A stretch of DNA of 64,000 nucleotides from Leptolyngbya sp. NIES-3755 (lineage in GTDB: Bacteria > Cyanobacteriota > Cyanobacteriia > Leptolyngbyales > Leptolyngbyaceae). The DNA lies in contig AP017308.1 of the NCBI GenBank assembly GCA_001548435.1, forward strand, positions 2,985,030 to 3,049,029, given 5' to 3'. Both the position numbers and the translations under genes were made by a program. The stretch's first letter is position 1. Each line of letters begins with the position of its first letter. The notes under the pieces were generated by a model that was not told where the DNA came from, did no database searches, and saw nothing but the letters and a program-made list of their open reading frames with translations. Of this stretch, positions 1-64,000 are shown piece after piece.

Positions 1-743
1 TCAATAATAAACGTTTCGCCAGAACGCCCAATTTTCATGCTTTTGAGAAAGTTGCTGATGCGTTCTAACGAGAAATCAACAGCGGCAACACCAATGAGAT
101 TTTTACGATCGTCAAAGATCGGCAGACTTGCATTTAGCACATAGTTCGGAGCAGCAAACAGCTTGTAAATTTCTCCCCAGTTCGCTTTGCGTTTTTGCAC
201 CGCAGTTTTATACCAAGGGCGAAGCCGAGCATTAAAGTTCGCTTTTGCCTTCAATAGTTTTGTCCGCTTGAGATTTTGATCAACCGCGTAAAATCGAACT
301 TCATGCCCGGTTGCTTCCCCTGAAACCTTGATTTGAAGTGTGCCATCGTCTCCACGCTCCGCACCGATATGAGAGCCATCTTTCTCTGTGCCGACATAAA
401 TTGCTCGCACCGATTCAAAGATTTGAATCTGATTAATGAAGTGTCGCTCTAGCTGATCGAAGTCTTGCAAATTAAGCTCATTGAGCCGAATTGCATCTGC
501 ATTCACGCGATTAATTTGATGAGGAGTTGTTACATAAGTTTCTAAATACTGCTCAATTCGAGCGGTGATCTCGCTGCGAAGTTGACTCGCAACATCGTTT
601 ACTGCTTGTTGTCCATTCCGAACAGAGAGCCACCCGGTCAGTCCCACAGCCAAAGAGATTTGTAGAACAAATGGAACTACCAAAACAGGATGCAATGATA
701 AGCGCTTTGTGAAATTTGAAAGATGATGGGAGAGAGGTCGCAT
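1..743 (-). CDS. dCache-domain sensor protein, N-terminal part
   Basis: The reading frame is open from an ATG at 743 down to the window edge, so the C-terminal output domain (kinase, cyclase or methyl-accepting) is not visible. About 247 residues can be read. A hydrophobic segment near residues 20-40 (HPVLVVPFVLQISLAVG) is the probable first membrane helix. The following ~200 residues look like an extracytoplasmic double-Cache ligand-binding domain: a long helix with ARIEQYLETYVTTPHQ, then the typical RPWYKTAVQ block and a GVAAVDFSLERISNFL membrane-distal repeat, ending GRSGETFII. It is divergent from the kinase/regulator cluster that starts at 985, so it may sense for that pathway; this is inference from position only. 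Confidence 0.8.
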   Translation of the reverse strand, partial: MRPLSHHLSNFTKRLSLHPVLVVPFVLQISLAVGLTGWLSVRNGQQAVNDVASQLRSEITARIEQYLETYVTTPHQINRVNADAIRLNELNLQDFDQLERHFINQIQIFESVRAIYVGTEKDGSHIGAERGDDGTLQIKVSGEATGHEVRFYAVDQNLKRTKLLKAKANFNARLRPWYKTAVQKRKANWGEIYKLFAAPNYVLNASLPIFDDRKNLIGVAAVDFSLERISNFLKSMKIGRSGETFII

Positions 744-984
744 TTCCACACTCCTCGATTAAATTGTTTCAATTAAAGCATTCGGTAGAGACTGATCTGA
801 ATGCGTTGTAAATCTTGCTCATGCTACCGATGTTTAGCATAAAGTGAAATTACCCATACGGGTGACAAAACGCTGAAAAGCTTAACATAAGCAAAGTGGA
901 GCTTGAACACTGAACAGTGTTAGAGTTTCTAGTATCAGAAGTTTCTAGTGTTCGAGCCGCACTATCCATTCTTTAGAACATGGC

Positions 985-2091
985 ATGAACTATCACAGAA
1001 AAGGTGACATTCTCCTAGTCGATGATACCTTGGACAATCTTCGACTACTCTCAGCAATGCTAAATGAACAAGGCTACACAGTTCGCAGTGTCACGAATGG
1101 ATCAACGGCACTGATGGGGATGCGAGCGCAACCTCCTGATCTCGTGTTGCTAGACATTACAATGCCAGGGATGGATGGATACGAAGTTTGTCAGCGCTTA
1201 CGAGAAGATCCAAACACTCAAGAGATTCCAGTGATTTTCATTAGTGCCCTCAATGAAGCGATCGATAAAATTCGAGCTTTTGCAGTCGGAGGAGCCGATT
1301 TTATTACGAAGCCGTTCCAAGTCGAAGAAGTGCTTGTACGAGTTGAACATCAACTGAAGCTTTGTCGGCTGAAACAACAGCTTCAAGCGCAGAATCGCCG
1401 TCTACAAACGACAGAAGAAGAACTTCGTCGATCGCTAGAACAAGAACGGGCGCTGAATCGAAGAATCGAGGAAATGGTGGCAGTCGAAGAACGGAACCGG
1501 ATTGCTCGTGATATTCATGATTCTTTGGGGCATTTGCTTGTGGCTCTGAATGTTCAGATTGAAACAGGACTCACCTTGTGGAATGTTGATCTCGATCGAG
1601 CGCATCACTTTTTAGCTGAAGCAAAACAGTTAGGATCACAAGCGCTACAAGCGGTGCGTCAATCTGTTTCGGACATTCGATCTGATCCGCTGCAAGGACA
1701 ATTGTTAGAAAGCGCGATCGTCAAACTCACGGATGAGTTTCACCTGACCACAGGTATCCTGCCCGATTGTTCGATCGACTTGTCTCATCCGCTTTCTAGC
1801 CCTGTTAATCACGTTGCTTATCGGCTTGTGCAAGAAGGCTTAACGAACATTTGTAAATATGCAGATGCGACGATCGTTGAGATTCGCCTACAAACAACAG
1901 CGAACGGATTATCACTTGTGTTAAAAGATAACGGTAAAGGATTTAATCCTGATGAACCTTCAGTTGGGTATGGGCTGCGAGGAATGCAAGAACGAACAGC
2001 GGCAGTGGGTGGATCGCTCAAGATTGATAGTTCACCTGGAAACGGTTGCTGTATCTGTGCAGAGTTGCCGGGAGCGGAGAGGTCGCTATGA
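985..2091 (+). CDS. Response-regulator/histidine kinase, NarL-family (HisKA_3)
   Basis: Cytoplasmic signalling kinase of 368 residues with an N-terminal receiver domain (about 8-125; acidic pair D13-D14, phospho-acceptor D57 in LLDITMPGMDG, K109 in ITKPF), a coiled-coil linker (about 125-165) and a HisKA_3 dimerisation domain with ERNRIARDIHDSLGH, where H178 is the expected phosphorylation site. A HATPase_c domain follows, with DNGKGF and GYGLRGMQER boxes. There is no membrane segment, so its input must come through the receiver. The ATG at 985 is used because the one at 980 runs into a stop after two codons. Its stop overlaps the ATG of the next gene (ATGA), which suggests translational coupling with its cognate regulator. 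Confidence 0.9.
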   Translation: MNYHRKGDILLVDDTLDNLRLLSAMLNEQGYTVRSVTNGSTALMGMRAQPPDLVLLDITMPGMDGYEVCQRLREDPNTQEIPVIFISALNEAIDKIRAFAVGGADFITKPFQVEEVLVRVEHQLKLCRLKQQLQAQNRRLQTTEEELRRSLEQERALNRRIEEMVAVEERNRIARDIHDSLGHLLVALNVQIETGLTLWNVDLDRAHHFLAEAKQLGSQALQAVRQSVSDIRSDPLQGQLLESAIVKLTDEFHLTTGILPDCSIDLSHPLSSPVNHVAYRLVQEGLTNICKYADATIVEIRLQTTANGLSLVLKDNGKGFNPDEPSVGYGLRGMQERTAAVGGSLKIDSSPGNGCCICAELPGAERSL

Positions 2092-2750
2092 TTCGAGTCA
2101 TGCTAGTCGAAGATCAAGAGATCGTGCGTCAGGGCTTAAAGACGATTTTAGAAATGAAGCCTGATCTTGAGATTGTGGCTGAAGCGGAAAATGGGCAACG
2201 TGCGATCGAACAGTTCAAAGCATTACAACCAAACTGTCCAGATGTGGTGTTGATGGATATTCGGATGCCTGTAATGGACGGAGTACAAGCAACTCAGCAA
2301 ATTTGCCAGCAATTTCCAGATGCCAAGATTTTAATTCTTACGACTTTTAATGATACAAGCTATGTCTCTGAAGCGTTACGGTTTGGAGCTAAGGGCTATC
2401 TGCTGAAAGATACGCCTGCGGAGGAACTTGCAAAGGCAATTCGATCAATCGAGCAAGGTTATACTCAGTTCGGTCCTGGACTTGTTGAAAAGGTGATTGC
2501 TCAAGCTCAAACTCCATCAGAAACGGTGCCGCCAGAAATCGAAGAACTGACCGATCGAGAGCGAGACGTACTGCGCTTAGTTGCGATCGGATCAAGCAAT
2601 CGAGAAATTGCTCAAGCGCTACATCTTTCTGAAGGCACTGTGAGAAATCACATCTCGCATATTCTGGATCGATTAAAAGTTCGCGATCGCACTCAAGCCG
2701 CGCTCGTTGCGAATACTTATCCTGCTTGGCTAAAAAAATTGAAATCGTGA
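2088..2750 (+). CDS. NarL/LuxR-type response regulator (cognate of 985-2091 kinase)
   Basis: A DNA-binding response regulator of 220 residues. The receiver domain carries D9, phospho-acceptor D57 in VVLMDIRMPVMDG and a KGYLLKD segment. A LuxR-type helix-turn-helix lies at about residues 150-215 (LTDRERDVLRLVAIG, then NREIAQALHLSEGTVRNH). I use the ATG at 2088, which overlaps the kinase stop codon as ATGA; an upstream TTG at 2046 would add 14 residues that are not receiver-like. It is the probable phosphotransfer partner of the preceding kinase. Confidence 0.92.
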   Translation: MIRVMLVEDQEIVRQGLKTILEMKPDLEIVAEAENGQRAIEQFKALQPNCPDVVLMDIRMPVMDGVQATQQICQQFPDAKILILTTFNDTSYVSEALRFGAKGYLLKDTPAEELAKAIRSIEQGYTQFGPGLVEKVIAQAQTPSETVPPEIEELTDRERDVLRLVAIGSSNREIAQALHLSEGTVRNHISHILDRLKVRDRTQAALVANTYPAWLKKLKS

Positions 2751-2882
2751 TAAATGTCATCCGTCAGTCGTGACATTCATTCGATGCAATCGCGTTAGTT
2801 CTTCGCATAAATTAAGCTATGTCCAACTTTATCTAAACTAGATCAAACGGGGACAGTAAGTAGCTGGGTGCAATTAAACCGA

Positions 2883-2980
2883 AGACCCTCATCCCCTAAC
2901 CCCTTCTCCCTGGGGAGAAGAGGAACTGGATTCTTGATTCTTGCTCCCTCTCCTTAGGGAGAGGGTTGGGGTGAGGGTCT
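2883..2980. repeat. Palindromic intergenic repeat
   Basis: A 98-base element bounded by the inverted pair AGACCCTC and GAGGGTCT. It contains two smaller hairpins, CTTCTCCCTGGGGAGAAG and CCCTCTCCTTAGGGAGAGGG. Elements beginning GACCCTCA and containing CCCCTAACCCC are a familiar class of dispersed cyanobacterial intergenic repeats, probably small non-autonomous elements. It sits in the 287-base gap between two response-regulator genes. No second copy was noticed in this window. Confidence 0.75.
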
Positions 2981-3037
2981 GTTCGAGCATTTTATGTTTA
3001 ATTCAGCCCATCTAGTTAGAACAATGAGGCAAAACCG

Positions 3038-3736
3038 ATGCAATCCCCTGAATCTTCTCGAATTCGCGTCTTGCTAGTAGATGATCAAAGCTTGATTCGG
3101 CAGGGACTCAAAGCGATGTTAGAACTGGAGACTGACTTACAGATTGTCGGAGATGCAGACAACGGTAAAGTTGCTTTAGAACTGGTGGCACAACTTCAGC
3201 CTGATGTCGTTCTAATGGACATCCGAATGCCAGAAATGAGCGGACAAACTGCAACCAAATTCATTACACAGAATTTCCCCGCCGTTAAAGTTTTGATTCT
3301 CAGCACTTTTGATGATGATGCTTATATTGCAGGAGCAATGCAGGCAGGAGCGAGAGGCTATTTGCTCAAAGATATGCCTTCACGAGAACTTGCAACCGCA
3401 ATCCGATTCGTGCATCAAGGCTATACACAGTTTGGTCCAGGATTGTTCAAGAAATTGTCGATCGCAGCTTCGGATGCTCAAGATAGTTCAGAAACGGCTT
3501 CAAACATTCCAAGTCTGACACCACGAGAACAAGAAGTTTTACAACTGATTGGACGAGGTGCAACGAATCGTGAAATCGCTCAGCAACTCTACATCACAGA
3601 AGGCACGGTTAAAACTCACGTCACCAGTATTCTCAATCGGCTCAATCTCCGAAATCGATCGCAAATTGCAATTTACGCCAATTCTGTTCTTCGTCCGAAA
3701 GCATCAGACAACACCGAATCGAACTTAAAACAATAA
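3038..3736 (+). CDS. NarL/LuxR-type response regulator
   Basis: A second regulator of 232 residues, clearly a paralogue of 2088-2750. The receiver has D15-D16 and phospho-acceptor D61 in VVLMDIRMPEMSG. The C-terminal LuxR helix-turn-helix begins LTPREQEVLQLIGRGATNREIAQQL and continues TEGTVKTHVTSIL. The ATG at 3038 is preceded by GAGG about nine bases upstream. No kinase of its own is adjacent, so it may share the upstream kinase or act with the PAS protein 20 bases downstream. Confidence 0.9.
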   Translation: MQSPESSRIRVLLVDDQSLIRQGLKAMLELETDLQIVGDADNGKVALELVAQLQPDVVLMDIRMPEMSGQTATKFITQNFPAVKVLILSTFDDDAYIAGAMQAGARGYLLKDMPSRELATAIRFVHQGYTQFGPGLFKKLSIAASDAQDSSETASNIPSLTPREQEVLQLIGRGATNREIAQQLYITEGTVKTHVTSILNRLNLRNRSQIAIYANSVLRPKASDNTESNLKQ

Positions 3737-3756
3737 TTCGTCTTCAGGGAGACACT

Positions 3757-4293
3757 ATGACTACTCTAGAACCACTCAACCCTTTATTAACGACTGTAAT
3801 CGAAGGATTTATTGACGGCATTTTGATTATGACTCCTCAAGGCTCGATCGTGTATGCCAATACTTGCGCGATCGATATCTGTCGCCAACTCTCGACCCGT
3901 CAAGAGATACCCAAAGAAGTTTGGCGTGTCTGCGAAGCATTGTTAGAAAGTCGAGAGCTATATGGCAAGCATCCATTAATCATTGAGTCAGAGGTAACAA
4001 CGCATCACGCCCGCTCTTTTCGGTTGCGCGTTCAATGGTTGCAGTTGGATACAGTAAAACAAACTTGTCTGTTAGTGCGCTTAGAAGATCAACAACAAGC
4101 GCTGAAGAGACTTGCCCATTCTGAAGCTCATCAATACGGTTTGACTTCTCGTGAAGCAGAAGTGTGGTTGTTACGGCGCTATAATCTGTCGCGTCGTGAA
4201 ATTGCTGAATCGCTCTGTATTACGATCGATACAGTGAAGAAGCACTTAGGAAATATTCGATCGAAGCGACAGGGCTACATCAGCAGATTTTAA
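3757..4293 (+). CDS. PAS-LuxR transcription factor, short
   Basis: A protein of 178 residues with an N-terminal PAS-like fold (about 8-105: GFIDGILIMTPQGSIVYANTCA) and a C-terminal LuxR-type helix-turn-helix (LTSREAEVWLLRRYNLSRREIAESLCITIDTVKKHLGNI). It lacks a receiver domain, so it is probably regulated by ligand or protein binding rather than by phosphorylation. The start has AGGGA upstream (CAGGGAGACACTATG). It lies 20 bases after the second regulator and before a hairpin terminator, so it is likely the last gene of that unit. Confidence 0.85.
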   Translation: MTTLEPLNPLLTTVIEGFIDGILIMTPQGSIVYANTCAIDICRQLSTRQEIPKEVWRVCEALLESRELYGKHPLIIESEVTTHHARSFRLRVQWLQLDTVKQTCLLVRLEDQQQALKRLAHSEAHQYGLTSREAEVWLLRRYNLSRREIAESLCITIDTVKKHLGNIRSKRQGYISRF

Positions 4294-4309
4294 TTTGTAA
4301 TCCTAAGTT

Positions 4310-4350
4310 AAACCCTCCAGAGGGCTATTCTGAAGGGTTTAGCTTTTTTT
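4310..4350. terminator. Rho-independent terminator between convergent genes
   Basis: AAACCCT (4310-4316) pairs with AGGGTTT (4334-4340), and CTTTTTTT follows on the plus strand. It lies 16 bases after the PAS-LuxR stop and 9 bases before the stop of the convergent VOC gene. Confidence 0.8.
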
Positions 4351-4358
4351 GGTTAATT

Positions 4359-4820
4359 TCAAGCGGCTGCCATCGACAAAAACTGCTTCAGTGCGTCTGG
4401 ATGCGTAAAAGCGAGATACTGTGTTGCAAATGTGGGTGGCAGGAACTCTAGCAACTGTTCGTTTTCAATCCAAACCTCAATGACCTGAAAGAATCCTTGT
4501 CGATCGCAGGTCTGAACTTGCCAACCCTCGCGCTCAGCAATTTGATGAACTTGTGCTTCGGGGATTGCAACAGAAACGGCGGCATGAAAGGCATTGTAGC
4601 GAGAAGGTTGAGCGTTAGCAGACAGTTCAATCTCTCCGCTCGGCTTTAATTCTGCGCCTCGTGGATGTACCTCGATTAGAGTTCCATGCGAATCGAAGGT
4701 TAACGCAATGTAGCTACCTTCGTGATAAGGAAACGGAATCGCCTGTCCTTGACAAAGTTCTGCCAACACTTCAGCAACGTGCTGGGGTTGGTGTGCTGCG
4801 ATCGAGATATGATGAATCAT
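4359..4820 (-). CDS. VOC (glyoxalase/bleomycin-resistance fold)-like protein
   Basis: A small soluble protein of 153 residues with the beta-alpha-beta-beta-beta pattern of vicinal-oxygen-chelate proteins: it starts MIHHISIAAHQP and carries a YIALTFDSHGTLIEVHPRG strand pair. The second half (NAFHAAVSVAIPEAQV, then QVIEVWIENEQLLEFLPP) reads as the second module. No substrate can be assigned. The start has a good AAGGAG ribosome site. It follows the SnoaL-like gene by 21 bases on the same strand, so they are probably co-transcribed. Confidence 0.65.
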   Translation of the reverse strand: MIHHISIAAHQPQHVAEVLAELCQGQAIPFPYHEGSYIALTFDSHGTLIEVHPRGAELKPSGEIELSANAQPSRYNAFHAAVSVAIPEAQVHQIAEREGWQVQTCDRQGFFQVIEVWIENEQLLEFLPPTFATQYLAFTHPDALKQFLSMAAA

Positions 4821-4841
4821 GAACTGTTTCTCCTTTGTTGT

Positions 4842-5216
4842 TTAAACTTCACTGATGTGGGCAGCAATAATCTGCCAAGTTCCCTGCTTAGAAATTGCCC
4901 AAACGCGGGTGTAGCGGAAGTCTCCGTTTGCAGGACTGTTATTGTAGCTGCCCACAATTTGCATTCGGACGGATACGATCGCGATATCTCCATGAAGCTG
5001 AATTCGTTGCTCTGAGGGGTTCAACTCCTGTATCTTGAACAAACCCGATTGATGTGCAGTGAGATCATCTTGTTTGCTGAGTAATTCTCCAAGATGACTG
5101 GTAATAATAATTTCTGGAGCGAGTAGTTCATCCAAAACATTGACATCAGAAGCTAACATCGCTTTTCTAAGCTGTTCTTCGACATCGATAATTTGAGCTT
5201 TAGTGGTCTCAGTCAT
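4842..5216 (-). CDS. SnoaL-like/DUF4440 NTF2-fold protein
   Basis: A protein of 124 residues with the layout of NTF2-like DUF4440 proteins: an N-terminal helix (MTETTKAQIIDVEEQLRKAMLASDVNVLDELLAPE), then ITSHLGELLSKQDDL, and beta strands ending RVWAISKQGTWQIIAAHIS. These proteins act as small-molecule isomerases, cyclases or binding folds; no catalytic role can be read here. I take the ATG at 5216, with GAG about nine bases before it, rather than a TTG four codons upstream. Confidence 0.75.
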   Translation of the reverse strand: MTETTKAQIIDVEEQLRKAMLASDVNVLDELLAPEIIITSHLGELLSKQDDLTAHQSGLFKIQELNPSEQRIQLHGDIAIVSVRMQIVGSYNNSPANGDFRYTRVWAISKQGTWQIIAAHISEV

Positions 5217-5235
5217 GGTGGTTCTCAATTGTCAT

Positions 5236-5508
5236 TTAGCAGTAGAGGGTGACATCTTCTCCACACTGATCGGCTAAGTACATCAGTGATTTGAAACGAA
5301 TTTCGACGATTTGATCATAGAACGGATTCAGTTTACAAAGCGGTGGAATTGATGCGATCGTGCGATCGAAGAGTTTAATTTCCCGCTCAAACGGACACCG
5401 AGCTGGAATCATCTTGCATAACAATCGTGCAGTTCTAGCTTGCTGGATTTCGATTGATTCAAGCCATTGGCGAACCGGAGCAATGAGATTGTTTTTGAAG
5501 CGTTTCAT
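5236..5508 (-). CDS. Mo-dependent nitrogenase C-terminal-like small protein
   Basis: A 90-residue protein (ATG at 5508) matching the cyanobacterial Mo-nitro_C family in its conserved blocks: ARTARLLCKMIPARCPFERE, LFDRT, IPPLCKLNPFYDQ, and a C-terminus YLADQCGEDVTLYC with regularly placed cysteines. The family is named for a C-terminal extension seen in some nitrogenase-linked proteins and is widespread as a free-standing gene in cyanobacteria; its biochemical role is not established. No other nif genes are in the window. An in-frame ATG at 5559 would add 17 residues overlapping the likely promoter. A 17-base element 57 bases upstream is shared with the peptide operon (see 5565-5620). Confidence 0.75.
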   Translation of the reverse strand: MKRFKNNLIAPVRQWLESIEIQQARTARLLCKMIPARCPFEREIKLFDRTIASIPPLCKLNPFYDQIVEIRFKSLMYLADQCGEDVTLYC

Positions 5509-5564
5509 GAGGTTGTACCTTAATTGGGATAGTCTTATCGTAAGAACTCTCCCTGCCATAAACC

Positions 5565-5620
5565 TCTGAAAAACGTCTTGAACTTAATTCCCCAAAGTCA
5601 TGATGCTGTTCTAACTTTTG
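5565..5620 (-). promoter_or_regulatory. Candidate regulatory region shared with the peptide operon
   Basis: On the minus strand this holds TCAAGACGTTTTTCAGA (5565-5581), identical over 17 bases to 16663-16679 upstream of the precursor peptide genes. It also holds two copies of the motif AAAGTYAKR: plus-strand CAAAGTCATGA at 5593-5603 and minus-strand CAAAAGTTAGA at 5610-5620. The spacing from AAAGTTAGA to the 17-mer is 28 bases here and 31 in the other region. Co-regulation is an inference from this similarity. Confidence 0.5.
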
Positions 5621-5651
5621 TCACTTCCTCAACCATGAGGATTGTCATGAA

Positions 5652-6107
5652 TTAGAAAGACACACACGATCGAGCATCGGTACGTAACACAGATTGTTGC
5701 TGAAATGTGCTTCGATATGCTTCTCGAATCTGTTCGATGCGGCGGTTACTTTCGCTGTCAAAGGGATACAGTAACAACAATACCTTTGATTCTTCTTTGA
5801 TCACCTTGGCGTTCGAGTCCTTAAATTGTCCGATCGCGCTCAGCACCGTCAGCCCATTCGGAAACAGCGGCGTAACTTCTTGATCCACAAAGCGCTGAAA
5901 CTCTTTTTCAGTCACAACAGTACCATTTGATTTTGATAAACCAAACAATAGCTCAGTTCTAATGAGTTGATTCCCGTGGAGTTGAGCTTGGCAGAAACTA
6001 GCGGAACTTTCGAGATTGTCTGAATCAGGCGGGGGATTGAGAAGCGCGATCGCAGTAAATCCCAATCCCGCAGCAAGCAAAGAATTTGTAATTGTTTTAA
6101 ATTTCAT
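5652..6107 (-). CDS. DUF3574-like exported protein
   Basis: A protein of 151 residues starting at the ATG at 6107. An N-terminal hydrophobic stretch (LLAAGLGFTAIALL) suggests export or a membrane anchor. The rest matches the DUF3574 layout: RTELLFGLSKSNG, then FQRFVDQEVTPLFPNGLTVL and ESKVLLLLYPFDSESNRRI. Function is unknown. It lies 16 bases after the ABC transporter gene and is probably the last member of the export operon. A TTG at 6143 would extend it into the transporter gene and is less likely. Confidence 0.7.
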   Translation of the reverse strand: MKFKTITNSLLAAGLGFTAIALLNPPPDSDNLESSASFCQAQLHGNQLIRTELLFGLSKSNGTVVTEKEFQRFVDQEVTPLFPNGLTVLSAIGQFKDSNAKVIKEESKVLLLLYPFDSESNRRIEQIREAYRSTFQQQSVLRTDARSCVSF

Positions 6108-6123
6108 CAGAAAGATCTTCCCA

Positions 6124-9030
6124 TTAGATTTTTTGTCGCTCAATCAATTGCGCGAATAGTCCCGCTTGATTTGATAATTGATCGAAGTTGCCTTGCTCTA
6201 CGACTCGACCGTTTTGAAGGACATAGATCCGATCGGCGTTGCGAATCGTGCTGAGACGATGTGCGATCGCGATTCGAGTGACTTTGAGCCGTTCTAGACT
6301 TTGAGATACGATCGCCTGAGTCCGATTATCGAGCGCACTGGTCGCTTCATCGAATAGCAGAATTTTAGGTTTGAGAACCAGCGATCGAGCAATTAATAAC
6401 CGTTGACGTTGTCCACCCGAAAGATTCGTTCCACCCTCGCTAATCACCGTGTGCATTCCCATCGGCATCGATTCAATATCTTCAGCAAAACCCGCCATTC
6501 GAGCCGCTTCCCAAGCTTCGTCCATTGTGACCAATGCCCCACTCGCAATGTTCTCAAAAATCGACTCTGACATTAATCGACTATTTTGCATGACCACGCC
6601 TAACTGACGACGCACCGCATTCACATCGAGTCCAGATAGGTCTTGCCCATCAAAGTAAATGGTTCCAGATTCGGGCATATCGAAGCCAAGTAACAATCGA
6701 AACAACGTCGATTTACCGCTACCTGAAGGTCCGACTAAGGCAATAAACTCCCCAGGTTCAGCTTCGATGCTGACATCATCTAGCGTCAAAGGACCATCAT
6801 CTCGATAGCGAAAGATTGCATGATCGACCAGTAATCGACCCGTCAACCGACCAGGATCAGCTTTATCTGCATCAACTTCAGGTCGAGCTTCTAAAATGGG
6901 TTGTGCTCGCTCCCACAGTGGAACAATCTTTAGCACATCGACCACTGTTGTACTTAAACTGGTTGCACCTGCAATAAATGTTCCAAAAGCAGCATTAAAA
7001 GCGAGAAATGTTCCTGTTGAAAAGCCGCCACCTTGAGTCTGTGATTGTTGTAGCAATGTCGTTGCGAACCAGAATAGAACTGCTGTGGTCAGAGCAGGAA
7101 GCGTCTTGTTCAAAACGGCAAGTGCATCTTCAATTCCTTGTGTGCTGAGCATCCATTTAATCTGTTGACTGTACTGCTTGCCCCAATGAGCAAAGGCACG
7201 AGATTCGGCTCCAGCAACTCGCAGCTTTGTCACTCCGTTGATCATCTGCACCATGATTCCAAACAGTTGTCCCTGTAATTCAAGCAAAGGACGAACTTTG
7301 CGAAGCGTCATCACACCAGATACGATCGTAACAGTAATGTTCACCAACGCAACTAAAACGGCAATCAAGGCAAGTGAAGCATTGTAGTAAAACAACAAAC
7401 CTAGATTCAACAACGAAAACAAGCTAGTAAAAATGCTTCTGAGAACGGTACTACTGAGCTTCTGACGGATTTGGCTGACTGCACTGACTCGCGAATTTAA
7501 ATCCCCGATCGAGTATTGTCGAAAGAAGGATACTTTCAGGTTCAATAACCGATCCCAAACTGCCGCCTGTGTAGAAGAATCGGCAAAGGTTTCAATTCGC
7601 ATAATGGCGCTACCTTGAGCCAATTGAAACAGCGTTCCACCGAATGCAGTCGCAAGCAAACCTAGAGCAATCTGAACGAGTAACCTGCGATCGGCATCAG
7701 GAATCGCATTATCAATCAAGACGGCTGTAGCTTGTGGAGTCACCATTCCGAGCAGCGTTGTCGCAACTCCGGCAATTAAAACAACAATCAGTTCGTGATA
7801 ATGACCCTGCACTGCAAATTGCACGAGATCAAAAGTCTTTAACACTTTATCCGGTAACGGACGGTAGAACGTGTAAGCCGTTGAAGCAAGATTAGAGGCA
7901 TTCTGATTGTTAACCGTGATGCGTGTTTGTTGTAGAGGATTGTAAATCTCGTAGCGCGTATCTGATATCGGTAGAATGGCAACTGGGTAATTTTCATCTG
8001 AAGTATAAGCGAGCATTGCACCACAGTCTTTTTTCCACCACTGATCGCGGAGTGATACTTGGCGCATTCGCAATCGAGAAGACCGAGCGATCGCAATTAA
8101 TGGATCGCTGACTCGTTTGAGATCTTCGGATTTTGCGGGAGGACGAATGGTAACACCCAAAGCGCGACCCACTGCCCCGGCTGTCATGAGTAACGCTTGA
8201 TTGAAGTCGATCGCGGCAGGTTGAGAAGCTGCTGCTCCGGGAGCTTTGAGTAATGACACTAACTCGCTCAGCGTTTCGTCCATCACTTGCTGATTCAGTT
8301 GTTGCCGCTCTTGAAACCGCGATCGCTCTGCTTCAGCATCTTGTTGTTCTAATTGTCCGATCGCTTGGAGAAAATAGATTTGAAGCTGGGTTAAGCCTGC
8401 AATCAGTGTTTCTAGATTGTCGATTTCCAGGGTTGTTTGAGCAGAAAGCTCGATCGTTGATTCTGCTTGTAACCAAAGATTTGAGCTAAACGGTAACAGT
8501 TCAGAATCAGGCGTGAGCAATAGTTCCTCGAATCCCATCCATGTTGCATAGCCTTGTTGTAGTTGCACCCAAGCAATCTTATTTCGCTGCGGTTGAAAAA
8601 TTTGTCCGGTCGTGAGTGCAAAATAGCGTGTTCCTTCTTCTTGAGCAGGTAGCTCAGGCGGCGTAATCTCTGAAAGGGCAAGTCCGAGCTGTTCAATCCA
8701 GCCCTCGATCCAGTCGATCGCTTGATCATCACTGAATTGATAAAACTCTTTCAGCGAGACTTTCAGTAGTTCAGTTTCTTCGATCGACACCGCTAAAATC
8801 TGCCGACTCGTGTTCGATGCAGTTGCGAACATTGCTTGCTGATTTCTAATTGTGAACAAATAGCGGCGAGTTCCTTCGATCGTACCGTTTTGACTCTCAA
8901 CTGCGAATAACGCAAACGATCCTGTTTTTACAATCCAAACAGTTTGTGGATCATCGAGCAAGATTGGTTCATTACCTTTCAATCGATGTGTCTCACCACG
9001 CAAACTTGCAACTCTAACTTGGTCAAGCAT
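6124..9030 (-). CDS. NHLM-type bacteriocin ABC transporter, permease/ATP-binding (second subunit)
   Basis: A 968-residue ABC exporter subunit of the kind found in NHLM peptide-export loci, where a peptidase-free transporter with a long N-terminal region accompanies a peptidase-containing one. The first ~400 residues are soluble, partly cyclic-nucleotide-binding-like and partly unassigned. A six-helix transmembrane domain follows at about 415-690 (VVLIAGVATTLLGMVTPQAT and later). The ATPase domain is at the C-terminus with Walker A GPSGSGKST, signature LSGGQRQR, Walker B ILLFDEATSALD and H-loop AHRLSTIRNADR. AAGGAAGG precedes the ATG. It starts 15 bases after the peptidase transporter. Confidence 0.9.
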   Translation of the reverse strand: MLDQVRVASLRGETHRLKGNEPILLDDPQTVWIVKTGSFALFAVESQNGTIEGTRRYLFTIRNQQAMFATASNTSRQILAVSIEETELLKVSLKEFYQFSDDQAIDWIEGWIEQLGLALSEITPPELPAQEEGTRYFALTTGQIFQPQRNKIAWVQLQQGYATWMGFEELLLTPDSELLPFSSNLWLQAESTIELSAQTTLEIDNLETLIAGLTQLQIYFLQAIGQLEQQDAEAERSRFQERQQLNQQVMDETLSELVSLLKAPGAAASQPAAIDFNQALLMTAGAVGRALGVTIRPPAKSEDLKRVSDPLIAIARSSRLRMRQVSLRDQWWKKDCGAMLAYTSDENYPVAILPISDTRYEIYNPLQQTRITVNNQNASNLASTAYTFYRPLPDKVLKTFDLVQFAVQGHYHELIVVLIAGVATTLLGMVTPQATAVLIDNAIPDADRRLLVQIALGLLATAFGGTLFQLAQGSAIMRIETFADSSTQAAVWDRLLNLKVSFFRQYSIGDLNSRVSAVSQIRQKLSSTVLRSIFTSLFSLLNLGLLFYYNASLALIAVLVALVNITVTIVSGVMTLRKVRPLLELQGQLFGIMVQMINGVTKLRVAGAESRAFAHWGKQYSQQIKWMLSTQGIEDALAVLNKTLPALTTAVLFWFATTLLQQSQTQGGGFSTGTFLAFNAAFGTFIAGATSLSTTVVDVLKIVPLWERAQPILEARPEVDADKADPGRLTGRLLVDHAIFRYRDDGPLTLDDVSIEAEPGEFIALVGPSGSGKSTLFRLLLGFDMPESGTIYFDGQDLSGLDVNAVRRQLGVVMQNSRLMSESIFENIASGALVTMDEAWEAARMAGFAEDIESMPMGMHTVISEGGTNLSGGQRQRLLIARSLVLKPKILLFDEATSALDNRTQAIVSQSLERLKVTRIAIAHRLSTIRNADRIYVLQNGRVVEQGNFDQLSNQAGLFAQLIERQKI

Positions 9031-9045
9031 AGTGAATACCTTCCT

Positions 9046-11256
9046 TTACAGTGCTTCTCCTTCGCTCCGAATCAATTGCAGATACTTTCCTTCAATCTGG
9101 CGAAGTTCGTCATGACTACCGCGTTGCACCACTTTTCCGCGATCGAGCACAATAATTTCGTCGCAATCTCGAATCGTGCTCAATCGATGCGCCACAATAA
9201 TGCAGGTACAGCCTCGCTCTCGTAGCTTTTGATCAATGAGCTTCTCAGTTTCAGAATCCAGCGCACTCGTGGCTTCATCCATGACAAGAATCGACGGATT
9301 GTTCACTAGCGATCGCGCAATTTCTAATCGTTGCCGTTGTCCACCACTTAAATTCGTTGCACCTTCAGCAAGGTCAGCATTGTAGCCACCTGGCATTGAT
9401 AGCACTACATCATGAATCGCAGCATCTTTACAAGCTCGAACTAAGTTGTTTTGAGGAATCGTCGCATCCCAGAGTGTTAGATTATCGCGAACACTGCCAG
9501 AAAACAGCGAAATGTCTTGTTCAACAAGTGCGATCGAGTTCGTAATCACTTCACGTCGAATCTGTGCTCTCGGTTGATGATCAAACAGAATTTCACCCGA
9601 CCAAGGCTCATACAAGCCACAAACGAGCTTTGCGACTGTCGATTTACCCGAACCACTTCCGCCTACCAATGCAACTCGTTGACCGGGTCTTAAGCGAAAG
9701 CTCAGATTCTCGATTAACGGTTTGCCTGCACGATTGTAGCCGAAGGTTAAGTTATGAAGCTCAACATAGCCCTGAAGTCGAACCGTTGAGGTAGAGAGTG
9801 ATTTAGGTTGGTTCAAAGCAGCATCGATCGGGTTTCGCAACACGTCATCTAATCGATTGAGATTGCCTTCCATTTCTTGCAGTTCACCCGCGAGTGATAC
9901 TAAATTGTTCACAGGTTCTAGAAACTTCTGCATCATGGCTTGAAATGCTACTAACATTCCGATACTTAACACTCCATCCATCACGCGCAATCCGCCAATC
10001 ACCAACAGTAACATTGAGGTAATCGAAGTGAGAAAAGAAGGCAGAACTCCCAATGTTTGATTCGTTGTATCCATCTCTTGATGTGCGTTGATTGCTTTCG
10101 CGTAGTAGCCTGCCCAGCGTGAAAAGAAGTCAGATTCTAGTCCTGATGCCTTTAAAGTTTCCATACTTTGCAAGCCAGAAATCGAGACTCCACTAACTTT
10201 TCCTTGTTCTTGCATTAATCGCATATTGGCATCGACTCGCTGCCGAGACACCCACCGCCAAACCGTGATATTGACTGCGACAAATGCAATCCCGATCGAG
10301 GTTAAAACCACATCATATTGCAGCATCACGAACGCATAGAAAAAGACGGTGACTGCTGAAATCATAGTAGTTGCAAGTCGTCCAGACAGCAACGCGGCTA
10401 AACTATCGTTCAACCGGACTCGACTGCTAATCTCTCCAGCAAATCGCTGATCATAAAAGCTCACAGGTAAGCGAAGAATGTGCCACAGGAATCGGCTTGA
10501 CATTCCAACTGCAAGCTTAATCTTCATTCGTCGTAGAAACTGAAGTTGTAGCAGCGTAAGGAATCCATTTAGAACTGATGTAAACAAAATTCCGAGAATG
10601 AGCGGGCGAATCCAATCATCGCGACCCTCAATTAAAACATTATCCACAAAGGCTTGAGAAAATGCGGGTAAAGCTAATCCAGGAATGACTAATAACAATC
10701 CCGCGGCAACACAATAAGCTAGTGCACCGATCGAACCTTGCAATTGATCCCATAAAGCCAAAACCGTACTCGGTTTACGTCCACCGGGTCTAAACTCTGC
10801 ACCCGGTTCAAATACGAGAACTACCCCTGTATAAGACTCATTAAATTCTTCAGTAGAAACGGTGCGCGGTCCAGTTGCAGGATCATTGAGATACACCTTA
10901 TTTTTAGCAAAGCCTTCAACCACTAAAAAATGATTAAAGTTCCAGAACACAATATACGGGCACTTTAGCTTTCTGAGTGCTTCTAACTCTGTCTTAAAGC
11001 CTTTCGCTTGTAACTGATAGCTTTTTGCAGCACTAAGAACATTCGAGGCTTTGCTGCCATCGCGTGAAACTCCACAAGCTTGGCGCAATTCAGCAAGTGG
11101 AACAATCCGATCGTAGTAAGCCAAAATAATTCCCAATGCTGCTGCACCACATTCGACCGCTTCCATTTGTAGCAAGGTTGGTGTTCGCCGCCGACTATCG
11201 GGACGGGGTGCTATCGATCGTAGAATTCGCCTGGGTGAAATTCGCCAAAACATCAT
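9046..11256 (-). CDS. NHLM-type ABC transporter with C39 peptidase domain
   Basis: A 736-residue exporter expected to cut double-glycine leaders and export the core. The N-terminal C39 cysteine peptidase domain (about 20-150) has the catalytic Cys in LLQMEAVECGAAALG, the His in WNFNHFLVVEGF and the Asp in VYLNDPATGPR. A transmembrane domain follows at about 170-460. The ATPase domain has GGSGSGKST, LSGGQRQR, LVMDEATSALD and AHRLSTIRDCDE. Two in-frame ATGs (11256, 11253) share the same TTAGGAG ribosome site. Its substrates are very probably the five GG precursors at 15091-16541. Confidence 0.93.
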   Translation of the reverse strand: MMFWRISPRRILRSIAPRPDSRRRTPTLLQMEAVECGAAALGIILAYYDRIVPLAELRQACGVSRDGSKASNVLSAAKSYQLQAKGFKTELEALRKLKCPYIVFWNFNHFLVVEGFAKNKVYLNDPATGPRTVSTEEFNESYTGVVLVFEPGAEFRPGGRKPSTVLALWDQLQGSIGALAYCVAAGLLLVIPGLALPAFSQAFVDNVLIEGRDDWIRPLILGILFTSVLNGFLTLLQLQFLRRMKIKLAVGMSSRFLWHILRLPVSFYDQRFAGEISSRVRLNDSLAALLSGRLATTMISAVTVFFYAFVMLQYDVVLTSIGIAFVAVNITVWRWVSRQRVDANMRLMQEQGKVSGVSISGLQSMETLKASGLESDFFSRWAGYYAKAINAHQEMDTTNQTLGVLPSFLTSITSMLLLVIGGLRVMDGVLSIGMLVAFQAMMQKFLEPVNNLVSLAGELQEMEGNLNRLDDVLRNPIDAALNQPKSLSTSTVRLQGYVELHNLTFGYNRAGKPLIENLSFRLRPGQRVALVGGSGSGKSTVAKLVCGLYEPWSGEILFDHQPRAQIRREVITNSIALVEQDISLFSGSVRDNLTLWDATIPQNNLVRACKDAAIHDVVLSMPGGYNADLAEGATNLSGGQRQRLEIARSLVNNPSILVMDEATSALDSETEKLIDQKLRERGCTCIIVAHRLSTIRDCDEIIVLDRGKVVQRGSHDELRQIEGKYLQLIRSEGEAL

Positions 11257-11263
11257 GCAACTC

Positions 11264-12706
11264 CTAATAAACGCCGCTCCACGATCGCAGAATTGGAAAG
11301 ATAAACGTAATTGGGGCTTGTTCGTCGATCGTCACGCGGACTGAAGTTGTGCTTCCAGAGGTAATCTGTTCTTCAGGTCCTTTGGACGACGACCATCGTA
11401 ATCCGCTCTGGGTAGTCGAATCAGGTTGTAACTCAGCCAATACTTGAATCTGCGGACCTTTCTCGGTCAAACTTTGTAAGAGTTCCGCTCCGCCGATCAC
11501 ATTCGCAGCACTTTCTTTCGTGACAGGAAATGCAGAGACACTTGCGACTTTCGCAACAATGCCTCCAAACCGTTCGCGCTTGACCGTTGAAGGCGTGACT
11601 TGTAGCTCCATACCTTGCCGAATTTTTTTCCCTTCACTCACTGGCAAATATGCAACGCTCATCAACTTGCTCGAAGAATCTTGAGCTTCGATCGTGCCAA
11701 TCCGATCGTTTTCTCGCAGGTTTTGTCCAGGAATTGCAATCACTTCTAACACTCGCCCACTGTAGTTACTCACAACTTGACTTTTGCCTTTAAGCTGTGA
11801 TGAAAGCTCTGTGATTAACCGTTCGGTATCTTGAATTTCTTTTTTTCGATTGGTTGAAATATTCAAATCCTGTTCTGCTTGAGTTGCGATCTTGCTATCT
11901 AACGATTGCAGTTGAGCTTGTATCTCTTTGGCACTGTTGAGATTTTGAAGAAACTGCCTTTGGGCATCGGCTTCTTTGACATCGAGTTGTTTAAGCTGCG
12001 ATTCTGCTTCATTGATGCGCGTTTGGGCACTCAGAACATCTTGTCGCGCCTGTAAGACGATATCGGCTGAAACGGCTCCTTGTTGTAACAGATTCTCGCG
12101 GTTCTTCAATCGCTGCTGAAAGGTGGGTAATAGTTCGCGAGTTGCTTGTAAGCGTTGTTCTAAACTTTGTCGATCGCGCTGGATCGCGTCTAAACCTTTC
12201 TCGCGCAAAATCGGAGTAACTGATTGAGTTGCTGATAAGCTTTGTTGTAATGCTTGTCGTTGTTGTTGAATCGTATTGCTATCAACCCCTTGCCGCTGAA
12301 GTTGCAGTGAATTCGCAGTCCGATCTTGTTCTTGAAGTTGAGCCATCTTCGATCGGGCAAGTTGCAGCTTTTCTTGAAGTTCAGTTTGATCGATCGTAGC
12401 GATGACTTGTCCCTTTTTCACCATGTCACCGACTCGAATATTAATTGCTGCAATCTGACCGGAACTTGGAGACTGAAACGCGGTCACTTTGCTCGGAAAC
12501 ACAATCACACCTTGTCCAGCAACCGTGATCGGAATTCGACCAAACACACTCCAAGCAAGCCCGATCGCAATCAATGAACCCATCGCGGTGAGGGGAATCC
12601 ATTTTCTCGGCTGAACGACTTGCATCAATTGATCCAGCCGCTCCGGAGACGATAATCGATCGAGCGCTTCTTTGCGAAATAGATTCGGTTTCTCAGTTGT
12701 TGTCAT
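11264..12706 (-). CDS. HlyD-family membrane-fusion adaptor of the peptide exporter
   Basis: About 480 residues from the ATG at 12706. A single membrane helix (WIPLTAMGSLIAIGLAWSVFG) is followed by a biotinyl-lipoyl-like half motif (GQIAAINIRVGDMVKKGQVIATID). A long alpha-helical hairpin rich in Gln (about 120-310) and the returning lipoyl/beta-barrel part (SGRVLEVIAIPGQNLREND) follow. This is the periplasmic adaptor of type I/NHLM exporters. It precedes the peptidase transporter by seven bases and begins 36 bases after the CNB gene ends, so the four genes form one operon. A start at 12739 would add eleven residues. Confidence 0.9.
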   Translation of the reverse strand: MTTTEKPNLFRKEALDRLSSPERLDQLMQVVQPRKWIPLTAMGSLIAIGLAWSVFGRIPITVAGQGVIVFPSKVTAFQSPSSGQIAAINIRVGDMVKKGQVIATIDQTELQEKLQLARSKMAQLQEQDRTANSLQLQRQGVDSNTIQQQRQALQQSLSATQSVTPILREKGLDAIQRDRQSLEQRLQATRELLPTFQQRLKNRENLLQQGAVSADIVLQARQDVLSAQTRINEAESQLKQLDVKEADAQRQFLQNLNSAKEIQAQLQSLDSKIATQAEQDLNISTNRKKEIQDTERLITELSSQLKGKSQVVSNYSGRVLEVIAIPGQNLRENDRIGTIEAQDSSSKLMSVAYLPVSEGKKIRQGMELQVTPSTVKRERFGGIVAKVASVSAFPVTKESAANVIGGAELLQSLTEKGPQIQVLAELQPDSTTQSGLRWSSSKGPEEQITSGSTTSVRVTIDEQAPITFIFPILRSWSGVY

Positions 12707-12742
12707 AATTACACCAAGGTAAATGAAGAGAAATATCAACCT

Positions 12743-13727
12743 TTAGCTGCCTCGAATCTGCTTTAACATCCAGTCGAAACGAGTTCCCGCCAAAGTCACT
12801 TGTGCTAAAAATCCAGAGCTAAGTTCTTCGTCATACGTCAACTTCTCATCCAAAGAGCGACCGGAACTATAACTTAGTCTTCCATAACCCATACCATTGA
12901 TAATTGCTTGCTGTTTCTCAGTTAACAAAATCGCCAACACTCGATAAAAACGAGAGGCGAATCCAACATCATTTAAGAGCTTTGCAGACAATCGCCAGCG
13001 AGGAATCGTTAACACGATCGAGTCTTCGATCGCACGAATCGTCACCGCAGGTGGACTCGCTTCAATAAACGGTGTCTCACCGACAATATCTCCACGCGAA
13101 AGTTGAGCTAACTCTCGTTCGGGTGCTTCGGTATCTTCTAAATTAGAAAAGGCGCGAACCAATGGATTGTTCACATCCTCAGAAACAGAAGCTGCCATTT
13201 TGCCATCGAGTAAAATATGCAAAGCTTCAACAGGTCTACCACCATGAATTAAAACTGTACCCGCCGGAACTTTCGCCGCCTTACCCGCAGCAATCATCCA
13301 ACCAATATCACTATCATTCAGTCCAGCAAAAATAAACAAAACTTCTCTGATCTGAGAATGACAGAGAACTACGGTGCTATGACCAATTTGGCGCACTAAC
13401 TGATCGAGACGATTTGCAAGTAAAACTGCGATCGCTCGATAAAAGTGAGCCGCAAAACTAAGATCTTCGCGCAGTCTTTCCATCAATTGTACTTGTGGAA
13501 TCATCAAGATCAGTGATTTTCTCAGTGCTTTGACCGTAGAAGACGAAAGGTACGACTCTAGAAAAGGCACTTCTCCCGCAAGTTCACCGTTTGCCAATCG
13601 TGCGATTTCTCGTCCGGGCAGTTCTCCTCCTTCTAAAACCGCAAATGCACGACCTAAAGGATTGTCGCCCGCTTGAGCAACGGTAACAATCAATTCTCCA
13701 TCTAATAGAATGTACAGTGCATCAACG
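12743..13727 (-). pseudogene. Cyclic-nucleotide-binding-like export-associated protein, 3' part (split by IS)
   Basis: The larger piece of a gene whose 5' end lies at 14905-15026. Joined across one target duplication it gives an unbroken 365-residue protein made of two related CNB-like modules: ALYILLDGEL in the first and ALHILLDGKM in the second, each followed by GREIARL/ERELAQL and GEVPF/GETPF. Proteins of this two-module kind are known as bacteriocin-transport-associated cyclic-nucleotide-binding-like proteins. Phosphate-binding-cassette residues are not obvious, so ligand binding is uncertain. As the first gene before the adaptor and transporters, its disruption could reduce transcription of the whole export operon. 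Confidence 0.85.
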
Positions 13728-13736
13728 GGGAGCGTG

Positions 13737-14630
13737 TCACCTTCTTGAGAGAATAGATGTCGTGGGATTCAGTTGCTCATTGAGATAAGCACAGCGTTGT
13801 GCCAGCACTTTCGGAATATGCTCCGCTTTCCACCGACCTCCAACAATCTGCAACCGTTGATCAATTTGTTTGACCAACGATTCCACGGCTCCTGACCCAA
13901 TCGAACATAGCTCCTCAGCCGCGTAGTAGTCGTAGTTCACAATCCGATGTTGATGCTTCAGCAGATAGTTGCAAAACCGCTCTGCCTCATCGGAGGGACA
14001 CGCCGCTAATTGGGCTAGAGCAGCGCTCACATCTCCTTTCCATAACTGAGCTTCTATCTGTTCTCGGTCGATTTCGTCGCTCGATAACTTGAACAAGTTC
14101 TCCTTGAGATGATACCAATCGAGAATCTCAATCCGTTGCTCGCTCAACGCGACGATCTGCTGATGCAAGTTCCAGATGCCGTCGTGTCCATCGCCCAGAC
14201 AGACAACGACCTCTGCCATCGGACGCGCGCTCACTGTTGCGACCAATGCCTCATTGTCCTGAAACCAAGCTCGACTTTCTCCCTTGCCATTGATGCGAAC
14301 GGCTTTGTACTGTCGCCAGTCCGGTTCGTCTTGAGTGCCACTGGTTAACTTCACATTGCCGCCATCAATACTGATTTCCAGAATCGGCTCTGGCGCTTCG
14401 GGTTCAAGTTCTTCCCACGGTTGTCGCTGGACTAATCGTTGTTGCGTTTTGGCGCTGACGCGCATTCCTGTATACACCGCGATGTCTCGTTCTGCGCGGG
14501 CATAGGAAACCGTTGCACTCGCTCTCAAACAGCACGCTTCCAAGTAAGGACTCATTTGGCTTCTCGCAGATACCCCTAATCGTGTCGCTTGTTCACTCGT
14601 CAATTGCAGTTCTCCTAAGATACTTTTCAA
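13737..14630 (-). CDS. IS transposase, ORF2 (catalytic part)
   Basis: 297 residues if begun at the TTG at 14630, but more likely made as a -1 frameshift fusion with ORF1 (366 residues). Catalytic-type acidic blocks are visible: ILEISIDGGNVKL, VVVCLGDGHDGIWNLHQQ, IEILDWYHLKENLF and SIGSGAVESLVKQID, as in ISKra4-family transposases. The stop codon lies in the terminal inverted repeat. The protein is identical to those at 40224-41117 and 52772-53665. Confidence 0.92.
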   Translation of the reverse strand: MKSILGELQLTSEQATRLGVSARSQMSPYLEACCLRASATVSYARAERDIAVYTGMRVSAKTQQRLVQRQPWEELEPEAPEPILEISIDGGNVKLTSGTQDEPDWRQYKAVRINGKGESRAWFQDNEALVATVSARPMAEVVVCLGDGHDGIWNLHQQIVALSEQRIEILDWYHLKENLFKLSSDEIDREQIEAQLWKGDVSAALAQLAACPSDEAERFCNYLLKHQHRIVNYDYYAAEELCSIGSGAVESLVKQIDQRLQIVGGRWKAEHIPKVLAQRCAYLNEQLNPTTSILSRR

Positions 14631-14836
14631 CCGTCGCGGGTAGCCTTCAGTTGTGGCGGTAACTGCTGTGATAAAAAACTCCCTAATCCTGGTGTGACGT
14701 GCTGTTGCACTTGAGTTCGCACCATCGCTTCGATTTCTGCCAAATTCGTTATCTGGCTTTTGTCAGCATCGTTGTACAAGATTTTTGCAATCGCTTGAAC
14801 ATGGGCATTCAGCGCTTGTTGGTCTTCAGGAGTCAT
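14627..14836 (-). CDS. IS transposase, ORF1 (N-terminal part)
   Basis: A 69-residue ORF (MTPEDQQALNAHVQAIAKIL...) that overlaps ORF2 by four bases in the 0 frame. It is the N-terminal portion of the transposase. A T_TTT_TTA slip site 42 bases before its stop lets the ribosome move into the ORF2 frame. Identical copies occur at 40018-40227 and 53662-53871. Confidence 0.85.
   Translation of the reverse strand: MTPEDQQALNAHVQAIAKILYNDADKSQITNLAEIEAMVRTQVQQHVTPGLGSFLSQQLPPQLKATRDG
14672..14678 (-). other. Programmed -1 frameshift heptamer (T_TTT_TTA)
   Basis: On the minus strand the sequence AG T TTT TTA lies in the ORF1 frame, with X XXY YYZ phasing. A -1 slip opens a frame running without a stop into ORF2 (FITAVTATTEGYPRR then LKSILGEL). 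The other copies have it at 40176-40182 (+) and 53707-53713 (-). Confidence 0.7.
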
Positions 14837-14904
14837 CGCGGGAACCTCTTCAGGAATCGGTTTCCTTTATTCTCATTTTTCTCCTCAGAAGGTGACACGC
14901 TCCC

Positions 14905-15026
14905 GCATCAACGGGTTCTCCTTGACGCAGAAGAACAGTACCTGCGGCAATTTCTTCTCTGCGACCTGTTGCGAGCAACCAATCAATGTCACTGTTACTG
15001 AGTTCCTTAAGTAGGACTTCTGCCAT
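14905..15026 (-). pseudogene. Cyclic-nucleotide-binding-like export-associated protein, 5' part
   Basis: The ATG at 15026 opens MAEVLLKELSNSDIDWLLAT and reads about 40 codons to the IS boundary. The sequence AAGTVLRQGEPVDA joins directly to ALYILLDGEL in the 3' part once the IS and one copy of GCATCAACG are removed (122 + 976 bases = 366 codons with stop). The start matches the second module's DSDIGWMIAAGK pattern, confirming the gene's internal duplication. Confidence 0.85.
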
Positions 15027-15090
15027 AATTCAACGTCCTTCTGTTGTGAGGAGCGGGGACGACAGGGAACTTTCCCCATCGCCCGATTGA

Positions 15091-15294
15091 CTAATCCTGT
15101 GAATAGTGAGTGTACGTGAAAGAATAGCCGCGCTTACGCGAGTAGGTTCGCGGTTTTCGAGGCTCTCGATCTCTTAACTCGTTCGGTTGTTCATCCTCGC
15201 TGTCGTCTTCGGGTAGATGGGTATAAGCACCGCCCGAAATCTCTTCAAGGTCTTGCTCGGATAGTTCTTGCGATTGTTTTTTCTGGTTGTCCAT
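15091..15294 (-). CDS. Double-glycine precursor peptide (45-residue core)
   Basis: 67 residues from the ATG at 15294, preceded by AAGGAG. The leader of 22 residues ends ELSEQDLEEISGG, a standard C39 peptidase recognition pattern. The core begins AYTHLPEDDSED and is highly charged, then becomes basic and aromatic (KPRTYSRKRGYSFTYTHYSQD). It contains no cysteine. It is the precursor nearest the export genes. No modifying enzyme is encoded nearby, so the mature product may be an unmodified peptide. Confidence 0.75.
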   Translation of the reverse strand: MDNQKKQSQELSEQDLEEISGGAYTHLPEDDSEDEQPNELRDREPRKPRTYSRKRGYSFTYTHYSQD

Positions 15295-15320
15295 TGGTTT
15301 CTCCTTCATCATTTCAGAAA

Positions 15321-15347
15321 GCAGTTGAGTCACAACAACCCAACTGC
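15321..15347. other. Intercistronic hairpin in the peptide operon
   Basis: GCAGTTG (15321-15327) pairs with CAACTGC (15341-15347), between two precursor genes. On the minus strand TTTCTGAAATG follows, too short a T-run for a confident terminator. It could act as an attenuator or processing site. Confidence 0.35.
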
Positions 15348-15370
15348 ATTGAATTTGAAAAACATTGCTA

Positions 15371-15664
15371 TCAGTCAGAACCTTCGATCGCGCTTGCATT
15401 TCCAAACAATCCACTTAGAATTTCAAGATCGTCGGTTGTTGCATCGGTAATCGTAATCTGGAGCGCAGCCGACTCAATTTCTTGAGCTTCAAATGTACTT
15501 TGTGATCCCCCACACCTTGCACCCGCATTCGAGGATCGACTGATAGAAATATTAGATTGGTGAAATCGGGCTGCGGTAATTCGGAGGTTAAATCCCCCGG
15601 ATACTTCGTCTAAATCCTCATCGGATAGCTCGATCGCACCTTCAATCGGAGTCTCGTCGCTCAT
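15371..15664 (-). CDS. Double-glycine precursor peptide, long core (cyanobacterial bacteriocin-like)
   Basis: 97 residues, with a 24-residue leader ending IELSDEDLDEVSGG and a 73-residue core. The core begins FNLRITAARFHQSNISISRS, contains AGARCGGSQSTFEAQE with the only cysteine among the five cores, and ends in an alternating hydrophobic segment (LQITITDATTDDLEILSGLFG). The pattern recalls precursors called CTB-family bacteriocins in cyanobacteria; that name is from memory. AAGGAGACATT precedes the ATG. Confidence 0.75.
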   Translation of the reverse strand: MSDETPIEGAIELSDEDLDEVSGGFNLRITAARFHQSNISISRSSNAGARCGGSQSTFEAQEIESAALQITITDATTDDLEILSGLFGNASAIEGSD

Positions 15665-15694
15665 AATGTCTCCTTCTGATGAGACGGAACTGAA

Positions 15695-15916
15695 TTAGTC
15701 GATCGCTGTTTCGCTGCCGCCGAAGGTCTCGATTTCTTCGTTGAACGCATCGGATCGAACGATCGTGCCTTCTGGTCCTGCGATCACTTCATCAGACACT
15801 TGCTCTACATTAGAGTAGAAGCTTGCATTGGTGCGTTTTCTAATTGCGCCGCCTGCAACAGTTTCGAGTTCTTCTGCGGTCAGTTCCAAGGTTTCGTTGT
15901 ATTTGGTGTCAGCCAT
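15695..15916 (-). CDS. Double-glycine precursor peptide, AIRKRT family, member 3
   Basis: 73 residues from the ATG at 15916 (TTAGGAG upstream). The 23-residue leader ends ELTAEELETVAGG. The 50-residue core starts AIRKRTNASFYSNVEQVSDE and continues with GPEGTIV and DAFNEEIETFGGSETAID. It has no cysteine; the first six core residues are basic and the rest is acidic and Ser/Thr-rich. It is a paralogue of the next two upstream genes, with more substitutions (Y for S, E for F, F for D). Confidence 0.8.
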   Translation of the reverse strand: MADTKYNETLELTAEELETVAGGAIRKRTNASFYSNVEQVSDEVIAGPEGTIVRSDAFNEEIETFGGSETAID

Positions 15917-15959
15917 GATAGTTCTCCTAAAGGGGTTGTGAACAGTGAAATCAAGTAAA

Positions 15960-16004
15960 GGGTTCTGTCTATCAAACGAGATGCACTTGGTTAGAACAGA
16001 ACCC
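15960..16004. other. Intercistronic hairpin in the peptide operon
   Basis: GGGTTCTGT (15960-15968) pairs with ACAGAACCC (15996-16004), a 9-base stem with a 27-base loop. It lies in the 124-base gap between precursor genes. No T-run follows on the minus strand, so RNA processing or partial attenuation is more likely than full termination. Confidence 0.45.
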
Positions 16005-16040
16005 AATGGAAGGGTGTGATCAGGATGGAGACAGTAGCGA

Positions 16041-16265
16041 CTATTCAACGATCGTTTCGCTGCCACCATCAGTATCGATTTCTTCGTTGAACGCATCCGA
16101 ACTCACGATCGTGCCGCCAGGACCAGCACTAACGAAATCCGAAACTTCTTCAACATTCGAGCTAAAGCGAGCATTGGTACGCTTTCTGATTGCGCCCCCT
16201 GCAACGGTTTCGAGTTCTTCAGACGACAGTTCCAATGCTTCGTTGTGCATGATGTTTTCAGACAT
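16041..16265 (-). CDS. Double-glycine precursor peptide, AIRKRT family, member 2
   Basis: 74 residues from the ATG at 16265, with a strong AAGGAGAAA ribosome site. The 24-residue leader ends ELSSEELETVAGG. The core of exactly 50 residues begins AIRKRTNARFSSNVEEVSDF and carries GPGGTIV and EEIDTDGGSETIVE. It has no cysteine. An earlier in-frame start at 16310 lacks a ribosome site and is not used. Confidence 0.82.
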   Translation of the reverse strand: MSENIMHNEALELSSEELETVAGGAIRKRTNARFSSNVEEVSDFVSAGPGGTIVSSDAFNEEIDTDGGSETIVE

Positions 16266-16325
16266 GATGTTTCTCCTTGATAGTTGGGGTTTGATAGAAA
16301 ATGTGGACAAGATGCTTTGAAAGGA

Positions 16326-16541
16326 TTAGTCAACGAGCGTTTCGCTACCACCATCGGTTTCGACTTCTTCGTTCAGTGCATCTGCGGAAACGTCGCTGCC
16401 GTAAGGAGTTGCGCTAACTAAATCAGAGGTTTGCTCCAAGTTCGAGCTAAAGCGAGCAGCAGTCCGCTTTCTGATTGCGCCCCCTGCAACAGATTCGAGT
16501 TCTTCAGCAGAGAGTTCCATTGGATTGCGTTGTTCAGACAT
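16326..16541 (-). CDS. Double-glycine precursor peptide, AIRKRT family, member 1
   Basis: 71 residues, with a 21-residue leader ending ELSAEELESVAGG and a 50-residue core that begins AIRKRTAARFSSNLEQTSDL and ends EEVETDGGSETLVD. TAGGAG precedes the ATG. It is the first gene of the minus-strand run that leads into the CNB-like protein and the exporter, so its upstream region should hold the main promoter. Confidence 0.82.
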   Translation of the reverse strand: MSEQRNPMELSAEELESVAGGAIRKRTAARFSSNLEQTSDLVSATPYGSDVSADALNEEVETDGGSETLVD

Positions 16542-16662
16542 GATCGTTTCTCCTATTTCTGGGTTTGTTTTCGGTCAAGCTAGGAAGGAAAGCCACTGGT
16601 GTGTTTGTGGTGTGTTCCTCGCTTGATGTCATCAGAATAGGCTTTCCACTCCCTCATGCACA

Positions 16663-16792
16663 TCTGAAAAACGTCTTGATTGCTGACCAGGGCGAATTAG
16701 ATAGAAGCCCTCTAACTTTCGCTGACCCAGCACGAACAATCCCTATGACTTTCGTTATAGATGAAGTGCGATCGCTCTCACAAAAGTCATGA
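16663..16792 (-). promoter_or_regulatory. Candidate control region of the precursor peptide operon
   Basis: This lies in the 358-base divergent gap between the peptide genes and the haem sensor. On the minus strand TCAAGACGTTTTTCAGA (16663-16679) is identical to 5565-5581. Three copies of AAAGTYAKR occur: minus-strand CGAAAGTTAGA (16711-16721) and CGAAAGTCATA (16744-16754), and plus-strand AAAAGTCATGA (16782-16792). Further toward the gene CTATTCT could serve as a -10 box. The remaining bases of the gap (16542-16662, 16793-16899) show nothing else recognisable. Confidence 0.5.
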
Positions 16793-16899
16793 AATCGTCC
16801 TTAGATCTGGCGTTTGAGTACGATCGAAGCTATGAATGAACGTGAGTGGAAGAACGCTACAGTTTCCAGCACCGTTCGTAGAGAAAATCGAGAATAGCC

Positions 16900-17970
16900 A
16901 TGTTAAAAACTTCTAAGCTGGCAACCAAATTTACTTTACTGTTATCGCTTGTGTTTGTGAGTGCGATCGTTCTGAGTGGCTTAGTGTTATCTCGTGCGCT
17001 TGAGAAACGAGCCGAAGGAGATATCAGTTATCGCGGTCAATTGATTTCGGAGATGATTAACTCAGTCAGGTACTATACGGGAGAGCGAGTTGCTCCGCTG
17101 TTGATGCCCCTAGTTGAAACACAATCAACGTTCGTACCTGAAGTCATTCCTAGTTTTTCGGCTAGAGAAGTCTTTGAGAACTTACGCAAAAACAGCGAGT
17201 ACAAAGACTATTTTTACAAAGATGCGTTTCTCGATCCAACCAATCTACGAGACAAAGCGGACGAGTTTGAATCGGAGATTATCGATCGCTTTCGCAACAA
17301 TCCAAACCTGAAATCAGTGTCTAATTTCCGTGATTCATTCGGAGAGCGGCTATTCTATACAGCTCGTCCATTTGTGCTGAAAAATCAAGCTTGTCTTCGC
17401 TGTCATAGTACACCTGAAGTAGCTCCAAAAAGTCATCTTGCAAGTTATGGCTCAGAAAATGGCTTTAATTGGAAACTCAACGAGGTGCTTGGCACTCAGA
17501 TTATCTATGTTCCAGCAAGTCAGGTTCTAGAAAATGCACGTCAAGCTTCTGTATTGTTTATTGGCATCTTCGTTGCTATTTTTGCGATCGTCATTTTGCT
17601 GATTAACTATCTATTGAAGCGAAATGTGATCCAGCCGATCAAGCCACTCGCTCAGATTGCTCAAAAGATTAGTGCTGATGAAATGACCGGAGCGGAAGCA
17701 GAAGAGTTTGAGCGCAAAAAATTAGCGCCGATCGCGAAACGCAATGATGAGCTAGGACAATTAGGGCGCGTCTTTCAAGGAATGGTACGAGAAATTCATG
17801 CACGTGAACAACAATTAAGGCAGCAATTACAGAAACTAAGTCTTGAAATCGATGAAGCAAAGCGATCGCGTCAAGTGGCTGAAATTACTGAAAGCGATAC
17901 CTTCCAACAGTTAAAGCAAGAAGCAAAAGAACTCAGAAGCAAACGAGATGCCACAAACTCGAATTCTTAA
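16900..17970 (+). CDS. Membrane haem sensor: Tll0287-like (DUF3365) domain plus HAMP
   Basis: 356 residues. The N-terminal membrane helix (TLLLSLVFVSAIVLSGLVL) is followed by an extracytoplasmic DUF3365 domain (about 40-215) with the c-type haem attachment motif CLRCH, expected to bind haem covalently for redox or gas sensing. A second helix (FIGIFVAIFAIVILLINYLL) leads into a HAMP domain (RNVIQPIKPLAQIAQKI) and a C-terminal coiled coil. There is no kinase or methyl-accepting output, so the signal must pass to a partner; the ParA-like ATPase 24 bases downstream is the obvious candidate. Confidence 0.88.
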   Translation: MLKTSKLATKFTLLLSLVFVSAIVLSGLVLSRALEKRAEGDISYRGQLISEMINSVRYYTGERVAPLLMPLVETQSTFVPEVIPSFSAREVFENLRKNSEYKDYFYKDAFLDPTNLRDKADEFESEIIDRFRNNPNLKSVSNFRDSFGERLFYTARPFVLKNQACLRCHSTPEVAPKSHLASYGSENGFNWKLNEVLGTQIIYVPASQVLENARQASVLFIGIFVAIFAIVILLINYLLKRNVIQPIKPLAQIAQKISADEMTGAEAEEFERKKLAPIAKRNDELGQLGRVFQGMVREIHAREQQLRQQLQKLSLEIDEAKRSRQVAEITESDTFQQLKQEAKELRSKRDATNSNS

Positions 17971-17994
17971 AAACCTGACTATGAGGAACTATCT

Positions 17995-18786
17995 GTGTCT
18001 GAAATTATCTCTGTTCACTCTTTTCGTGGCGGAACTGGTAAATCGAATGTCACCAGTAATTTGGCGACAATCATTGCTCGTTCTGGTAAGCGTGTCGGTA
18101 TTGTCGATACTGATATTCAATCGCCTGGAATTCACATTCTATTTGGGCTAGACGAAGATCGAATTACTTACACGCTGAATGACTATCTTTGGGGGCGTTG
18201 TCGCGTTGAAGAGGCGGCGTATGATGTCAGCCCGATTCTGAGACAGAAACAAAGATTGTTCGGTAAATTAGGCAGCATTCATCTGGTTCCTTCTAGCATT
18301 AAAACGGGCGAAATTTCGCGAATTCTGCGAGAAGGCTATGATGCTCGCTTGCTCAACGATGGACTACGAAATTTAATCGATCGATTAAAATTAGACTATC
18401 TGTTCATCGATACGCATCCTGGCATTAACGAAGAAACATTGCTATCTGTGATTATGTCTGATGTTCTTGTGGTTATTATGCGACCCGATAGCCAGGACTA
18501 TCAAGGAACGGCAGTTGCGGTCGATGTAGCTCGTAAGCTAGAAGTGCCAAAGATGTTCGTTGTAGTGAATAAAGTTTTGCCATCAATGGACTTTAAGGAA
18601 CTGCGCTATCGGGTGCAAAATTCTTACAACACAACCGTTGCAGGTGTTCTTCCAGTATGCGAAGAGATGTTTCGTCTGGGGAGCAGTGACATTTTTTGCT
18701 TGCGACATCCGGATCATCCTTGGTCACATGAAGTGAATGCGATCGCAAAACAAATCGTCGGCTCAAACTCGAAACTATTCGCTTAG
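17995..18786 (+). CDS. ParA/MinD-like ATPase
   Basis: 263 residues from a GTG at 17995 preceded by GAGGAAC. It carries a deviant Walker A (FRGGTGKSNVTSNLA), the VGIVDTDIQSPGI switch region with the usual DTD, and YLFIDTHPGINEETLL as Walker B. Proteins of this family use ATP-dependent dimerisation on membranes or DNA to position complexes. No ParB or plasmid-type centromere repeats are nearby, so chromosome partition is unlikely. Close coupling to the haem sensor suggests a two-gene signalling unit. Confidence 0.88.
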   Translation: MSEIISVHSFRGGTGKSNVTSNLATIIARSGKRVGIVDTDIQSPGIHILFGLDEDRITYTLNDYLWGRCRVEEAAYDVSPILRQKQRLFGKLGSIHLVPSSIKTGEISRILREGYDARLLNDGLRNLIDRLKLDYLFIDTHPGINEETLLSVIMSDVLVVIMRPDSQDYQGTAVAVDVARKLEVPKMFVVVNKVLPSMDFKELRYRVQNSYNTTVAGVLPVCEEMFRLGSSDIFCLRHPDHPWSHEVNAIAKQIVGSNSKLFA

Positions 18787-18838
18787 AATGTGCGATCGCT
18801 GATGAGATAGAAACCTTAGTACTGTTTTAGGAGAGTGA

Positions 18839-19279
18839 ATGATGGACGAAACGACTACTGATCTAACGAGCAATCCAGAGCAAGCTGGCATTCGCATTGT
18901 TCATCCAGATGCGACAACCCAGACTCGTCAACAGTTACCTTACTTTGTGGGCATCTCTGCGACGACTACTGGAGCAACGGGCATCTCGATGAATATAGCG
19001 GTCATTCCGCCCGGTGGAACAGCTGAACCACACTTCCATGCGAACTATGAAACTGCGATTTATCTGCTTAAAGGTCGCGTCGAAACTCGTTATGGTCGAG
19101 GACTGAAGCAAACAAAGATCGCCGAAGCTGGAGATTTCATTTTTGTCCCGCCTGGGGTGCCCCATCAGCCGCGTAACTTGAGTGCAGATGAACCTGCTTA
19201 TGCTTTAGTCGCTCGCAACGATCCAAACGAGCAGGAGAATGTTGTACTTTACGATCCGACTTTGGAAAGTGAGCTATGA
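18839..19279 (+). CDS. Cupin-domain protein
   Basis: 146 residues with one beta-barrel cupin domain: motif 1 PHFHANYETAIYLLKG supplies the usual His, His and Glu metal ligands, and motif 2 GDFIFVPPGVPHQPRN supplies the last His. Two adjacent ATGs (18839, 18842) share the TAGGAG site; the choice changes one residue. Its stop overlaps the next start as ATGA. It may be a small metal-dependent oxygenase or isomerase, or a sensor; no substrate is evident. Confidence 0.82.
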   Translation: MMDETTTDLTSNPEQAGIRIVHPDATTQTRQQLPYFVGISATTTGATGISMNIAVIPPGGTAEPHFHANYETAIYLLKGRVETRYGRGLKQTKIAEAGDFIFVPPGVPHQPRNLSADEPAYALVARNDPNEQENVVLYDPTLESEL

Positions 19280-19815
19280 AAAAGGTCGCAGTATTTGGCA
19301 ATGCTGGAGGGGGTAAGTCAACTCTCAGCAAACAACTCTCGGAAATCACGGGATTGCCGCTTCACATCTTGGATAAACTGCAATATCAACCGGGAGGGAT
19401 TGAGGTTCCTCACGAGGAGTATCTGCGATCGCATCAACTCATCTTAGAGCAAGAGCAATGGATCATTGATGGTTTTGGCTCGATCAACACGCTCTGGACA
19501 AGATTGAATGCCGCAGATACTTTAGTGTTTGTCGATCTGCCTCTCTATGTACATACCTGGTGGGTGACAAAACGATTTCTAACGAGCGCAATTCATCCAC
19601 CAGAAGGCTATCCCGAAAATAGTCCAATCCTCAAAAGTGCGCTCCGCAGCTATCGAGTTCTTTGGCTCTGTCATCAGCGTCTGACCCCAAAATACCGGGA
19701 GTTTGTTGATCAAGCACGAATCACGAAACAGATTTACCATCTGCGATCGCCAAAACAAATTGAGCAATTTCTAAACGAGCAAAAAGGAGGACATCATGCC
19801 AGGAATGCTAATTGA
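19276..19815 (+). CDS. P-loop small-molecule kinase (adenylate-kinase-like)
   Basis: 179 residues with Walker A GNAGGGKST at the N-terminus, then GLPLHILDKLQY and WIIDGFGSINTLWTRLNAADTLVFVDLP, as in the FlaR/topology-modulation-like group of adenylate-kinase relatives. Some such proteins are nucleoside kinases but most are uncharacterised. It overlaps the cupin by four bases and the following glutathione-transferase gene by 20. Confidence 0.75.
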   Translation: MKKVAVFGNAGGGKSTLSKQLSEITGLPLHILDKLQYQPGGIEVPHEEYLRSHQLILEQEQWIIDGFGSINTLWTRLNAADTLVFVDLPLYVHTWWVTKRFLTSAIHPPEGYPENSPILKSALRSYRVLWLCHQRLTPKYREFVDQARITKQIYHLRSPKQIEQFLNEQKGGHHARNAN

Positions 19816-20743
19816 AGGCAAATGGACGGATGAATGGAAAGAGCGCAATCCCAATGGTCAGTACAATCCAAAGCCGACGACGTTTCGGAATATTGTCACA
19901 ATGGATGGTGCAGGTGGATTTAAGGCAGAAGCCGGACGCTATCATCTCTATGTTGCTTTGGGCTGTCCGTGGGCGCATCGCACCCTGATTATGCGAGAAC
20001 TCAAAGGATTACAGCAGGTGGTCTCTGTCTCGATCGTAGATCCAATCATGGGCGACCAAGGTTGGAGATTCTCGGATGCACCTGGAACGATTCCAGACCC
20101 TATCTATCATGCACAACATTTGCAAGAGATTTATCTGAAAGCCGACTCGAACTATACCGGGCGAGTCACGGTTCCAGTGCTATGGGATCGTCAACGGCAA
20201 ACGATCGTCAACAATGAATCGCACGAAATTATGCGAATGTTTGATGTCGAATTTGCAGCACTGGCAACACAAAACGTTGATTTCTACCCACGCGAATTAC
20301 AAGCTCAGATTGATGAAACGATTGATGCGATCGTAACCTCGGTCAGTCGGCGCGTCTATGATGCTGGCTTTACCACTTCTCAAATGGTTTACGAAGCAGC
20401 AGTCACAGATATTTTCGAGCAGTTAGATCGCTGGGAAGCTGTTCTGGGGCAACAGCGTTATCTGTGCGGGAACCAACTGACCGAAGCGGATATCGGCTTT
20501 TTTACAACTTTGTACCGTTTTGATTCAGTTTACTATAGTCACTTCAAATGCAACCTACGACGCATTGTGGACTATCCGAATCTCTGGAACTATCTCAAAG
20601 CACTTTATCAGCGTCCTGAGTTCAAAGTAACGTGCAATCTTGATCACATCAAGCAGGGTTATTATAGGAGTATGCCTGAGATTAATCCGAGTCGCATTGT
20701 GCCAAAAGGTCCAATTCTAGATTTTGATGAACCCGTGAAGTAA
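19796..20743 (+). CDS. Glutathionyl-hydroquinone reductase (ECM4/YqjG-type GST)
   Basis: 315 residues, the usual length for this omega-like GST class. The N-terminus reads GQYNPKPTTFRNIVT, followed by the thioredoxin-fold active site YHLYVALGCPWAHRTLIMR, where the Cys of CPWA is catalytic. VPVLWDRQRQTIVNNESHEIMRMF is the family's glutathione-site block. The helical C-terminal domain includes LCGNQLTEADIGFFTTLYRFD. Such enzymes reduce glutathionylated quinones. It is embedded in a run of detoxification-like genes. Confidence 0.88.
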   Translation: MPGMLIEGKWTDEWKERNPNGQYNPKPTTFRNIVTMDGAGGFKAEAGRYHLYVALGCPWAHRTLIMRELKGLQQVVSVSIVDPIMGDQGWRFSDAPGTIPDPIYHAQHLQEIYLKADSNYTGRVTVPVLWDRQRQTIVNNESHEIMRMFDVEFAALATQNVDFYPRELQAQIDETIDAIVTSVSRRVYDAGFTTSQMVYEAAVTDIFEQLDRWEAVLGQQRYLCGNQLTEADIGFFTTLYRFDSVYYSHFKCNLRRIVDYPNLWNYLKALYQRPEFKVTCNLDHIKQGYYRSMPEINPSRIVPKGPILDFDEPVK

Positions 20744-20813
20744 CCTATGCGTAGACTCCAGTATTACGTTGCATGTACTGTAGATCACTACATTGCTATT
20801 GGAGAGATAGCCT

Positions 20814-21452
20814 ATGTTAACCCTTTATCATCATCCGCTATCCGCTAACTCTCGGCGAGTTTGGATTCTGTTGCTAGAGAAGAATCTTCCCTTTGAGCTA
20901 GTTGCGCTCAAACTTGATGGCGATCAGTTACAGCCCAAATTTCTAGAGCTGAATCCCTTTCATCAGGTTCCTGTCCTTGTGGACGATGGATTTAGAGTGG
21001 TTGAATCTCTCGCCATTCTCGATTACCTAGAAGCAAAATATCCCACGCCTCCGATGCTACCGATCGCACCTCAAGCAGTGGGAGTCGTGCGGATGGTACA
21101 ACTCTTGACCCTGACTGCTCTAAGACCTGCTCTCATACCCTTGACGTACCAGATGCTTGGCACGAAAACTTACGAACCTCAAGCGCTAGAGACTGCAAGA
21201 CAAGAAGTAGAAACCGTGTTCAAGTTCTTTGAACAATTGTTAGGCAAACAGCGTTACTTTGGCGGTGAAGCATTAACACTCGCAGACATTACAGCGAGTA
21301 CGTCTGTTCTGACCTGTCATCATCTTGACATTTCATTGCAACCCTTTGCAAAGCTACAAGCTTGGTGTGAACGACTGCTCCAACGTTCAGCATGGCAGAC
21401 CACAGAGCCAAGTGCAGAAACTATTGCCGCATTCAAACAAGCCCGGAGTTGA
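20814..21452 (+). CDS. Glutathione S-transferase
   Basis: 212 residues. An N-terminal thioredoxin-fold domain starts LTLYHHPLSANSRRVWILL (Ser as candidate catalytic residue), includes the cis-Pro segment HQVPVLVDDG and ESLAILDYLEAKYP, and is followed by the helical domain with ALTLADITAS. Canonical GST length. GGAGAG precedes the ATG. It lies between another GST and a VOC protein on the same strand. Confidence 0.88.
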   Translation: MLTLYHHPLSANSRRVWILLLEKNLPFELVALKLDGDQLQPKFLELNPFHQVPVLVDDGFRVVESLAILDYLEAKYPTPPMLPIAPQAVGVVRMVQLLTLTALRPALIPLTYQMLGTKTYEPQALETARQEVETVFKFFEQLLGKQRYFGGEALTLADITASTSVLTCHHLDISLQPFAKLQAWCERLLQRSAWQTTEPSAETIAAFKQARS

Positions 21453-21458
21453 GAGCTT

Positions 21459-21881
21459 ATGAATTCTAATTTTGATGTTGGACTAACACATATCGCGCTG
21501 CCCGTGTCGGATGTCGATCGCAGTACTGTGTTCTATGCTCAATACGCTGGAATGCAGGTCATTCATCGTCGCGTTGATGCAGCAACTGGAGTAACAGTCG
21601 TTTGGTTATGCGATCGCACTCGTCCCTTCCTAATTGTTCTGATTCAGACTCCCTCAGTTCAAACCGTATTAGCTCCACTGGCTCATCTTGGAGTCGGATG
21701 CCAAAGTCGAGAATTGATAGATACATTGTGTGAGCAGGCGCGTCAGGCAGGTATTTTGGTGCAAGAACCCCAAGATTCTGGGTATCCCATTGGCTATTGG
21801 GCTTTTTTGCGCGATCCAGATGGTCATACACTGGAACTTTCCTACGGGCAAGAAATCGGATTAACAGTAGAAGCGCTTTAA
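21459..21881 (+). CDS. VOC/glyoxalase-family protein
   Basis: 140 residues with an N-terminal LTHIALPVSDVDRSTVFYAQYAGM block and a C-terminal PIGYWAFLRDPDGHTLELSYGQEIG, the classic vicinal-oxygen-chelate layout. His in THIALP and Glu in LELSYG are likely metal ligands. It lies six bases after the GST, so glutathione-dependent chemistry or resistance is plausible, but no specific substrate is visible. Confidence 0.82.
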   Translation: MNSNFDVGLTHIALPVSDVDRSTVFYAQYAGMQVIHRRVDAATGVTVVWLCDRTRPFLIVLIQTPSVQTVLAPLAHLGVGCQSRELIDTLCEQARQAGILVQEPQDSGYPIGYWAFLRDPDGHTLELSYGQEIGLTVEAL

Positions 21882-21884
21882 GTG

Positions 21885-22445
21885 ATGTCAGATATCATTG
21901 AATTTAGTACAGAACGACTCTATCTTCGGCAATGGCGCAACAGTGACCGTGAACCTTTCGCTCAAATGAGCGCCGATCCGCGAGTGATGGAATATTTTCC
22001 AGCTTTGCTCGATCGAGACGCGAGTGATGCTTTAGTCGATCGAATTGAAGCAAAGATTCGTGCTCAGGGTTGGGGATGGTGGGCGGTTGAACTACGGGAG
22101 ACTCAGGAATTTATTGGGTTTGTAGGATTGAATCGACCTGAGATTACGTTTCCTTTTTCTCCCTGTGTGGAAGTCGGTTGGCGACTGGCATTTCCTCATT
22201 GGGGCAAGGGCTATGCCTCTGAAGCCGCGAGAGAAGCGTTACGCATTGGGTTTGAAGTTCTTGATTTCGATGAAATCGTTTCTTTTACTAGCATTCACAA
22301 TCAGCGATCGCGTTCTGTGATGGAGCGGTTGAAGATGCGTAAGATGCCCGAAACTTTTCTGCATCCAAAACTCCCGCCAGATCACCCGCTAGCCGAGCAT
22401 TGTCTCTACTTGATTCACCAATCCTATGAGTACGGAGCCGAATAA
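21885..22445 (+). CDS. GNAT N-acetyltransferase (RimJ/RimL-like)
   Basis: 186 residues from the ATG at 21885, directly after the VOC stop; a GTG three bases earlier is also possible. It has the GNAT fold: STERLYLRQWRNSDREPFAQ, the acetyl-CoA-binding segment WRLAFPHWGKGYASEAARE, and SFTSIHNQRSRSVMERLKM. The RimJ/RimL-like group acetylates proteins or small amines. It is the last gene of the plus-strand run; a hairpin follows. Confidence 0.85.
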   Translation: MSDIIEFSTERLYLRQWRNSDREPFAQMSADPRVMEYFPALLDRDASDALVDRIEAKIRAQGWGWWAVELRETQEFIGFVGLNRPEITFPFSPCVEVGWRLAFPHWGKGYASEAAREALRIGFEVLDFDEIVSFTSIHNQRSRSVMERLKMRKMPETFLHPKLPPDHPLAEHCLYLIHQSYEYGAE

Positions 22446-22512
22446 TTTATCTCGATCTCTGAAGTACTTAACCGCAGCATTAGGCAAGAAATTCACCTCT
22501 TAAATCTGCATA

Positions 22513-22551
22513 TTGCAGCGAACCTGACCACAGTAACTAGATTCGCTGCAA
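22513..22551. terminator. Hairpin between convergent genes
   Basis: TTGCAGCGAA (22513-22522) pairs with TTCGCTGCAA (22542-22551), a perfect 10-base stem between the GNAT and tautomerase stops. There is no strong T-run, so it is only a probable bidirectional terminator. Confidence 0.5.
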
Positions 22552-22563
22552 CATTGGGAGATG

Positions 22564-22791
22564 TCAGGCTTTCACACCGCCATCTGCAATCGCTTTCACA
22601 TCGTCCACTGTGAGAGCATTACCACCAATTCCCCAGTCACCACTCTTGACTTCTTCGATCACGACCCAGGTGACTGAGCGCAGATTCTCCCCTTCGATTG
22701 ATACCATTGCATCTGTAAGCTTACGAATCATCTCTTGCTTTTGCGCTGATGTGAACACACCTTCAATCAGCTTGACATTTAATAGTGGCAT
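22564..22791 (-). CDS. 4-oxalocrotonate tautomerase-family protein
   Basis: 75 residues from the ATG at 22791, with GGAGGAGACT immediately upstream. The mature N-terminus is Pro (MPLLNVKLIEGVFTSAQKQ), the catalytic base of this superfamily. RSVTWVVIEEVKSGDWGIGG gives the conserved Arg and Trp segment. Small oligomeric isomerase; the substrate is not evident. An upstream in-frame start at 22815 would bury the catalytic proline and is rejected. Confidence 0.85.
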   Translation of the reverse strand: MPLLNVKLIEGVFTSAQKQEMIRKLTDAMVSIEGENLRSVTWVVIEEVKSGDWGIGGNALTVDDVKAIADGGVKA

Positions 22792-22986
22792 AGTCTCCTC
22801 CAGCCTGTTTCCCATAAAGGACAGCAGATAAAACGAAAACGATTATTTGTGCTTTTATCTTGATTATAGCGAGCGGGAAAGCGCAGTGAACAACCAAATT
22901 AAGCGTAGAAGACCAATTGCTAGTGGTGCTGGAGTGTTGGTGCGAACATCGAACACAATTCCACATTAGCAATATTTGAGGTCTAA

Positions 22987-23862
22987 TCACTTAAACAATC
23001 GAACTGGCTTTTGCTGCAATAAAGCAATTCCTGCTTTAGCATCTCCTGGAAAGATCGATCGTACTCGATCGACGACAGAAATCATGTATCGATAATCGGG
23101 AACTGAAGCATTTGTAATAAATCCAGCTTCTTCAGCCACAACCGAGGAAGCTTCGCTAAGAACTTTACGAATTCGTTCCTGAATATTACGATCGAGCGTT
23201 GGACTGACCAAAATCGCGCCTGATGGAACTTGATGTGAATCGGTAAATAGAACTCGAAGCTTTGTTCTTGGCACTTGGTTTTTATGAGTCTCAAACTCTT
23301 CGAGTGAAAGTGCTCCGACATCCGCTTTTTCTTGAACAACTGCATCTAATACCGCTTTAGGAGTTGCCGAAAATATAAGCTCAGCTAAAGTTAATCCATA
23401 CAAGTTGAATAGCGGGAAGTAAAATCCTGTTGCTGAACCAGGATTACCGAGTGCCAAAGTCTTTCCAGAAACCTCAGAAATTTGCTGAATTGGGCTATCT
23501 TCTCGAACAACTAACATCGATCGACGATTTTGCACACCGATCAGCGGAAAGAGTGGCGCATACTGATACTGTGAAATTGCGATCGCAGCTAAACCGGGTG
23601 GTGCGAAAATCAGTGACCAAGCTCGATTTTGAACGCGATCGAGTGCTTTATTTTCATTCAGTGCAGGTTCTAGCTCAATTAATGCCTGCATCTTTTCGCT
23701 GAGATAGCGTTTAAAGCGATCGTACTGTTCGAGGGTTTTGCTCCCTTCTTCGTAGCTAACGACACCGATCGAGAGCGATTTGCTGTCTGAGTTTGAGCCT
23801 GATTTCGCTGTGCAAGCCGACAGTAAGATCAAAGATAAAAATAAGCGGCGAGAAATTTTCAT
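22987..23862 (-). CDS. PhnD-like substrate-binding lipoprotein
   Basis: 291 residues from the ATG at 23862 (GGAGG eight bases before). A lipoprotein signal peptide (RRLFLSLILLSAC) gives a lipidated Cys. The mature part has the phosphate/phosphite/phosphonate-binding protein layout: IGVVSYEEGSKTLEQYDRFKRYLSEKM, then FAPPGLAAIA, and GKTLALGNPGSATGFYFPLFNL. It has no adjacent permease or ATPase, so it is either an orphan binding protein or a sensor partner. It may be transcribed after FadE, 25 bases downstream of that stop. Confidence 0.8.
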   Translation of the reverse strand: MKISRRLFLSLILLSACTAKSGSNSDSKSLSIGVVSYEEGSKTLEQYDRFKRYLSEKMQALIELEPALNENKALDRVQNRAWSLIFAPPGLAAIAISQYQYAPLFPLIGVQNRRSMLVVREDSPIQQISEVSGKTLALGNPGSATGFYFPLFNLYGLTLAELIFSATPKAVLDAVVQEKADVGALSLEEFETHKNQVPRTKLRVLFTDSHQVPSGAILVSPTLDRNIQERIRKVLSEASSVVAEEAGFITNASVPDYRYMISVVDRVRSIFPGDAKAGIALLQQKPVRLFK

Positions 23863-23887
23863 TGCGATCGCCTCCACGAATCAAGTA

Positions 23888-26317
23888 CTAGAGTATAGCT
23901 TGTGTACGATCGCTAAATCTCACTTGATCTACAATTCGACTTGTATGCTGGTATTCTTGCACTGTGAAAGCATCGACCTGAATCGCATCCAACCGTGCAG
24001 ATTGGGCTAATCGAACTAAATCTGCTTCTGCTTCCAGAATAACTCCAGTCTCCAGTGCAGCCTCAATCAATGTCTCTACCTTTCCTTGGGGTAACTGTCC
24101 TGCTCGACTCGCTTGCCTAACTTTACTGATGACCACTTCAGCCTGCTCACAGAGCTTAAATGCTTGCTCTAATCGTCCCAATGCTTCATCAGGCTGATTG
24201 GGAATGTACAGACCAGCCGTTAAGCGGTTACGATCTTCTCCAATTGTCTGTAATGCTTGCGCTACTCGACTTCCCGATGTGTCAGTTGGGAACGTGCCTA
24301 GCGGATTGATTCTCACGAAGCTAAGAAGGATCGATCGAACAATTCTAGGAATCGGCAGATTTAATAAAATTCCTTCTAAAGCTTGTTGCATCTGAGCAAA
24401 GCTGTAATCCATTGCCCATTGCACAAAGATTAAATCTGCTGGATTGTCTCCTTCTGCTGCAAATCGTCGCAGTGTTGCAGTGCTTAAGTACATCCATGAC
24501 AGCCAATCTGCAAGTCTTCCTGTTAGTTTTTCATGTCGTTTTAGCGATCCCCCAAACCGAATCAAGAGTAGATCGGTGAGGAATGCGAACATTGCAGAAG
24601 ACCAAGCGAGTTTTTGATAATAGCGCTTCGTGAATTTGTTTCCTGAAACGGGCGCAAGGTAGCCACGAGATAGGCTAAGTAATAGTGTGCGGAACTTATT
24701 TCGGATGATCGTGCCCATGTGCTTCCACAACAGTCGGTCGAATGCGATCGCATCTCCAGTTTCAATTGCCATGATTTCCGCGTAGAGATAAGGATGGCAG
24801 CGAATGACACCTTGTCCAAAGATCATCAACGTGCGGGTGAGAATGTTCGAGCCTTCTACTGTGATCGGAATTGGCATTGCAATGTAAAAGTTTGCCAGCA
24901 AGTTTCTCGGTCCGCGACAAATGCCTGAACCGCCAAGAATATCCATACCATCATTTACCAGTTTGCGGGTTATCTCTGTGAATTGGTATTTTGCGATCGC
25001 AGAAACGACCGCAGGTTTTTCACCCGCATCAACCGCACCAACGGTATAGATTCGAGCCGCATCAAGCAAGTAAGTAAGTCCGCCAATTCGAGCCAGCGGT
25101 TCTTCGATCCCTTCAAATCGACCGATCGAACTTCCAAATTGCTGTCTTACTTTGGCATAAGCACCCGTCACACGAGCGACTAATTTAGCAACTCCGGTAC
25201 AACTTGCTGGAAAACTAATGCCTCGCCCAGCAGCTAACGTTTGCATCAACATCTTCCAGCCTTGCCCTGCTTGCTCTACTCCTCCAATAATTTGATCAAT
25301 GGAAACAATCACATCTTGTCCTTCAACCGGAGAATTGTAGAAGGGAACGCCCATCGGATCATGCCGTTTTCCTAAAATCATGCCCTTGGTATTGGCGGGA
25401 ATCAGAATGCAGGTAATCCCGACCTCTTCACCTTTGCCAAGTAAATTGTCTGGATCAGATAGCTTAAAGGCAAGTCCGATTAAAGTCGCGATCGCGCCCA
25501 AGGTAATGTAGCGTTTGCGGAAATTCAGCCGTATCATTAATTTGCCATCATCACCTCGAAAAACAATTCCTTTGGCTGTGATACTAGCAGCATCTGATCC
25601 AGCCGTTGGCTCTGTTAAAGCAAAACAAGGAATCTCTTCACCGTTTGCTAACCGAGGCAAGTAGTATGCTTTTTGTTCTGAAGTTCCATAGTTCAGCAAC
25701 AATTTAGCAGGACCGAGAGAATTCGTTACTCCAACAGTTGCCGTATGAATAAACGATCGAGAAGCCAATTTTGCCATGACGCTACTGTAGGCAAAATTCG
25801 AGAATCCTAAGCCTCCATACTCGACTGGAATCATCATGCCGAAGAATCGTTCCTGCTTGAGATATTGCCACACTTCTACAGGCAAATCTTTGTGCTGATG
25901 AATCTCCCAATCTGTTGCCATGCAGCAAACTTGTTCGACCTGCTGATCTAGAAATGTCTGCAATTCGGGCGTAACTTCTGGATATGCTGCTTGATTGATT
26001 CGCTCAAAATCTGGTGCACCTGAGAAAAATTCGCCTTCAACCCACACGGTTCCAGCCTCGATCGCGGCTCGTTCAGTCTCCGAAATCTTGGGTAAACGAA
26101 TCACCTTCATGATCGGGATTGTTAGCAGTCGTCGTCGGATCTGAGGGATTGCGAGAATTAGCCCGATCGTAGCGTAAAGGCTCCAGAGCCAGAGAGGAGC
26201 TTGGACCGTGAAGAGTGCGATCGCGCCATAGATTAACCATATCCAGAGCGGCACTCCGATAAACCCGAATGTTAACAATAAGAGAACTAGAATGGTCAAT
26301 TGTAAGAGAAGCAACAT
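23888..26317 (-). CDS. fadE: Acyl-CoA dehydrogenase, FadE-type
   Basis: 809 residues from the ATG at 26317, which has TAGGAG nine bases upstream (an in-frame ATG at 26347 is weaker). Two N-terminal membrane segments precede the dehydrogenase core, with IPCFALTEPTAGSDAASI as the FAD-binding signature and ILGGSGICRGPRNLLANFY as the second signature. A long C-terminal extension follows, as in the ~814-residue E. coli FadE. It catalyses the first beta-oxidation step, acyl-CoA to trans-2-enoyl-CoA. It follows fadA by about 43 bases in the same operon. Confidence 0.88.
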   Translation of the reverse strand: MLLLLQLTILVLLLLTFGFIGVPLWIWLIYGAIALFTVQAPLWLWSLYATIGLILAIPQIRRRLLTIPIMKVIRLPKISETERAAIEAGTVWVEGEFFSGAPDFERINQAAYPEVTPELQTFLDQQVEQVCCMATDWEIHQHKDLPVEVWQYLKQERFFGMMIPVEYGGLGFSNFAYSSVMAKLASRSFIHTATVGVTNSLGPAKLLLNYGTSEQKAYYLPRLANGEEIPCFALTEPTAGSDAASITAKGIVFRGDDGKLMIRLNFRKRYITLGAIATLIGLAFKLSDPDNLLGKGEEVGITCILIPANTKGMILGKRHDPMGVPFYNSPVEGQDVIVSIDQIIGGVEQAGQGWKMLMQTLAAGRGISFPASCTGVAKLVARVTGAYAKVRQQFGSSIGRFEGIEEPLARIGGLTYLLDAARIYTVGAVDAGEKPAVVSAIAKYQFTEITRKLVNDGMDILGGSGICRGPRNLLANFYIAMPIPITVEGSNILTRTLMIFGQGVIRCHPYLYAEIMAIETGDAIAFDRLLWKHMGTIIRNKFRTLLLSLSRGYLAPVSGNKFTKRYYQKLAWSSAMFAFLTDLLLIRFGGSLKRHEKLTGRLADWLSWMYLSTATLRRFAAEGDNPADLIFVQWAMDYSFAQMQQALEGILLNLPIPRIVRSILLSFVRINPLGTFPTDTSGSRVAQALQTIGEDRNRLTAGLYIPNQPDEALGRLEQAFKLCEQAEVVISKVRQASRAGQLPQGKVETLIEAALETGVILEAEADLVRLAQSARLDAIQVDAFTVQEYQHTSRIVDQVRFSDRTQAIL

Positions 26318-26360
26318 CGCAAATTCTCCTAAGAACTCATTGAACACAGAACTCGAAGTT

Positions 26361-27542
26361 TTACCGCATCAGATTCTCAAACACTGCCGCCGCTCCCATT
26401 CCTCCACCCACACACATCGTTGCTAATCCGTATTGAACTCCGCGACGTTTCATCTCATGTAGCAATGTTGCTGTCACCCTTGCCCCTGTACAGCCCAAAG
26501 GATGTCCTAACGCGATCGCACCTCCATTCACATTCACAATCTCTTTGTTCAGTCCAAGCTTCCGAATTACAGCTAACGATTGCGCGGCAAATGCTTCATT
26601 TAACTCAATCAATCCAATGTCTTCTAAACGAAGTCCCACTTGCTGTAGAACCTTGGGAACCGCAACGACCGGACCAATTCCCATAATTTCAGGCGGAACA
26701 CCTGCGACTGCAAATCCCAACAGTCGTCCCAAAGGCTGTAGCTTGAATTCTTTCAGCTTTGCCTCATTGACTAAAATCGTTGCTGCTGCACCGTCTGAAG
26801 TTTGAGAAGAATTACCCGCTGTGACTGATCCGCCGACTCGAAACACCGCAGGCAACTTAGAAAGCGCTTCTAAACTGGTGTCTGGTCTAGGTCCTTCATC
26901 AGTTTGCACCATACTTTCTATAACCTGGAGCTTGCCATCTAGATAGATTGTTTCATGAACGGGAACCGAAATTAACTCATCGTCAAATCGCCCCGATCGC
27001 ATTGCCTCAATGGCTCGTTGATGCGATCGCAAAGCAAAGGCATCTTGATCGGCACGAGAAATATCATACTGTTGCGCCACTCTTTCAGCCGTCGCGCCCA
27101 TTGTGCAATAGAACTGCGGCATTTCCGCCACCAAGGTTGGATTCGGCAACAAATCATGTCCACCCATTGGAATCAGACTCATCGACTCCGCACCCCCCGC
27201 AATCATCACATCCGCCTGTCCCGTCACGATCGCTTGATGCGCCTGCGCGATCGCTTGCAAGCCAGATGCACAAAATCGATTCACGGTTGCACCTGCCACA
27301 GAATTGGGCAGTCCGGCTCTCTGAGCAATCACACGCCCCAAATTCATGCCTTGTTCAGCTTCAGGAAAGGCACAGCCGAAAATCACATCCTCGATTTGAT
27401 TGAGGTCTAGATCGGGAACTCTTTCGAGTGCAGCTTTTAGCGCGATCGCACCAAGGTCATCTGAGCGCAGATTCCGTAGCTTTCCACGAGGTGCTTTTGC
27501 GATCGCGGTTCTAACACTGCTAACAATGTAAGCTTCTTGCAT
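26361..27542 (-). CDS. fadA: Acetyl-CoA acyltransferase (3-ketoacyl-CoA thiolase)
   Basis: 393 residues, normal thiolase length. The nucleophilic Cys lies in VNRFCASGLQAIAQAH. The second catalytic block NVNGGAIALGHPLGCTGAR supplies the His, and CVGGGMGAAAVFE supplies the second Cys. Starting MQEAYIVSSVRTAI, it is a degradative-type thiolase that cleaves 3-ketoacyl-CoA. It sits 10 bases after the fadN-like gene and before fadE, the same order as the Bacillus fadN-fadA-fadE operon. Confidence 0.92.
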   Translation of the reverse strand: MQEAYIVSSVRTAIAKAPRGKLRNLRSDDLGAIALKAALERVPDLDLNQIEDVIFGCAFPEAEQGMNLGRVIAQRAGLPNSVAGATVNRFCASGLQAIAQAHQAIVTGQADVMIAGGAESMSLIPMGGHDLLPNPTLVAEMPQFYCTMGATAERVAQQYDISRADQDAFALRSHQRAIEAMRSGRFDDELISVPVHETIYLDGKLQVIESMVQTDEGPRPDTSLEALSKLPAVFRVGGSVTAGNSSQTSDGAAATILVNEAKLKEFKLQPLGRLLGFAVAGVPPEIMGIGPVVAVPKVLQQVGLRLEDIGLIELNEAFAAQSLAVIRKLGLNKEIVNVNGGAIALGHPLGCTGARVTATLLHEMKRRGVQYGLATMCVGGGMGAAAVFENLMR

Positions 27543-27552
27543 AATCTTTTCC

Positions 27553-29799
27553 TCAATTCCGTAGCGGCTTTTTGGTTTTGAGCAAGTGCATCATTCGTGC
27601 TTGAGTCTTTTCTTGACTTAACAGCGGCACAAACGATTCTCGTTCGAGTTGCAGTAAGTAATCCTCAGATACTAAGGTCGGTGCAGTGAGTTCTCCGCCC
27701 GTTAATACAAACGCCAGTCGAGATGCCAAATAGCGATCGTATTCACTTGCCCATCCACCTTGTTCATACACATAAGCAAGCTGCTCTAATGCGGCTCGCC
27801 CCGATTGTCCTAGTACGAAAATCGAAGGGTTTCGAGGCGGTGGTACATAACCAATGCGATCGAGATGCAATACCTCTGCTTTCGCGACTTCTAATCGGTG
27901 TTCCCCGCTGATCAAAATTCGTGCATCAAAAGGTAAGAATCCTAATGCTTGCGCCTCGGCTGCACTGGTTGAAACTTTAGCAGTGGCGATCGTTTCAAAT
28001 GCAGTTCTTAAAAAGGGTAGAACGTGGCTTGGTGTTTCGGTTGCGGCTCGTTCTGCGGCTCGACTTGCCATTCGCATCAGTCCACCTGCACCGGGAATCA
28101 GTCCGACTCCAACTTCTACCAATCCAATGTAGGTCTCAGCCGCTGCGACTACTTTTGGACAAGCCATGACTAGCTCACAACCACCCCCTAATACGCGCCC
28201 TTGAATCGCGGCGACAATGGGTTTTGGTGAATAGTGAATCTGCTGGAGTAACTGTTGAAAATCGGAAATTAGAGTGTCGATCGCACTTCCATTTCCCGTT
28301 TGTGCGATCGTTGCCATTTCTTTAAGATTCGCTCCTCCTGAGAAATGATCGCTACTGTTCCCAATCACCAATCCTTTGTAATCGCTCGTTTCTAGAATCG
28401 ATAGTGCTGCTGCAAATCCTTCTAGTACTTTGTTGCTTAAAGTATTTCCTTTCGAGCGAAATTCATACAACAACACACCATCACCCATCTCTAACAAAGC
28501 AGCTTCAGCATTTTGCCAAACGGCTTTTTTCTCCTCAACAATGACGCTTGGATAGAAGGATTGTTCGACCCAAGCAGGGATAGTCATTTGAGCGGCTTGC
28601 ATATCAGTGAAGACTGTTTCAAAGCCGAGTAAATCCCAAAGTTCAAACGGTCCGATTTCCCAACCAAATCCCCAGCGCATTGCTCGATCGATATCCTCTG
28701 GATTATCTGCAATCTCAGGAATACGATGGGCACTATAGTTCAGCATTTCCAGTGTCGTTTGCCGGAAGAAATCGCCTGCTCGTCCAGGACTGGCATAAAG
28801 AGTTCGGATGCGATCGCGTAACGGTAAAGCTGCGATCGCATCAAGTTGATCTAAATCCAAAGGTTGAGCAACTTCATAAGTAAACGTTTTTGGATTAATC
28901 GATAAAATTTCTCCCTGTTGCTTCTTGTAAAATCCTTGTCCAGTTTTCGCGCCTAGCATCCTAGTTGATACCATTGTTCGCAGCACTTCAGGAACTCGAA
29001 AAAATTCACGATGTTCATCATTTGATGCAGTCTGATAGAGATGATCAGCGACTGCTACTAAGGTATCTAATCCCACTAAATCCGCTGTCCGAAACGTTGC
29101 AGATTTTGGTCTGCCGATCAGCGTCCCAGTTAAGGTATCAATTTCCTCGATCGAATAGTTTTGTTCAGTCCATGCTTTGACTCCCAGCAAAGTCACAAAC
29201 AGTCCAATCCGATTCGCAATGAAATTCGGTGTATCTTTAGCAATGACTACGCCCTTTCCTAAGTACTGCTCACCAAACCATCTCATGCGATCGAGAACCG
29301 CTGTATCTGTGTCTTGAGTGGGAATAAGTTCTAGTAATTTGAGATAGCGAGGCGGATTAAAAAAGTGAGTTCCTAGAAATCGTTTACGGAACGCATCCGA
29401 TCGCCCTTTGGCAATCCAACGAATCGGTAATCCGCTCGTGTTGGTGGAAACGATCGTCTCAGGCTGAATAATCGCTTCTAAGCGCTCCATTAACTGTTGT
29501 TTAATCTGTAAATCTTCAACCACAGCTTCGATAATCCAATCCGCTTGGCGAAGTCGATCGAAATGCTGATCAAAGTTGCCAAGTAAGATACGCCTCGAAA
29601 CTTTCTCGGTGAATAGAATCGGCGGTGATAGTTTCAGTGCTTTCTTCCATGAGCCTTCGACAACATCGTTTTTCGCTCCGGTTGCCGATGCAATGTCTAA
29701 AAGATGAACAGTCAATCCAACATTCGCTAAGTGTGCCGCGATTTGACTTCCCATCACACCTGCGCCTAATACTGCTACGGTTTGGAATGGTTTAAACAT
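27553..29799 (-). CDS. fadN: 3-hydroxyacyl-CoA dehydrogenase/enoyl-CoA hydratase, FadN-type
   Basis: 748 residues from the ATG at 29799 (AGAGGA upstream). Domain order is dehydrogenase first, hydratase last, as in Bacillus FadN and unlike E. coli FadB. The Rossmann motif is AVLGAGVMGSQIAAHLA; the dehydrogenase signature region includes DTPNFIANRIGLF. The C-terminal crotonase domain has the oxyanion-hole segments FSGGANLKEM and VLGGGCELVMA, plus GLVEVGVGLIPGAGG, and retains both catalytic Glu positions. It carries out the two middle beta-oxidation steps. Confidence 0.92.
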   Translation of the reverse strand: MFKPFQTVAVLGAGVMGSQIAAHLANVGLTVHLLDIASATGAKNDVVEGSWKKALKLSPPILFTEKVSRRILLGNFDQHFDRLRQADWIIEAVVEDLQIKQQLMERLEAIIQPETIVSTNTSGLPIRWIAKGRSDAFRKRFLGTHFFNPPRYLKLLELIPTQDTDTAVLDRMRWFGEQYLGKGVVIAKDTPNFIANRIGLFVTLLGVKAWTEQNYSIEEIDTLTGTLIGRPKSATFRTADLVGLDTLVAVADHLYQTASNDEHREFFRVPEVLRTMVSTRMLGAKTGQGFYKKQQGEILSINPKTFTYEVAQPLDLDQLDAIAALPLRDRIRTLYASPGRAGDFFRQTTLEMLNYSAHRIPEIADNPEDIDRAMRWGFGWEIGPFELWDLLGFETVFTDMQAAQMTIPAWVEQSFYPSVIVEEKKAVWQNAEAALLEMGDGVLLYEFRSKGNTLSNKVLEGFAAALSILETSDYKGLVIGNSSDHFSGGANLKEMATIAQTGNGSAIDTLISDFQQLLQQIHYSPKPIVAAIQGRVLGGGCELVMACPKVVAAAETYIGLVEVGVGLIPGAGGLMRMASRAAERAATETPSHVLPFLRTAFETIATAKVSTSAAEAQALGFLPFDARILISGEHRLEVAKAEVLHLDRIGYVPPPRNPSIFVLGQSGRAALEQLAYVYEQGGWASEYDRYLASRLAFVLTGGELTAPTLVSEDYLLQLERESFVPLLSQEKTQARMMHLLKTKKPLRN

Positions 29800-29819
29800 A
29801 TTGTTAAAGTCCTCTGTTG

Positions 29820-31694
29820 CTATGAAGTGGTAAACCGAGGATGAAGAGATTGAGCAAAGGTTGGACAAGCTTCAACTGGAAGAATTGGACACTCTAATTC
29901 CTGAAGATCAAAGTCTGAAACATCTGATAGCGGAGTCTTACCCTCACTGTATAACAAATGAATTTCTTTTGTCAGGTTAGTTCCGATAGCAGTTTCATCG
30001 ATCAATCGAAATCGCTTCACCGCCGCCCAATATGGCTGATGACAGTTTGCTTCATCGACAATCATTTGATACAGCGCCCGGACACACGGGTGTTTCAGCA
30101 ACAGTGCATCATCGCCACCTAGCTTCAAATCCCGCAATGCTGTCAAGTCTGGAACAATCAATGCTCCACACACTTTCTGTCCTGCTCCCACCACGATCGC
30201 ATTTTTCACTAATAGCGATGCTTTTAATCGCGCCTCAATCGAACGTGGTGCTATATACTTTCCACTCGCTAATTTAAACAGTGTTTTCTTTTGTCCCGTT
30301 ACCTGTAAAAAACCATCCGCCGTAAACGCACCCAAGTCCCCGGTATGTAACCAACCTTGCTCATCGATCGCAGTCTTAGTCGCCTGATCATTTTGGTAAT
30401 AACCACGCATCACATACGCTCCGCGCACCAGAATCTCTCGATCCGGCGCAATTTCCACTTCCACACCTTCGATTAATTTCCCCACAGTTCCAGCACGATT
30501 AGCGCGATCGCGATTACAACTAACGATCGCACTCGCCTGTGTCAACCCATACCCTTGATAGATATCAATGCCCGCTGCTGCAAACACCGTCACTAATTCC
30601 GACTTCAAAGCAGCCCCACCACAAAGCATGTACTTCAATCGATTGCCAAACAGCGATCGCCATTGTGACAATCCAAACCGAGTCACAAATTTCTGCAACA
30701 GTGCATCTGTTCTTGAATGTCCTAACTGATGACGTTTTGCAAACCACAGCATCAACGCAAGCGCGATTCGTTCTCGCCTAGAGGTTAATCGCTCTGCCTG
30801 TTCCATTGTTCTGGTATAAAGTTTCTCTAACAGAAGGGGTACAGTTGCGAGAATCGTTGGCTGAACTTCTTTAAGATGCTTAAACACTCGGTTCGCACTC
30901 GAAAAATAAATGGTATGTCCGTAGTAGAAATGCCCATAGAGCAAGCATCGAGCAAACACGTGCGTTAAGGGCAAAAAAGAAAGAACAATGTCCTCTGCTC
31001 CCCAATGCAGCCGCGATAAGCTTGCAAACGCAGCCAAAGCATTCCCCGAAAGATTCTCATGTGTGAGCATCACTCCGAGCCATTGTCCATCGTCTCCGGG
31101 TACATAAATTAACGTTGCTAGATCTTGGGGAGAAGTTCGGTAAAGTTCTTGCACTCGATCGACAGAATCAGCCATTTGGCTCACTTGGTCGATCGAGTAA
31201 ATGCGTTGCGAATTGCTCGATCTCCAATTTTCTGGTACTTCTGCCAAAATAATATACTTCAACTCAGAGACTTGCTCTAGATAAGGCAGTACTTGATCTA
31301 GCAAATCTAAATTCGCAACGATCAATGCCTTTGATCCACTCTGTTGTAACACGAGAACAATCGTCTCCAATGTTTGAGTCAAATCAATTGGCACATCGAC
31401 GAATCCTGCCATCAAACAACTCATATCTGCGATCGCAAAGTTAACATCGCTCGGCATTAACAATGCCACACGATCGCCCCTTTCCAATCCCAGATCCAAC
31501 AATCCCAATGCTAAAGTTTCCGCCTTTGTCTGAAAGGCTTGATTTGAAAGCGATCGCCATCCTGCTTCTGTCCATTGATTCAATGCAGCGGCATTCGGGC
31601 GCAGTGTGCAAGCTTCTCTCAGCAATGCAGGTAACGTTCGTCCCAATAGAGAAACTGGGTGATCACATTGAGCGCATTCCTTAACTTTAAACAT
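29820..31694 (-). CDS. FadD-like AMP-forming acyl-CoA synthetase homologue with degraded active site
   Basis: 624 residues from the ATG at 31694, the right length for a long-chain acyl-CoA ligase, starting 21 bases before the fadN-like gene. The fold-wide pattern is intact (LGLERGDRVALLMPS, VMLTHENLSGNALAAF, GWLHTGDLGAFTADGF, GKYIAPRSIEARL). However, the ATP phosphate-binding loop, normally TSGTTGxPKG, reads YVPGDDGQWLG. The YGLTE box is YGLTQ, and the C-terminal catalytic-lysine region (usually LTPTLKLKR) is NLTKEIHLLY. It may bind acyl substrates without adenylating them, or may be decaying. Confidence 0.82.
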   Translation of the reverse strand: MFKVKECAQCDHPVSLLGRTLPALLREACTLRPNAAALNQWTEAGWRSLSNQAFQTKAETLALGLLDLGLERGDRVALLMPSDVNFAIADMSCLMAGFVDVPIDLTQTLETIVLVLQQSGSKALIVANLDLLDQVLPYLEQVSELKYIILAEVPENWRSSNSQRIYSIDQVSQMADSVDRVQELYRTSPQDLATLIYVPGDDGQWLGVMLTHENLSGNALAAFASLSRLHWGAEDIVLSFLPLTHVFARCLLYGHFYYGHTIYFSSANRVFKHLKEVQPTILATVPLLLEKLYTRTMEQAERLTSRRERIALALMLWFAKRHQLGHSRTDALLQKFVTRFGLSQWRSLFGNRLKYMLCGGAALKSELVTVFAAAGIDIYQGYGLTQASAIVSCNRDRANRAGTVGKLIEGVEVEIAPDREILVRGAYVMRGYYQNDQATKTAIDEQGWLHTGDLGAFTADGFLQVTGQKKTLFKLASGKYIAPRSIEARLKASLLVKNAIVVGAGQKVCGALIVPDLTALRDLKLGGDDALLLKHPCVRALYQMIVDEANCHQPYWAAVKRFRLIDETAIGTNLTKEIHLLYSEGKTPLSDVSDFDLQELECPILPVEACPTFAQSLHPRFTTS

Positions 31695-31741
31695 CGATCG
31701 CAAGAAGAACTAACTTCTTCTCCTCCATAGGTGAATGATGT

Positions 31742-32611
31742 TCAAACTTCAATCATCAACGGTTGACAAGTTTCTGCACCAATTAAGTGCCGTTTCAACC
31801 AATCTTCTAGATCCGAAAATACCAATTCATAGTCCGAATCCACATGCAAATCGTGGTAGTTCCCTGGATATTCCCGATGCTCTTTATCTGAAAAAATCAC
31901 TCGTTGGAAAAATTCGCGACTGCCTTCGGGCAAGGTAACGCGATCGCTACTTCCGTGCATGATCAGCAACGGAATCTTTAACTCAGTCGCATGATGATAA
32001 ATCCAGCGAACCGTCGCAAAATATTCAGTCGCAAGTCGGGCGCTACCATAGTCATGTCGTAAAGGATCGTGTAAATAACCTTCTACCACGTCTAGATTGC
32101 GCGATCCGAGTTGATGATGGATTCCTAGGTGCAAGCTAAATCTGGGCGCAATCCGCGACATCAATCGCCCGATCGTCAGCTTCATCGGTGAAACATTCAC
32201 TTTTCCTAAGGCGGGCGCGGTCACAATTAAGCCTTGAGTTTCATCCGGCGATCGTAGAACATAATCGAGGACAATGGTGCCGCCCAAACTGTGTCCCCAT
32301 AGAATGATCGGGCAACTCGTTCGCTGCGATCGCACAAAGCGTAAAAAGAGGCGTAAGTCTTCTCGAAACTCCGCCCAAGCCTGGATATGTCCTCGTTGTC
32401 CTGCGGAACGTCCATGCCCCCGTAAATCAAAGGCATAGACTTCATAGCCTTGCGGCACTAAATACTCCACCACATTTTGAAAGGTATCACTATGCCCACC
32501 CAAGCCATGAACTAACGTCACCACTGCCTGACTCGGCTCATCAGGATGCCAACTTTGATAATAGAGATCTATCTCCTGCCATCCAGCAAGAGTTCCTTCT
32601 CGATGTTTCAT
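31742..32611 (-). CDS. Alpha/beta hydrolase, monoacylglycerol-lipase-like
   Basis: 289 residues. Nucleophile elbow GHSLGG (in IILWGHSLGGTIVLDYVL), oxyanion segment VHGLGGHSDTF, acid Asp in IMHGSSDRVTLPEGS and His in YPGNYHDLHVD give the lipase triad. FDLRGHGRSAGQRGHI is typical of the monoacylglycerol lipase/lysophospholipase group. It is the first gene of the operon leading to the FadD-like, FadN, FadA and FadE genes, so release of fatty acids for oxidation is the natural reading. Confidence 0.88.
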   Translation of the reverse strand: MKHREGTLAGWQEIDLYYQSWHPDEPSQAVVTLVHGLGGHSDTFQNVVEYLVPQGYEVYAFDLRGHGRSAGQRGHIQAWAEFREDLRLFLRFVRSQRTSCPIILWGHSLGGTIVLDYVLRSPDETQGLIVTAPALGKVNVSPMKLTIGRLMSRIAPRFSLHLGIHHQLGSRNLDVVEGYLHDPLRHDYGSARLATEYFATVRWIYHHATELKIPLLIMHGSSDRVTLPEGSREFFQRVIFSDKEHREYPGNYHDLHVDSDYELVFSDLEDWLKRHLIGAETCQPLMIEV

Positions 32612-32957
32612 AGATTTTTTAATCCTTATCTAAACCGTCGCTCTTGTAGGTGAAGAGAAAAGCGAATCCTTTGAAATATAGTGATTGGGTAGCATTGCTG
32701 AAACGCAATCCCACATCCCATGAAAATCAGTAAATCTAGATCAATTAGATTGAGTGTTATAGTCCAATCTTAACAACTGTAGTATCGAGTGCAGTTGGCT
32801 TTTGCATGTTTACATTCCCCCAAGAATGCTTAACTTCACTGTAGTAAGTTTGAAAGCAACGATCAAGTTACTGAGTCAATTTTTAACAATCAGTTTTAGT
32901 CGATCGCATTATCGTCACAGAAGCGATCGCAACGTGACAGAACGAGATGCGTGAGAT
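32612..32957. other. Intergenic region upstream of the fatty-acid operon
   Basis: 346 bases between the FAD oxidoreductase stop and the hydrolase start, both minus strand, so it should hold the promoter of the beta-oxidation operon. I see no convincing promoter boxes or small ORF. A short imperfect hairpin around a HIP1 core (TCACGTTGCGATCGCTTCTGTGA on the minus strand, near 32915-32937) lies just after the oxidoreductase gene and may be its terminator. Confidence 0.4.
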
Positions 32958-34343
32958 CTAATGGGTTGTAAGCTTTGATTTTGAATGCAGCAAGAATCGC
33001 TGCCAACGCTGCATCACCACGCGCACTAGGACTGGAACTAGGATTGCGGGGCGAAACAGCACGATCGACGGTTTGATCAGATGCAAGACTTCCAGAAAGG
33101 TGCGAAACACAGAAGCGCGATCGAGGCTCAACGCCATCAACTGCTCCCAGTACCAGTTCACGAACCGCGTTGTCGCATTGATGGATTGACTTTGTGTGCT
33201 CTGATAGCGGTAGTCCATTCCGATTGCAGCCGACCATGCTTCTTGATGGGCTTTTGCTAACTGCTGCTGCAACTGATGCGTTTGTGTATCAAGGTTCCTG
33301 ATTGCATGATGCTGGAAAAATCGATCGACGGTCATTGCTTCCAGGGCTGCAACGGTCATGGCTTGCCCGTAAGTTGGATTCAGGGAGCAGGCAGCATGTC
33401 CAACCACAATGAGATGAGTCGGCAGTGAGCATTGGTCATACTGGCGCAATCGATTTTCGTTGCCGTAGTAAGCGTAAATTGGCGTGAGTGGAGTCGATCG
33501 CTCAATCATATCCGCAATGATCGGGGAGGGGAGGGTACGGGCAAAGGCTAAGAAACCTGCTTCGTTCGTGGGCGGATAATCGCGATCGCCGCCCGCTAGA
33601 CTGATAATCCAGCGATCGCCTTCGATCGGAAAGATTGCGCCGCCCCGATGCCGCTGAGGAGGTGCAGCAGGCATAAACACCATCTTCCAATCGATCGATC
33701 GATCTGCTGGAGGTTGGTAAATCCGAGCCACATAGCCGACAAACGCATTCACTTCGATTTCAGGCGGGGATTCGTATCCTAAAGCTCTCAACCAGTCCGG
33801 TGTATGAGAGGCTTTGCCGCTTGCATCCACAATCAAATCTGCGCGTAGCTCTGTGTTCGTTTCAGCATTGCGTTGATGTAGCGATACGCCAATAATTTTT
33901 TTGTGTTCTGTATCGGTTAATAATCCCCTGACGCTCGTTTCAGTCAAGAATTGCACATTGGGTAACGTAGCAACCCGACGACGAATGCTCCAATCGAGTA
34001 AATCGCGACTACAAGAGAGTAAGCTCAAATTCGAGGCAGACCGAGCCGCCCAGCCCGCAGGTGTGAGAAAGGCGAGATCGTTGAGGCTGTCTAGCTCGAT
34101 CGCACCCGCATCGATCAGTTCTGCTCTGAGTCCTGGAAATAGCGATTCTAGAATCTGTTGTCCTCTGATCATCAGGGTATGAGGAAAGCGAGAATGGGGC
34201 ACTCCTTTACGGGGAATGGGCTGATCGGGATAAGCATCCCGTTCGATAATGGTGACGCGATCGAAGTGATCTGCCAGAACTCGACCCATGAGGAGTCCTG
34301 CTAAACTACCGCCGACGATCGCTGCATGAGTTTCGGATTGCAT
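32958..34343 (-). CDS. FAD-dependent monooxygenase/oxidoreductase
   Basis: 461 residues with an N-terminal FAD-binding Rossmann motif (AAIVGGSLAGLLMGRVLADHF then TIIERD), DLIVDASGKASHTPDWL as the middle conserved block and LIVVGHAACSLNPTYGQAMT as the second FAD signature. The pattern matches group A flavoprotein hydroxylases and halogenase-like oxidoreductases. The substrate is unknown. It follows GNAT and methyltransferase genes on the same strand with gaps of 25-31 bases, a possible small biosynthetic trio. Confidence 0.85.
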   Translation of the reverse strand: MQSETHAAIVGGSLAGLLMGRVLADHFDRVTIIERDAYPDQPIPRKGVPHSRFPHTLMIRGQQILESLFPGLRAELIDAGAIELDSLNDLAFLTPAGWAARSASNLSLLSCSRDLLDWSIRRRVATLPNVQFLTETSVRGLLTDTEHKKIIGVSLHQRNAETNTELRADLIVDASGKASHTPDWLRALGYESPPEIEVNAFVGYVARIYQPPADRSIDWKMVFMPAAPPQRHRGGAIFPIEGDRWIISLAGGDRDYPPTNEAGFLAFARTLPSPIIADMIERSTPLTPIYAYYGNENRLRQYDQCSLPTHLIVVGHAACSLNPTYGQAMTVAALEAMTVDRFFQHHAIRNLDTQTHQLQQQLAKAHQEAWSAAIGMDYRYQSTQSQSINATTRFVNWYWEQLMALSLDRASVFRTFLEVLHLIKPSIVLFRPAILVPVLVRVVMQRWQRFLLHSKSKLTTH

Positions 34344-34368
34344 GATGCCCCCCTTTGATCGAATTTAA

Positions 34369-35310
34369 TTAGCGCCAATCGTCTAACACAAACACATCTG
34401 GGCGATGGTAGCCAACTTCATTGGGCTTGTGCATAACGACTCCAGTAATCTCCGTGCGAAACTGTCGATCGAGCAGGCTGCGATAGGCTGCATCATGGCT
34501 TGTATTCACACCCGCCATCAACCGCACCATCTTTTGAGAAGCTCCATACGCTTCACATCGATCGAGTAACTGTTCAAACTGTTCTCCAGCTTGTTTACCT
34601 GGGCGCACGGCTGCAAACTTGATATAACAGACTCCGCTTCCTGCTTCGCTCCCTGCCCCACAATGACAAACGGCAAATCCGGCTAGTCCCAGATCATCCC
34701 AGAGCAAAACAGTGTCTCCCAACTTTTGAGACTGCACGGCTTCAATTTCACGCGAGACATCCAATCCTGCATAAATGGCATCGGTTAGCGTTGCACACGC
34801 CTTGAGACACGCGGATTGTTCCTGTGCATCGAGTTGAGAATATCTCGTTCCAGGTAAATCTTGCTGAACTGCCTGAATCGGCTTCGCCATCACAAAGGTG
34901 AGAAAGCGAGGATAAAAGCCAAACTTCTGATAGAGGGCATGGTGCTTCGGACTATTGGGAAAAGTAAACAAGCCAGCCTGTTGAGTTCCCCACTGAGCAA
35001 ACTGATCGATCGCAGGTTCAATCAACCGTTGAGCAATGCCTCGTTCCCAAAAGTCGGGGTGAACCGTGAGCGGTCCAAACGTACCAACGCTACCCCAACA
35101 GGTTGCAATGTTAGAGCCAACCAGTTTTCCATCGACCTCAGCCGCAAATGCTGCTTTAGGATTGATGTGCCATCGCGGTTGAATGTACTGTGCATCACCC
35201 CCAAAATCTGTGGGTTGAGGCAATCCAATAAACGTCCCGAAAGCAAGCCGAAAAACATGATCAGCCAGGGGAAGTTCGTTTTCTTGAAGGGGGCGAATTG
35301 AGAGGTTCAT
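34369..35310 (-). CDS. GNAT acetyltransferase, two-domain
   Basis: 313 residues from the ATG at 35310, which has CAGGAAG eight bases upstream. The N-terminal GNAT domain contains FGPLTVHPDFWERGIAQRLIEPAID, the acetyl-CoA loop. The C-terminal half (VCYIKFAAVRPGKQAGEQFEQLL, then LMAGVNTSHDAAYRSLL) reads as a second, degenerate GNAT module. Middle member of the oxidoreductase/GNAT/methyltransferase trio; substrate unknown. Confidence 0.78.
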   Translation of the reverse strand: MNLSIRPLQENELPLADHVFRLAFGTFIGLPQPTDFGGDAQYIQPRWHINPKAAFAAEVDGKLVGSNIATCWGSVGTFGPLTVHPDFWERGIAQRLIEPAIDQFAQWGTQQAGLFTFPNSPKHHALYQKFGFYPRFLTFVMAKPIQAVQQDLPGTRYSQLDAQEQSACLKACATLTDAIYAGLDVSREIEAVQSQKLGDTVLLWDDLGLAGFAVCHCGAGSEAGSGVCYIKFAAVRPGKQAGEQFEQLLDRCEAYGASQKMVRLMAGVNTSHDAAYRSLLDRQFRTEITGVVMHKPNEVGYHRPDVFVLDDWR

Positions 35311-35341
35311 AAGCAGCACTTCCTGTGATTGGTGAAATGGA

Positions 35342-36361
35342 TTAATGGGGTTTCATCGCGAGAATCAGCGGTGATGGACCCGGAGCTTCGATAGTCCGCG
35401 CATTGATAAAACCAATTTGAGTCAGCCAACTATTGATTTCACCAAACGAGTAGGTGTCTCCCTCCTCGGAATTTACCAACATATTGACCGCGAAAATCGC
35501 GGCGTTAGCGGGTCCCGTCCGATCGTCATTCATCAGCCATTCCGCGATCGCGATCGTTCCACCCGGCGCTAATGCCTCAAATACTTTCTTCAGCAATTGA
35601 CGGCTCCGAATTTCTCCTTCACTATGCAAAATATGTCCCAGTATGGCGAGATCATAGGCTGTTCCGAAATCCGTCGTAAGCAGATCCCCAGCAATGCACT
35701 TCACGCGATCGCTCAATCCCAAACGATCAATATTTCCTTGAGTCACAGGAATTACACCTGCCCAATCGATCGCGCTCACATAGACTTGGGGAGATGCTTG
35801 CGCGATCGTAATTCCCCAAACGCCTGCTCCTGCCGCCAAATCGAGCACACGCATTGAAGATTGTGTCTGAGCCACCTGCAACACTTCAGCGAGTACTTGC
35901 GCCGCTGGATAGCTCAGCGGAAAAATATCATTGACGAACTGCTGAAAGAACTCAGTCCCCACTGCTTCGTGATTGACTGCCATTGCAGGCTTGCCCGTGC
36001 GGACAATTTCAGTTAGCTCCAACCATTTGGGGAGTAGTTGGTGACTGGTATGGCGAAACAGCCCCCCCTGAAAACTCGGTTTTGTACTGACCAAAAAAGC
36101 GGCACTTTCAGGAGTGAGCTTGTATTGCTGTTCTGCATCTCTAGCTAAAAATTCTAGAGCAACTAACGCATCCAATAAAATTCTTAATCCACGAATCGAG
36201 GCTCCAGTTGCTTGACTCAGTTGCTCGACAGTTTTCGCACCTTCATCTAAAACATCAAAGACACGATGTTCGATCGCGGCTTCGATCATTAAAGGGGGTG
36301 CATAGCCAAACACAAATTGCATTAAACGATCCGGTGTCACAGGTGAATGAGTCGTTTGCAT
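35342..36361 (-). CDS. SAM-dependent O-methyltransferase-like protein
   Basis: 339 residues. An N-terminal winged-helix dimerisation domain (VEQLSQATGASIRGLRILLDALVALEFL) is followed by a class I methyltransferase fold with SAM motif MRVLDLAAGAGVWGITIAQ and downstream GTIAIAEWLMNDDRTGP. This arrangement is typical of plant-type/acetylserotonin-like O-methyltransferases used in secondary metabolism. First gene of the trio; a 31-codon ORF in a hairpin lies upstream. Confidence 0.85.
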   Translation of the reverse strand: MQTTHSPVTPDRLMQFVFGYAPPLMIEAAIEHRVFDVLDEGAKTVEQLSQATGASIRGLRILLDALVALEFLARDAEQQYKLTPESAAFLVSTKPSFQGGLFRHTSHQLLPKWLELTEIVRTGKPAMAVNHEAVGTEFFQQFVNDIFPLSYPAAQVLAEVLQVAQTQSSMRVLDLAAGAGVWGITIAQASPQVYVSAIDWAGVIPVTQGNIDRLGLSDRVKCIAGDLLTTDFGTAYDLAILGHILHSEGEIRSRQLLKKVFEALAPGGTIAIAEWLMNDDRTGPANAAIFAVNMLVNSEEGDTYSFGEINSWLTQIGFINARTIEAPGPSPLILAMKPH

Positions 36362-36433
36362 TGCCTTGCTCCCTCAATCTAGTTTGACTCTTTGCGAAGA
36401 ACAGTTTTCAGCATAGGGAACTCAATAAATCTT

Positions 36434-36529
36434 TTAGATGTTTAATCCCACTTGTTGAGCAATCTCTGAGATCAAATCTTTGTTCATGGCAACCTCATTA
36501 GAATTGTCGAAACTCACTGAGGTTGCCAT
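36434..36529 (-). CDS. Possible 31-residue peptide
   Basis: A short frame that opens MATSVSFDNSNEVAMNKDLI and ends QQVGLNI. Both in-frame ATGs lie within the arms of a 12-base inverted repeat, so one start sits at the hairpin's edge. No convincing ribosome site precedes the first ATG. It lies 72 bases upstream of the methyltransferase gene on the same strand. It could be a leader peptide, a precursor, or chance. Confidence 0.3.
   Translation of the reverse strand: MATSVSFDNSNEVAMNKDLISEIAQQVGLNI
36486..36529. repeat. Inverted repeat upstream of the methyltransferase
   Basis: ATGGCAACCTCA (36486-36497) and TGAGGTTGCCAT (36518-36529) form a perfect 12-base stem with a 20-base loop. It has no T-run on either side, so it is more likely a regulatory RNA structure or a protein-binding site than a terminator. 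Confidence 0.6.
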
Positions 36530-36560
36530 AACCGTTTGGAATGGATCTTGCCTAAACCGA

Positions 36561-38132
36561 TCAATGAATAACGGGCGAAGTACCAGAACCAAAGCTTAAA
36601 TCAAAATCAATCTCTGAGACGCTTCCACGACCAGAAGGATTTTTTCTGTTGAGAAGCGCTGAAGTGCCTGTGATACTGGCATCGCGATCGACGCGATCGA
36701 CGACGATGTTGGGGCGATCGATTGAGCGAACTGGGTTTGACACAGAAGGACTCGATCGTCCAATGCGTCTAGGGGGTAAAGGTTGTGGATTCAACTCAGT
36801 CCTAGACGGATTAGTACTCGGCAGCCCTGCCACAGAAGGAATTTTTCCCTCAGAAACCAGATCTCCGGGGTTGATGAGAGGGGGTTGTATCTTAATCCAA
36901 CCCGACCAGTTGCTAGGGAGTGCAGATCCAACAACCAAAGTGCTACCGACCCAGTTTGTTGGAGAACCAGTTGCTTCCAACCGCAAACCAATGTCATAAG
37001 GTAAACCGCTCAATGTATAGTGACATTCATAGCTACTGTTGGTTTCACGAAACACCGGGGGTGGAATCAATTGACCAATGTTTCGTTTCATTGGAGGTTC
37101 AAACGTCATCGGCTGAGATTCAGCACTTTGAACAGAAGCTGAAATCTTTAAGAAGCTACAATCTCGACTCGCTGGATATCCTTTATCTTTTGCCCAACGT
37201 ACAGCGCCCGTAATCGTTCCTAGCCCGTTGTAGACTGCATCAGGCGGATAAAGCGTGGTTGAGATCACCAATCTGCCATCAGCAATGGTCGCGTAGAGAT
37301 GAGTCGTTCCGTGACTAGAAGCACCTTGAATCAACTGAGTAATCTTGTTGAAACTGTCGCTGCTCAATTCCGCCAGCGATCGATTCACCGTCTTGGTAAT
37401 GTCTATCTTCGTGGCGTTGATGTTCCGTTCTACTTCAGCTTTGAAATCAGGACCACCTAGAAAATCAATCAGTGACCCGATCGCTTTGATCACTTCTCCA
37501 GAAGCATTTTTGGCATCGACTTTAGCATTGGAAACCTTTACAGCCAATTCATCTGCCCGGAGCGATTCGCCCAAATTAGGGACGGTCATGACCATCTTGA
37601 GTTCCAGATCGTAAGTGACCTCCAAAGCTGGATCAGCGTACTTCCCGACACCAATTCCCAAGGCAATATCAGGAGTCGTAGAATGCGCTCTGATGGTATT
37701 GCCGCGAAAGATGAGTTTGAGTCCGATTTTGTTGTTTCCTAGATCGATCGCTCTCATTTCGCTCAGAGAAGCCATATTGGGATCAATGTCATAAAGCGTC
37801 ATTCCCTCTTTAAATTCCCTGTGTAGTCCCTCTTTCAGTTTTTGAGAGGTGACTCCTTTGCCAACTTCATTCCATGCAGTGTTAATCGCACTCGCAAGTA
37901 AGTCTGGACTATTGAGAAATGTTGTCGGTTTTGTTGTTGCTGTTCTGGGGTCAAACGTATTTGCTGTGACTTTCACACCGCCCGGAAAATTATCAATGTA
38001 GCCTTCCTGATCTGCCCTAGCAGGCATGATCGTGACCAAAGATCCAAATCCAAATAAGGTGAACAAAGCTAGATTTGCTTGCCATCTTCTTAAATGCTCG
38101 TTTGATTGACTAGGCAAAGTCCGTCTCAGCAT
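36561..38132 (-). CDS. Secreted protein of unknown function
   Basis: 523 residues with GGAGGAATT before the ATG. A Sec-type signal (LALFTLFGFGSLVTIMPARA) ends at a plausible ARA cleavage site. The mature protein has a beta-rich part (YADPALEVTYDLELKMVMTV) and an amphipathic helical part (FKAEVERNINATKIDITKTV). The C-terminal ~110 residues are low-complexity, Pro/Ser/Arg-rich, with NPQPLPPR. I recognise no catalytic family. The next gene upstream is the AraC regulator, on the same strand, ending 178 bases away. Confidence 0.7.
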   Translation of the reverse strand: MLRRTLPSQSNEHLRRWQANLALFTLFGFGSLVTIMPARADQEGYIDNFPGGVKVTANTFDPRTATTKPTTFLNSPDLLASAINTAWNEVGKGVTSQKLKEGLHREFKEGMTLYDIDPNMASLSEMRAIDLGNNKIGLKLIFRGNTIRAHSTTPDIALGIGVGKYADPALEVTYDLELKMVMTVPNLGESLRADELAVKVSNAKVDAKNASGEVIKAIGSLIDFLGGPDFKAEVERNINATKIDITKTVNRSLAELSSDSFNKITQLIQGASSHGTTHLYATIADGRLVISTTLYPPDAVYNGLGTITGAVRWAKDKGYPASRDCSFLKISASVQSAESQPMTFEPPMKRNIGQLIPPPVFRETNSSYECHYTLSGLPYDIGLRLEATGSPTNWVGSTLVVGSALPSNWSGWIKIQPPLINPGDLVSEGKIPSVAGLPSTNPSRTELNPQPLPPRRIGRSSPSVSNPVRSIDRPNIVVDRVDRDASITGTSALLNRKNPSGRGSVSEIDFDLSFGSGTSPVIH

Positions 38133-38309
38133 AATTCCTCCTTCTGTGTGCTGGACAAATTAAGAAGTGTTCACTAATCGTGGTTTACGATCAAGGCATG
38201 ATGAATATGCAGAGAGCTTCATCACACTGTTTGTATCAATCTCACTTCTCTCCATCTCTCAATCGTATAAACCGTTACCTTGATGTATCTTTTAAGTTTT
38301 TGCGATTTT

Positions 38310-39206
38310 TTATCGATTCTTGCGCTGTTCGAGAATCATTCTAGGTGTGACACCGAACGATCGCTTAATATGCACATTCAGATGCGCTTGATTGGCAAAT
38401 CCGACTTGCTGAGCAATATCGGCGATCGAATCTTGACCTGCTAATAGTAAAGATTTCGCTCGTTCAACTCGCTGTTGAATCACAAATTGATGCGGTGACA
38501 TTCCAGTGGATTGCTTGAACAATCTTGCAAAGTAATGTGGACTGAGATGAGCGATCGCAGCGAGTTCTGCTAGACCCAATTCTTGATCCAGATGAGCATG
38601 AATATACTCAATCACTTGGCGGAGTCTATACAGTGATAATCCGTCTGCATACTGTTTGTACTCTAGCTTTCGGTGACCGTAATGTTGAAGCAGATGAACC
38701 GATAACATTGCCGCAGTGGTTTCTGCATACAAACGGCTTCCAGTTGGATTCTGTTTTAGCACAGAGATCAGCGACAAACCGAGTTGATGCACTAACGGAT
38801 CAGGTGTGGCAAATTGCGGAGCTAGCTCGACTGAACTACAATTCGTCGCATCCTCGCTCACTTGAGCAAATAGAGATGGAGAAAGTTCGATCGCGATCAT
38901 CTCAAAGTCAGTAGTCCACCGAGCAGCCTGCTCGATGTTTGCAGGAACAATCATCATCTCGCCGGGAGCGATCGCTTGTTGCCGAGTCACACCGTCGATC
39001 GTGGAGTTGATCAACGCCGAACTCGGAAGAACGATCAGAGTATGCAAGGGCAAACACGCATTCGGCATTTCGTGCGGAGGCTGGAGTAGATGAACTAGCT
39101 CAATATTTTGCCAATGACTGGGACTACTCATCAAAAGCGGTGAACGGGGGTTTGAAGCAACCAGTTCAACACCTGTACGAATGACTGATGCACGGTTGGA
39201 TGACAT
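38310..39206 (-). CDS. AraC-family transcriptional regulator
   Basis: 298 residues from the ATG at 39206. An N-terminal cupin-like sensing part (about 20-150) precedes two helix-turn-helix motifs: LGLAELAAIAHLSPHYFARLFKQSTG and IADIAQQVGFANQAHLNVHIKRSFGVTP. A diverged copy of the last 81 bases of this gene region occurs at 41566-41646. Likely controls neighbouring genes; the target is not shown by the sequence. Confidence 0.9.
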   Translation of the reverse strand: MSSNRASVIRTGVELVASNPRSPLLMSSPSHWQNIELVHLLQPPHEMPNACLPLHTLIVLPSSALINSTIDGVTRQQAIAPGEMMIVPANIEQAARWTTDFEMIAIELSPSLFAQVSEDATNCSSVELAPQFATPDPLVHQLGLSLISVLKQNPTGSRLYAETTAAMLSVHLLQHYGHRKLEYKQYADGLSLYRLRQVIEYIHAHLDQELGLAELAAIAHLSPHYFARLFKQSTGMSPHQFVIQQRVERAKSLLLAGQDSIADIAQQVGFANQAHLNVHIKRSFGVTPRMILEQRKNR

Positions 39207-39395
39207 AATAAATTCACCATTGAGCAAGGACTAAAAATGTTCGAGTGTCAGTGTAGAGTTCTGCAACACAATGAGACAGCGTTGCTTCGACAATCAGCAA
39301 TCTTGCCTATTCTTTGTATACTGCTAAACCTCGCTTCAGTCAACACGATCGCGCTGAGTGCCGAAAAACTAGGCTTTCTCGATTCATCTGCCTTG

Positions 39396-39949
39396 CTATA
39401 GCTTGCTTAAAAATCGGGACTTAAGAAACTTGGCGTTAAATTGCTCGATCGGGGTGAGTTGGTTTATTCTTGCTGTCTTAAATTCTGCCGTAGAGTAACG
39501 CGGACAGTACCAAGATTGCTGCTTGAACACGGATTCGAGAATGTTGTTATAGAAAATTAATCCTTTACGGGCATAGATGGAGTGATACAGGATGAATAGC
39601 ATTTGCTGATCTACAGCTTGAATGTCTGCTTCGGTGATTTGTCGATCGGACAACCACGAGTAATCGACCTGAAACAGGTGGTCGAAGTCGTGCTGAGACG
39701 GATGGTAGTCTTGCGTTTCCAACAAATCATAAGGTGGCAAAAAGTCTTCGTCAAAGTAGAGCAGACTGTACCCTGTGCCGTTTCCCTGCTGCTCTAGATA
39801 AGCGCCCACACCATCGCCTAAGCAAATCGTTGCTGTGGATGACCCTCCTATTTCCGTCAAACTATCGACTTTAATTTGAACTGGGCAAGGATATTGAAAC
39901 AAAAATTCAAACCAGCCTTTCGCATCAATCCCCGGAGAGGCAGACAATC
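39396..39949 (-). pseudogene. YARHG-like domain protein, 3' part (split by IS)
   Basis: The larger piece of a gene whose 5' end is at 41127-41316. Deleting the IS and one CAGACAATC restores 244 codons. The N-terminal half (IKVDSLTEIGGSSTATICLGDG) is unassigned. The C-terminal part (LFILYHSIYARKGLIFYNN and WYCPRYSTAEF, then LTPIEQFNAKFL) resembles the YARHG domain, an extracellular peptidoglycan-linked module of unknown function. No signal peptide is obvious in the restored N-terminus. Confidence 0.75.
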
Positions 39950-40017
39950 GGGAGCGTGTCACCTTCTGAGGAGAAAAATGAGAATAAAGGAAACCGATTC
40001 CTGAAGAGGTTCCCGCG

Positions 40018-40227
40018 ATGACTCCTGAAGACCAACAAGCGCTGAATGCCCATGTTCAAGCGATTGCAAAAATCTTGTACAACGATGCTGACAAAAGCCA
40101 GATAACGAATTTGGCAGAAATCGAAGCGATGGTGCGAACTCAAGTGCAACAGCACGTCACACCAGGATTAGGGAGTTTTTTATCACAGCAGTTACCGCCA
40201 CAACTGAAGGCTACCCGCGACGGTTGA
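40018..40227 (+). CDS. IS transposase, ORF1 (copy 2)
   Basis: 69 residues, identical to the ORF1 of copies 1 and 3. The slip heptamer TTTTTTA is at 40176-40182, phased as AG T TTT TTA in this frame. It overlaps ORF2 by four bases. Confidence 0.85.
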   Translation: MTPEDQQALNAHVQAIAKILYNDADKSQITNLAEIEAMVRTQVQQHVTPGLGSFLSQQLPPQLKATRDG

Positions 40228-41117
40228 AAAGTATCTTAGGAGAACTGCAATTGACGAGTGAACAAGCGACACGATTAGGGGTATCTGCGAGAAGCCAAAT
40301 GAGTCCTTACTTGGAAGCGTGCTGTTTGAGAGCGAGTGCAACGGTTTCCTATGCCCGCGCAGAACGAGACATCGCGGTGTATACAGGAATGCGCGTCAGC
40401 GCCAAAACGCAACAACGATTAGTCCAGCGACAACCGTGGGAAGAACTTGAACCCGAAGCGCCAGAGCCGATTCTGGAAATCAGTATTGATGGCGGCAATG
40501 TGAAGTTAACCAGTGGCACTCAAGACGAACCGGACTGGCGACAGTACAAAGCCGTTCGCATCAATGGCAAGGGAGAAAGTCGAGCTTGGTTTCAGGACAA
40601 TGAGGCATTGGTCGCAACAGTGAGCGCGCGTCCGATGGCAGAGGTCGTTGTCTGTCTGGGCGATGGACACGACGGCATCTGGAACTTGCATCAGCAGATC
40701 GTCGCGTTGAGCGAGCAACGGATTGAGATTCTCGATTGGTATCATCTCAAGGAGAACTTGTTCAAGTTATCGAGCGACGAAATCGACCGAGAACAGATAG
40801 AAGCTCAGTTATGGAAAGGAGATGTGAGCGCTGCTCTAGCCCAATTAGCGGCGTGTCCCTCCGATGAGGCAGAGCGGTTTTGCAACTATCTGCTGAAGCA
40901 TCAACATCGGATTGTGAACTACGACTACTACGCGGCTGAGGAGCTATGTTCGATTGGGTCAGGAGCCGTGGAATCGTTGGTCAAACAAATTGATCAACGG
41001 TTGCAGATTGTTGGAGGTCGGTGGAAAGCGGAGCATATTCCGAAAGTGCTGGCACAACGCTGTGCTTATCTCAATGAGCAACTGAATCCCACGACATCTA
41101 TTCTCTCAAGAAGGTGA
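40224..41117 (+). CDS. IS transposase, ORF2 (copy 2)
   Basis: 297 residues from a TTG at 40224, or part of a 366-residue frameshift fusion. It is identical in sequence to the other two copies, including DGHDGIWN and DWYHLKENLF, so all three elements appear intact. Confidence 0.92.
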   Translation: MKSILGELQLTSEQATRLGVSARSQMSPYLEACCLRASATVSYARAERDIAVYTGMRVSAKTQQRLVQRQPWEELEPEAPEPILEISIDGGNVKLTSGTQDEPDWRQYKAVRINGKGESRAWFQDNEALVATVSARPMAEVVVCLGDGHDGIWNLHQQIVALSEQRIEILDWYHLKENLFKLSSDEIDREQIEAQLWKGDVSAALAQLAACPSDEAERFCNYLLKHQHRIVNYDYYAAEELCSIGSGAVESLVKQIDQRLQIVGGRWKAEHIPKVLAQRCAYLNEQLNPTTSILSRR

Positions 41118-41126
41118 CACGCTCCC

Positions 41127-41316
41127 CAGACAATCCTTTTACTTGGTCATCGACAAACGTAATTTTGAAGGTTTCATTCTGGGGAAGATCTGGAAATTTC
41201 TGCCTTAGCAGGTTGGTGGAGAAGTTTAGTGTGATCGGCTGTTCACCATGTAGCTGCGGCAAACCCCAGTAAGCGACGATCGTGGCTAAAGATTGATTAA
41301 AGATATTTCGTCCCAT
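41127..41316 (-). pseudogene. YARHG-like domain protein, 5' part
   Basis: Starts MGRNIFNQSLATIVAYWGLP with AAAAGGAG before the ATG at 41316, and reads 63 codons to the IS boundary (TFVDDQVKGLS). It joins in frame to ASPGIDAKGWFEF in the 3' part. The last residues of the apparent ORF (ERVTFLRE) are IS sequence. Confidence 0.75.
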
Positions 41317-41565
41317 ATTAAAGGACTCCTTTTATTGAAACTGATGCCCGCTCAATTCATCGTACATAAAGGGCATGATTGCTTCCTCGCTCTGAGATTC
41401 TGAAAAACTATTCAACGAACAACCATTCCTCCAATGAGCGGATCGGAGTCTTCAATCATGGTTCCACCGCTCACTTGAGAAAGTATTGATCACACGATCG
41501 AGATAATACCTATCTTTTGGCTTCATGCTGCACTACTCTCAGCATAGGAGGCGTTAGATTGGTTG
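41317..41565. other. Decayed intergenic region with possible peptide remnant
   Basis: No intact gene. On the minus strand, 41412-41489 reads ILSQVSGGTMIEDSDPLIGG then MVVR and a stop, resembling the tail of a double-glycine precursor. A TGA two codons upstream removes any start. A different frame opens MKPKDRYYLDRVIN 40 bases earlier, so a single indel may have broken a peptide gene. The rest shows nothing recognisable. Confidence 0.35.
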
Positions 41566-41646
41566 ATCTTTTAAATTCTTGCGATTTTTTATCGATTCTT
41601 GCGCTGTTCGAGAATTATTCTAGGTGTGACACCGAACGATCGTTTA
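41566..41646 (-). pseudogene. Fragment of an AraC-family gene 3' end
   Basis: 81 bases matching 38287-38367 with four differences. It encodes KRSFGVTPRIILEQRKNR and a stop, against KRSFGVTPRMILEQRKNR in the intact regulator. It is a remnant of a duplicated AraC gene; the rest of the copy is missing. Confidence 0.85.
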
Positions 41647-41651
41647 TGTAC

Positions 41652-42233
41652 TCAAAAAAAGCATTGGACGGGAAATTTTTCAGTGATGAGCATGGTTGGA
41701 CGAGTATTGTAGAAGAGGCGATAAGTTCGAGACATCAGGAAATCTTGGCGATCGATCTGGAAAAAATGAGCGCGTTGACCAGCAGGTTCCTGATTCATCT
41801 CTAGGAGTTCCTTAAAGGTTTCGATCCTGTACTTCAGCAATAGTTTCCCTAACGGTGTTTGCGTTTCAATGAGTTCCCGTTTAAAGCAATGGGGCAAACG
41901 GTCAAAGACAAGTATCACTTCAGCGTAGACAAACACTTTGCGGCTATCCTGCCCTTGTAGTAGGATGCTGCGATGGATTACTTTACTGCCTTGCTCAAGG
42001 TCTAATGCTGGAATATCTTCGGTTGTAATGTGCGATCGCTCCGACAGTTTCACAAGTTGAATTCTCTCTAGTAAGTAAGCTTCTAGCAAGTGCGTCAAAG
42101 TCCCATCGGTCGTGAGCAGCATTCTTTGAACTGGAGCTAGCGTTGATAGATTGATGGAGTCCTTATCCTGCTGTAGCTTAGAAAATTCAAAGAATTGCTT
42201 GAGGTCTAGCTCACTCAATTGTTGTGTTAGCAT
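41652..42233 (-). CDS. DUF98/chorismate-lyase-like protein
   Basis: 193 residues from the ATG at 42233 (AGGA upstream). The layout matches the DUF98 (UbiC-like) fold: LAPVQRMLLTTDGTLTHLLEAYLLERIQL, a central GSKVIHRSILLQGQDSRKV and VFVYAEVILVFDRL, then GKLLLKYRIETFKELLEM. In cyanobacteria the housekeeping relative makes 4-hydroxybenzoate from chorismate for plastoquinone; this copy sits in an unusual cluster and may be a paralogue with another acid product. Catalytic residues were not individually checked. Confidence 0.65.
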   Translation of the reverse strand: MLTQQLSELDLKQFFEFSKLQQDKDSINLSTLAPVQRMLLTTDGTLTHLLEAYLLERIQLVKLSERSHITTEDIPALDLEQGSKVIHRSILLQGQDSRKVFVYAEVILVFDRLPHCFKRELIETQTPLGKLLLKYRIETFKELLEMNQEPAGQRAHFFQIDRQDFLMSRTYRLFYNTRPTMLITEKFPVQCFF

Positions 42234-42261
42234 CGATCGAGTTCCTAGATTAAATGTTGAA

Positions 42262-43002
42262 TTAAACAACGGAGCTTAAACATTTTTCCCACTGTATTTT
42301 GCTCTGTTTCAAAAGAACTTTTGCTTCTTCGATATCCTTGACAACCGTGACCAACTGATCTGATCCGCGATCGCGAGAAAGCGTATCGAGTTCAGCCCCT
42401 GCAACTTGAAACTCCTTCAGCCAATCGAAGCTATTTCCCACTGCAATCATCGGTGGAATCCAGCCCAACCTCACACTCGGATTGATGCGCCAAAGCAAAG
42501 ATTCAGAACGACATCGAAGTGCATGGTCGATCAGTTGTCCAACAAAAGCAACCTCAAGCATCGTTCCCCAACCACCCGGTAAAATGACAAATGCAGATGA
42601 TAATGAAGCAAAACATAGAAGTCTTAAAGAGAGACTCTTGCTTTGTAATACATAATCTCGAATCTGTTCTGAGTCCTCCCACGGCAAGAGTAAGCTATTG
42701 GCAATCGCGATCGCAGAACTTTCAAGCTTGCTTCGATGGTGTCTGAACGCTTCAGCCACAACAGACATGACTGAATGTGGATGTCCCCCTCCACCTTCGA
42801 TGATATCCGAGTCGATCTCAGCAAGGAATTCACCACATACTGCTGCATCCTGCAAAAAGTTCTTAGGATTGCGAGTTCCTGCGGTTCCAAATACAGCAGT
42901 GCGAAAATAAAACTTTTGTTCATTGGCGAGTACTTCAAACGATTCCTCAACGCCTTCAAACAAAGGACTTAAAACATCAAACAAAACAACTGACTTCTTC
43001 AT
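42262..43002 (-). CDS. LOG/Rossmann nucleotide-binding-like protein
   Basis: 246 residues from the ATG at 43002. It contains FVILPGGWGTMLEVAFVG, the PGGxGTxxE signature of LOG (cytokinin riboside phosphoribohydrolase-like) proteins. The earlier GGGGHPHSVMSVVAEAF occupies the position of the GGGxxGLM box. The usual GS.R..P segment near the N-terminus is altered (AVFGTAGTRNPKNF), so nucleotide monophosphate hydrolysis is uncertain. It ends 29 bases before the chorismate-lyase-like gene. Confidence 0.65.
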   Translation of the reverse strand: MKKSVVLFDVLSPLFEGVEESFEVLANEQKFYFRTAVFGTAGTRNPKNFLQDAAVCGEFLAEIDSDIIEGGGGHPHSVMSVVAEAFRHHRSKLESSAIAIANSLLLPWEDSEQIRDYVLQSKSLSLRLLCFASLSSAFVILPGGWGTMLEVAFVGQLIDHALRCRSESLLWRINPSVRLGWIPPMIAVGNSFDWLKEFQVAGAELDTLSRDRGSDQLVTVVKDIEEAKVLLKQSKIQWEKCLSSVV

Positions 43003-43083
43003 ATCTACAGTCCAGAACATTTTGAGAGAATTCGGCGATCGCAAAACGCAATTTTGCAACAGAGCCGTTATTGAATGATTTCA

Positions 43084-43365
43084 TTACACTGCCAGCAGAC
43101 AGCGGATGACGATGATGAAATCCATGATGCAAGTCACCAGAAATGCAAAGATAATCTGTGCAGTCCGTTTCTGAGTGGAAAAGAGGTACGAACCCAGATT
43201 TGCAAATCCAAACATTATCCAAGAAACAAGGCTGACTCCATCGGTTCTACCTTGAAGAACGGGGATAAGCTGAAATAGTGTTGCACTGGGAAAAATGATG
43301 GCGGGAAGCCAACCTGCGATCGTCCGCAGCGATTGACGATTGAATCGAGTCTTAGAAATTCTCAT
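43084..43365 (-). CDS. Small membrane protein, SemiSWEET/PQ-loop-like
   Basis: 93 residues with three hydrophobic segments. The conserved GWLPAIIFPSATLFQLIPVLQG and DGVSLVSWIMFGFANLGSYLF resemble the first and second helices of SemiSWEET/PQ-loop transporters, which work as dimers of three-helix subunits. The exact PQ motif is absent (LFQLIP). It is a paralogue of 46150-46416. Confidence 0.55.
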   Translation of the reverse strand: MRISKTRFNRQSLRTIAGWLPAIIFPSATLFQLIPVLQGRTDGVSLVSWIMFGFANLGSYLFSTQKRTAQIIFAFLVTCIMDFIIVIRCLLAV

Positions 43366-43459
43366 GGTTATGGGTTGTAGAAAGTATTACGACGAATGAT
43401 CAAAAATTGCTGTGGGCAGTCCCAACCGCCTTGCTGAGTCGTTTAGTCAAGAATTGCAC

Positions 43460-43633
43460 TCAATACCGTTTCAACTGATTCCGTCTCCACTCAGATCCCG
43501 CCGCAAAGCCTTGACGGTAGTAGAAAAAAATACTAAATAACCAATGTTGCAGCAGTGGAAAGCAACTCAGTGAGCCGTTTCTCCAACCCCAACAGTAAAG
43601 TCTATACAAGGAACCCATTCGTTGAATTTGCAT
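43460..43633 (-). CDS. Small aromatic-rich protein of unknown function
   Basis: 57 residues from the ATG at 43633, preceded by ATAGGAGAGCTATC, a strong ribosome site. The protein is rich in Trp, Tyr, Phe and Arg (LYRLYCWGWRNGSLSCF, then LFSIFFYYRQGF, ending EWRRNQLKRY) and includes one short hydrophobic stretch. I recognise no family. It lies between the RTX gene and the SemiSWEET-like gene on the same strand. The rest of the 43366-43692 gap shows nothing else. Confidence 0.5.
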   Translation of the reverse strand: MQIQRMGSLYRLYCWGWRNGSLSCFPLLQHWLFSIFFYYRQGFAAGSEWRRNQLKRY

Positions 43634-43692
43634 GATAGCTCTCCTATTCAGTTCTCAGAGGTATTGCGAATTGTTAGGTCTTCACTTTTTGT

Positions 43693-44994
43693 TCAAACAA
43701 AGAAGATGCGACTCGTGTTGCTGCTAAATAGATTCGCAGACTGATTGGGCACGATCGCTAATAAATCTCCGTTCTGAAGAATCTGTGCGCCGTTTGCACT
43801 ATCCTCAAAGCTCAAACCTTCTAAGCTGATGACCTTAAAGCGCGTTGCACCCGCTTGATAGTTGTGAACCGTGTCGTAGCCTGCGCCTGCCGATAAAACA
43901 ACAGTGGCATTGCCATCTCCAAGGCAAACTGTGTCGAAGCCGATGCCACTTTTGATCAGGTCACTGCCACCGTTCGCAAAAATCTTGTCGTTTCCGGCTC
44001 CTGCTCGAATCGTGTCTGCTTGAGCACCACCATAAATCAAATCGTCGCCCGCACCGCCAATCAGCGTATCAATGCCGCCGTTGCCGTAGAGAGTATCATT
44101 TCCTGCACCCCCTTTTAGCGTTTCGTTGGCATCTGTTCCGTTGAGCGTGAGGGATTGACGGCTGGCTGTTCCGGTCACGATGCTCGATCTAGCGATCGGA
44201 ATATTTGAAGAACCAGGCAATACATCAATTTCGACAGTCAACGAATCCACCACATCAGACAATTGATAGTCGAAACCAAATGTAGTCGGAATCGGTTTCG
44301 TCAGCAAGTCTGTTACCAAGTTCTTATTGACAATTTCCCAGAAATCAGTCTCGTTGGGATAGGTTTTGAGAAAGTTATCAATATAGTTGTAGATCTGCGT
44401 AAACTCTGGATATTCAAGCGGATCTTCAATGCCAATGCCATCAATGTAATCATAGTCAATCGTTAAATTGATCGTTGCTCCACCTTGATGATCGATCGCA
44501 TAGTCATCAAACTTAAATTCCCAAGCCTCATCGAGTTCAACCCCATTGCTCTGCGGCAAACCATTGACGGATTCAACATCGGGTGTACCTGTCACGATGC
44601 TCGATCGAGCGATCGGAATATTTGAAGAACCAGGCAATACATCAATTTCGACAGTCAACGAATCCACCACATCAGACAATTGATAGTCGAAACCAAATGT
44701 AGTCGGAATCGGTTTTGTTAGGAGGTCTGTCACCAAGTTCTTATTGACAATTTCCCAGAAATCAGTCTCGTTGGGATAGGTTTTGAGAAAGTTATCAATA
44801 TAGTTGTAGATCTGCGTGAACTCCGGATACTCAAGTGGGTTTGTAGCACCGATTCCATCTTTGTAGTCGTAGCTCACTAACAAATCGATTGTTTCTCCAC
44901 CTTCGATCGCATAGTCATCGAACTTAAATTCCCAGCCTTCATCTAGCTTAGAAATTTCTGACCTGGAAGATGCTAAAGTTTGCGCTTCCTGCAT
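43693..44994 (-). CDS. RTX-type calcium-binding protein with a duplicated N-terminal domain
   Basis: 433 residues; GAGGTGACTAA precedes the ATG. Two tandem ~120-residue domains start GWEFKFDDYAI and AWEFKFDDYAI and share long identical stretches (FTQIYNYIDNFLKTYPNETD). A hemolysin-type calcium-binding repeat block follows (about 290-375: GGAGNDTLYGNGGIDTLIGG, GGAGDDLIYGGAQADTI), then a C-terminal tail of the kind used for type I secretion. The GG repeats are five to six copies of GGxGxDxLx. No dedicated ABC exporter or adaptor is next to it. The 45-120-residue domain is not one I recognise. Confidence 0.82.
   Translation of the reverse strand: MQEAQTLASSRSEISKLDEGWEFKFDDYAIEGGETIDLLVSYDYKDGIGATNPLEYPEFTQIYNYIDNFLKTYPNETDFWEIVNKNLVTDLLTKPIPTTFGFDYQLSDVVDSLTVEIDVLPGSSNIPIARSSIVTGTPDVESVNGLPQSNGVELDEAWEFKFDDYAIDHQGGATINLTIDYDYIDGIGIEDPLEYPEFTQIYNYIDNFLKTYPNETDFWEIVNKNLVTDLLTKPIPTTFGFDYQLSDVVDSLTVEIDVLPGSSNIPIARSSIVTGTASRQSLTLNGTDANETLKGGAGNDTLYGNGGIDTLIGGAGDDLIYGGAQADTIRAGAGNDKIFANGGSDLIKSGIGFDTVCLGDGNATVVLSAGAGYDTVHNYQAGATRFKVISLEGLSFEDSANGAQILQNGDLLAIVPNQSANLFSSNTSRIFFV
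44176..44420. repeat. Near-identical tandem coding repeat, unit B
   Basis: 245 bases nearly identical to 44593-44837, offset by 417 bases (139 codons), inside the RTX gene. The identity at the DNA level, including silent positions, indicates recent duplication or gene conversion. Confidence 0.9.
44593..44837. repeat. Near-identical tandem coding repeat, unit A
   Basis: Partner of 44176-44420. Differences are few and cluster in the stretch encoding LLTKPIP (GTTAGGAGG against GTCAGCAAG) and near the ends. Confidence 0.9.
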
Positions 44995-45068
44995 TTAGTC
45001 ACCTCTACAAGAGAATGAATGGGTAAAAAAGAGACAAAGTGATATCTGAAAAAATTCGGCAAAATCTT

Positions 45069-45111
45069 AATTTTGCAATAGAGCCAATATTGAATTACTT
45101 CATTACATTGC
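45069..45111 (-). repeat. Orphan copy of a gene-spacer sequence
   Basis: 43 bases (minus strand ends ...TTGCAAAATT) matching 43050-43092 at 37 of 43 positions. The 43050 copy covers the stop and 3' spacer of the SemiSWEET-like gene; a weaker match lies after its paralogue at 46120-46162. Here no such gene remains, so it looks like a remnant of another duplication. Confidence 0.6.
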
Positions 45112-45130
45112 TTGGATCGCAGGAGTAGGG

Positions 45131-45727
45131 TCATACAAGGAAAGAACGGTACATAGCATTGACTGAGCAGGGTGTCTCAGTTGAATCGTTACGTGTTCGG
45201 TGAACCTTTACTTTAGAAACTCCTAGTTGTTGTCTAACTTGTGAAACTGGGTGGTTCTTATAGGCACTAAAGTCAAGTTGATTGAGATTGCTAACCTGGA
45301 GCGATCGTCCATACGCAAACCCTGCATCGAAGGCTTGAAAGTCATTCCAGGAAAATCGATATTTTTTGGGATAGAGTGTGGATGACACTAACTTATAGAT
45401 GAGTTGATGTAACCGATTCGTTCGCGTGTCATTGCCCATGGTGAAGCCAATGATGAAAGCTTCATCAGCAAGAGAATGCTCCCGCAGATCGAGGAGAATG
45501 TGCATACAATCATGTCCGTAAAGGTCGATTTCTCCAGGAAGCGCGATCGGGCTACTTGGATTTTCAAACAGCCAGATGATGAATGGTACCTCTGTTTCAG
45601 GATCAACAAATACCTGTTGCACGGCATCGCCAAAAGTACAGCAATTTGAGTCGCTATAGCACTTTGGTTCTAATAGATGAATGGGTACAGAATTCAACTG
45701 AGCCGTCAAGTTTGATTGAATATCCAT
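45131..45727 (-). CDS. COQ4-like protein
   Basis: 198 residues from the ATG at 45727 (TTTAGGGA upstream). It contains [21 protein letters not shown], a match to the HDxxHx(10-13)E metal motif of COQ4, with 12 residues between the second His and the Glu. [21 protein letters not shown] in the second half is also COQ4-like. COQ4 acts on the ring of ubiquinone precursors; cyanobacteria make plastoquinone instead, so the substrate here is unknown. It stands in the same cluster as a chorismate-lyase-like protein. Confidence 0.65.
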
Positions 45728-45987
45728 CTGTAAATCCCTAAACAATCAACAAATAGAAAGAGAGAAGCTGAGTAAACAATCATGCTGCGATCGTTGCTTA
45801 AGACACTAGCGAAGAACATTTGGCTAGAACTCAGAGCCAGAAAAATAAATCCATAGCCGCTCAAAGCAACTTTGGCAGCGAGTAGACTACCTCCTGCAAT
45901 TGCACAAAAGCTGCTCGACCATCTTAGACGTGTCACTAGCATTGACTGTCTTTTGAGTCTCGAATTGCTTGAAATTTCTTTTAGCAT
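45706..45987 (-). CDS. Small membrane protein, YgjV/PnuC-like pattern
   Basis: 93 residues with hydrophobic segments [37 protein letters not shown] and [22 protein letters not shown]. The closing LGIYRW is common in small membrane proteins of this type in bacteria. Function unknown. It overlaps the COQ4-like start by 22 bases, suggesting coupled translation. Confidence 0.6.
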
Positions 45988-46149
45988 GGGACTATAGATG
46001 TTGTTAGCGGTGAATCTTGATCAGCAAATGGTTATAGCTGATCTCTAAACCAATACAAGTGCTGTTTTTGAAATTTATGCAATCCTGATCGCACGAAGGC
46101 ACGCTGCTGCGATTTTATTCACTTTGCAGCAGAACCAACACTGAATTTG

Positions 46150-46416
46150 CTACAGATGTAGCAAACAGCGCGTAACAATCATCAAATCCAGCACTGAATT
46201 GAACAGAAATGCAAGGATGATTTGGATCGTTTGCTTTTGGGTGGAAGAGATATATGCACCCAGATTCGCCACGCCAAACAGCGTCCAAGCTATCACGCTT
46301 ACGCCCTCTGTCCGACCTTGAATGACAGGGATGAGTTGAAGGAGCGTTGCGGTTGGAAAGATAATTGCGGGTAGCCAACCTGCAATCGATTGAAATCGAC
46401 GTTTTAAGACTTTCAT
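46150..46416 (-). CDS. Small membrane protein, SemiSWEET/PQ-loop-like (paralogue)
   Basis: 88 residues, closely similar to 43084-43365: GWLPAIIFPTATLLQLIPVIQG, GVSVIAWTLFGVANLGAY and a C-terminal LMIVTRCLLHL. The residues kept between the copies fall in the three hydrophobic segments. It is the first gene of the minus-strand cluster ending at 41652. No substrate is visible. Confidence 0.55.
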   Translation of the reverse strand: MKVLKRRFQSIAGWLPAIIFPTATLLQLIPVIQGRTEGVSVIAWTLFGVANLGAYISSTQKQTIQIILAFLFNSVLDLMIVTRCLLHL

Positions 46417-46495
46417 GGCAATTTTTGGTAAATTTCTAGATTCAGGTACAAATCCCTGAGTCTTAACTGCTAGTCCTATTCAACATAGGTGGAAA

Positions 46496-46544
46496 AACTT
46501 GCGTTGTCAGTCAGAAACGATCGGACTTGCGATCGGAAACGATC
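46496..46544 (+). repeat. Direct repeat R1 upstream of the NB-ARC gene
   Basis: 49 bases matching R2 (50500-50548) at 42 positions, in the same orientation. It contains GATCGGACTTGCGATCGGAAACGATC-like tandem GATCGG units. It lies 126 bases before the NB-ARC/WD40 start. Confidence 0.75.
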
Positions 46545-46669
46545 GGGTTCTTGCTCACCCGGATGGGTAATTTACTAATTTCTAGCAATTTTCTTAAAAT
46601 ATAGCGGTCTAATCTCAGTTAATGTAATTTATGAGTGTATAAAGCCGAATTCGCAGGAGAGTCCAGATC

Positions 46670-49369
46670 ATGACTTCCGAAGAAGCCTTAGCCCTGCTTG
46701 ACACTGTACTGCTAGGACAAAAACTTAGGGATGTCCAAGAACAGGTCTTTCGCTACACCTGGCAAGGATGGACTTATCCTGCGATCGCGGATCAGATCGG
46801 CTACGATACAGGGCACATTCGCGATGTCGGTGCAGAACTATGGCAGCAACTCACTCAGGCGACTGGAGAGAAAGTCAATAAGAATAATGTCCAAGCAGTG
46901 TTGCGGCGACACGCGCTCCAGCAGCAAAAGACTCAGAACTTAACGACTCACCGCAGGCAGCACCGGGGAGAGGCGAACACTTCGTGGGGCGAAGCCACCG
47001 ATGTCTCAAATTTCTATGGTCGTGATTCAGAACTGATGCAATTGGAGCATTGGATTGTCCATGAGCGCTGCCGATTGATCGGACTCTTAGGCATGGGAGG
47101 AATCGGTAAAACAGCGCTGTCTGTCAAGCTAGCTCAGCAGATTCAAGACCAATTCGACTGCTTAATTTGGCGATCGTTACGCAATGCTCCACCGCTCGAA
47201 ACGCTGCTCACCGAGCTTGTTCCTTTGCTTTCGGATCAACAGGAAACAAAACCTGAACTGAGCAAACTCTTGGATTGCTTACGCCAATCCCGTTGTTTAA
47301 TCATCCTCGACAATCTAGAAACCGTGTTGGATGCTGAGGGAGTTGGACAATTTCGCGGTGGATTTGAAGGCTATGGTGAACTGCTGCATCTGGTGGGAGC
47401 AACCGTTCATCAAAGCTGTATCCTACTTACAAGCCGTGAGAAACCTGCGGAGCTTGCAAATTTAGAAGGAGTTAATTTAGCGGTTCGCTCATTTAGGTTA
47501 GACGGGTCTCAAGAGGCAGCGCAAGCGATTATGCAAGCCAAAGGACTAATCGGAACTGACCTGCACAAACAAGTATTAGGTAAACGTTATGGCAACAACC
47601 CTCTCGCCTTAAAGATTGTCGCGGCTTCAATTGAAGAACTATTTGCAGGTAATGTGGAGATGTTCTTGAACGAAGATACTTTTATCTTTAATGGAATTCG
47701 ACGGTTGTTAGATGTTCAATTTGAGCGCTTACCGCCGCTTGAACAATCAATCATGTACTGGCTTGCAATTAATCGTGAATGGACAAAGATCGCTGACCTT
47801 CACACAGACCTTGTACCTCCCGTTGCCAAAGGCAAGATTTTAGAAGCACTTGAAGCTTTATACGGTCGCAGTTTGTTAGAGCGCCAAACTAACGAGTACA
47901 CGCAACAGTCTGTTGTTATGGAGTATGTGTTCGATCGTCTAATCACAGCGATCACAACGGAATTAATCACATTTGAATTTTCACTGTTGCATTCTCATTC
48001 ACTTATAAAGACGACTGTGAAAGATTACATACGAGAAAGTCAAGAGCGACTGATCTTAAGTGCGATCGCAGCTCAACTCCATCAACACTTTCCATCAACT
48101 TCTGCGCTCAAGGATCAGCTTCGGAGCGCGACTGATCAACTTCGACATCATTCACAATCGTGCTACGCTGCCGGGAACTTACTCAATCTCTGCCAACACT
48201 TGCAGCTTGATTTAACCGGGTATGACTTCTCTCGCTTGACCATTCGCCACGGGTATTTCCGTCAGAATGCACTGCGTCAAGCAAATTTTACTCAGGCTCA
48301 CCTGATCGATCCCGCCTTTGTTCAACCGTTTGGCAATGTGCTGTCGATCGACTTTAGCCCTGATGGACAATGGCTAGCCACTGGGGATGTGAGTGGGCAA
48401 GTCAGACTCTGGAATGTTGCAAATGGGCAAGTCGAGCACACTTGGGCAGGACATCATTTTTTCACAAAGACTGTTTGCTTTAGTCCCAATGGCAAACAGC
48501 TTGCAAGTGGTTCTCATGATTTTTTCGTCAAAATTTGGGACATTCAAACGCGACAATGTTTGCGATCGTTCAACGGACATCAGAATGTCGTGATAGCGCT
48601 TGCTTGGAGTTTAGATGGGCAGTTCCTGATTAGTGCAGATTGGTATAGTATCAAGCTTTGGGAAGTTGCAACTGGGCAATGTATTGCAGAACTAACACCA
48701 GGTGCTAAGGCAATAATCTTATCGATGACTCGCCATCCAACACGGGATCTATTTGCACTGTGCATGGATAGCCAGATTCAGCTTTGGGATTTGAGCGATC
48801 GCAAATCGCAACACTACACTCGTACCCTCATTGGACATACTGCCCTAACATTTTACGCAGCGTGGCATCCAGACGGAAGAAGACTCGCGACCGCTTCCCA
48901 CGATCAGACGCTCAAAGTTTGGGACACTCACACCGGCGACTGTCTGATCACACTGCAAGGGAATAGCCCGATGTGGACAGTGCTTTGGCTCTCAGATGGG
49001 CGAACGCTCGCTAGCACAAATTCGGATGGGTTGCTGCAAGTGTGGGATAGTGAAACGGGGCAATGTGTGCGCGTGATTCGAGCACACCAAGTCATGATCT
49101 GGGCGCTGATTGCTCATCCGACTCGTCCTGTTATTGCAACGGGCAGCGAAGAACAGAATGTTAAATTCTGGAGTACTCAAACCTGGGATTGTTTAAGAAC
49201 GCTCCAGGGCTATGACAATACATTATGGAATGCTGAAACTGGAGAATGCTTACAGACGCTGCAACCGGATCGTCCTTATGAAGGGATGAATATTACTGGA
49301 GTAACTGGCATTACCCCAGCTCAACAGCAGTCCTTGATCAGTTTGGGTGCCGTCGAACGAATAGATTAA
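46670..49369 (+). CDS. NB-ARC/WD40 STAND-type protein
   Basis: 899 residues with a CAGGAGAG ribosome site. An N-terminal HTH-like domain (about 1-85: [18 protein letters not shown]) of the kind found in cyanobacterial STAND proteins is followed by an NB-ARC ATPase (P-loop [14 protein letters not shown], Walker [20 protein letters not shown]). A helical linker leads to a WD40 propeller from about residue 560: seven recognisable blades ([35 protein letters not shown]) and a fragment of an eighth. The final blade is short, jumping from TLQGYDN to [10 protein letters not shown]. Such proteins are signal-triggered ATPases; some act in antiphage or programmed-death responses, but no effector domain is visible here. 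Confidence 0.88.
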
Positions 49370-49373
49370 ACGC

Positions 49374-50459
49374 TCAAGCGTTTCTGAATTGAGCTAAATT
49401 TTGCATCGCATCCCACCAGTGCGATCGTCCTTTCTTCTGATTCCAATCCCAATATTCACACCCCCAGAGCATCACTGAGCGATACCCCAACGCGGCAACG
49501 GAACGCACCAATTCGCTAGCTTGTAGAGGGGAAGAACTCGGATAGTTCAGTTTCCGAACCGGAACCAGTTCACCCGGCTCCCAAGGTTCCGCTTGGGCTT
49601 CAGCAATCCAGCTTTCTTTGCGATCGTCACTCAAAACTTGCTGCCAAATTTGCAGTTTACGCCAGTATGCCTCGCTCGGTTGAAGATAGGACTGTTTGCC
49701 ATCTGGAACCTTAGCATAAACATTGATCCCTACTGCATCTGCAAGTTTTCGACTCGCTTGAAAGGCTTGATCATCTTCGGGTTGAGGATGCGGAAGATGA
49801 ATGCCTGCTGTGAGTAGAATCTTTTGCTGCGATCGCGCCCTACTTCGCACGAGTTTCACTTCTTGCTGCACAAATTCAGGACTGATCGATCGTCCTCCGG
49901 TAATTTCAAATCGCACAAATGGCTCATTTTCGACTTGCCAGTAGTGCAGGCTAGAAGCATCACGAACGTGGGAAACGACTGCATCAATTAGCTTGAGTGT
50001 AAGATCGGCAATCGCTGGATTACTATCCATTGGCTTCTCAGAAGCTCGTGTATCGTAGTATGCCTCCAACCATCTTGGAAAATGGAATTCGGGATAGCGT
50101 GGCGCTTTCATGCCGACAGTTAAGACAACTTTGACGGTTCGTCGATCGCTTTCTTCGAGCAGCCAATCGATCGTTTTGAAATCGTATTGATTCTCTACAG
50201 CTTCGATTTCGTTCCAGTAGCTACAGAGGCGGATGCGATCGAAGCCCACCTCACAAAGTCGTTGAAAGGTATCCTGATAGTCCAGTCCCAAGTAAGAACA
50301 TTGAAGCTGGCTAAAAGTCGTTCCCAATAGAAAGGAAGATTCAGGTGGAGTAGACATGGCATTTACCTTTGATGACGAAATGACTCCTAAAACAGTCAAA
50401 CTGAGTCGTGCGGTGAACTGTCTACGGGTTAACTGCATTAACTGTGAGGCGACGACCAT
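49374..50459 (-). CDS. Exported glycoside hydrolase, GH-A clan
   Basis: 361 residues. The N-terminus LTRRQFTARLSLTVLGVISS has a twin-arginine-like motif and a hydrophobic run, so export by Tat is likely. The TIM-barrel part has FDRIRLCSYWNEIE, HYWQVENEPFVRF (the Glu of NEP is the expected acid/base) and KESWIAEAQAEPWEPG (the likely nucleophile). It resembles GH5/GH10-like clan members; the exact family and substrate are not assigned. It ends only four bases from the NB-ARC gene, convergent. Confidence 0.78.
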   Translation of the reverse strand: MVVASQLMQLTRRQFTARLSLTVLGVISSSKVNAMSTPPESSFLLGTTFSQLQCSYLGLDYQDTFQRLCEVGFDRIRLCSYWNEIEAVENQYDFKTIDWLLEESDRRTVKVVLTVGMKAPRYPEFHFPRWLEAYYDTRASEKPMDSNPAIADLTLKLIDAVVSHVRDASSLHYWQVENEPFVRFEITGGRSISPEFVQQEVKLVRSRARSQQKILLTAGIHLPHPQPEDDQAFQASRKLADAVGINVYAKVPDGKQSYLQPSEAYWRKLQIWQQVLSDDRKESWIAEAQAEPWEPGELVPVRKLNYPSSSPLQASELVRSVAALGYRSVMLWGCEYWDWNQKKGRSHWWDAMQNLAQFRNA

Positions 50460-50499
50460 TGCTTTAACTCGATTGCTCTAAGTCTAAAGTAGACAATAG

Positions 50500-50548
50500 A
50501 ACTTGCGGTGTCAGTCGGAAAAGATCGGATGTGCGATCGGAAATAATC
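50500..50548 (+). repeat. Direct repeat R2, downstream of the response regulator
   Basis: 49 bases, 42 identical to R1 (46496-46544). It lies between the start of the glycosidase gene and the response-regulator stop. R1 and R2 bracket the NB-ARC and glycosidase genes in direct orientation. Confidence 0.75.
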
Positions 50549-50561
50549 TGAATTGCAATCT

Positions 50562-50933
50562 TCAGAGTTCTAAAATTGCAGCAATTTGATCTGCTAAGGT
50601 TAATGGATCATAAGGTTTCGTAATCACAGCCGCGATCGCGAATTGGGTAAACTGACGACGATCGGAAGCCTGAGCTTTGGCAGTTAAGAGAATCACTGGA
50701 ATGTTATGAGTTGCTGGATTTGCTTGGAGCCGCTCGAAGGTTGCTAATCCATCCATATCGGGCATCATCACATCGAGCAGAACGGCATCGGGTTGCTCGA
50801 TCGCGGCTTTTTCTAACCCTTCTGCACTTGATCCAGCCGTTAGCACTTCCCATCCTCGTGCAATCTCTAAGCACAGTTGTGTTGTTTCTCGAATGTCTGG
50901 CTCATCATCAATAATCAAAATTCGTTTGGTCAT
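50562..50933 (-). CDS. Single-domain response regulator (CheY-like)
   Basis: 123 residues, a receiver domain alone: D9-D10, phospho-acceptor D54 in AVLLDVMMPDMDG, T/S switch in VILLTAKAQ and K in ITKPYDP. It has no DNA-binding output, so it works by protein interaction. It starts 3 bases after the stop of the split sensory kinase and is the expected phosphotransfer partner; with the kinase broken it may now be orphaned. Confidence 0.92.
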   Translation of the reverse strand: MTKRILIIDDEPDIRETTQLCLEIARGWEVLTAGSSAEGLEKAAIEQPDAVLLDVMMPDMDGLATFERLQANPATHNIPVILLTAKAQASDRRQFTQFAIAAVITKPYDPLTLADQIAAILEL

Positions 50934-50936
50934 ACT

Positions 50937-52762
50937 TTATCCACCTGAGAACACTGGGATTGTGAAATAGAACGTGCTTCCTGCTTCAAATCGGCTCTCT
51001 ACCCAGATTTGCCCATCATGCTGCTGCACAATCTCGCGACAGATCGCAAGTCCTAAACCTGTTCCACCCTGTTGCCGAGAGTTCGACGCATCGACTTGCT
51101 GAAAGCGATCGAAGATAACATCCAGCTTATCTTCAGGAATTCCAATCCCTTGATCTTTGACACAAAACCGCACATAAGCCCCGCCCGATCGATTTCGCTT
51201 ACGTTTACGATGAGAATCGACAAATTCGGCAGTGAGCCAAACGGTTGAACCTGCGGGAGAGAACTTAATGGCGTTATTTAATAGATTCGTGAGGGTTTGA
51301 ATAATGCGATCGGGATCTGCCCAAAGTTCTGCCGCGATCGAGGTTACAGATAGCTTGATTCCCTCACGTTCTGCCATTGCTCGCATTGCATCAGTGGATT
51401 GCACCATCACTTCCGCAGCATTACAGCGGCGTTTATCCATTGCAACTTTACCGAATTTGATGCGCTCGATGTCTAAGATGTCGCTGATTAATCGAACTAA
51501 TCGATTGGTGTTTGAATAAGCAATCTCTAACATTCGCTTGCTCTTATCCGGGCGATCGTCGATCAGTCCACTAGAAAGCAATCCCAGAGTGCTACGAATC
51601 GAAGTTAACGGCGTTCTCAGTTCATGAGACACGATCGAGACAAATTCATCTTTCATTTGTTCGACTGCTTGGCGATCGGTGATGTCTTTGAAAACGATAA
51701 CGGCTCCTGCAATACGATCGCATTCTAGAATTGGACTGCTCACATATTCAACGGGGAATGTTGAACCATCTCGGTGCTGGAATAAATCACCGCTGCAATG
51801 CTCGACCGTTCCTTTACGAATCGTGGTATGAATCGGACTATCTGCTAATAGATAAGGAATTCCATCAGATTTAGAGTGCTTCAGATAAGTGTGCATCCAT
51901 TGACCCACCAGATCATCCACTTCATAGCCCAACATCTTCGCAGCAGTGGAATTTACAAAGGTGATGACACCTTGAGCATCAATTCCATAGATACCATCCC
52001 CCGCAGAGTTGAGAATGAGTTCATTTTGATGGCTCAATCGTTCGATCGAGGCTTCGGCTCGTTGTCGTTCTTCAATAATGAATTCTCGTTGCTCAATTTG
52101 TCTGATCAGTTCCTCATTCGTGCGCTGAAGCTGCATTGTTCTTTGTAAAACACAGCGCTCTAAGTTCGAGTTCAGTGTCGCAAGTTCGAGTTCTACTTTT
52201 TTGCGGCGTTTCACATCGCGTTTTAGATGAGCATTCAGCGATCGTACTCTTTGAAATAAGCTGCGTTGATGAATTGCAACCGCGAATAAATGGCTTAACG
52301 TATGAGCAAGTTCTCGATCGAAGTTTGTCCAGGGTTGTGCTTGCCCTGTTCTTAGTTCCTTCCAGCTTTCAAACGATCGTTTAGGTATAATTTGCCTTGG
52401 ATCGTCTTGACCGAGCTTTCCTGCCCAAATTCGCTCAATGTCAATCTCCGATCGAAAGACACTGAGATGCCCTAAAATTTGCTGGCGGTATTGAATCGGA
52501 ATGACTAGAACACTCCGAATCTTTGCATCGATCAGCGAAATTGCTAATTCTTCGGGCATCTCAGAGAGTTCAATGTTATCAACTAGCCAACCTCCTTCAG
52601 TGCGAGGTTCTAAATCTAACCAGGTTTGCCACAACGGATGATGTTCTAATACAGGTGGCGAAGATTGTCGATCGAAGCTATTCAAAGCAGCAGGAAGCAC
52701 AGGCTGTCTTCCTTCGATAAAAAACTGCGAAGGTTGATGAATGCCTTGAGGGATGATGTAAA
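50937..52762 (-). pseudogene. GAF-PAS sensory histidine kinase, 3' part (split by IS)
   Basis: The larger piece of a gene whose 5' end is at 53940-54695; the restored protein has 857 residues. This part carries a second GAF-like domain (LISVLVIP-type region IRSVLVIPIQYRQQILGHLSVF), a coiled coil, a PAS domain (LILNSAGDGIYGIDAQGVIT), a HisKA domain with the phospho-His in FVSIVSHELRTPLTS, and a HATPase_c domain (LLNNAIKFSP, VKDQGIGIPEDKL, GGTGLGLAICREI). Without its N-terminal GAF it could at best be expressed as a truncated kinase. Confidence 0.9.
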
Positions 52763-52771
52763 GGGAGCGTG

Positions 52772-53665
52772 TCACCTTCTTGAGAGAATAGATGTCGTGG
52801 GATTCAGTTGCTCATTGAGATAAGCACAGCGTTGTGCCAGCACTTTCGGAATATGCTCCGCTTTCCACCGACCTCCAACAATCTGCAACCGTTGATCAAT
52901 TTGTTTGACCAACGATTCCACGGCTCCTGACCCAATCGAACATAGCTCCTCAGCCGCGTAGTAGTCGTAGTTCACAATCCGATGTTGATGCTTCAGCAGA
53001 TAGTTGCAAAACCGCTCTGCCTCATCGGAGGGACACGCCGCTAATTGGGCTAGAGCAGCGCTCACATCTCCTTTCCATAACTGAGCTTCTATCTGTTCTC
53101 GGTCGATTTCGTCGCTCGATAACTTGAACAAGTTCTCCTTGAGATGATACCAATCGAGAATCTCAATCCGTTGCTCGCTCAACGCGACGATCTGCTGATG
53201 CAAGTTCCAGATGCCGTCGTGTCCATCGCCCAGACAGACAACGACCTCTGCCATCGGACGCGCGCTCACTGTTGCGACCAATGCCTCATTGTCCTGAAAC
53301 CAAGCTCGACTTTCTCCCTTGCCATTGATGCGAACGGCTTTGTACTGTCGCCAGTCCGGTTCGTCTTGAGTGCCACTGGTTAACTTCACATTGCCGCCAT
53401 CAATACTGATTTCCAGAATCGGCTCTGGCGCTTCGGGTTCAAGTTCTTCCCACGGTTGTCGCTGGACTAATCGTTGTTGCGTTTTGGCGCTGACGCGCAT
53501 TCCTGTATACACCGCGATGTCTCGTTCTGCGCGGGCATAGGAAACCGTTGCACTCGCTCTCAAACAGCACGCTTCCAAGTAAGGACTCATTTGGCTTCTC
53601 GCAGATACCCCTAATCGTGTCGCTTGTTCACTCGTCAATTGCAGTTCTCCTAAGATACTTTTCAA
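52772..53665 (-). CDS. IS transposase, ORF2 (copy 3)
   Basis: 297 residues, identical to the other two copies; DGHDGIWN, DWYHLKENLF and SIGSGAVES motifs present. Start is the TTG at 53665 or a frameshift from ORF1. Confidence 0.92.
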   Translation of the reverse strand: MKSILGELQLTSEQATRLGVSARSQMSPYLEACCLRASATVSYARAERDIAVYTGMRVSAKTQQRLVQRQPWEELEPEAPEPILEISIDGGNVKLTSGTQDEPDWRQYKAVRINGKGESRAWFQDNEALVATVSARPMAEVVVCLGDGHDGIWNLHQQIVALSEQRIEILDWYHLKENLFKLSSDEIDREQIEAQLWKGDVSAALAQLAACPSDEAERFCNYLLKHQHRIVNYDYYAAEELCSIGSGAVESLVKQIDQRLQIVGGRWKAEHIPKVLAQRCAYLNEQLNPTTSILSRR

Positions 53666-53871
53666 CCGTCGCGGGTAGCCTTCAGTTGTGGCGGTAACTG
53701 CTGTGATAAAAAACTCCCTAATCCTGGTGTGACGTGCTGTTGCACTTGAGTTCGCACCATCGCTTCGATTTCTGCCAAATTCGTTATCTGGCTTTTGTCA
53801 GCATCGTTGTACAAGATTTTTGCAATCGCTTGAACATGGGCATTCAGCGCTTGTTGGTCTTCAGGAGTCAT
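53662..53871 (-). CDS. IS transposase, ORF1 (copy 3)
   Basis: 69 residues, identical to copies 1 and 2, with the slip heptamer at 53707-53713 on the minus strand. Confidence 0.85.
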   Translation of the reverse strand: MTPEDQQALNAHVQAIAKILYNDADKSQITNLAEIEAMVRTQVQQHVTPGLGSFLSQQLPPQLKATRDG

Positions 53872-53939
53872 CGCGGGAACCTCTTCAGGAATCGGTTTCC
53901 TTTATTCTCATTTTTCTCCTCAGAAGGTGACACGCTCCC

Positions 53940-54695
53940 GATGTAAAGCCGTCCGCCGATTCCCTCAAAAGCTTGTACAACCTGTTCTAGAGCTTGTTGG
54001 AGTTGCATTTCAGGAAGCGCATGGAGCAGAGAAGTAATTTGATTAATTGCGGCTTCTTGAGCAGCATAGCGACGAGTTTCGTGGAGAATATTCGATTGTG
54101 CGATCGCAATGGATACCTGATCAGAAATCAACTGTATGATCTGAAGCTCTGCCTGGGTAAATCGATGCGGTTCACTATGATGCGATACTAACAATCCCCA
54201 AAGTTCACCCTGAGCAATAATCGGCACTACTAACGACGATCGCACTCCCATCGCAGTTAAGTACTCAATATGACACGGATCAACCGCACGAAAATATAGC
54301 TCTCCCTCGATCACTGTTCCATTAGAATCCTCGATCAAAGGACTTGTGCCGATTTCCTGAGTAGACACATCCACAATCGATCGCTGTCTGACTTTGAGAA
54401 AGAGTTCTCTCGCTTCAGGTGGAATATCGCCTGCTGGAAACCAATGATTGAGCAATGACGGTAATCGATTGTCTTGAATCGATTCTGCCACGACTTCACC
54501 GCTGCCATCTGTATCGAATCGATAGATTTTGACGCGATCGGTTTGCAAAAATGCACGAACTTCCGCAACAGTCGCGTTTAGAATCGTGGGTAGTTCTAGA
54601 GATTGTCGAATTTGATTGATCATTCGATGCAACAGCACCGCGAATGCTGTTTGTTGAGCTTCTGATAGCGTGGCATCGTGTGGGGTAGAGAACAT
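53940..54695 (-). pseudogene. GAF-PAS sensory histidine kinase, 5' part, bilin-type GAF
   Basis: Starts MFSTPHDATLSEAQQTAFAV and encodes about 250 residues to the IS boundary (GIGGRLYI). The GAF domain (about 35-205) carries GDIPPEARELF, then FRAVDPCHIEYLTAMGVRSS with C141-H142, the position of the bilin-linking Cys-His in phytochromes and cyanobacteriochromes, and LWGLLVSHHSEPHRF. It is therefore a candidate photoreceptor domain, though no chromophore test is possible here. Fused to the 3' part in frame after deletion of the IS and one GATGTAAA. Confidence 0.85.
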
Positions 54696-54751
54696 AGCCG
54701 TTTCGATCTATGAAGGACAGGACACTAGCGTTTGAACAATCCGCGATCGCT

Positions 54752-54853
54752 CTAAGATCTGGATGCGTTCCTGATCGCATAATTTTCGCGGGTTAAGACG
54801 GTTTCGAGCATTTGAGCTATGCAGTCATCGTCCTCAACAAGCAGAATTCTCAT
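54752..54853 (-). pseudogene. Response-regulator N-terminal remnant
   Basis: 33 codons from the ATG at 54853 begin MRILLVEDDDCIAQMLETVL, the start of a receiver domain, then break after TRENYAIRNASRS. No phospho-acceptor region follows. It lies just upstream of the split kinase on the same strand, so an old receiver gene was truncated here. Confidence 0.75.
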
Positions 54854-55198
54854 ACACGAAACCTCTTCCGCTGATTCCAGCATCGATCTTAGGCTTGCGT
54901 AACTTTACCTGTCATTATCAATACAAATCGTAGATTTAGTCATATCTATTCACAGAACTTTTTCTTTTTAGATACTTCTTGATGATTAATGAGCAATAAC
55001 TCTTATTGCTAATCCCCAACGCCGTACACCAGATACAAATCAGCCACTCATCCATACTGGCAGCTTCCCAAATCGGATGAAACCGATTGATTGTGTGACG
55101 ATTCGTTTGGGGACTCTAAACAATCGTGAAGTTATCTTGCTAAATCGCTAAACGACTTCTATCGTTAGCAATTGATACAAAGTCAGTAGAAACTGGTT
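54854..55198. other. Divergent intergenic region
   Basis: 345 bases between the minus-strand receiver remnant and the plus-strand hybrid kinase. The only structure seen is a short hairpin, AATCGG-ATGAAA-CCGATT (55071-55088). No promoter box or small ORF stood out. Confidence 0.4.
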
Positions 55199-57529
55199 AT
55201 GCAAAGCACTTCATTGCTCGGTTCACTAGACTTAGAGAATTTACTCGATCGCGCCCCCGCCATCGTTGCATCTGATTGTTCTGTAAGATCAGCGATCGCT
55301 CAAATGCGTCAAGTTAGCGCGTCTTATCTACTGGTGATGGAAAATACCCGCCTGATTGGAACGTTTACCGAAACGGACATTACAACCCTTGCCATTTCGC
55401 GACCTAATTTTCTCGATCTTGCCCTTGCTGATGTGATCCTACAACCCGTAATCACGATCAAAAACGCACTTGATCGTTCCTATTTAGAACTATTGACCTG
55501 GATGGTAGAGCAACAGATTGACTACCTGCCAATTCTAGAAGCATCAGGACAAGTTTTAGGAGTCATCACCCCCACGACCACAAAGCAGGCACTCCTGAGG
55601 CAAAATCAAATCGATACCATGTCACAAGCGCTTGAAAGCACCATCCGATCACTGGAATTTCAGAAGTTTGCACTCGACCAATCTGCGATCGTAGCGGTCA
55701 CTGATCGTCACGGCATCATCACAGAGGTGAACGATACATTTTGTCAAATCTCTCAATATCCCAGAGCAGAACTAATTGGGCAGTCTCACCGCATTATTAA
55801 CTCTGGTTATCATCCACCCGAATTTTTCCAACAGCTTTGGGCGACCATTTCTAGTGGCAAGGTTTGGCGAGGTGATATTAAGAACCGGGCGAAAGATGGC
55901 AGCTTTTACTGGGTGGCAACCACGATCGTGCCGTTTCTAGATGCTGAGAACAAGCCCTTTCAGTACCTTGCGATTCGATTTGATATTAGCGATCGTAAAG
56001 CGTCGGAAGAAAAAATTCGCGAACAAGCCACTCTGTTAAACGTTGCCACAGATGCAATTTCGCTACGAGATTTAGACAATCGAATTCTTTACTGGAATCA
56101 GGGAGCCGAGCGGTTGTATGGCTGGAAAGCAGCAGAAGCGATCGGGCAGAAAGACACTGACTTGATTTGCCCAGACGCGATCGCCCAAGTCGAAGCCGCA
56201 CTTCAAACCGTGATTCAAGAGGGACAATGGCAGGGGGAACTTTCAAAGATCAGCAAAGCAGGGAAAAAGCTTTTAGTTGAAAATCGCTGGACGTTGATTC
56301 GGGATGAGCAAGGCAATCCGAAATCCATCTTGACCGTTGCAACAGACATTACAGAAAGAAAGCAACTCGAACGCCAATTCTTACGGGCACAACGCATGGA
56401 AAGTTTGGGAACCCTTGCCAGCGGAATTGCTCATGATTTGAACAATATTCTCACCCCCATTCTGGCAGCCGCCCAACTCTTACCGCTGCAATTTCCCACC
56501 GTGAGTGAGCAGAGCCAAACCTTGCTCACAATCTTGTCAGAAAGCGCGAAACGAGGCAGCGATCTCGTAACCCAAATTTTGTCGTTTGCACGAGGCATGG
56601 ATGGACAACACGCTCCGCTACAAGTCAGACACATCCTTGCGGAAGTGCTCAGAGTCATACAACAGACCTTTCCGAAATCGATCGCGATCAAACGCAATCT
56701 TCCGACTGATACACTTTGGTTGATTTCTGCGGATGCGACCCAACTCCACCAAGTCTTCATGAATCTCTGTGTGAATGCGCGAGATGCAATGCCAGAAGGC
56801 GGCACGTTGCAACTAACCGCAGAAAACGTAGTTATCGATGAGAACTATGCTCGGATGAATATTGATGCTCATTCGGGAGCATACGTCGTGGTGACGATCG
56901 CAGATACTGGAACAGGCATGGCACCCGAAATCATTGAGCGCATCTTTGAGCCATTCTTTACAACCAAAGCATCCGGGCATGGAACTGGACTCGGCTTATC
57001 TACGACAACCGCGATCGTGAAAAGTCATGGTGGATTTATGAATGTCTATAGCGAGGTGAATCGCGGCACTCGGTTCAAAGTGTACTTTCCTGCGATCGAA
57101 GGAACGGAAATCCCTCTAGAACAAGACTTGACGACTTTGAAGGGCAATCATGAACTGGTGTTGGTCGTGGATGATGAAGCCTCGGTTCGCGAAATCACGA
57201 AAGCAACTTTAGAAGCTTACAACTATCGAGTTTTAACAGCGAGTGATGGCGTTGAAGCGATGACTCAATATGCACAACATCGGCAAGAGATTAGCATGGT
57301 GCTGCTTGATCTAATGATGCCGACCTTGGATGGTTTGACCACAATTCGAGCATTGCAGAAAATAAATCCTTCTATCTTGATTGTAGCAATGAGTGGACTT
57401 GCTGCGAATGAAGCAGTGGCTCAAGCAACCCGTGTTGGAATTCAGCACTGTCTAGCCAAACCTTTTACGGCTCAGGAGCTGCTTCAGATTCTGCACACCT
57501 TGAAAACCAGAACTATCTCGCTGAGATAA
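55199..57529 (+). CDS. Hybrid histidine kinase with CBS pair, two PAS domains and receiver
   Basis: 776 residues. A CBS-domain pair (about 15-135: [37 protein letters not shown]) precedes two PAS domains ([17 protein letters not shown] and [16 protein letters not shown]). The HisKA motif [19 protein letters not shown] supplies the phospho-His. HATPase_c ([43 protein letters not shown]) is followed by a C-terminal receiver with VDDEAS and phospho-acceptor Asp in [13 protein letters not shown]. No membrane segment, so cytoplasmic. CBS domains often sense adenosyl nucleotides. Confidence 0.93.
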
Positions 57530-57606
57530 AACCAATTTGGGGTCTAACTACTGGAGCATCAATTTGTGGATCGGTTTGGGATTGCTAACTTCTAACGATC
57601 GACCTT

Positions 57607-58353
57607 TCAGATCTCAATCACCAGATCGGCAACGAAATCTTCATTCCGCTCATCCGGATAGCCTCTCGGATTGCAAATCACTCGCGTCTCTCCAATCCGA
57701 TAATCTTGCTGGGTATGAATATGCCCATGCACCCACAATGCAGCACCAGACTCTTCAACAAAAGAATCAAGATGCGAAGCATACGCAGCGCTTAGAATGT
57801 CTTCTCGATCGCGCTCTAGTATCGATCGTGGACTTGGTGCATGATGCGTGATGATCACAACTTTACCTGTGCTAAGACTTTTCACTTCCTCACTCAGCCA
57901 TCTCAGCGATTTCTGATGGATCACAAATGTATCTAACGATCGCAGCTTCCGATACTGTGGACTCACTCGAATTCTGCGATAGTCATTTTTCATCTGTGTT
58001 GCATGATAGCCTGCAATCCTCGGATCACCGAACAATCCAAAATTCGTCCACAAAGTACAGCCTAGGAATGTGATATCACCAATTGTTAAGCGATCGTTCT
58101 CCAGAACATAAACATTCGTTCCTTCAGCCAATTGCTTCAGATCATCAATATGCTTCGGAAATGCCCTACCGTAATATTCGTGATTTCCAAGAACATAGAG
58201 AACAGGTTTATCTGGAAAAGTTGCTTTAATCCAATCGATTCCCTTTTTGCCAACGTGAATATCTCCCGCCAAAATTACGATGTCTGCATCAGTTTTAGGC
58301 GGATTGAATGACTCGAATTCTACGTGCAAATCACTCAGGATATGTAACTTCAT
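57607..58353 (-). CDS. Calcineurin-like metallophosphoesterase
   Basis: 248 residues with the family's metal-binding motifs in order: SDLHVEFE, ILAGDIHVG, VLGNHEYYG, VIITHHAPSP and VHGHIHTQQDY. The substrate is not evident; relatives hydrolyse nucleotides or phosphodiesters. The ATG at 58353 overlaps the stop of an antitoxin-like gene (ATGA), so the two are translated together. Confidence 0.9.
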   Translation of the reverse strand: MKLHILSDLHVEFESFNPPKTDADIVILAGDIHVGKKGIDWIKATFPDKPVLYVLGNHEYYGRAFPKHIDDLKQLAEGTNVYVLENDRLTIGDITFLGCTLWTNFGLFGDPRIAGYHATQMKNDYRRIRVSPQYRKLRSLDTFVIHQKSLRWLSEEVKSLSTGKVVIITHHAPSPRSILERDREDILSAAYASHLDSFVEESGAALWVHGHIHTQQDYRIGETRVICNPRGYPDERNEDFVADLVIEI

Positions 58354-58529
58354 CTACGTTCTGCGATCGCTTCTTCTGCCAAAGCGTCTAACTTACCCTC
58401 TGCGATGTCTTGCTCGATTTGCTCATCCCAACGCTGATAATCCAAATCAGAAAACCATTGTCTGAGCCGCTGAAATTCGTCAGGCGGAAGCGTAAGAATG
58501 GCGGCTTCAATTTGCTCAAGGGTTGACAT
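58350..58529 (-). CDS. Small antitoxin-like protein
   Basis: 59 residues, starting MSTLEQIEAAILTLPPDEFQ and continuing LRQWFSDLDYQRWDEQIEQD then LDALAEEAIAERR. It resembles the acidic, helical antitoxin-type proteins common in cyanobacteria, in which DxxxWDxQIExD and ALAEEAI are recurrent, and which usually continue with ADFxAGRC. Here the protein stops at IAERR and the neighbour is a phosphoesterase, not a ParE/RelE toxin. ATGA overlap with that gene. Confidence 0.7.
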   Translation of the reverse strand: MSTLEQIEAAILTLPPDEFQRLRQWFSDLDYQRWDEQIEQDIAEGKLDALAEEAIAERR

Positions 58530-58679
58530 ACCAAGTTTTACCTTTGAAGATTTAGCACAACTATAGATCTAACTGTAGCCGAACTTGACGAGTACAAAAT
58601 ACAACGATCGACAATCCGCTTAGCGAGTTCGAGAGCGCGATCGTCCACTGAAGTGGCGATACCCTATTAAACCGCCAAC

Positions 58680-59333
58680 CTAAACAGATACTGCCTTTTG
58701 GTTTGCTATCTCAGCAAGTTGAAACGCTTTTCGGGCTTGTAAATTTTCCGCATAGACTATCAGCTTATGCGGAATTTGAAGCGGAAATTGCACCGCAAGC
58801 CGAAGCGCAGACATCAGACAAGTACAGAGTAAGATATCTGCTACTGTAAACGCCCCACCCAAAATATAAGACTTAGTATCTTCGAGCCAACTTTCTGCAA
58901 CTAGAATTTGCTGATTGAACCCATTGATTGCTACTTCAACCGCTTCAGGCGAGGGCTTGTAGTACTGAACTAGGCTACCTCCATGTTTCGCAATGACGTA
59001 AAGCGTGTGCGCGTCTAACTCAGTCATCACATAGAAACAGACTTGAAAGAATCGCGCTCGTTGCTCAATTTCTACATCAGGAAGAAACTTTCCACCACCA
59101 TACCTTTCTGCTAGGTAAAGACAGATTGCAGCACTTTCGGAGATGATAAGATCACCATCCTGCAAAGATGGAATCTTCCGCCCAGGATGTATCGCAGTAT
59201 AAGCAGAGGTTTGCATTTGTTGAGATCGAGATTGAATCAGTTCAGTCTTGTAAGAGATGCCCAATTCTTGTAACATCCAATGTACTCGCAGCGATCGTAA
59301 ACTTCCTACTCCATAAACAATTAGGTCGTTCAT
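58680..59333 (-). CDS. Glutathione S-transferase
   Basis: 217 residues. N-terminal thioredoxin fold (LIVYGVGSLRSLRVHWMLQELG), GRKIPSLQDGDLIISESAAICLYLAERYGG as the cis-Pro/glutathione-binding block, and a helical C-terminal domain with FTVADILLCTCLM. Catalytic residue is probably the Ser near the first helix. It starts 22 bases after prfA on the same strand and may be read through from the ribosomal operon. Confidence 0.88.
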   Translation of the reverse strand: MNDLIVYGVGSLRSLRVHWMLQELGISYKTELIQSRSQQMQTSAYTAIHPGRKIPSLQDGDLIISESAAICLYLAERYGGGKFLPDVEIEQRARFFQVCFYVMTELDAHTLYVIAKHGGSLVQYYKPSPEAVEVAINGFNQQILVAESWLEDTKSYILGGAFTVADILLCTCLMSALRLAVQFPLQIPHKLIVYAENLQARKAFQLAEIANQKAVSV

Positions 59334-59355
59334 CTCAAGAAGGTCTTTGACAAAC

Positions 59356-60471
59356 TTATTTCACAGCCGCTTCATTTCCACTCTCAGCCGCTAATTGCTC
59401 CAATCGCTCTTGCTGATCCTGAGAGATACAAGTTTCGATCACATCCTCTAAATCGCCTTCTAACACCGGATTCAAGGCAAAGTTCTGTCCCAAGCGGTGG
59501 TCGGTCACGCGATTGTCTTTGTAGTTGTAGGTGCGAATCTTCTCCGATCGCTCTCCCGTCCCAACTTGCGATCGACGCATTGAAGTAATCGCATCTTGCT
59601 GCTCTCGCAACTTGATCTCATACAGCTTCGCTCTCAAAATCTGCATCGCCCGTTCCCGGTTCTGAAGCTGCGATCGCTCTTCTGTACAAAACACCCGAAT
59701 CCCCGTCGGCTTGTGAATCAAATCGACTGCTGTTTCAACTTTGTTGACGTTCTGACCCCCTGCACCACCCGATCGAGCCGTCTTCATCTCAATATCTTTC
59801 GGGTCGATGTGAATTTCCACATCATCAACCTCTGGCATGATTGCGACCGTCGCTGTTGAAGTATGAACTCGTCCAGAAGCTTCAGTGACCGGAACCCGCT
59901 GCACCCGGTGAACCCCAGCCTCAAACTTCAACTTGCTATAAACACGATCGCCCTGAATTTCCATAATGGCTTCTTTGAAGCCGCCCAACCCTTCCGCCAG
60001 GGATTCACTCGCCATCTTGATGCGCCAGCCTTGACGCTCCGCATACCGCGAGTACATTCTCACCAAATCCCCAGCCCAAATGCTGGCTTCATCTCCGCCT
60101 GTGCCCGCCCGAATTTCCAACATGATGTTCTTGTCATCATTGGGATCACTCGGAAGCAGCAAAATCTTTAATCGGTTTTCTAATTCTTGCAGCTTGGCTT
60201 GGAGTTCTTCCACTTCCATCGCTGCCATTTCTTGCATTTCGAGATCGCCGCCGGACTCTTTTAAGAGTTGCCGCGCTCCAGCAAGGTCTTGCTCAGTTTT
60301 GCGCCAAAGCTCGTAGGTATTGACCGTTTCTTCTAACGACGATCGAGATTTTGCTACGCGCTGAAACTCACCCGGATCTTTTGCAATATCCGGGTCTGCG
60401 AGTCTCCGCGTCAGTTCGTTAAAGGTTTGCTCAACCGAATTTAGTTTGTCAATCAGGTATGCTTCAGCCAT
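59356..60471 (-). CDS. prfA: Peptide chain release factor 1
   Basis: 371 residues from the ATG at 60471 (the longer frame to 60543 lacks a ribosome site). It has the peptidyl-hydrolysis motif GGQ in [19 protein letters not shown], and a PxT-type stop-codon recognition region. [19 protein letters not shown] is the RF1 signature. Releases peptides at UAA and UAG. Last housekeeping gene of the ribosomal operon. Confidence 0.95.
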
Positions 60472-60564
60472 CGGACTCGCCTCAAAAAGTAAGAAAATTT
60501 CGGTGAAAAGACAATCGCGGCAACTCAAAACGCGATCGTCCAATGAGTTTTCAACCGAGTTGTC

Positions 60565-60783
60565 CTACTTTTGTTCTTCGCTCATGCCATACTTCCGCAA
60601 GAACCGCTCTACTCGTCCCTCAGTGTCAATAATCTTCTGAGTTCCAGTGAAAAACGGATGATTGCCTGACCACACATCAACGTGCAATTCTGGCTTGGTC
60701 GAACCCACGGTCGCAACGTGTTCACCGTTACAGAAAACCTTAGCTTCAGGATACCAAGTCGGATGAATGCCTTGTTTTGCCAT
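60565..60783 (-). CDS. rpmE: Ribosomal protein bL31
   Basis: 72 residues: GIHPTWYPEAKVFCNGEHVATVG, VDVWSGNHPFFTGTQKIIDTEGRVERF. The first Cys of the zinc-ligand pairs is unpaired, so this is the zinc-free (C-) type. Gap of 36 bases after rpsI. Confidence 0.93.
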   Translation of the reverse strand: MAKQGIHPTWYPEAKVFCNGEHVATVGSTKPELHVDVWSGNHPFFTGTQKIIDTEGRVERFLRKYGMSEEQK

Positions 60784-60819
60784 TGTCTTTTCTCCAGCGT
60801 TCTATATCTAGTGTAACAA

Positions 60820-61227
60820 TTAGCGTTTCGAGAACTGGGGAGCTTTCCGAGCCTTGCGAAGACCGTATTTTCTCCGTTCTTTCGCTCTCGGATCACGGGT
60901 GAGGTAGCCTTCGACTTTCAGCGGCTTGCGGTTTTCGGGGTCGAGTTCGCACAATGCACGAGCGACACCCAGTTTGATCGCGTCTGCTTGTCCGGTCAAT
61001 CCGCCACCGTGAGCATTCACCAAAATATCGTATTCACCTTCCAAGCCGAGAGTTTCCAAGGGTGCTTTCGCGCCAGAGAGATACTCTTGGTTGAACTGGA
61101 GGTAAAGATCACCGGGCTTGCCGTTGATCGTAATCGTGCCCTCACCGGGAACTAGACGGACACGAGCGATCGCATTCTTGCGGCGACCTGTGCCCTGATA
61201 CATCACTCGTCCTTCAGTTGCTTGCAT
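60820..61227 (-). CDS. rpsI: Ribosomal protein uS9
   Basis: 135 residues: [21 protein letters not shown] at the N-terminus and the usual basic C-terminus [18 protein letters not shown] that reaches the ribosomal P site. Starts 3 bases after rplM. Confidence 0.97.
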
Positions 61228-61230
61228 GGA

Positions 61231-61686
61231 TTACTTTTCTCCCGGAATCGTGCTGATTTCTAAGACTTTGGGTTGCTGTGCGGCATGAGGATGATCTGCA
61301 CCCGCATACACTTTCATTTTGGTAAACAGTTGGCGACCGAGTGAATTTTTCGGCAGCATTCCTTTAACTGCTTGCTCGATGATGCGCTCTGGCAATCTTG
61401 CTTGCAGTTTTTCAAAGGATTCGGTCTTCATTCCACCCGGACGACCGGAGTGACGACGATATACTTTTTGGGTGGCTTTTTTGCCAGTAACGACGACTTT
61501 ATCCGCATTGATCACAACGACGAAATCGCCTGTATCTAAGTGCGGGGTGTAAGTCGGTTTGTTTTTACCGCGAAGTACCATCGCGATTTCGGTTGCCAAA
61601 CGTCCGAGGCGTTGATCCGCTGCATCCACAACGTACCAATCGCGCTGGATCTCAGCGACCGGAGGTAGGTAGGTTTTGTTTTCCAT
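61231..61686 (-). CDS. rplM: Ribosomal protein uL13
   Basis: 151 residues with [39 protein letters not shown] and [12 protein letters not shown], all L13 signatures. Follows truA in the usual cyanobacterial order. Confidence 0.97.
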
Positions 61687-61701
61687 GAGTTTGGGGTTTA
61701 G

Positions 61702-62550
61702 TTAAAAAGGAGTCAGTTCGGGGACAGTCGATCGCGGTAAAACCAGTTTCGGCTGTGAATCAAACCAGAGTTCCGGGGGAAAAGGCATCTCAGGATAGCC
61801 CACTCTTAGCAAGCAGAGTCCTTGAGGGGGAGCCGCATACCGCACTTCATCGCGCCGTTCTTCTGTCCACAAGCGCGTAAAGTCCTGAATCGATCGATCT
61901 CCACGTCCCACTTCTACCAGCAGTCCGACCAGAAGCCGCATCATCCCATACAGAAATCCACTTGCCTGAACTTCAATATAGAGAAACGAATCTTGTCTCA
62001 CACATTCCGCCGCTTGGATATCCACCCAAGCATGGGGACGGCTCGAATTTGCCCTCTGAAAAGCTGCCATGTGATGGCGACCGATCATCGGGAAGAGCGC
62101 CTTCTGAATCTTCGACTCATCTAGCGGAGCGTGGTAGTAGTGCCAAGACAACGATCGAGCAAATAAATTCGGTCGTGCCTCGGTATAGATCGTATAACGG
62201 TATCGTCTCCAGGTTGCGGAAAATCGAGCGTGCCAGTCCGAAGGAACAGAGGCAGATGCCCGAATCAACACATCATCAGGAAGTCGAGCATTGATCACAT
62301 CTGCCCATCGGTGTGCCGGGATCAGAGTCACCACATCGAAATGGGCGACCTGAGCCGCTGCATGAACGCCCGTGTCGGTTCGTCCTGCTGCGTGAATCAC
62401 CACCGGATGACCGACTACAGACGCGATCGCAGTTTCAATCTCTTCTTGGACAGAGCGATGATTCGGTTGCCGTTGCCACCCATAAAAGCGAGTGCCCAAA
62501 TACTGAATCAGTAGAGCGACTCGTTGCGGGGTCGGCTGAGCAGTTGCCAT
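61702..62550 (-). CDS. truA: tRNA pseudouridine(38-40) synthase
   Basis: 282 residues. The catalytic Asp lies in HAAGRTDTGVHAAAQV. LLIQYLGTRFYGWQRQPNHRSVQ is the N-terminal signature, and LYIEVQASGFLYGMMRLLVG the C-terminal one. Modifies U38-40 of the anticodon stem. Starts one base after rplQ ends. Confidence 0.96.
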   Translation of the reverse strand: MATAQPTPQRVALLIQYLGTRFYGWQRQPNHRSVQEEIETAIASVVGHPVVIHAAGRTDTGVHAAAQVAHFDVVTLIPAHRWADVINARLPDDVLIRASASVPSDWHARFSATWRRYRYTIYTEARPNLFARSLSWHYYHAPLDESKIQKALFPMIGRHHMAAFQRANSSRPHAWVDIQAAECVRQDSFLYIEVQASGFLYGMMRLLVGLLVEVGRGDRSIQDFTRLWTEERRDEVRYAAPPQGLCLLRVGYPEMPFPPELWFDSQPKLVLPRSTVPELTPF

Positions 62551-62551
62551 C

Positions 62552-62902
62552 TTAGGTCAATTCGATAATCGCCATTTCAGCGTTGTCACCACGACGACGA
62601 ACCGTTCTCAAAATGCGGGTATATCCGCCTTTGCGATCGGCATATCGTTGGGGAGCTTGCTCGAACAAAGCGTGAACAAGCTGCTTATCGTAGATGTATC
62701 CCATCGCTTGACGACGAGCCGCGAGAGAGCCGTCTTTGGCGAGGGTGATCATTTTTTCAGCTTCCGATCGCACTGCTTGAGCGCGGATCTTGGTCGTTTG
62801 GATTCGACCGTTGCGGATCAGTTCAGTGGTTAATGCTCTGAGAAGAGCTTTCCGCTGATCCGCAGGTTTGCCCAACATGGGGACTCTACAACCGTGACGC
62901 AT
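62552..62902 (-). CDS. rplQ: Ribosomal protein bL17
   Basis: 116 residues: [39 protein letters not shown], and [24 protein letters not shown]. Between rpoA and truA, as expected. Confidence 0.97.
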
Positions 62903-62911
62903 AGCTTTTTA

Positions 62912-63850
62912 CTAGGATTTAGATTTTTCTTGCGGCAGGGTGATCCCTAACCGTTGTTGCAGTGCTTCGACGACTTCCTCGGCAGACTTTGCCCCGAAAT
63001 TCTTTATTTCGAGCAGGTCTTCTTGGCTGTAGTCGAGCAAGTCCGCGACCGAGTTGATTTGAGCGCGTTTCAGACAGTTGTAAGCTCTGACTGAAAGTTG
63101 CAGTTCTTCGATCGGGATTTGATTTTCGATCCGCTCATCGCTCATTCCATCATCATCCGAAGGCTCGAACGTAATGTCTTTCAGCGGATTAAACAGATCG
63201 ACTAGGATATTTGCCGCCTGACTCAGCGCTTCTTGCGGAGTCAAACTGCCATTTGTCCAAATTTCCATGATCAAACGGTCTTTTTCAGCCGTTCCACCTT
63301 GGCGAGCATCTTCGACGCTGTACTGTACCTTTCTCACGGGCATGAATACAGAGTCGATTTGCAAAAAGTCGAGCGCGGTATCATCCGTGAACTTGCCAGC
63401 CCCCCGATATCCCTTGCCCTTCTCAATCTTGAACTCCATCTCTAACGTTGCGTTAGGCGCGAGAGTTGCAATGTATTGATCCGGATCAACCATTTCCACT
63501 TCCGAAGGCAAATCAAAGCTTTCAGCCGTCACGGTCGCTTGACCCTGAACCAAAAGCCGACCGATCTGAGGCTGCGACGAATACGTTCTGAACACCAGCT
63601 TTTTCATGTTCAGCATAATGTCCAGCACATCTTCCCGAACGCCCGGAATCGTTGCAAACTCGTGAGTTACGCCTGCAATCCTTACCGCCGTTACCGCTGC
63701 GCCTTCTAAGTTCGACAGCAACACGCGACGAAGCGCATTCCCAACCGTCGTTCCTTGTCCCCGCTCTAGCGGCTCCAAAATGAACTTACTGTATTGGCTT
63801 TGATCCTTTTCCGTCGTGGTATCAATACATTCGACCTGAAACTGTGCCAC
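62912..63850 (-). CDS. rpoA: RNA polymerase alpha subunit
   Basis: 312 residues. N-terminal assembly domain (FILEPLERGQGTTVGNALRR, then EGAAVTAVRIAGVTHEF) and C-terminal domain with LSVRAYNCLKRAQINSVADL and IKNFGAKSAEEVVEAL, which contacts upstream DNA and activators. Ten bases after rplQ's start on the coding strand. Confidence 0.98.
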   Translation of the reverse strand: MAQFQVECIDTTTEKDQSQYSKFILEPLERGQGTTVGNALRRVLLSNLEGAAVTAVRIAGVTHEFATIPGVREDVLDIMLNMKKLVFRTYSSQPQIGRLLVQGQATVTAESFDLPSEVEMVDPDQYIATLAPNATLEMEFKIEKGKGYRGAGKFTDDTALDFLQIDSVFMPVRKVQYSVEDARQGGTAEKDRLIMEIWTNGSLTPQEALSQAANILVDLFNPLKDITFEPSDDDGMSDERIENQIPIEELQLSVRAYNCLKRAQINSVADLLDYSQEDLLEIKNFGAKSAEEVVEALQQRLGITLPQEKSKS

Positions 63851-63947
63851 GGAGTAGCCTCCCTTTCTCCTTGAGTGTGAGGAAATAATCCCTCAATTTG
63901 ACATCCAACCCGTTTCGTGCTGTCCATTATAGACAGCAATTTCACGA

Positions 63948-64000
63948 TTAAACGCGACGGCGTTTCGGCGGACGACAACCGTTGTGAGGAATCGGGGTGA
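63948..64000 (-). CDS. rpsK: Ribosomal protein uS11, C-terminal end
   Basis: The last 16 codons read TPIPHNGCRPPKRRRV and a stop at 63948-63950, the canonical uS11 C-terminus. The gene continues beyond the window. Confidence 0.93.
   Translation of the reverse strand, partial: TPIPHNGCRPPKRRRV

Follow-up and report, generated by a model that had tools for sequence, protein, structure and literature searches.

A C39 export operon for CTB-family peptides in Leptolyngbya sp. NIES-3755 and apparent core replacement among related loci

The tandem precursors of a cyanobacterial C39 export operon appear, from comparison of DNA and protein sequences, to differ among loci through wholesale replacement of their cores, with a break at the double-glycine (GG) codon. 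This is what is new here; the titles and abstract openings of the literature searched describe no swapping of core types at this codon in CTB clusters. The operon under study lies in a 64,000-nucleotide stretch of the Leptolyngbya sp. NIES-3755 genome (the window), where the first-pass annotation had described five GG precursors. All five open reading frames (ORFs) are present on the minus strand between positions 15091 and 16541, and the C39-type exporter placed downstream of them is confirmed (Table 1). Their translations also bear out the VAGG ends of the P1 to P3 leaders, the leader lengths, the cores of exactly 50 residues and a GGSET segment close to the end of each core. The pooled dN of the P1-P3 core pairs is 0.23, far under a dS of 1.3 (three pairs, with two of the three dS values near saturation), so these cores evolve as proteins. 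The reported AIRKRT core start is invariant in P1 to P3, but only among these three paralogues. When the precursors were searched against 386 genomes, as had been proposed, P1 to P3 matched strongly in the window's own genome only, with weak CTB matches in two others, and AIRKRT was therefore rejected as a family signature.

Table 1. Genes and elements of the CTB export locus and its neighbours (window coordinates).
Feature	Coordinates	Strand	Evidence
Second ABC transporter, no peptidase	6124..9030	-	TIGR03797 1046.6 bits (cut-off 709.4)
C39 peptidase/ABC exporter	9046..11256	-	TIGR03796 1176.4 bits (cut-off 853.3); Peptidase_C39 8.5e-37
HlyD-like adaptor, NHLP system (ATG start picked by comparison with L092)	11264..12706	-	TIGR03794 385.5 bits (cut-off 156.2)
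3' fragment of cyclic-nucleotide-domain gene (TIGR03896)	12743..13727	-	ORF 12743-13693; TIGR03896 262.4 bits
ISKra4-family insertion element (transposase 13737-14630)	13728..14904	-	NF033572 237.9 bits (cut-off 205)
5' fragment of cyclic-nucleotide-domain gene (TIGR03896)	14905..15026	-	ORF 14850-15026; TIGR03896 34.3 bits
P5, GG precursor, 67 aa (22+45)	15091..15294	-	ORF; NF038167 15.9 bits, leader only
P4, single-copy CTB-like precursor, 97 aa (24+73)	15371..15664	-	NF038167 53.9 bits, E 1.6e-14
P3, type-A CTB precursor, 73 aa (leader 23 + core 50)	15695..15916	-	ORF; NF038167 50.5 bits, E 1.8e-13
P2, type-A CTB precursor, 74 aa (leader 24 + core 50)	16041..16265	-	ORF; NF038167 60.6 bits, E 1.2e-16
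P1, type-A CTB precursor, 71 aa (leader 21 + core 50)	16326..16541	-	ORF; NF038167 48.5 bits, E 7.4e-13
Tll0287-like/HAMP membrane protein, CxxCH motif in sequence, divergent	16900..17970	+	PF11845 3.4e-38
ParA/MinD-like ATPase	17995..18786	+	PF10609 1.5e-18

The peptide family itself is not new. Judged by profile matches, P1 to P4 belong to the known CTB family bacteriocin (NF038167, cyan_ocin_like): all four exceed the curated cut-off of 32 bits with alignments over about the whole model (the P2 query carried one extra upstream codon), and the tandem array, a membership feature that we took from the model's name, is present in the window. The earlier hint of a new family is thus not supported, and P4, which had been grouped with P5 as unrelated to the other precursors, is a CTB relative; P5 falls below the cut-off, resembles CTB in its leader alone and stands outside the family. 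The P4 core combines a variable front half with a conserved tail, ITDATTDDLEILSGLFGNASAIEGSD in the window, which extends the model by about 26 residues; together with the AIRKRT cores, this sets the window apart from the family model. Across the phylum, NF038167 exceeded its cut-off in 28 of 292 genomes; it did so in none of 14 control genomes, Synechococcus elongatus included, and P4 had no match among 72,556 plasmid records.

The cluster layout is likewise familiar. Group V clusters, as presented in the accessible portions of Wang 2011 (PMC3140520), share a HlyD protein, a short C39 transporter, a second ABC transporter and a bimodular CAP_ED protein, and average 3.08 precursors each; all four genes occur in the window, where the gene for the two-CAP_ED-domain protein is split. 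Those portions already remark on very little conservation among diverse cores, but describe no core types, GG-codon breakpoints or P4. TIGR03794, TIGR03796 and TIGR03797 lie adjacent in the window, each above its cut-off, as in the NHLP export cassette (PMC2887384, cited from excerpts), whereas the window precursors fall outside that system's precursor models (P1 to P5 score below the cut-offs of the nitrile-hydratase-like and Nif11 models) and no modifying enzyme was found. Indeed, the earlier statement that modifying enzymes are absent holds: radical-SAM models gave no match within the window (24 matches elsewhere in the genome), and YcaO (PF02624) and LANC_like (PF05147) gave none in the whole genome, while control genomes were positive in 5/14 and 1/14 cases, respectively. 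LanM DUF4135 (PF13575) was also without a match in the genome, but all controls were equally silent. A lanthipeptide or LAP product was rejected on the PF05147 and PF02624 results. The precursors resemble prochlorosins in being hypervariable within one pathway; prochlorosins, according to the part of PMC10783134 available, are LanM-modified and Nif11-type, whereas the window genome has no LanC match. The proposal of unmodified, Cys-free exported peptides is therefore probably right for the type-A cores, none of which contains Cys (41/41 from 11 loci), but P4 contains one Cys.

The comparison set comprised 25 loci of the same layout in 25 genomes. A P4 search of 217 genomes matched 43 at E <= 1e-8; 20 of these, matched over the full length at E <= 2e-31, were taken, the other 23 being left out. 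Twenty-four loci were typed, with all three window cores and both L098 cores included; L169, at a contig end and without a type-A gene, was left out of typing, as was the third core of L171 (masked run). L093 (G297) has type-A genes and an exporter but lacks P5, and its P4-like peptide is distant; it stands outside this set but was kept in the tables of exporter identity, within-locus identity and core properties. A 1265-aa ORF of L009 was rejected as a C39 transporter, being CobN/Mg-chelatase. Core types were defined, by our choice, by single linkage at a best pair of at least 50% identity, and T1 is a loose class. The loci carry 2-10 tandem, mutually similar type-A precursors, one P4 and one or two P5.

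The contrast between exporters and cores is clear within a single genus. The exporter genes of the window and L092 share 88-95% amino-acid identity, whereas their type-A cores are 8-19% identical in 9/9 pairs, where shuffled cores average 18.7%; their P4 cores retain 40% identity against 19% when shuffled. Between different-type loci, DNA homology covers the promoter and leader and breaks at the GG codon, and in L110-L114, the one pair mapped in detail, it returns inside P4. Among the 34/34 different-type locus pairs with exporters at least 90% identical, 652 of the 675 blastn alignments that run via the leader into a type-A gene end within 3 nt of the GG codon; these alignments are not independent and about 9 of the 34 pairs involve L175, and by per-pair median the stop is within 3 nt of the GG codon in 32/34 locus pairs. 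(Pairwise alignment gives 34 such pairs, another alignment of the exporters 35.) In same-type controls, 0 of 1377 alignments (39 pairs) end within 9 nt of that codon, and the counts are unchanged when a 150-nt limit on how far different-type alignments may extend beyond that codon is lifted. In one example, Nostoc linckia FACHB-104 and Calothrix membranacea FACHB-236 have about 92-98% DNA identity flanking unlike cores.

One rival explanation is that fast-evolving secreted peptides simply diverge gradually, with gene conversion within each locus and no cassette exchange. Copies within a locus are alike (mean core identity 38-92%) and cores of unlike loci near chance, and very low core conservation had been noted in the group V survey, in its accessible text (PMC3140520). 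Three observations make such divergence quite improbable. In L159-L176, the exporter dS is 0.148, yet the cores are 26% identical, with promoter and leader DNA aligned up to the GG codon. In nine loci, a pooled dN/dS of 0.18-0.56 suggests purifying selection among the copies. Moreover, core types are shared between genera, and in 5/8 same-type cross-genus pairs outside T1, whose cross-genus pairs were excluded from this comparison, core dS lies below exporter dS (0.53-0.73 against 1.19-1.36). L171-L175 and L172-L175, also of one type, give core dS of 0.67-0.80 against 0.60-0.62 for the exporter, which gives no hint that transfer was recent; one same-type T4 pair is saturated in dS. The multi-member types T1 to T4 cut across genera, and the AU test on the exporter tree rejects a single clade for each (T1 p 2.8e-6, T2 1.7e-4, T3 7.6e-10, T4 1.3e-10), while the types are still somewhat clustered on that tree (11 changes against a shuffled mean of 12.6; as low in 11/200 shuffles). 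The window (T5) and L092 (T6) each have a type of their own, and the evidence for cross-genus exchange therefore leaves aside the window's own cores.

P4 covaries in part with core type. With exporter similarity corrected for, its front half tracks core type strongly (partial Mantel 0.80, p 0.0002, n=24), and its tail (0.38, p 0.0004) and P5 (0.32, p 0.0025, n=23; the window P5 included, L157 missing because the script's pattern found no P5 there) do so to a lesser degree. The covariation of the front half could be simple linkage, since it sits inside the swapped block. The front half resembles its own type-A cores more than those of other types in 14/24 loci, which is no clear excess. The neighbouring Tll0287-like/HAMP and ParA/MinD-like genes, both of which often adjoin related loci, do not covary with core type (partial Mantel -0.04, n=24, and -0.14, n=18, respectively).

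What the cores do is a separate matter, and the family name suggests one answer: a polymorphic multi-component bacteriocin, in which type-A cores kill relatives of another core type and immunity comes either from P4, which is co-exported and has a front half matched to the type, or from a distant gene. Cassette replacement with types common to several genera is what frequency-dependent warfare would be expected to leave, and a Nodularia CTB operon is induced by phosphate starvation and was discussed as allelopathy by its authors, in the section of PMC9846622 seen. Class II bacteriocin peptides are cationic and membrane-active. The type-A cores are Cys-free and acidic (net -1 to -7) and have no strongly hydrophobic stretch (maximum 15-residue Kyte-Doolittle mean 1.47), unlike those peptides. 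No type-specific non-GG ORF of at least 40 aa recurs between the first type-A gene and P4 in the 24 loci, although the swapped block holds 16 small ORFs across them; a 40-48-aa ORF overlapping the P4 end recurs in seven T1 loci, with a variant in the T2 locus L175. Shorter ORFs, P4, P5 or a gene further away might still confer immunity. That the cores are acidic, that no type-specific immunity-like ORF recurs and that Tll0287 and ParA are independent of core type all argue against an ordinary killing bacteriocin, and we consider this reading rather unlikely. An exact-phrase search of the literature, at the level of the records returned, found no functional test behind the bacteriocin label of CTB peptides.

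Alternatively, the cores might be pheromones that producers of the same type read, the Tll0287-HAMP protein acting as their sensor. GG-exported pheromones are common, a sensor-like gene often adjoins the locus, and P3 resembles the VP1 pheromone model below threshold (22.4 bits against a cut-off of 85, mainly in the leader). This neighbouring sensor is the Tll0287 gene that fails to follow core type; a type-matched receptor would need another place in the genome, and cores of 48-65 residues in up to 10 similar copies suggest a bulk product. Signalling is therefore improbable.

Considering these points together, we tentatively favour, at somewhat less than an even chance, a C39 export operon for polymorphic, self-assembling secreted surface or matrix CTB peptides, with P4 perhaps as an anchor. 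A conserved C39-type exporter would carry a set of apparently unmodified CTB-family peptides, removing their GG leaders, which are recognised here by sequence motif, and releasing the peptides. Comparison of the loci shows that type-A cores are replaced in whole blocks while leader, promoter and exporter hardly change. If the leader is removed by the exporter, a core can be exchanged without altering processing, and selection may favour new or rare core types. With less certainty, the type-A peptides might be released as beta-hairpins and assemble extracellularly into a strain-specific surface or matrix polymer, in which P4, with the same kind of hairpin, a type-linked front half and a conserved C-terminal helix, could be a minor anchoring or nucleating subunit. 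AlphaFold models place hairpins in the P2 core (pLDDT 68, pTM 0.25) and P4 (mean pLDDT 60, pTM 0.29) and a helix at the P4 tail, all at low confidence. Our literature search, limited to partial texts, returned no experiment on whether CTB peptides assemble, are secreted or sit at the surface.

P4 would relate to the type-A peptides as EbfG4 does to EbfG1-3 of S. elongatus. Reports on that system (PMC4997328, PMC9981879, both in part) describe GG precursors that are encoded in tandem and whose export a C39 transporter assists, as proposed for the window, with several amyloid-forming members (EbfG1-3) and one non-amyloid member at the cell surface (EbfG4), and mature parts without homology to proteins from other cyanobacteria. 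The resemblance is an analogy: we found no sequence relation between EbfG and CTB, as judged by the silence of the CTB model in S. elongatus.

A bolder version, which we hold to be on the unlikely side, is a polymorphic extracellular identity system, whose cassettes pass between genera by recombining at the leader-cleavage codon and inside P4, P4 being a two-part adaptor with a front that matches the coat peptide and a tail that docks to the cell. If this were true, a strain could adopt another's peptide coat while keeping its own promoter, leader and exporter, and the coat could serve self-recognition in filaments or mats, or escape from grazers or phages. Because some strains, such as the Nostoc linckia and Calothrix membranacea pair, are distinguished chiefly by their core type, exchanging or comparing one small block would separate the killing, signalling and surface-identity readings; a leader found with many different cores might also be useful as a platform for exporting peptides.

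In the window strain itself, export or regulation may be impaired, because the cyclic-nucleotide-domain gene is cut by an insertion element. That an element splits the first exporter gene had been overlooked in the first-pass annotation. The TIGR03896 gene is intact in the same-genus loci L092, L093 and L094; in the window it is interrupted by the ISKra4-family element, which is flanked by a perfect 9-bp direct repeat, GCATCAACG. The window locus might accordingly be a decaying remnant, switched off by the element, a possibility compatible with any reading for the other strains. The reading frames of P1 to P5 and of the three exporter genes that follow remain open, though, and the element may permit transcription downstream, so that we doubt this explanation without dismissing it. 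Three more identical copies of the element were seen in the genome.

Direct reading of the frames bore out the first-pass annotation's count of five double-glycine (GG) precursors, P1-P5, three of them with 50-residue cores opening on AIRKRT. The leaders of these three (type-A) precursors, P1, P2 and P3, are 21, 24 and 23 residues long, and each core carries GGSET close to its end. Against the NCBIfam model NF038167 "CTB family bacteriocin" (CTB; curated cut-off 32), P1, P2, P3 and P4 score 48.5, 60.6, 50.5 and 53.9 bits; the score of P4 exceeds the cut-off, and P4 is therefore related to P1-P3. P5 reaches only 15.9 bits, below the cut-off and confined to its leader; thus, the earlier description of two unrelated precursors is not supported, P4 being a CTB relative and P5 sharing the leader alone. 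With P1-P3 as queries in 386 genomes, no AIRKRT core was found outside this array. Pooled dN/dS is 0.18 among the window's type-A copies and 0.18-0.56 in eight other loci, and the copies inside a locus look to be under purifying selection.

Coordinates and arrangement of the features discussed
Feature	Position	Strand	Details
Five small ORFs with GG leaders (P1-P5)	window 16541 to 15091	minus	
P4		minus	97 aa; 3' of P1-P3
P5		minus	67 aa; after P4
Exporter genes			order 3' of the precursors: TIGR03896 cyclic-nucleotide-domain protein, TIGR03794 HlyD adaptor, TIGR03796, TIGR03797
ISKra4-family element	window 13728-14904		interrupts TIGR03896 gene; inverted ends GGGAGCGTGTCAC/GTGACACGCTCCC
ISKra4-family copy	window 39949-41126		
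ISKra4-family copy	window 52763-53940		
ISKra4-family copy	L009 15613-16790		
Tll0287-like/HAMP protein (CxxCH motif) and ParA/MinD-like ATPase	window 16900-18786	plus	beside the cluster
L009, second CTB locus of the genome	G000:C1:2926000-2945000		about 49 kb from the window
L010, third CTB locus of the genome	G000:C1:5218000-5237000		

Alignment of related loci shows that type-A cores have been replaced as blocks, which makes gradual divergence unlikely. Between the window and a same-genus locus (L092), the exporter genes share 88-95% amino acid identity; the type-A cores share 8-19%, the level of shuffled cores (mean 18.7%), and three alignments end 1 nt off the leader end (16480, 16195 and 15849). 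The P4 cores of the same two loci are 40% identical (19% when shuffled) and the P5 cores 20% (21% when shuffled). In Nostoc linckia FACHB-104 (L110) and Calothrix membranacea FACHB-236 (L114), flanking DNA is about 92-98% identical; the shared promoter and leader block of the first type-A gene stops with the GG codon's final base (position 9348), and homology resumes at 10190, within P4. Across 34 pairs of loci of different core type with exporters at least 90% identical, 652 of 675 alignments entering a type-A gene via its leader stop no more than 3 nt from the GG codon, and one extends more than 30 nt past it, whereas in the 39 same-type control pairs 0 of 1377 stop within 9 nt and all go at least 100 nt past, the alignments in both counts being mutually non-independent; by pair median, 32 of the 34 stop within 3 nt. 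In another CTB array (L118/L036, genome G091), one of seven members keeps the common leader but differs largely in its core, possibly a core swap inside one array.

Clustering at 50% best-pair identity gives seven core types among 24 typed loci; the window's own has so far been found at one locus only, the window's. Five loci of one genus (g163) carry T1, T2, T3 and T4, with exporters 97.6-98.6% identical between types; a second genus (g180) has T2 and T3, and T2 is also found in a third (g22). On an exporter tree built by a quick method, a single clade is rejected for T1 (AU p 2.8e-6), T2 (1.7e-4), T3 (7.6e-10) and T4 (1.3e-10); residual clustering of types remains (11 changes against a shuffled mean of 12.6, as low in 11/200). 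Types differ in 35 of the 74 locus pairs with exporters at least 90% identical. For same-type cross-genus pairs outside T1, core dS is smaller than exporter dS in five of eight (0.53-0.73 vs 1.19-1.36), two have 0.67-0.80 in the core vs 0.60-0.62 in the exporter, and one is saturated. Given this mixed picture, some cores have likely been exchanged between genera, and part of the type sharing may be old polymorphism.

The core of P4 is bipartite: between L110 and L114, its front half is 26% identical and its tail 90%. The front half tracks the type-A core type (partial Mantel 0.80 over 24 loci, corrected for exporter similarity; p 0.0002, the lowest value the test can give); the tail (0.38, p 0.0004) and P5 (0.32, p 0.0025) do so less, and the neighbouring Tll0287 and ParA do not (-0.04 and -0.14). 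As the front half sits within the exchanged block, linkage alone could explain its covariation; it is more similar to the type-A cores of its own locus in only 14 of 24 loci. The peptide family, exporter and cluster layout are already published or in NCBI's models. For exchange at the GG codon, core types shared across genera and the two-part P4, we found no description in the literature, surveyed mainly by titles and abstracts.

TIGR03896 loci were inspected in the window's family (18 stretches fetched), and genome contigs were scanned with P4 (7 loci), yielding P4-bearing loci that include L110, L114, Desmonostoc muscorum FACHB-395 and Phormidesmis priestleyi ULC007. These loci share a single layout, in which a Tll0287-like/HAMP gene, divergently oriented, and a ParA-like gene are followed by 2-7 type-A genes, a single P4, P5 in one or two copies and four exporter genes. 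In the Nostoc-like family, P4 matches at E <= 1e-8 in 43 of 217 genomes, 20 of these at full length (E <= 2e-31); only those 20 were fetched and, together with five loci from the family to which the window belongs (the window itself, L092, L098, L099 and L101), form a 25-genome set with up to 10 type-A genes per locus. Loci retrieved twice by different routes entered once. The Tll0287-like and ParA/MinD-like pair adjoins the cluster in the window as well as in 9/9 other P4-bearing loci compared; among 13 other TIGR03896 loci, two have both (L093 and L097), one has Tll0287-like alone (L096) and ten have neither, one of these on a 3.4-kb contig. In the shorter stretches of the 25-genome set, Tll0287 was found in 24 and ParA in 22. 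The two might serve the exporter as redox sensor and positioning ATPase, respectively.

The C39-type exporter noted after the precursors is present: TIGR03796 (C39 peptidase/ABC exporter), TIGR03794 (HlyD adaptor) and TIGR03797 (second ABC transporter) are all above their cut-offs. The gene layout matches group V as named by Wang and colleagues (PMC3140520), and the transport cassette is that of PMC2887384. The window's TIGR03896 gene, which L092, L093 and L094 of the same genus carry uninterrupted, is split by an ISKra4-family element bordered on both sides by a perfect 9-bp direct repeat, GCATCAACG. Four copies in the genome are identical across about 1178 bp, each with a 7-9 bp flanking direct repeat; this identity and the short repeats suggest recent transposition, and we infer that the insertion into TIGR03896 is recent. 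It may impair the system in this strain; despite it, the precursors and the three following exporter genes have open frames.

We propose that the GG leaders would be cut off and the type-A peptides secreted by the exporter, assembling as hairpins into a surface or matrix structure. On this reading, which we consider the most likely, type-A peptides would be its polymorphic building blocks and P4 a minor, anchored partner. For the P2 core (17 sequences) and P4 (5 sequences), AlphaFold gives low-confidence models (mean pLDDT 68 and 60), each with one long hairpin that turns at the Gly-rich middle; P4 adds a helix near its end. PMC4997328 and PMC9981879 describe EbfG1-4 of Synechococcus elongatus as GG peptides that rely on a C39 transporter for secretion and are required for biofilm, EbfG1-3 being amyloid-forming and EbfG4 located on the cell surface and not amyloid-forming. 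The comparison is an analogy, because NF038167 does not pick up EbfG, S. elongatus being among the 14 control genomes. That the CTB peptides are bacteriocins is a serious rival; against it, the cores are acidic (all 41 type-A cores from 11 loci carry a net charge between -1 and -7) and contain no strongly hydrophobic stretch, and the exchanged block, which across the 24 loci holds 16 small ORFs of non-GG kind, shows no recurring candidate for a type-specific immunity gene. If type-A peptides were instead signals, they would need a receptor tracking core type, and the neighbouring Tll0287-like/HAMP protein does not track it. The 41 cores are also all without Cys, as had been claimed, and the annotated absence of lanthionine, radical-SAM or YcaO enzymes from the window agrees with our searches: radical-SAM gives 24 matches genome-wide and none within the window, and YcaO (PF02624; controls positive in 5/14 genomes), LANC_like (PF05147; 1/14) and DUF4135 (control genomes equally silent) give none in the genome.

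The genome holds two further CTB-matching loci outside the window. At L009, four small ORFs, whose leaders are short and of GG type, adjoin a rotamase-domain protein, and no C39 transporter was found within the 19-kb stretch. At L010, one CTB precursor precedes an HlyD protein and a C39 transporter of 719 aa, and a second GG peptide comes directly after the transporter. Elsewhere, locus L104 (G317:C19) carries a tandem run of six Nif11-like leader peptides, whose cores are variable and very short, and has a C39 transporter nearby; the first of the six, the one checked, matches PF07862 (3.3e-9).
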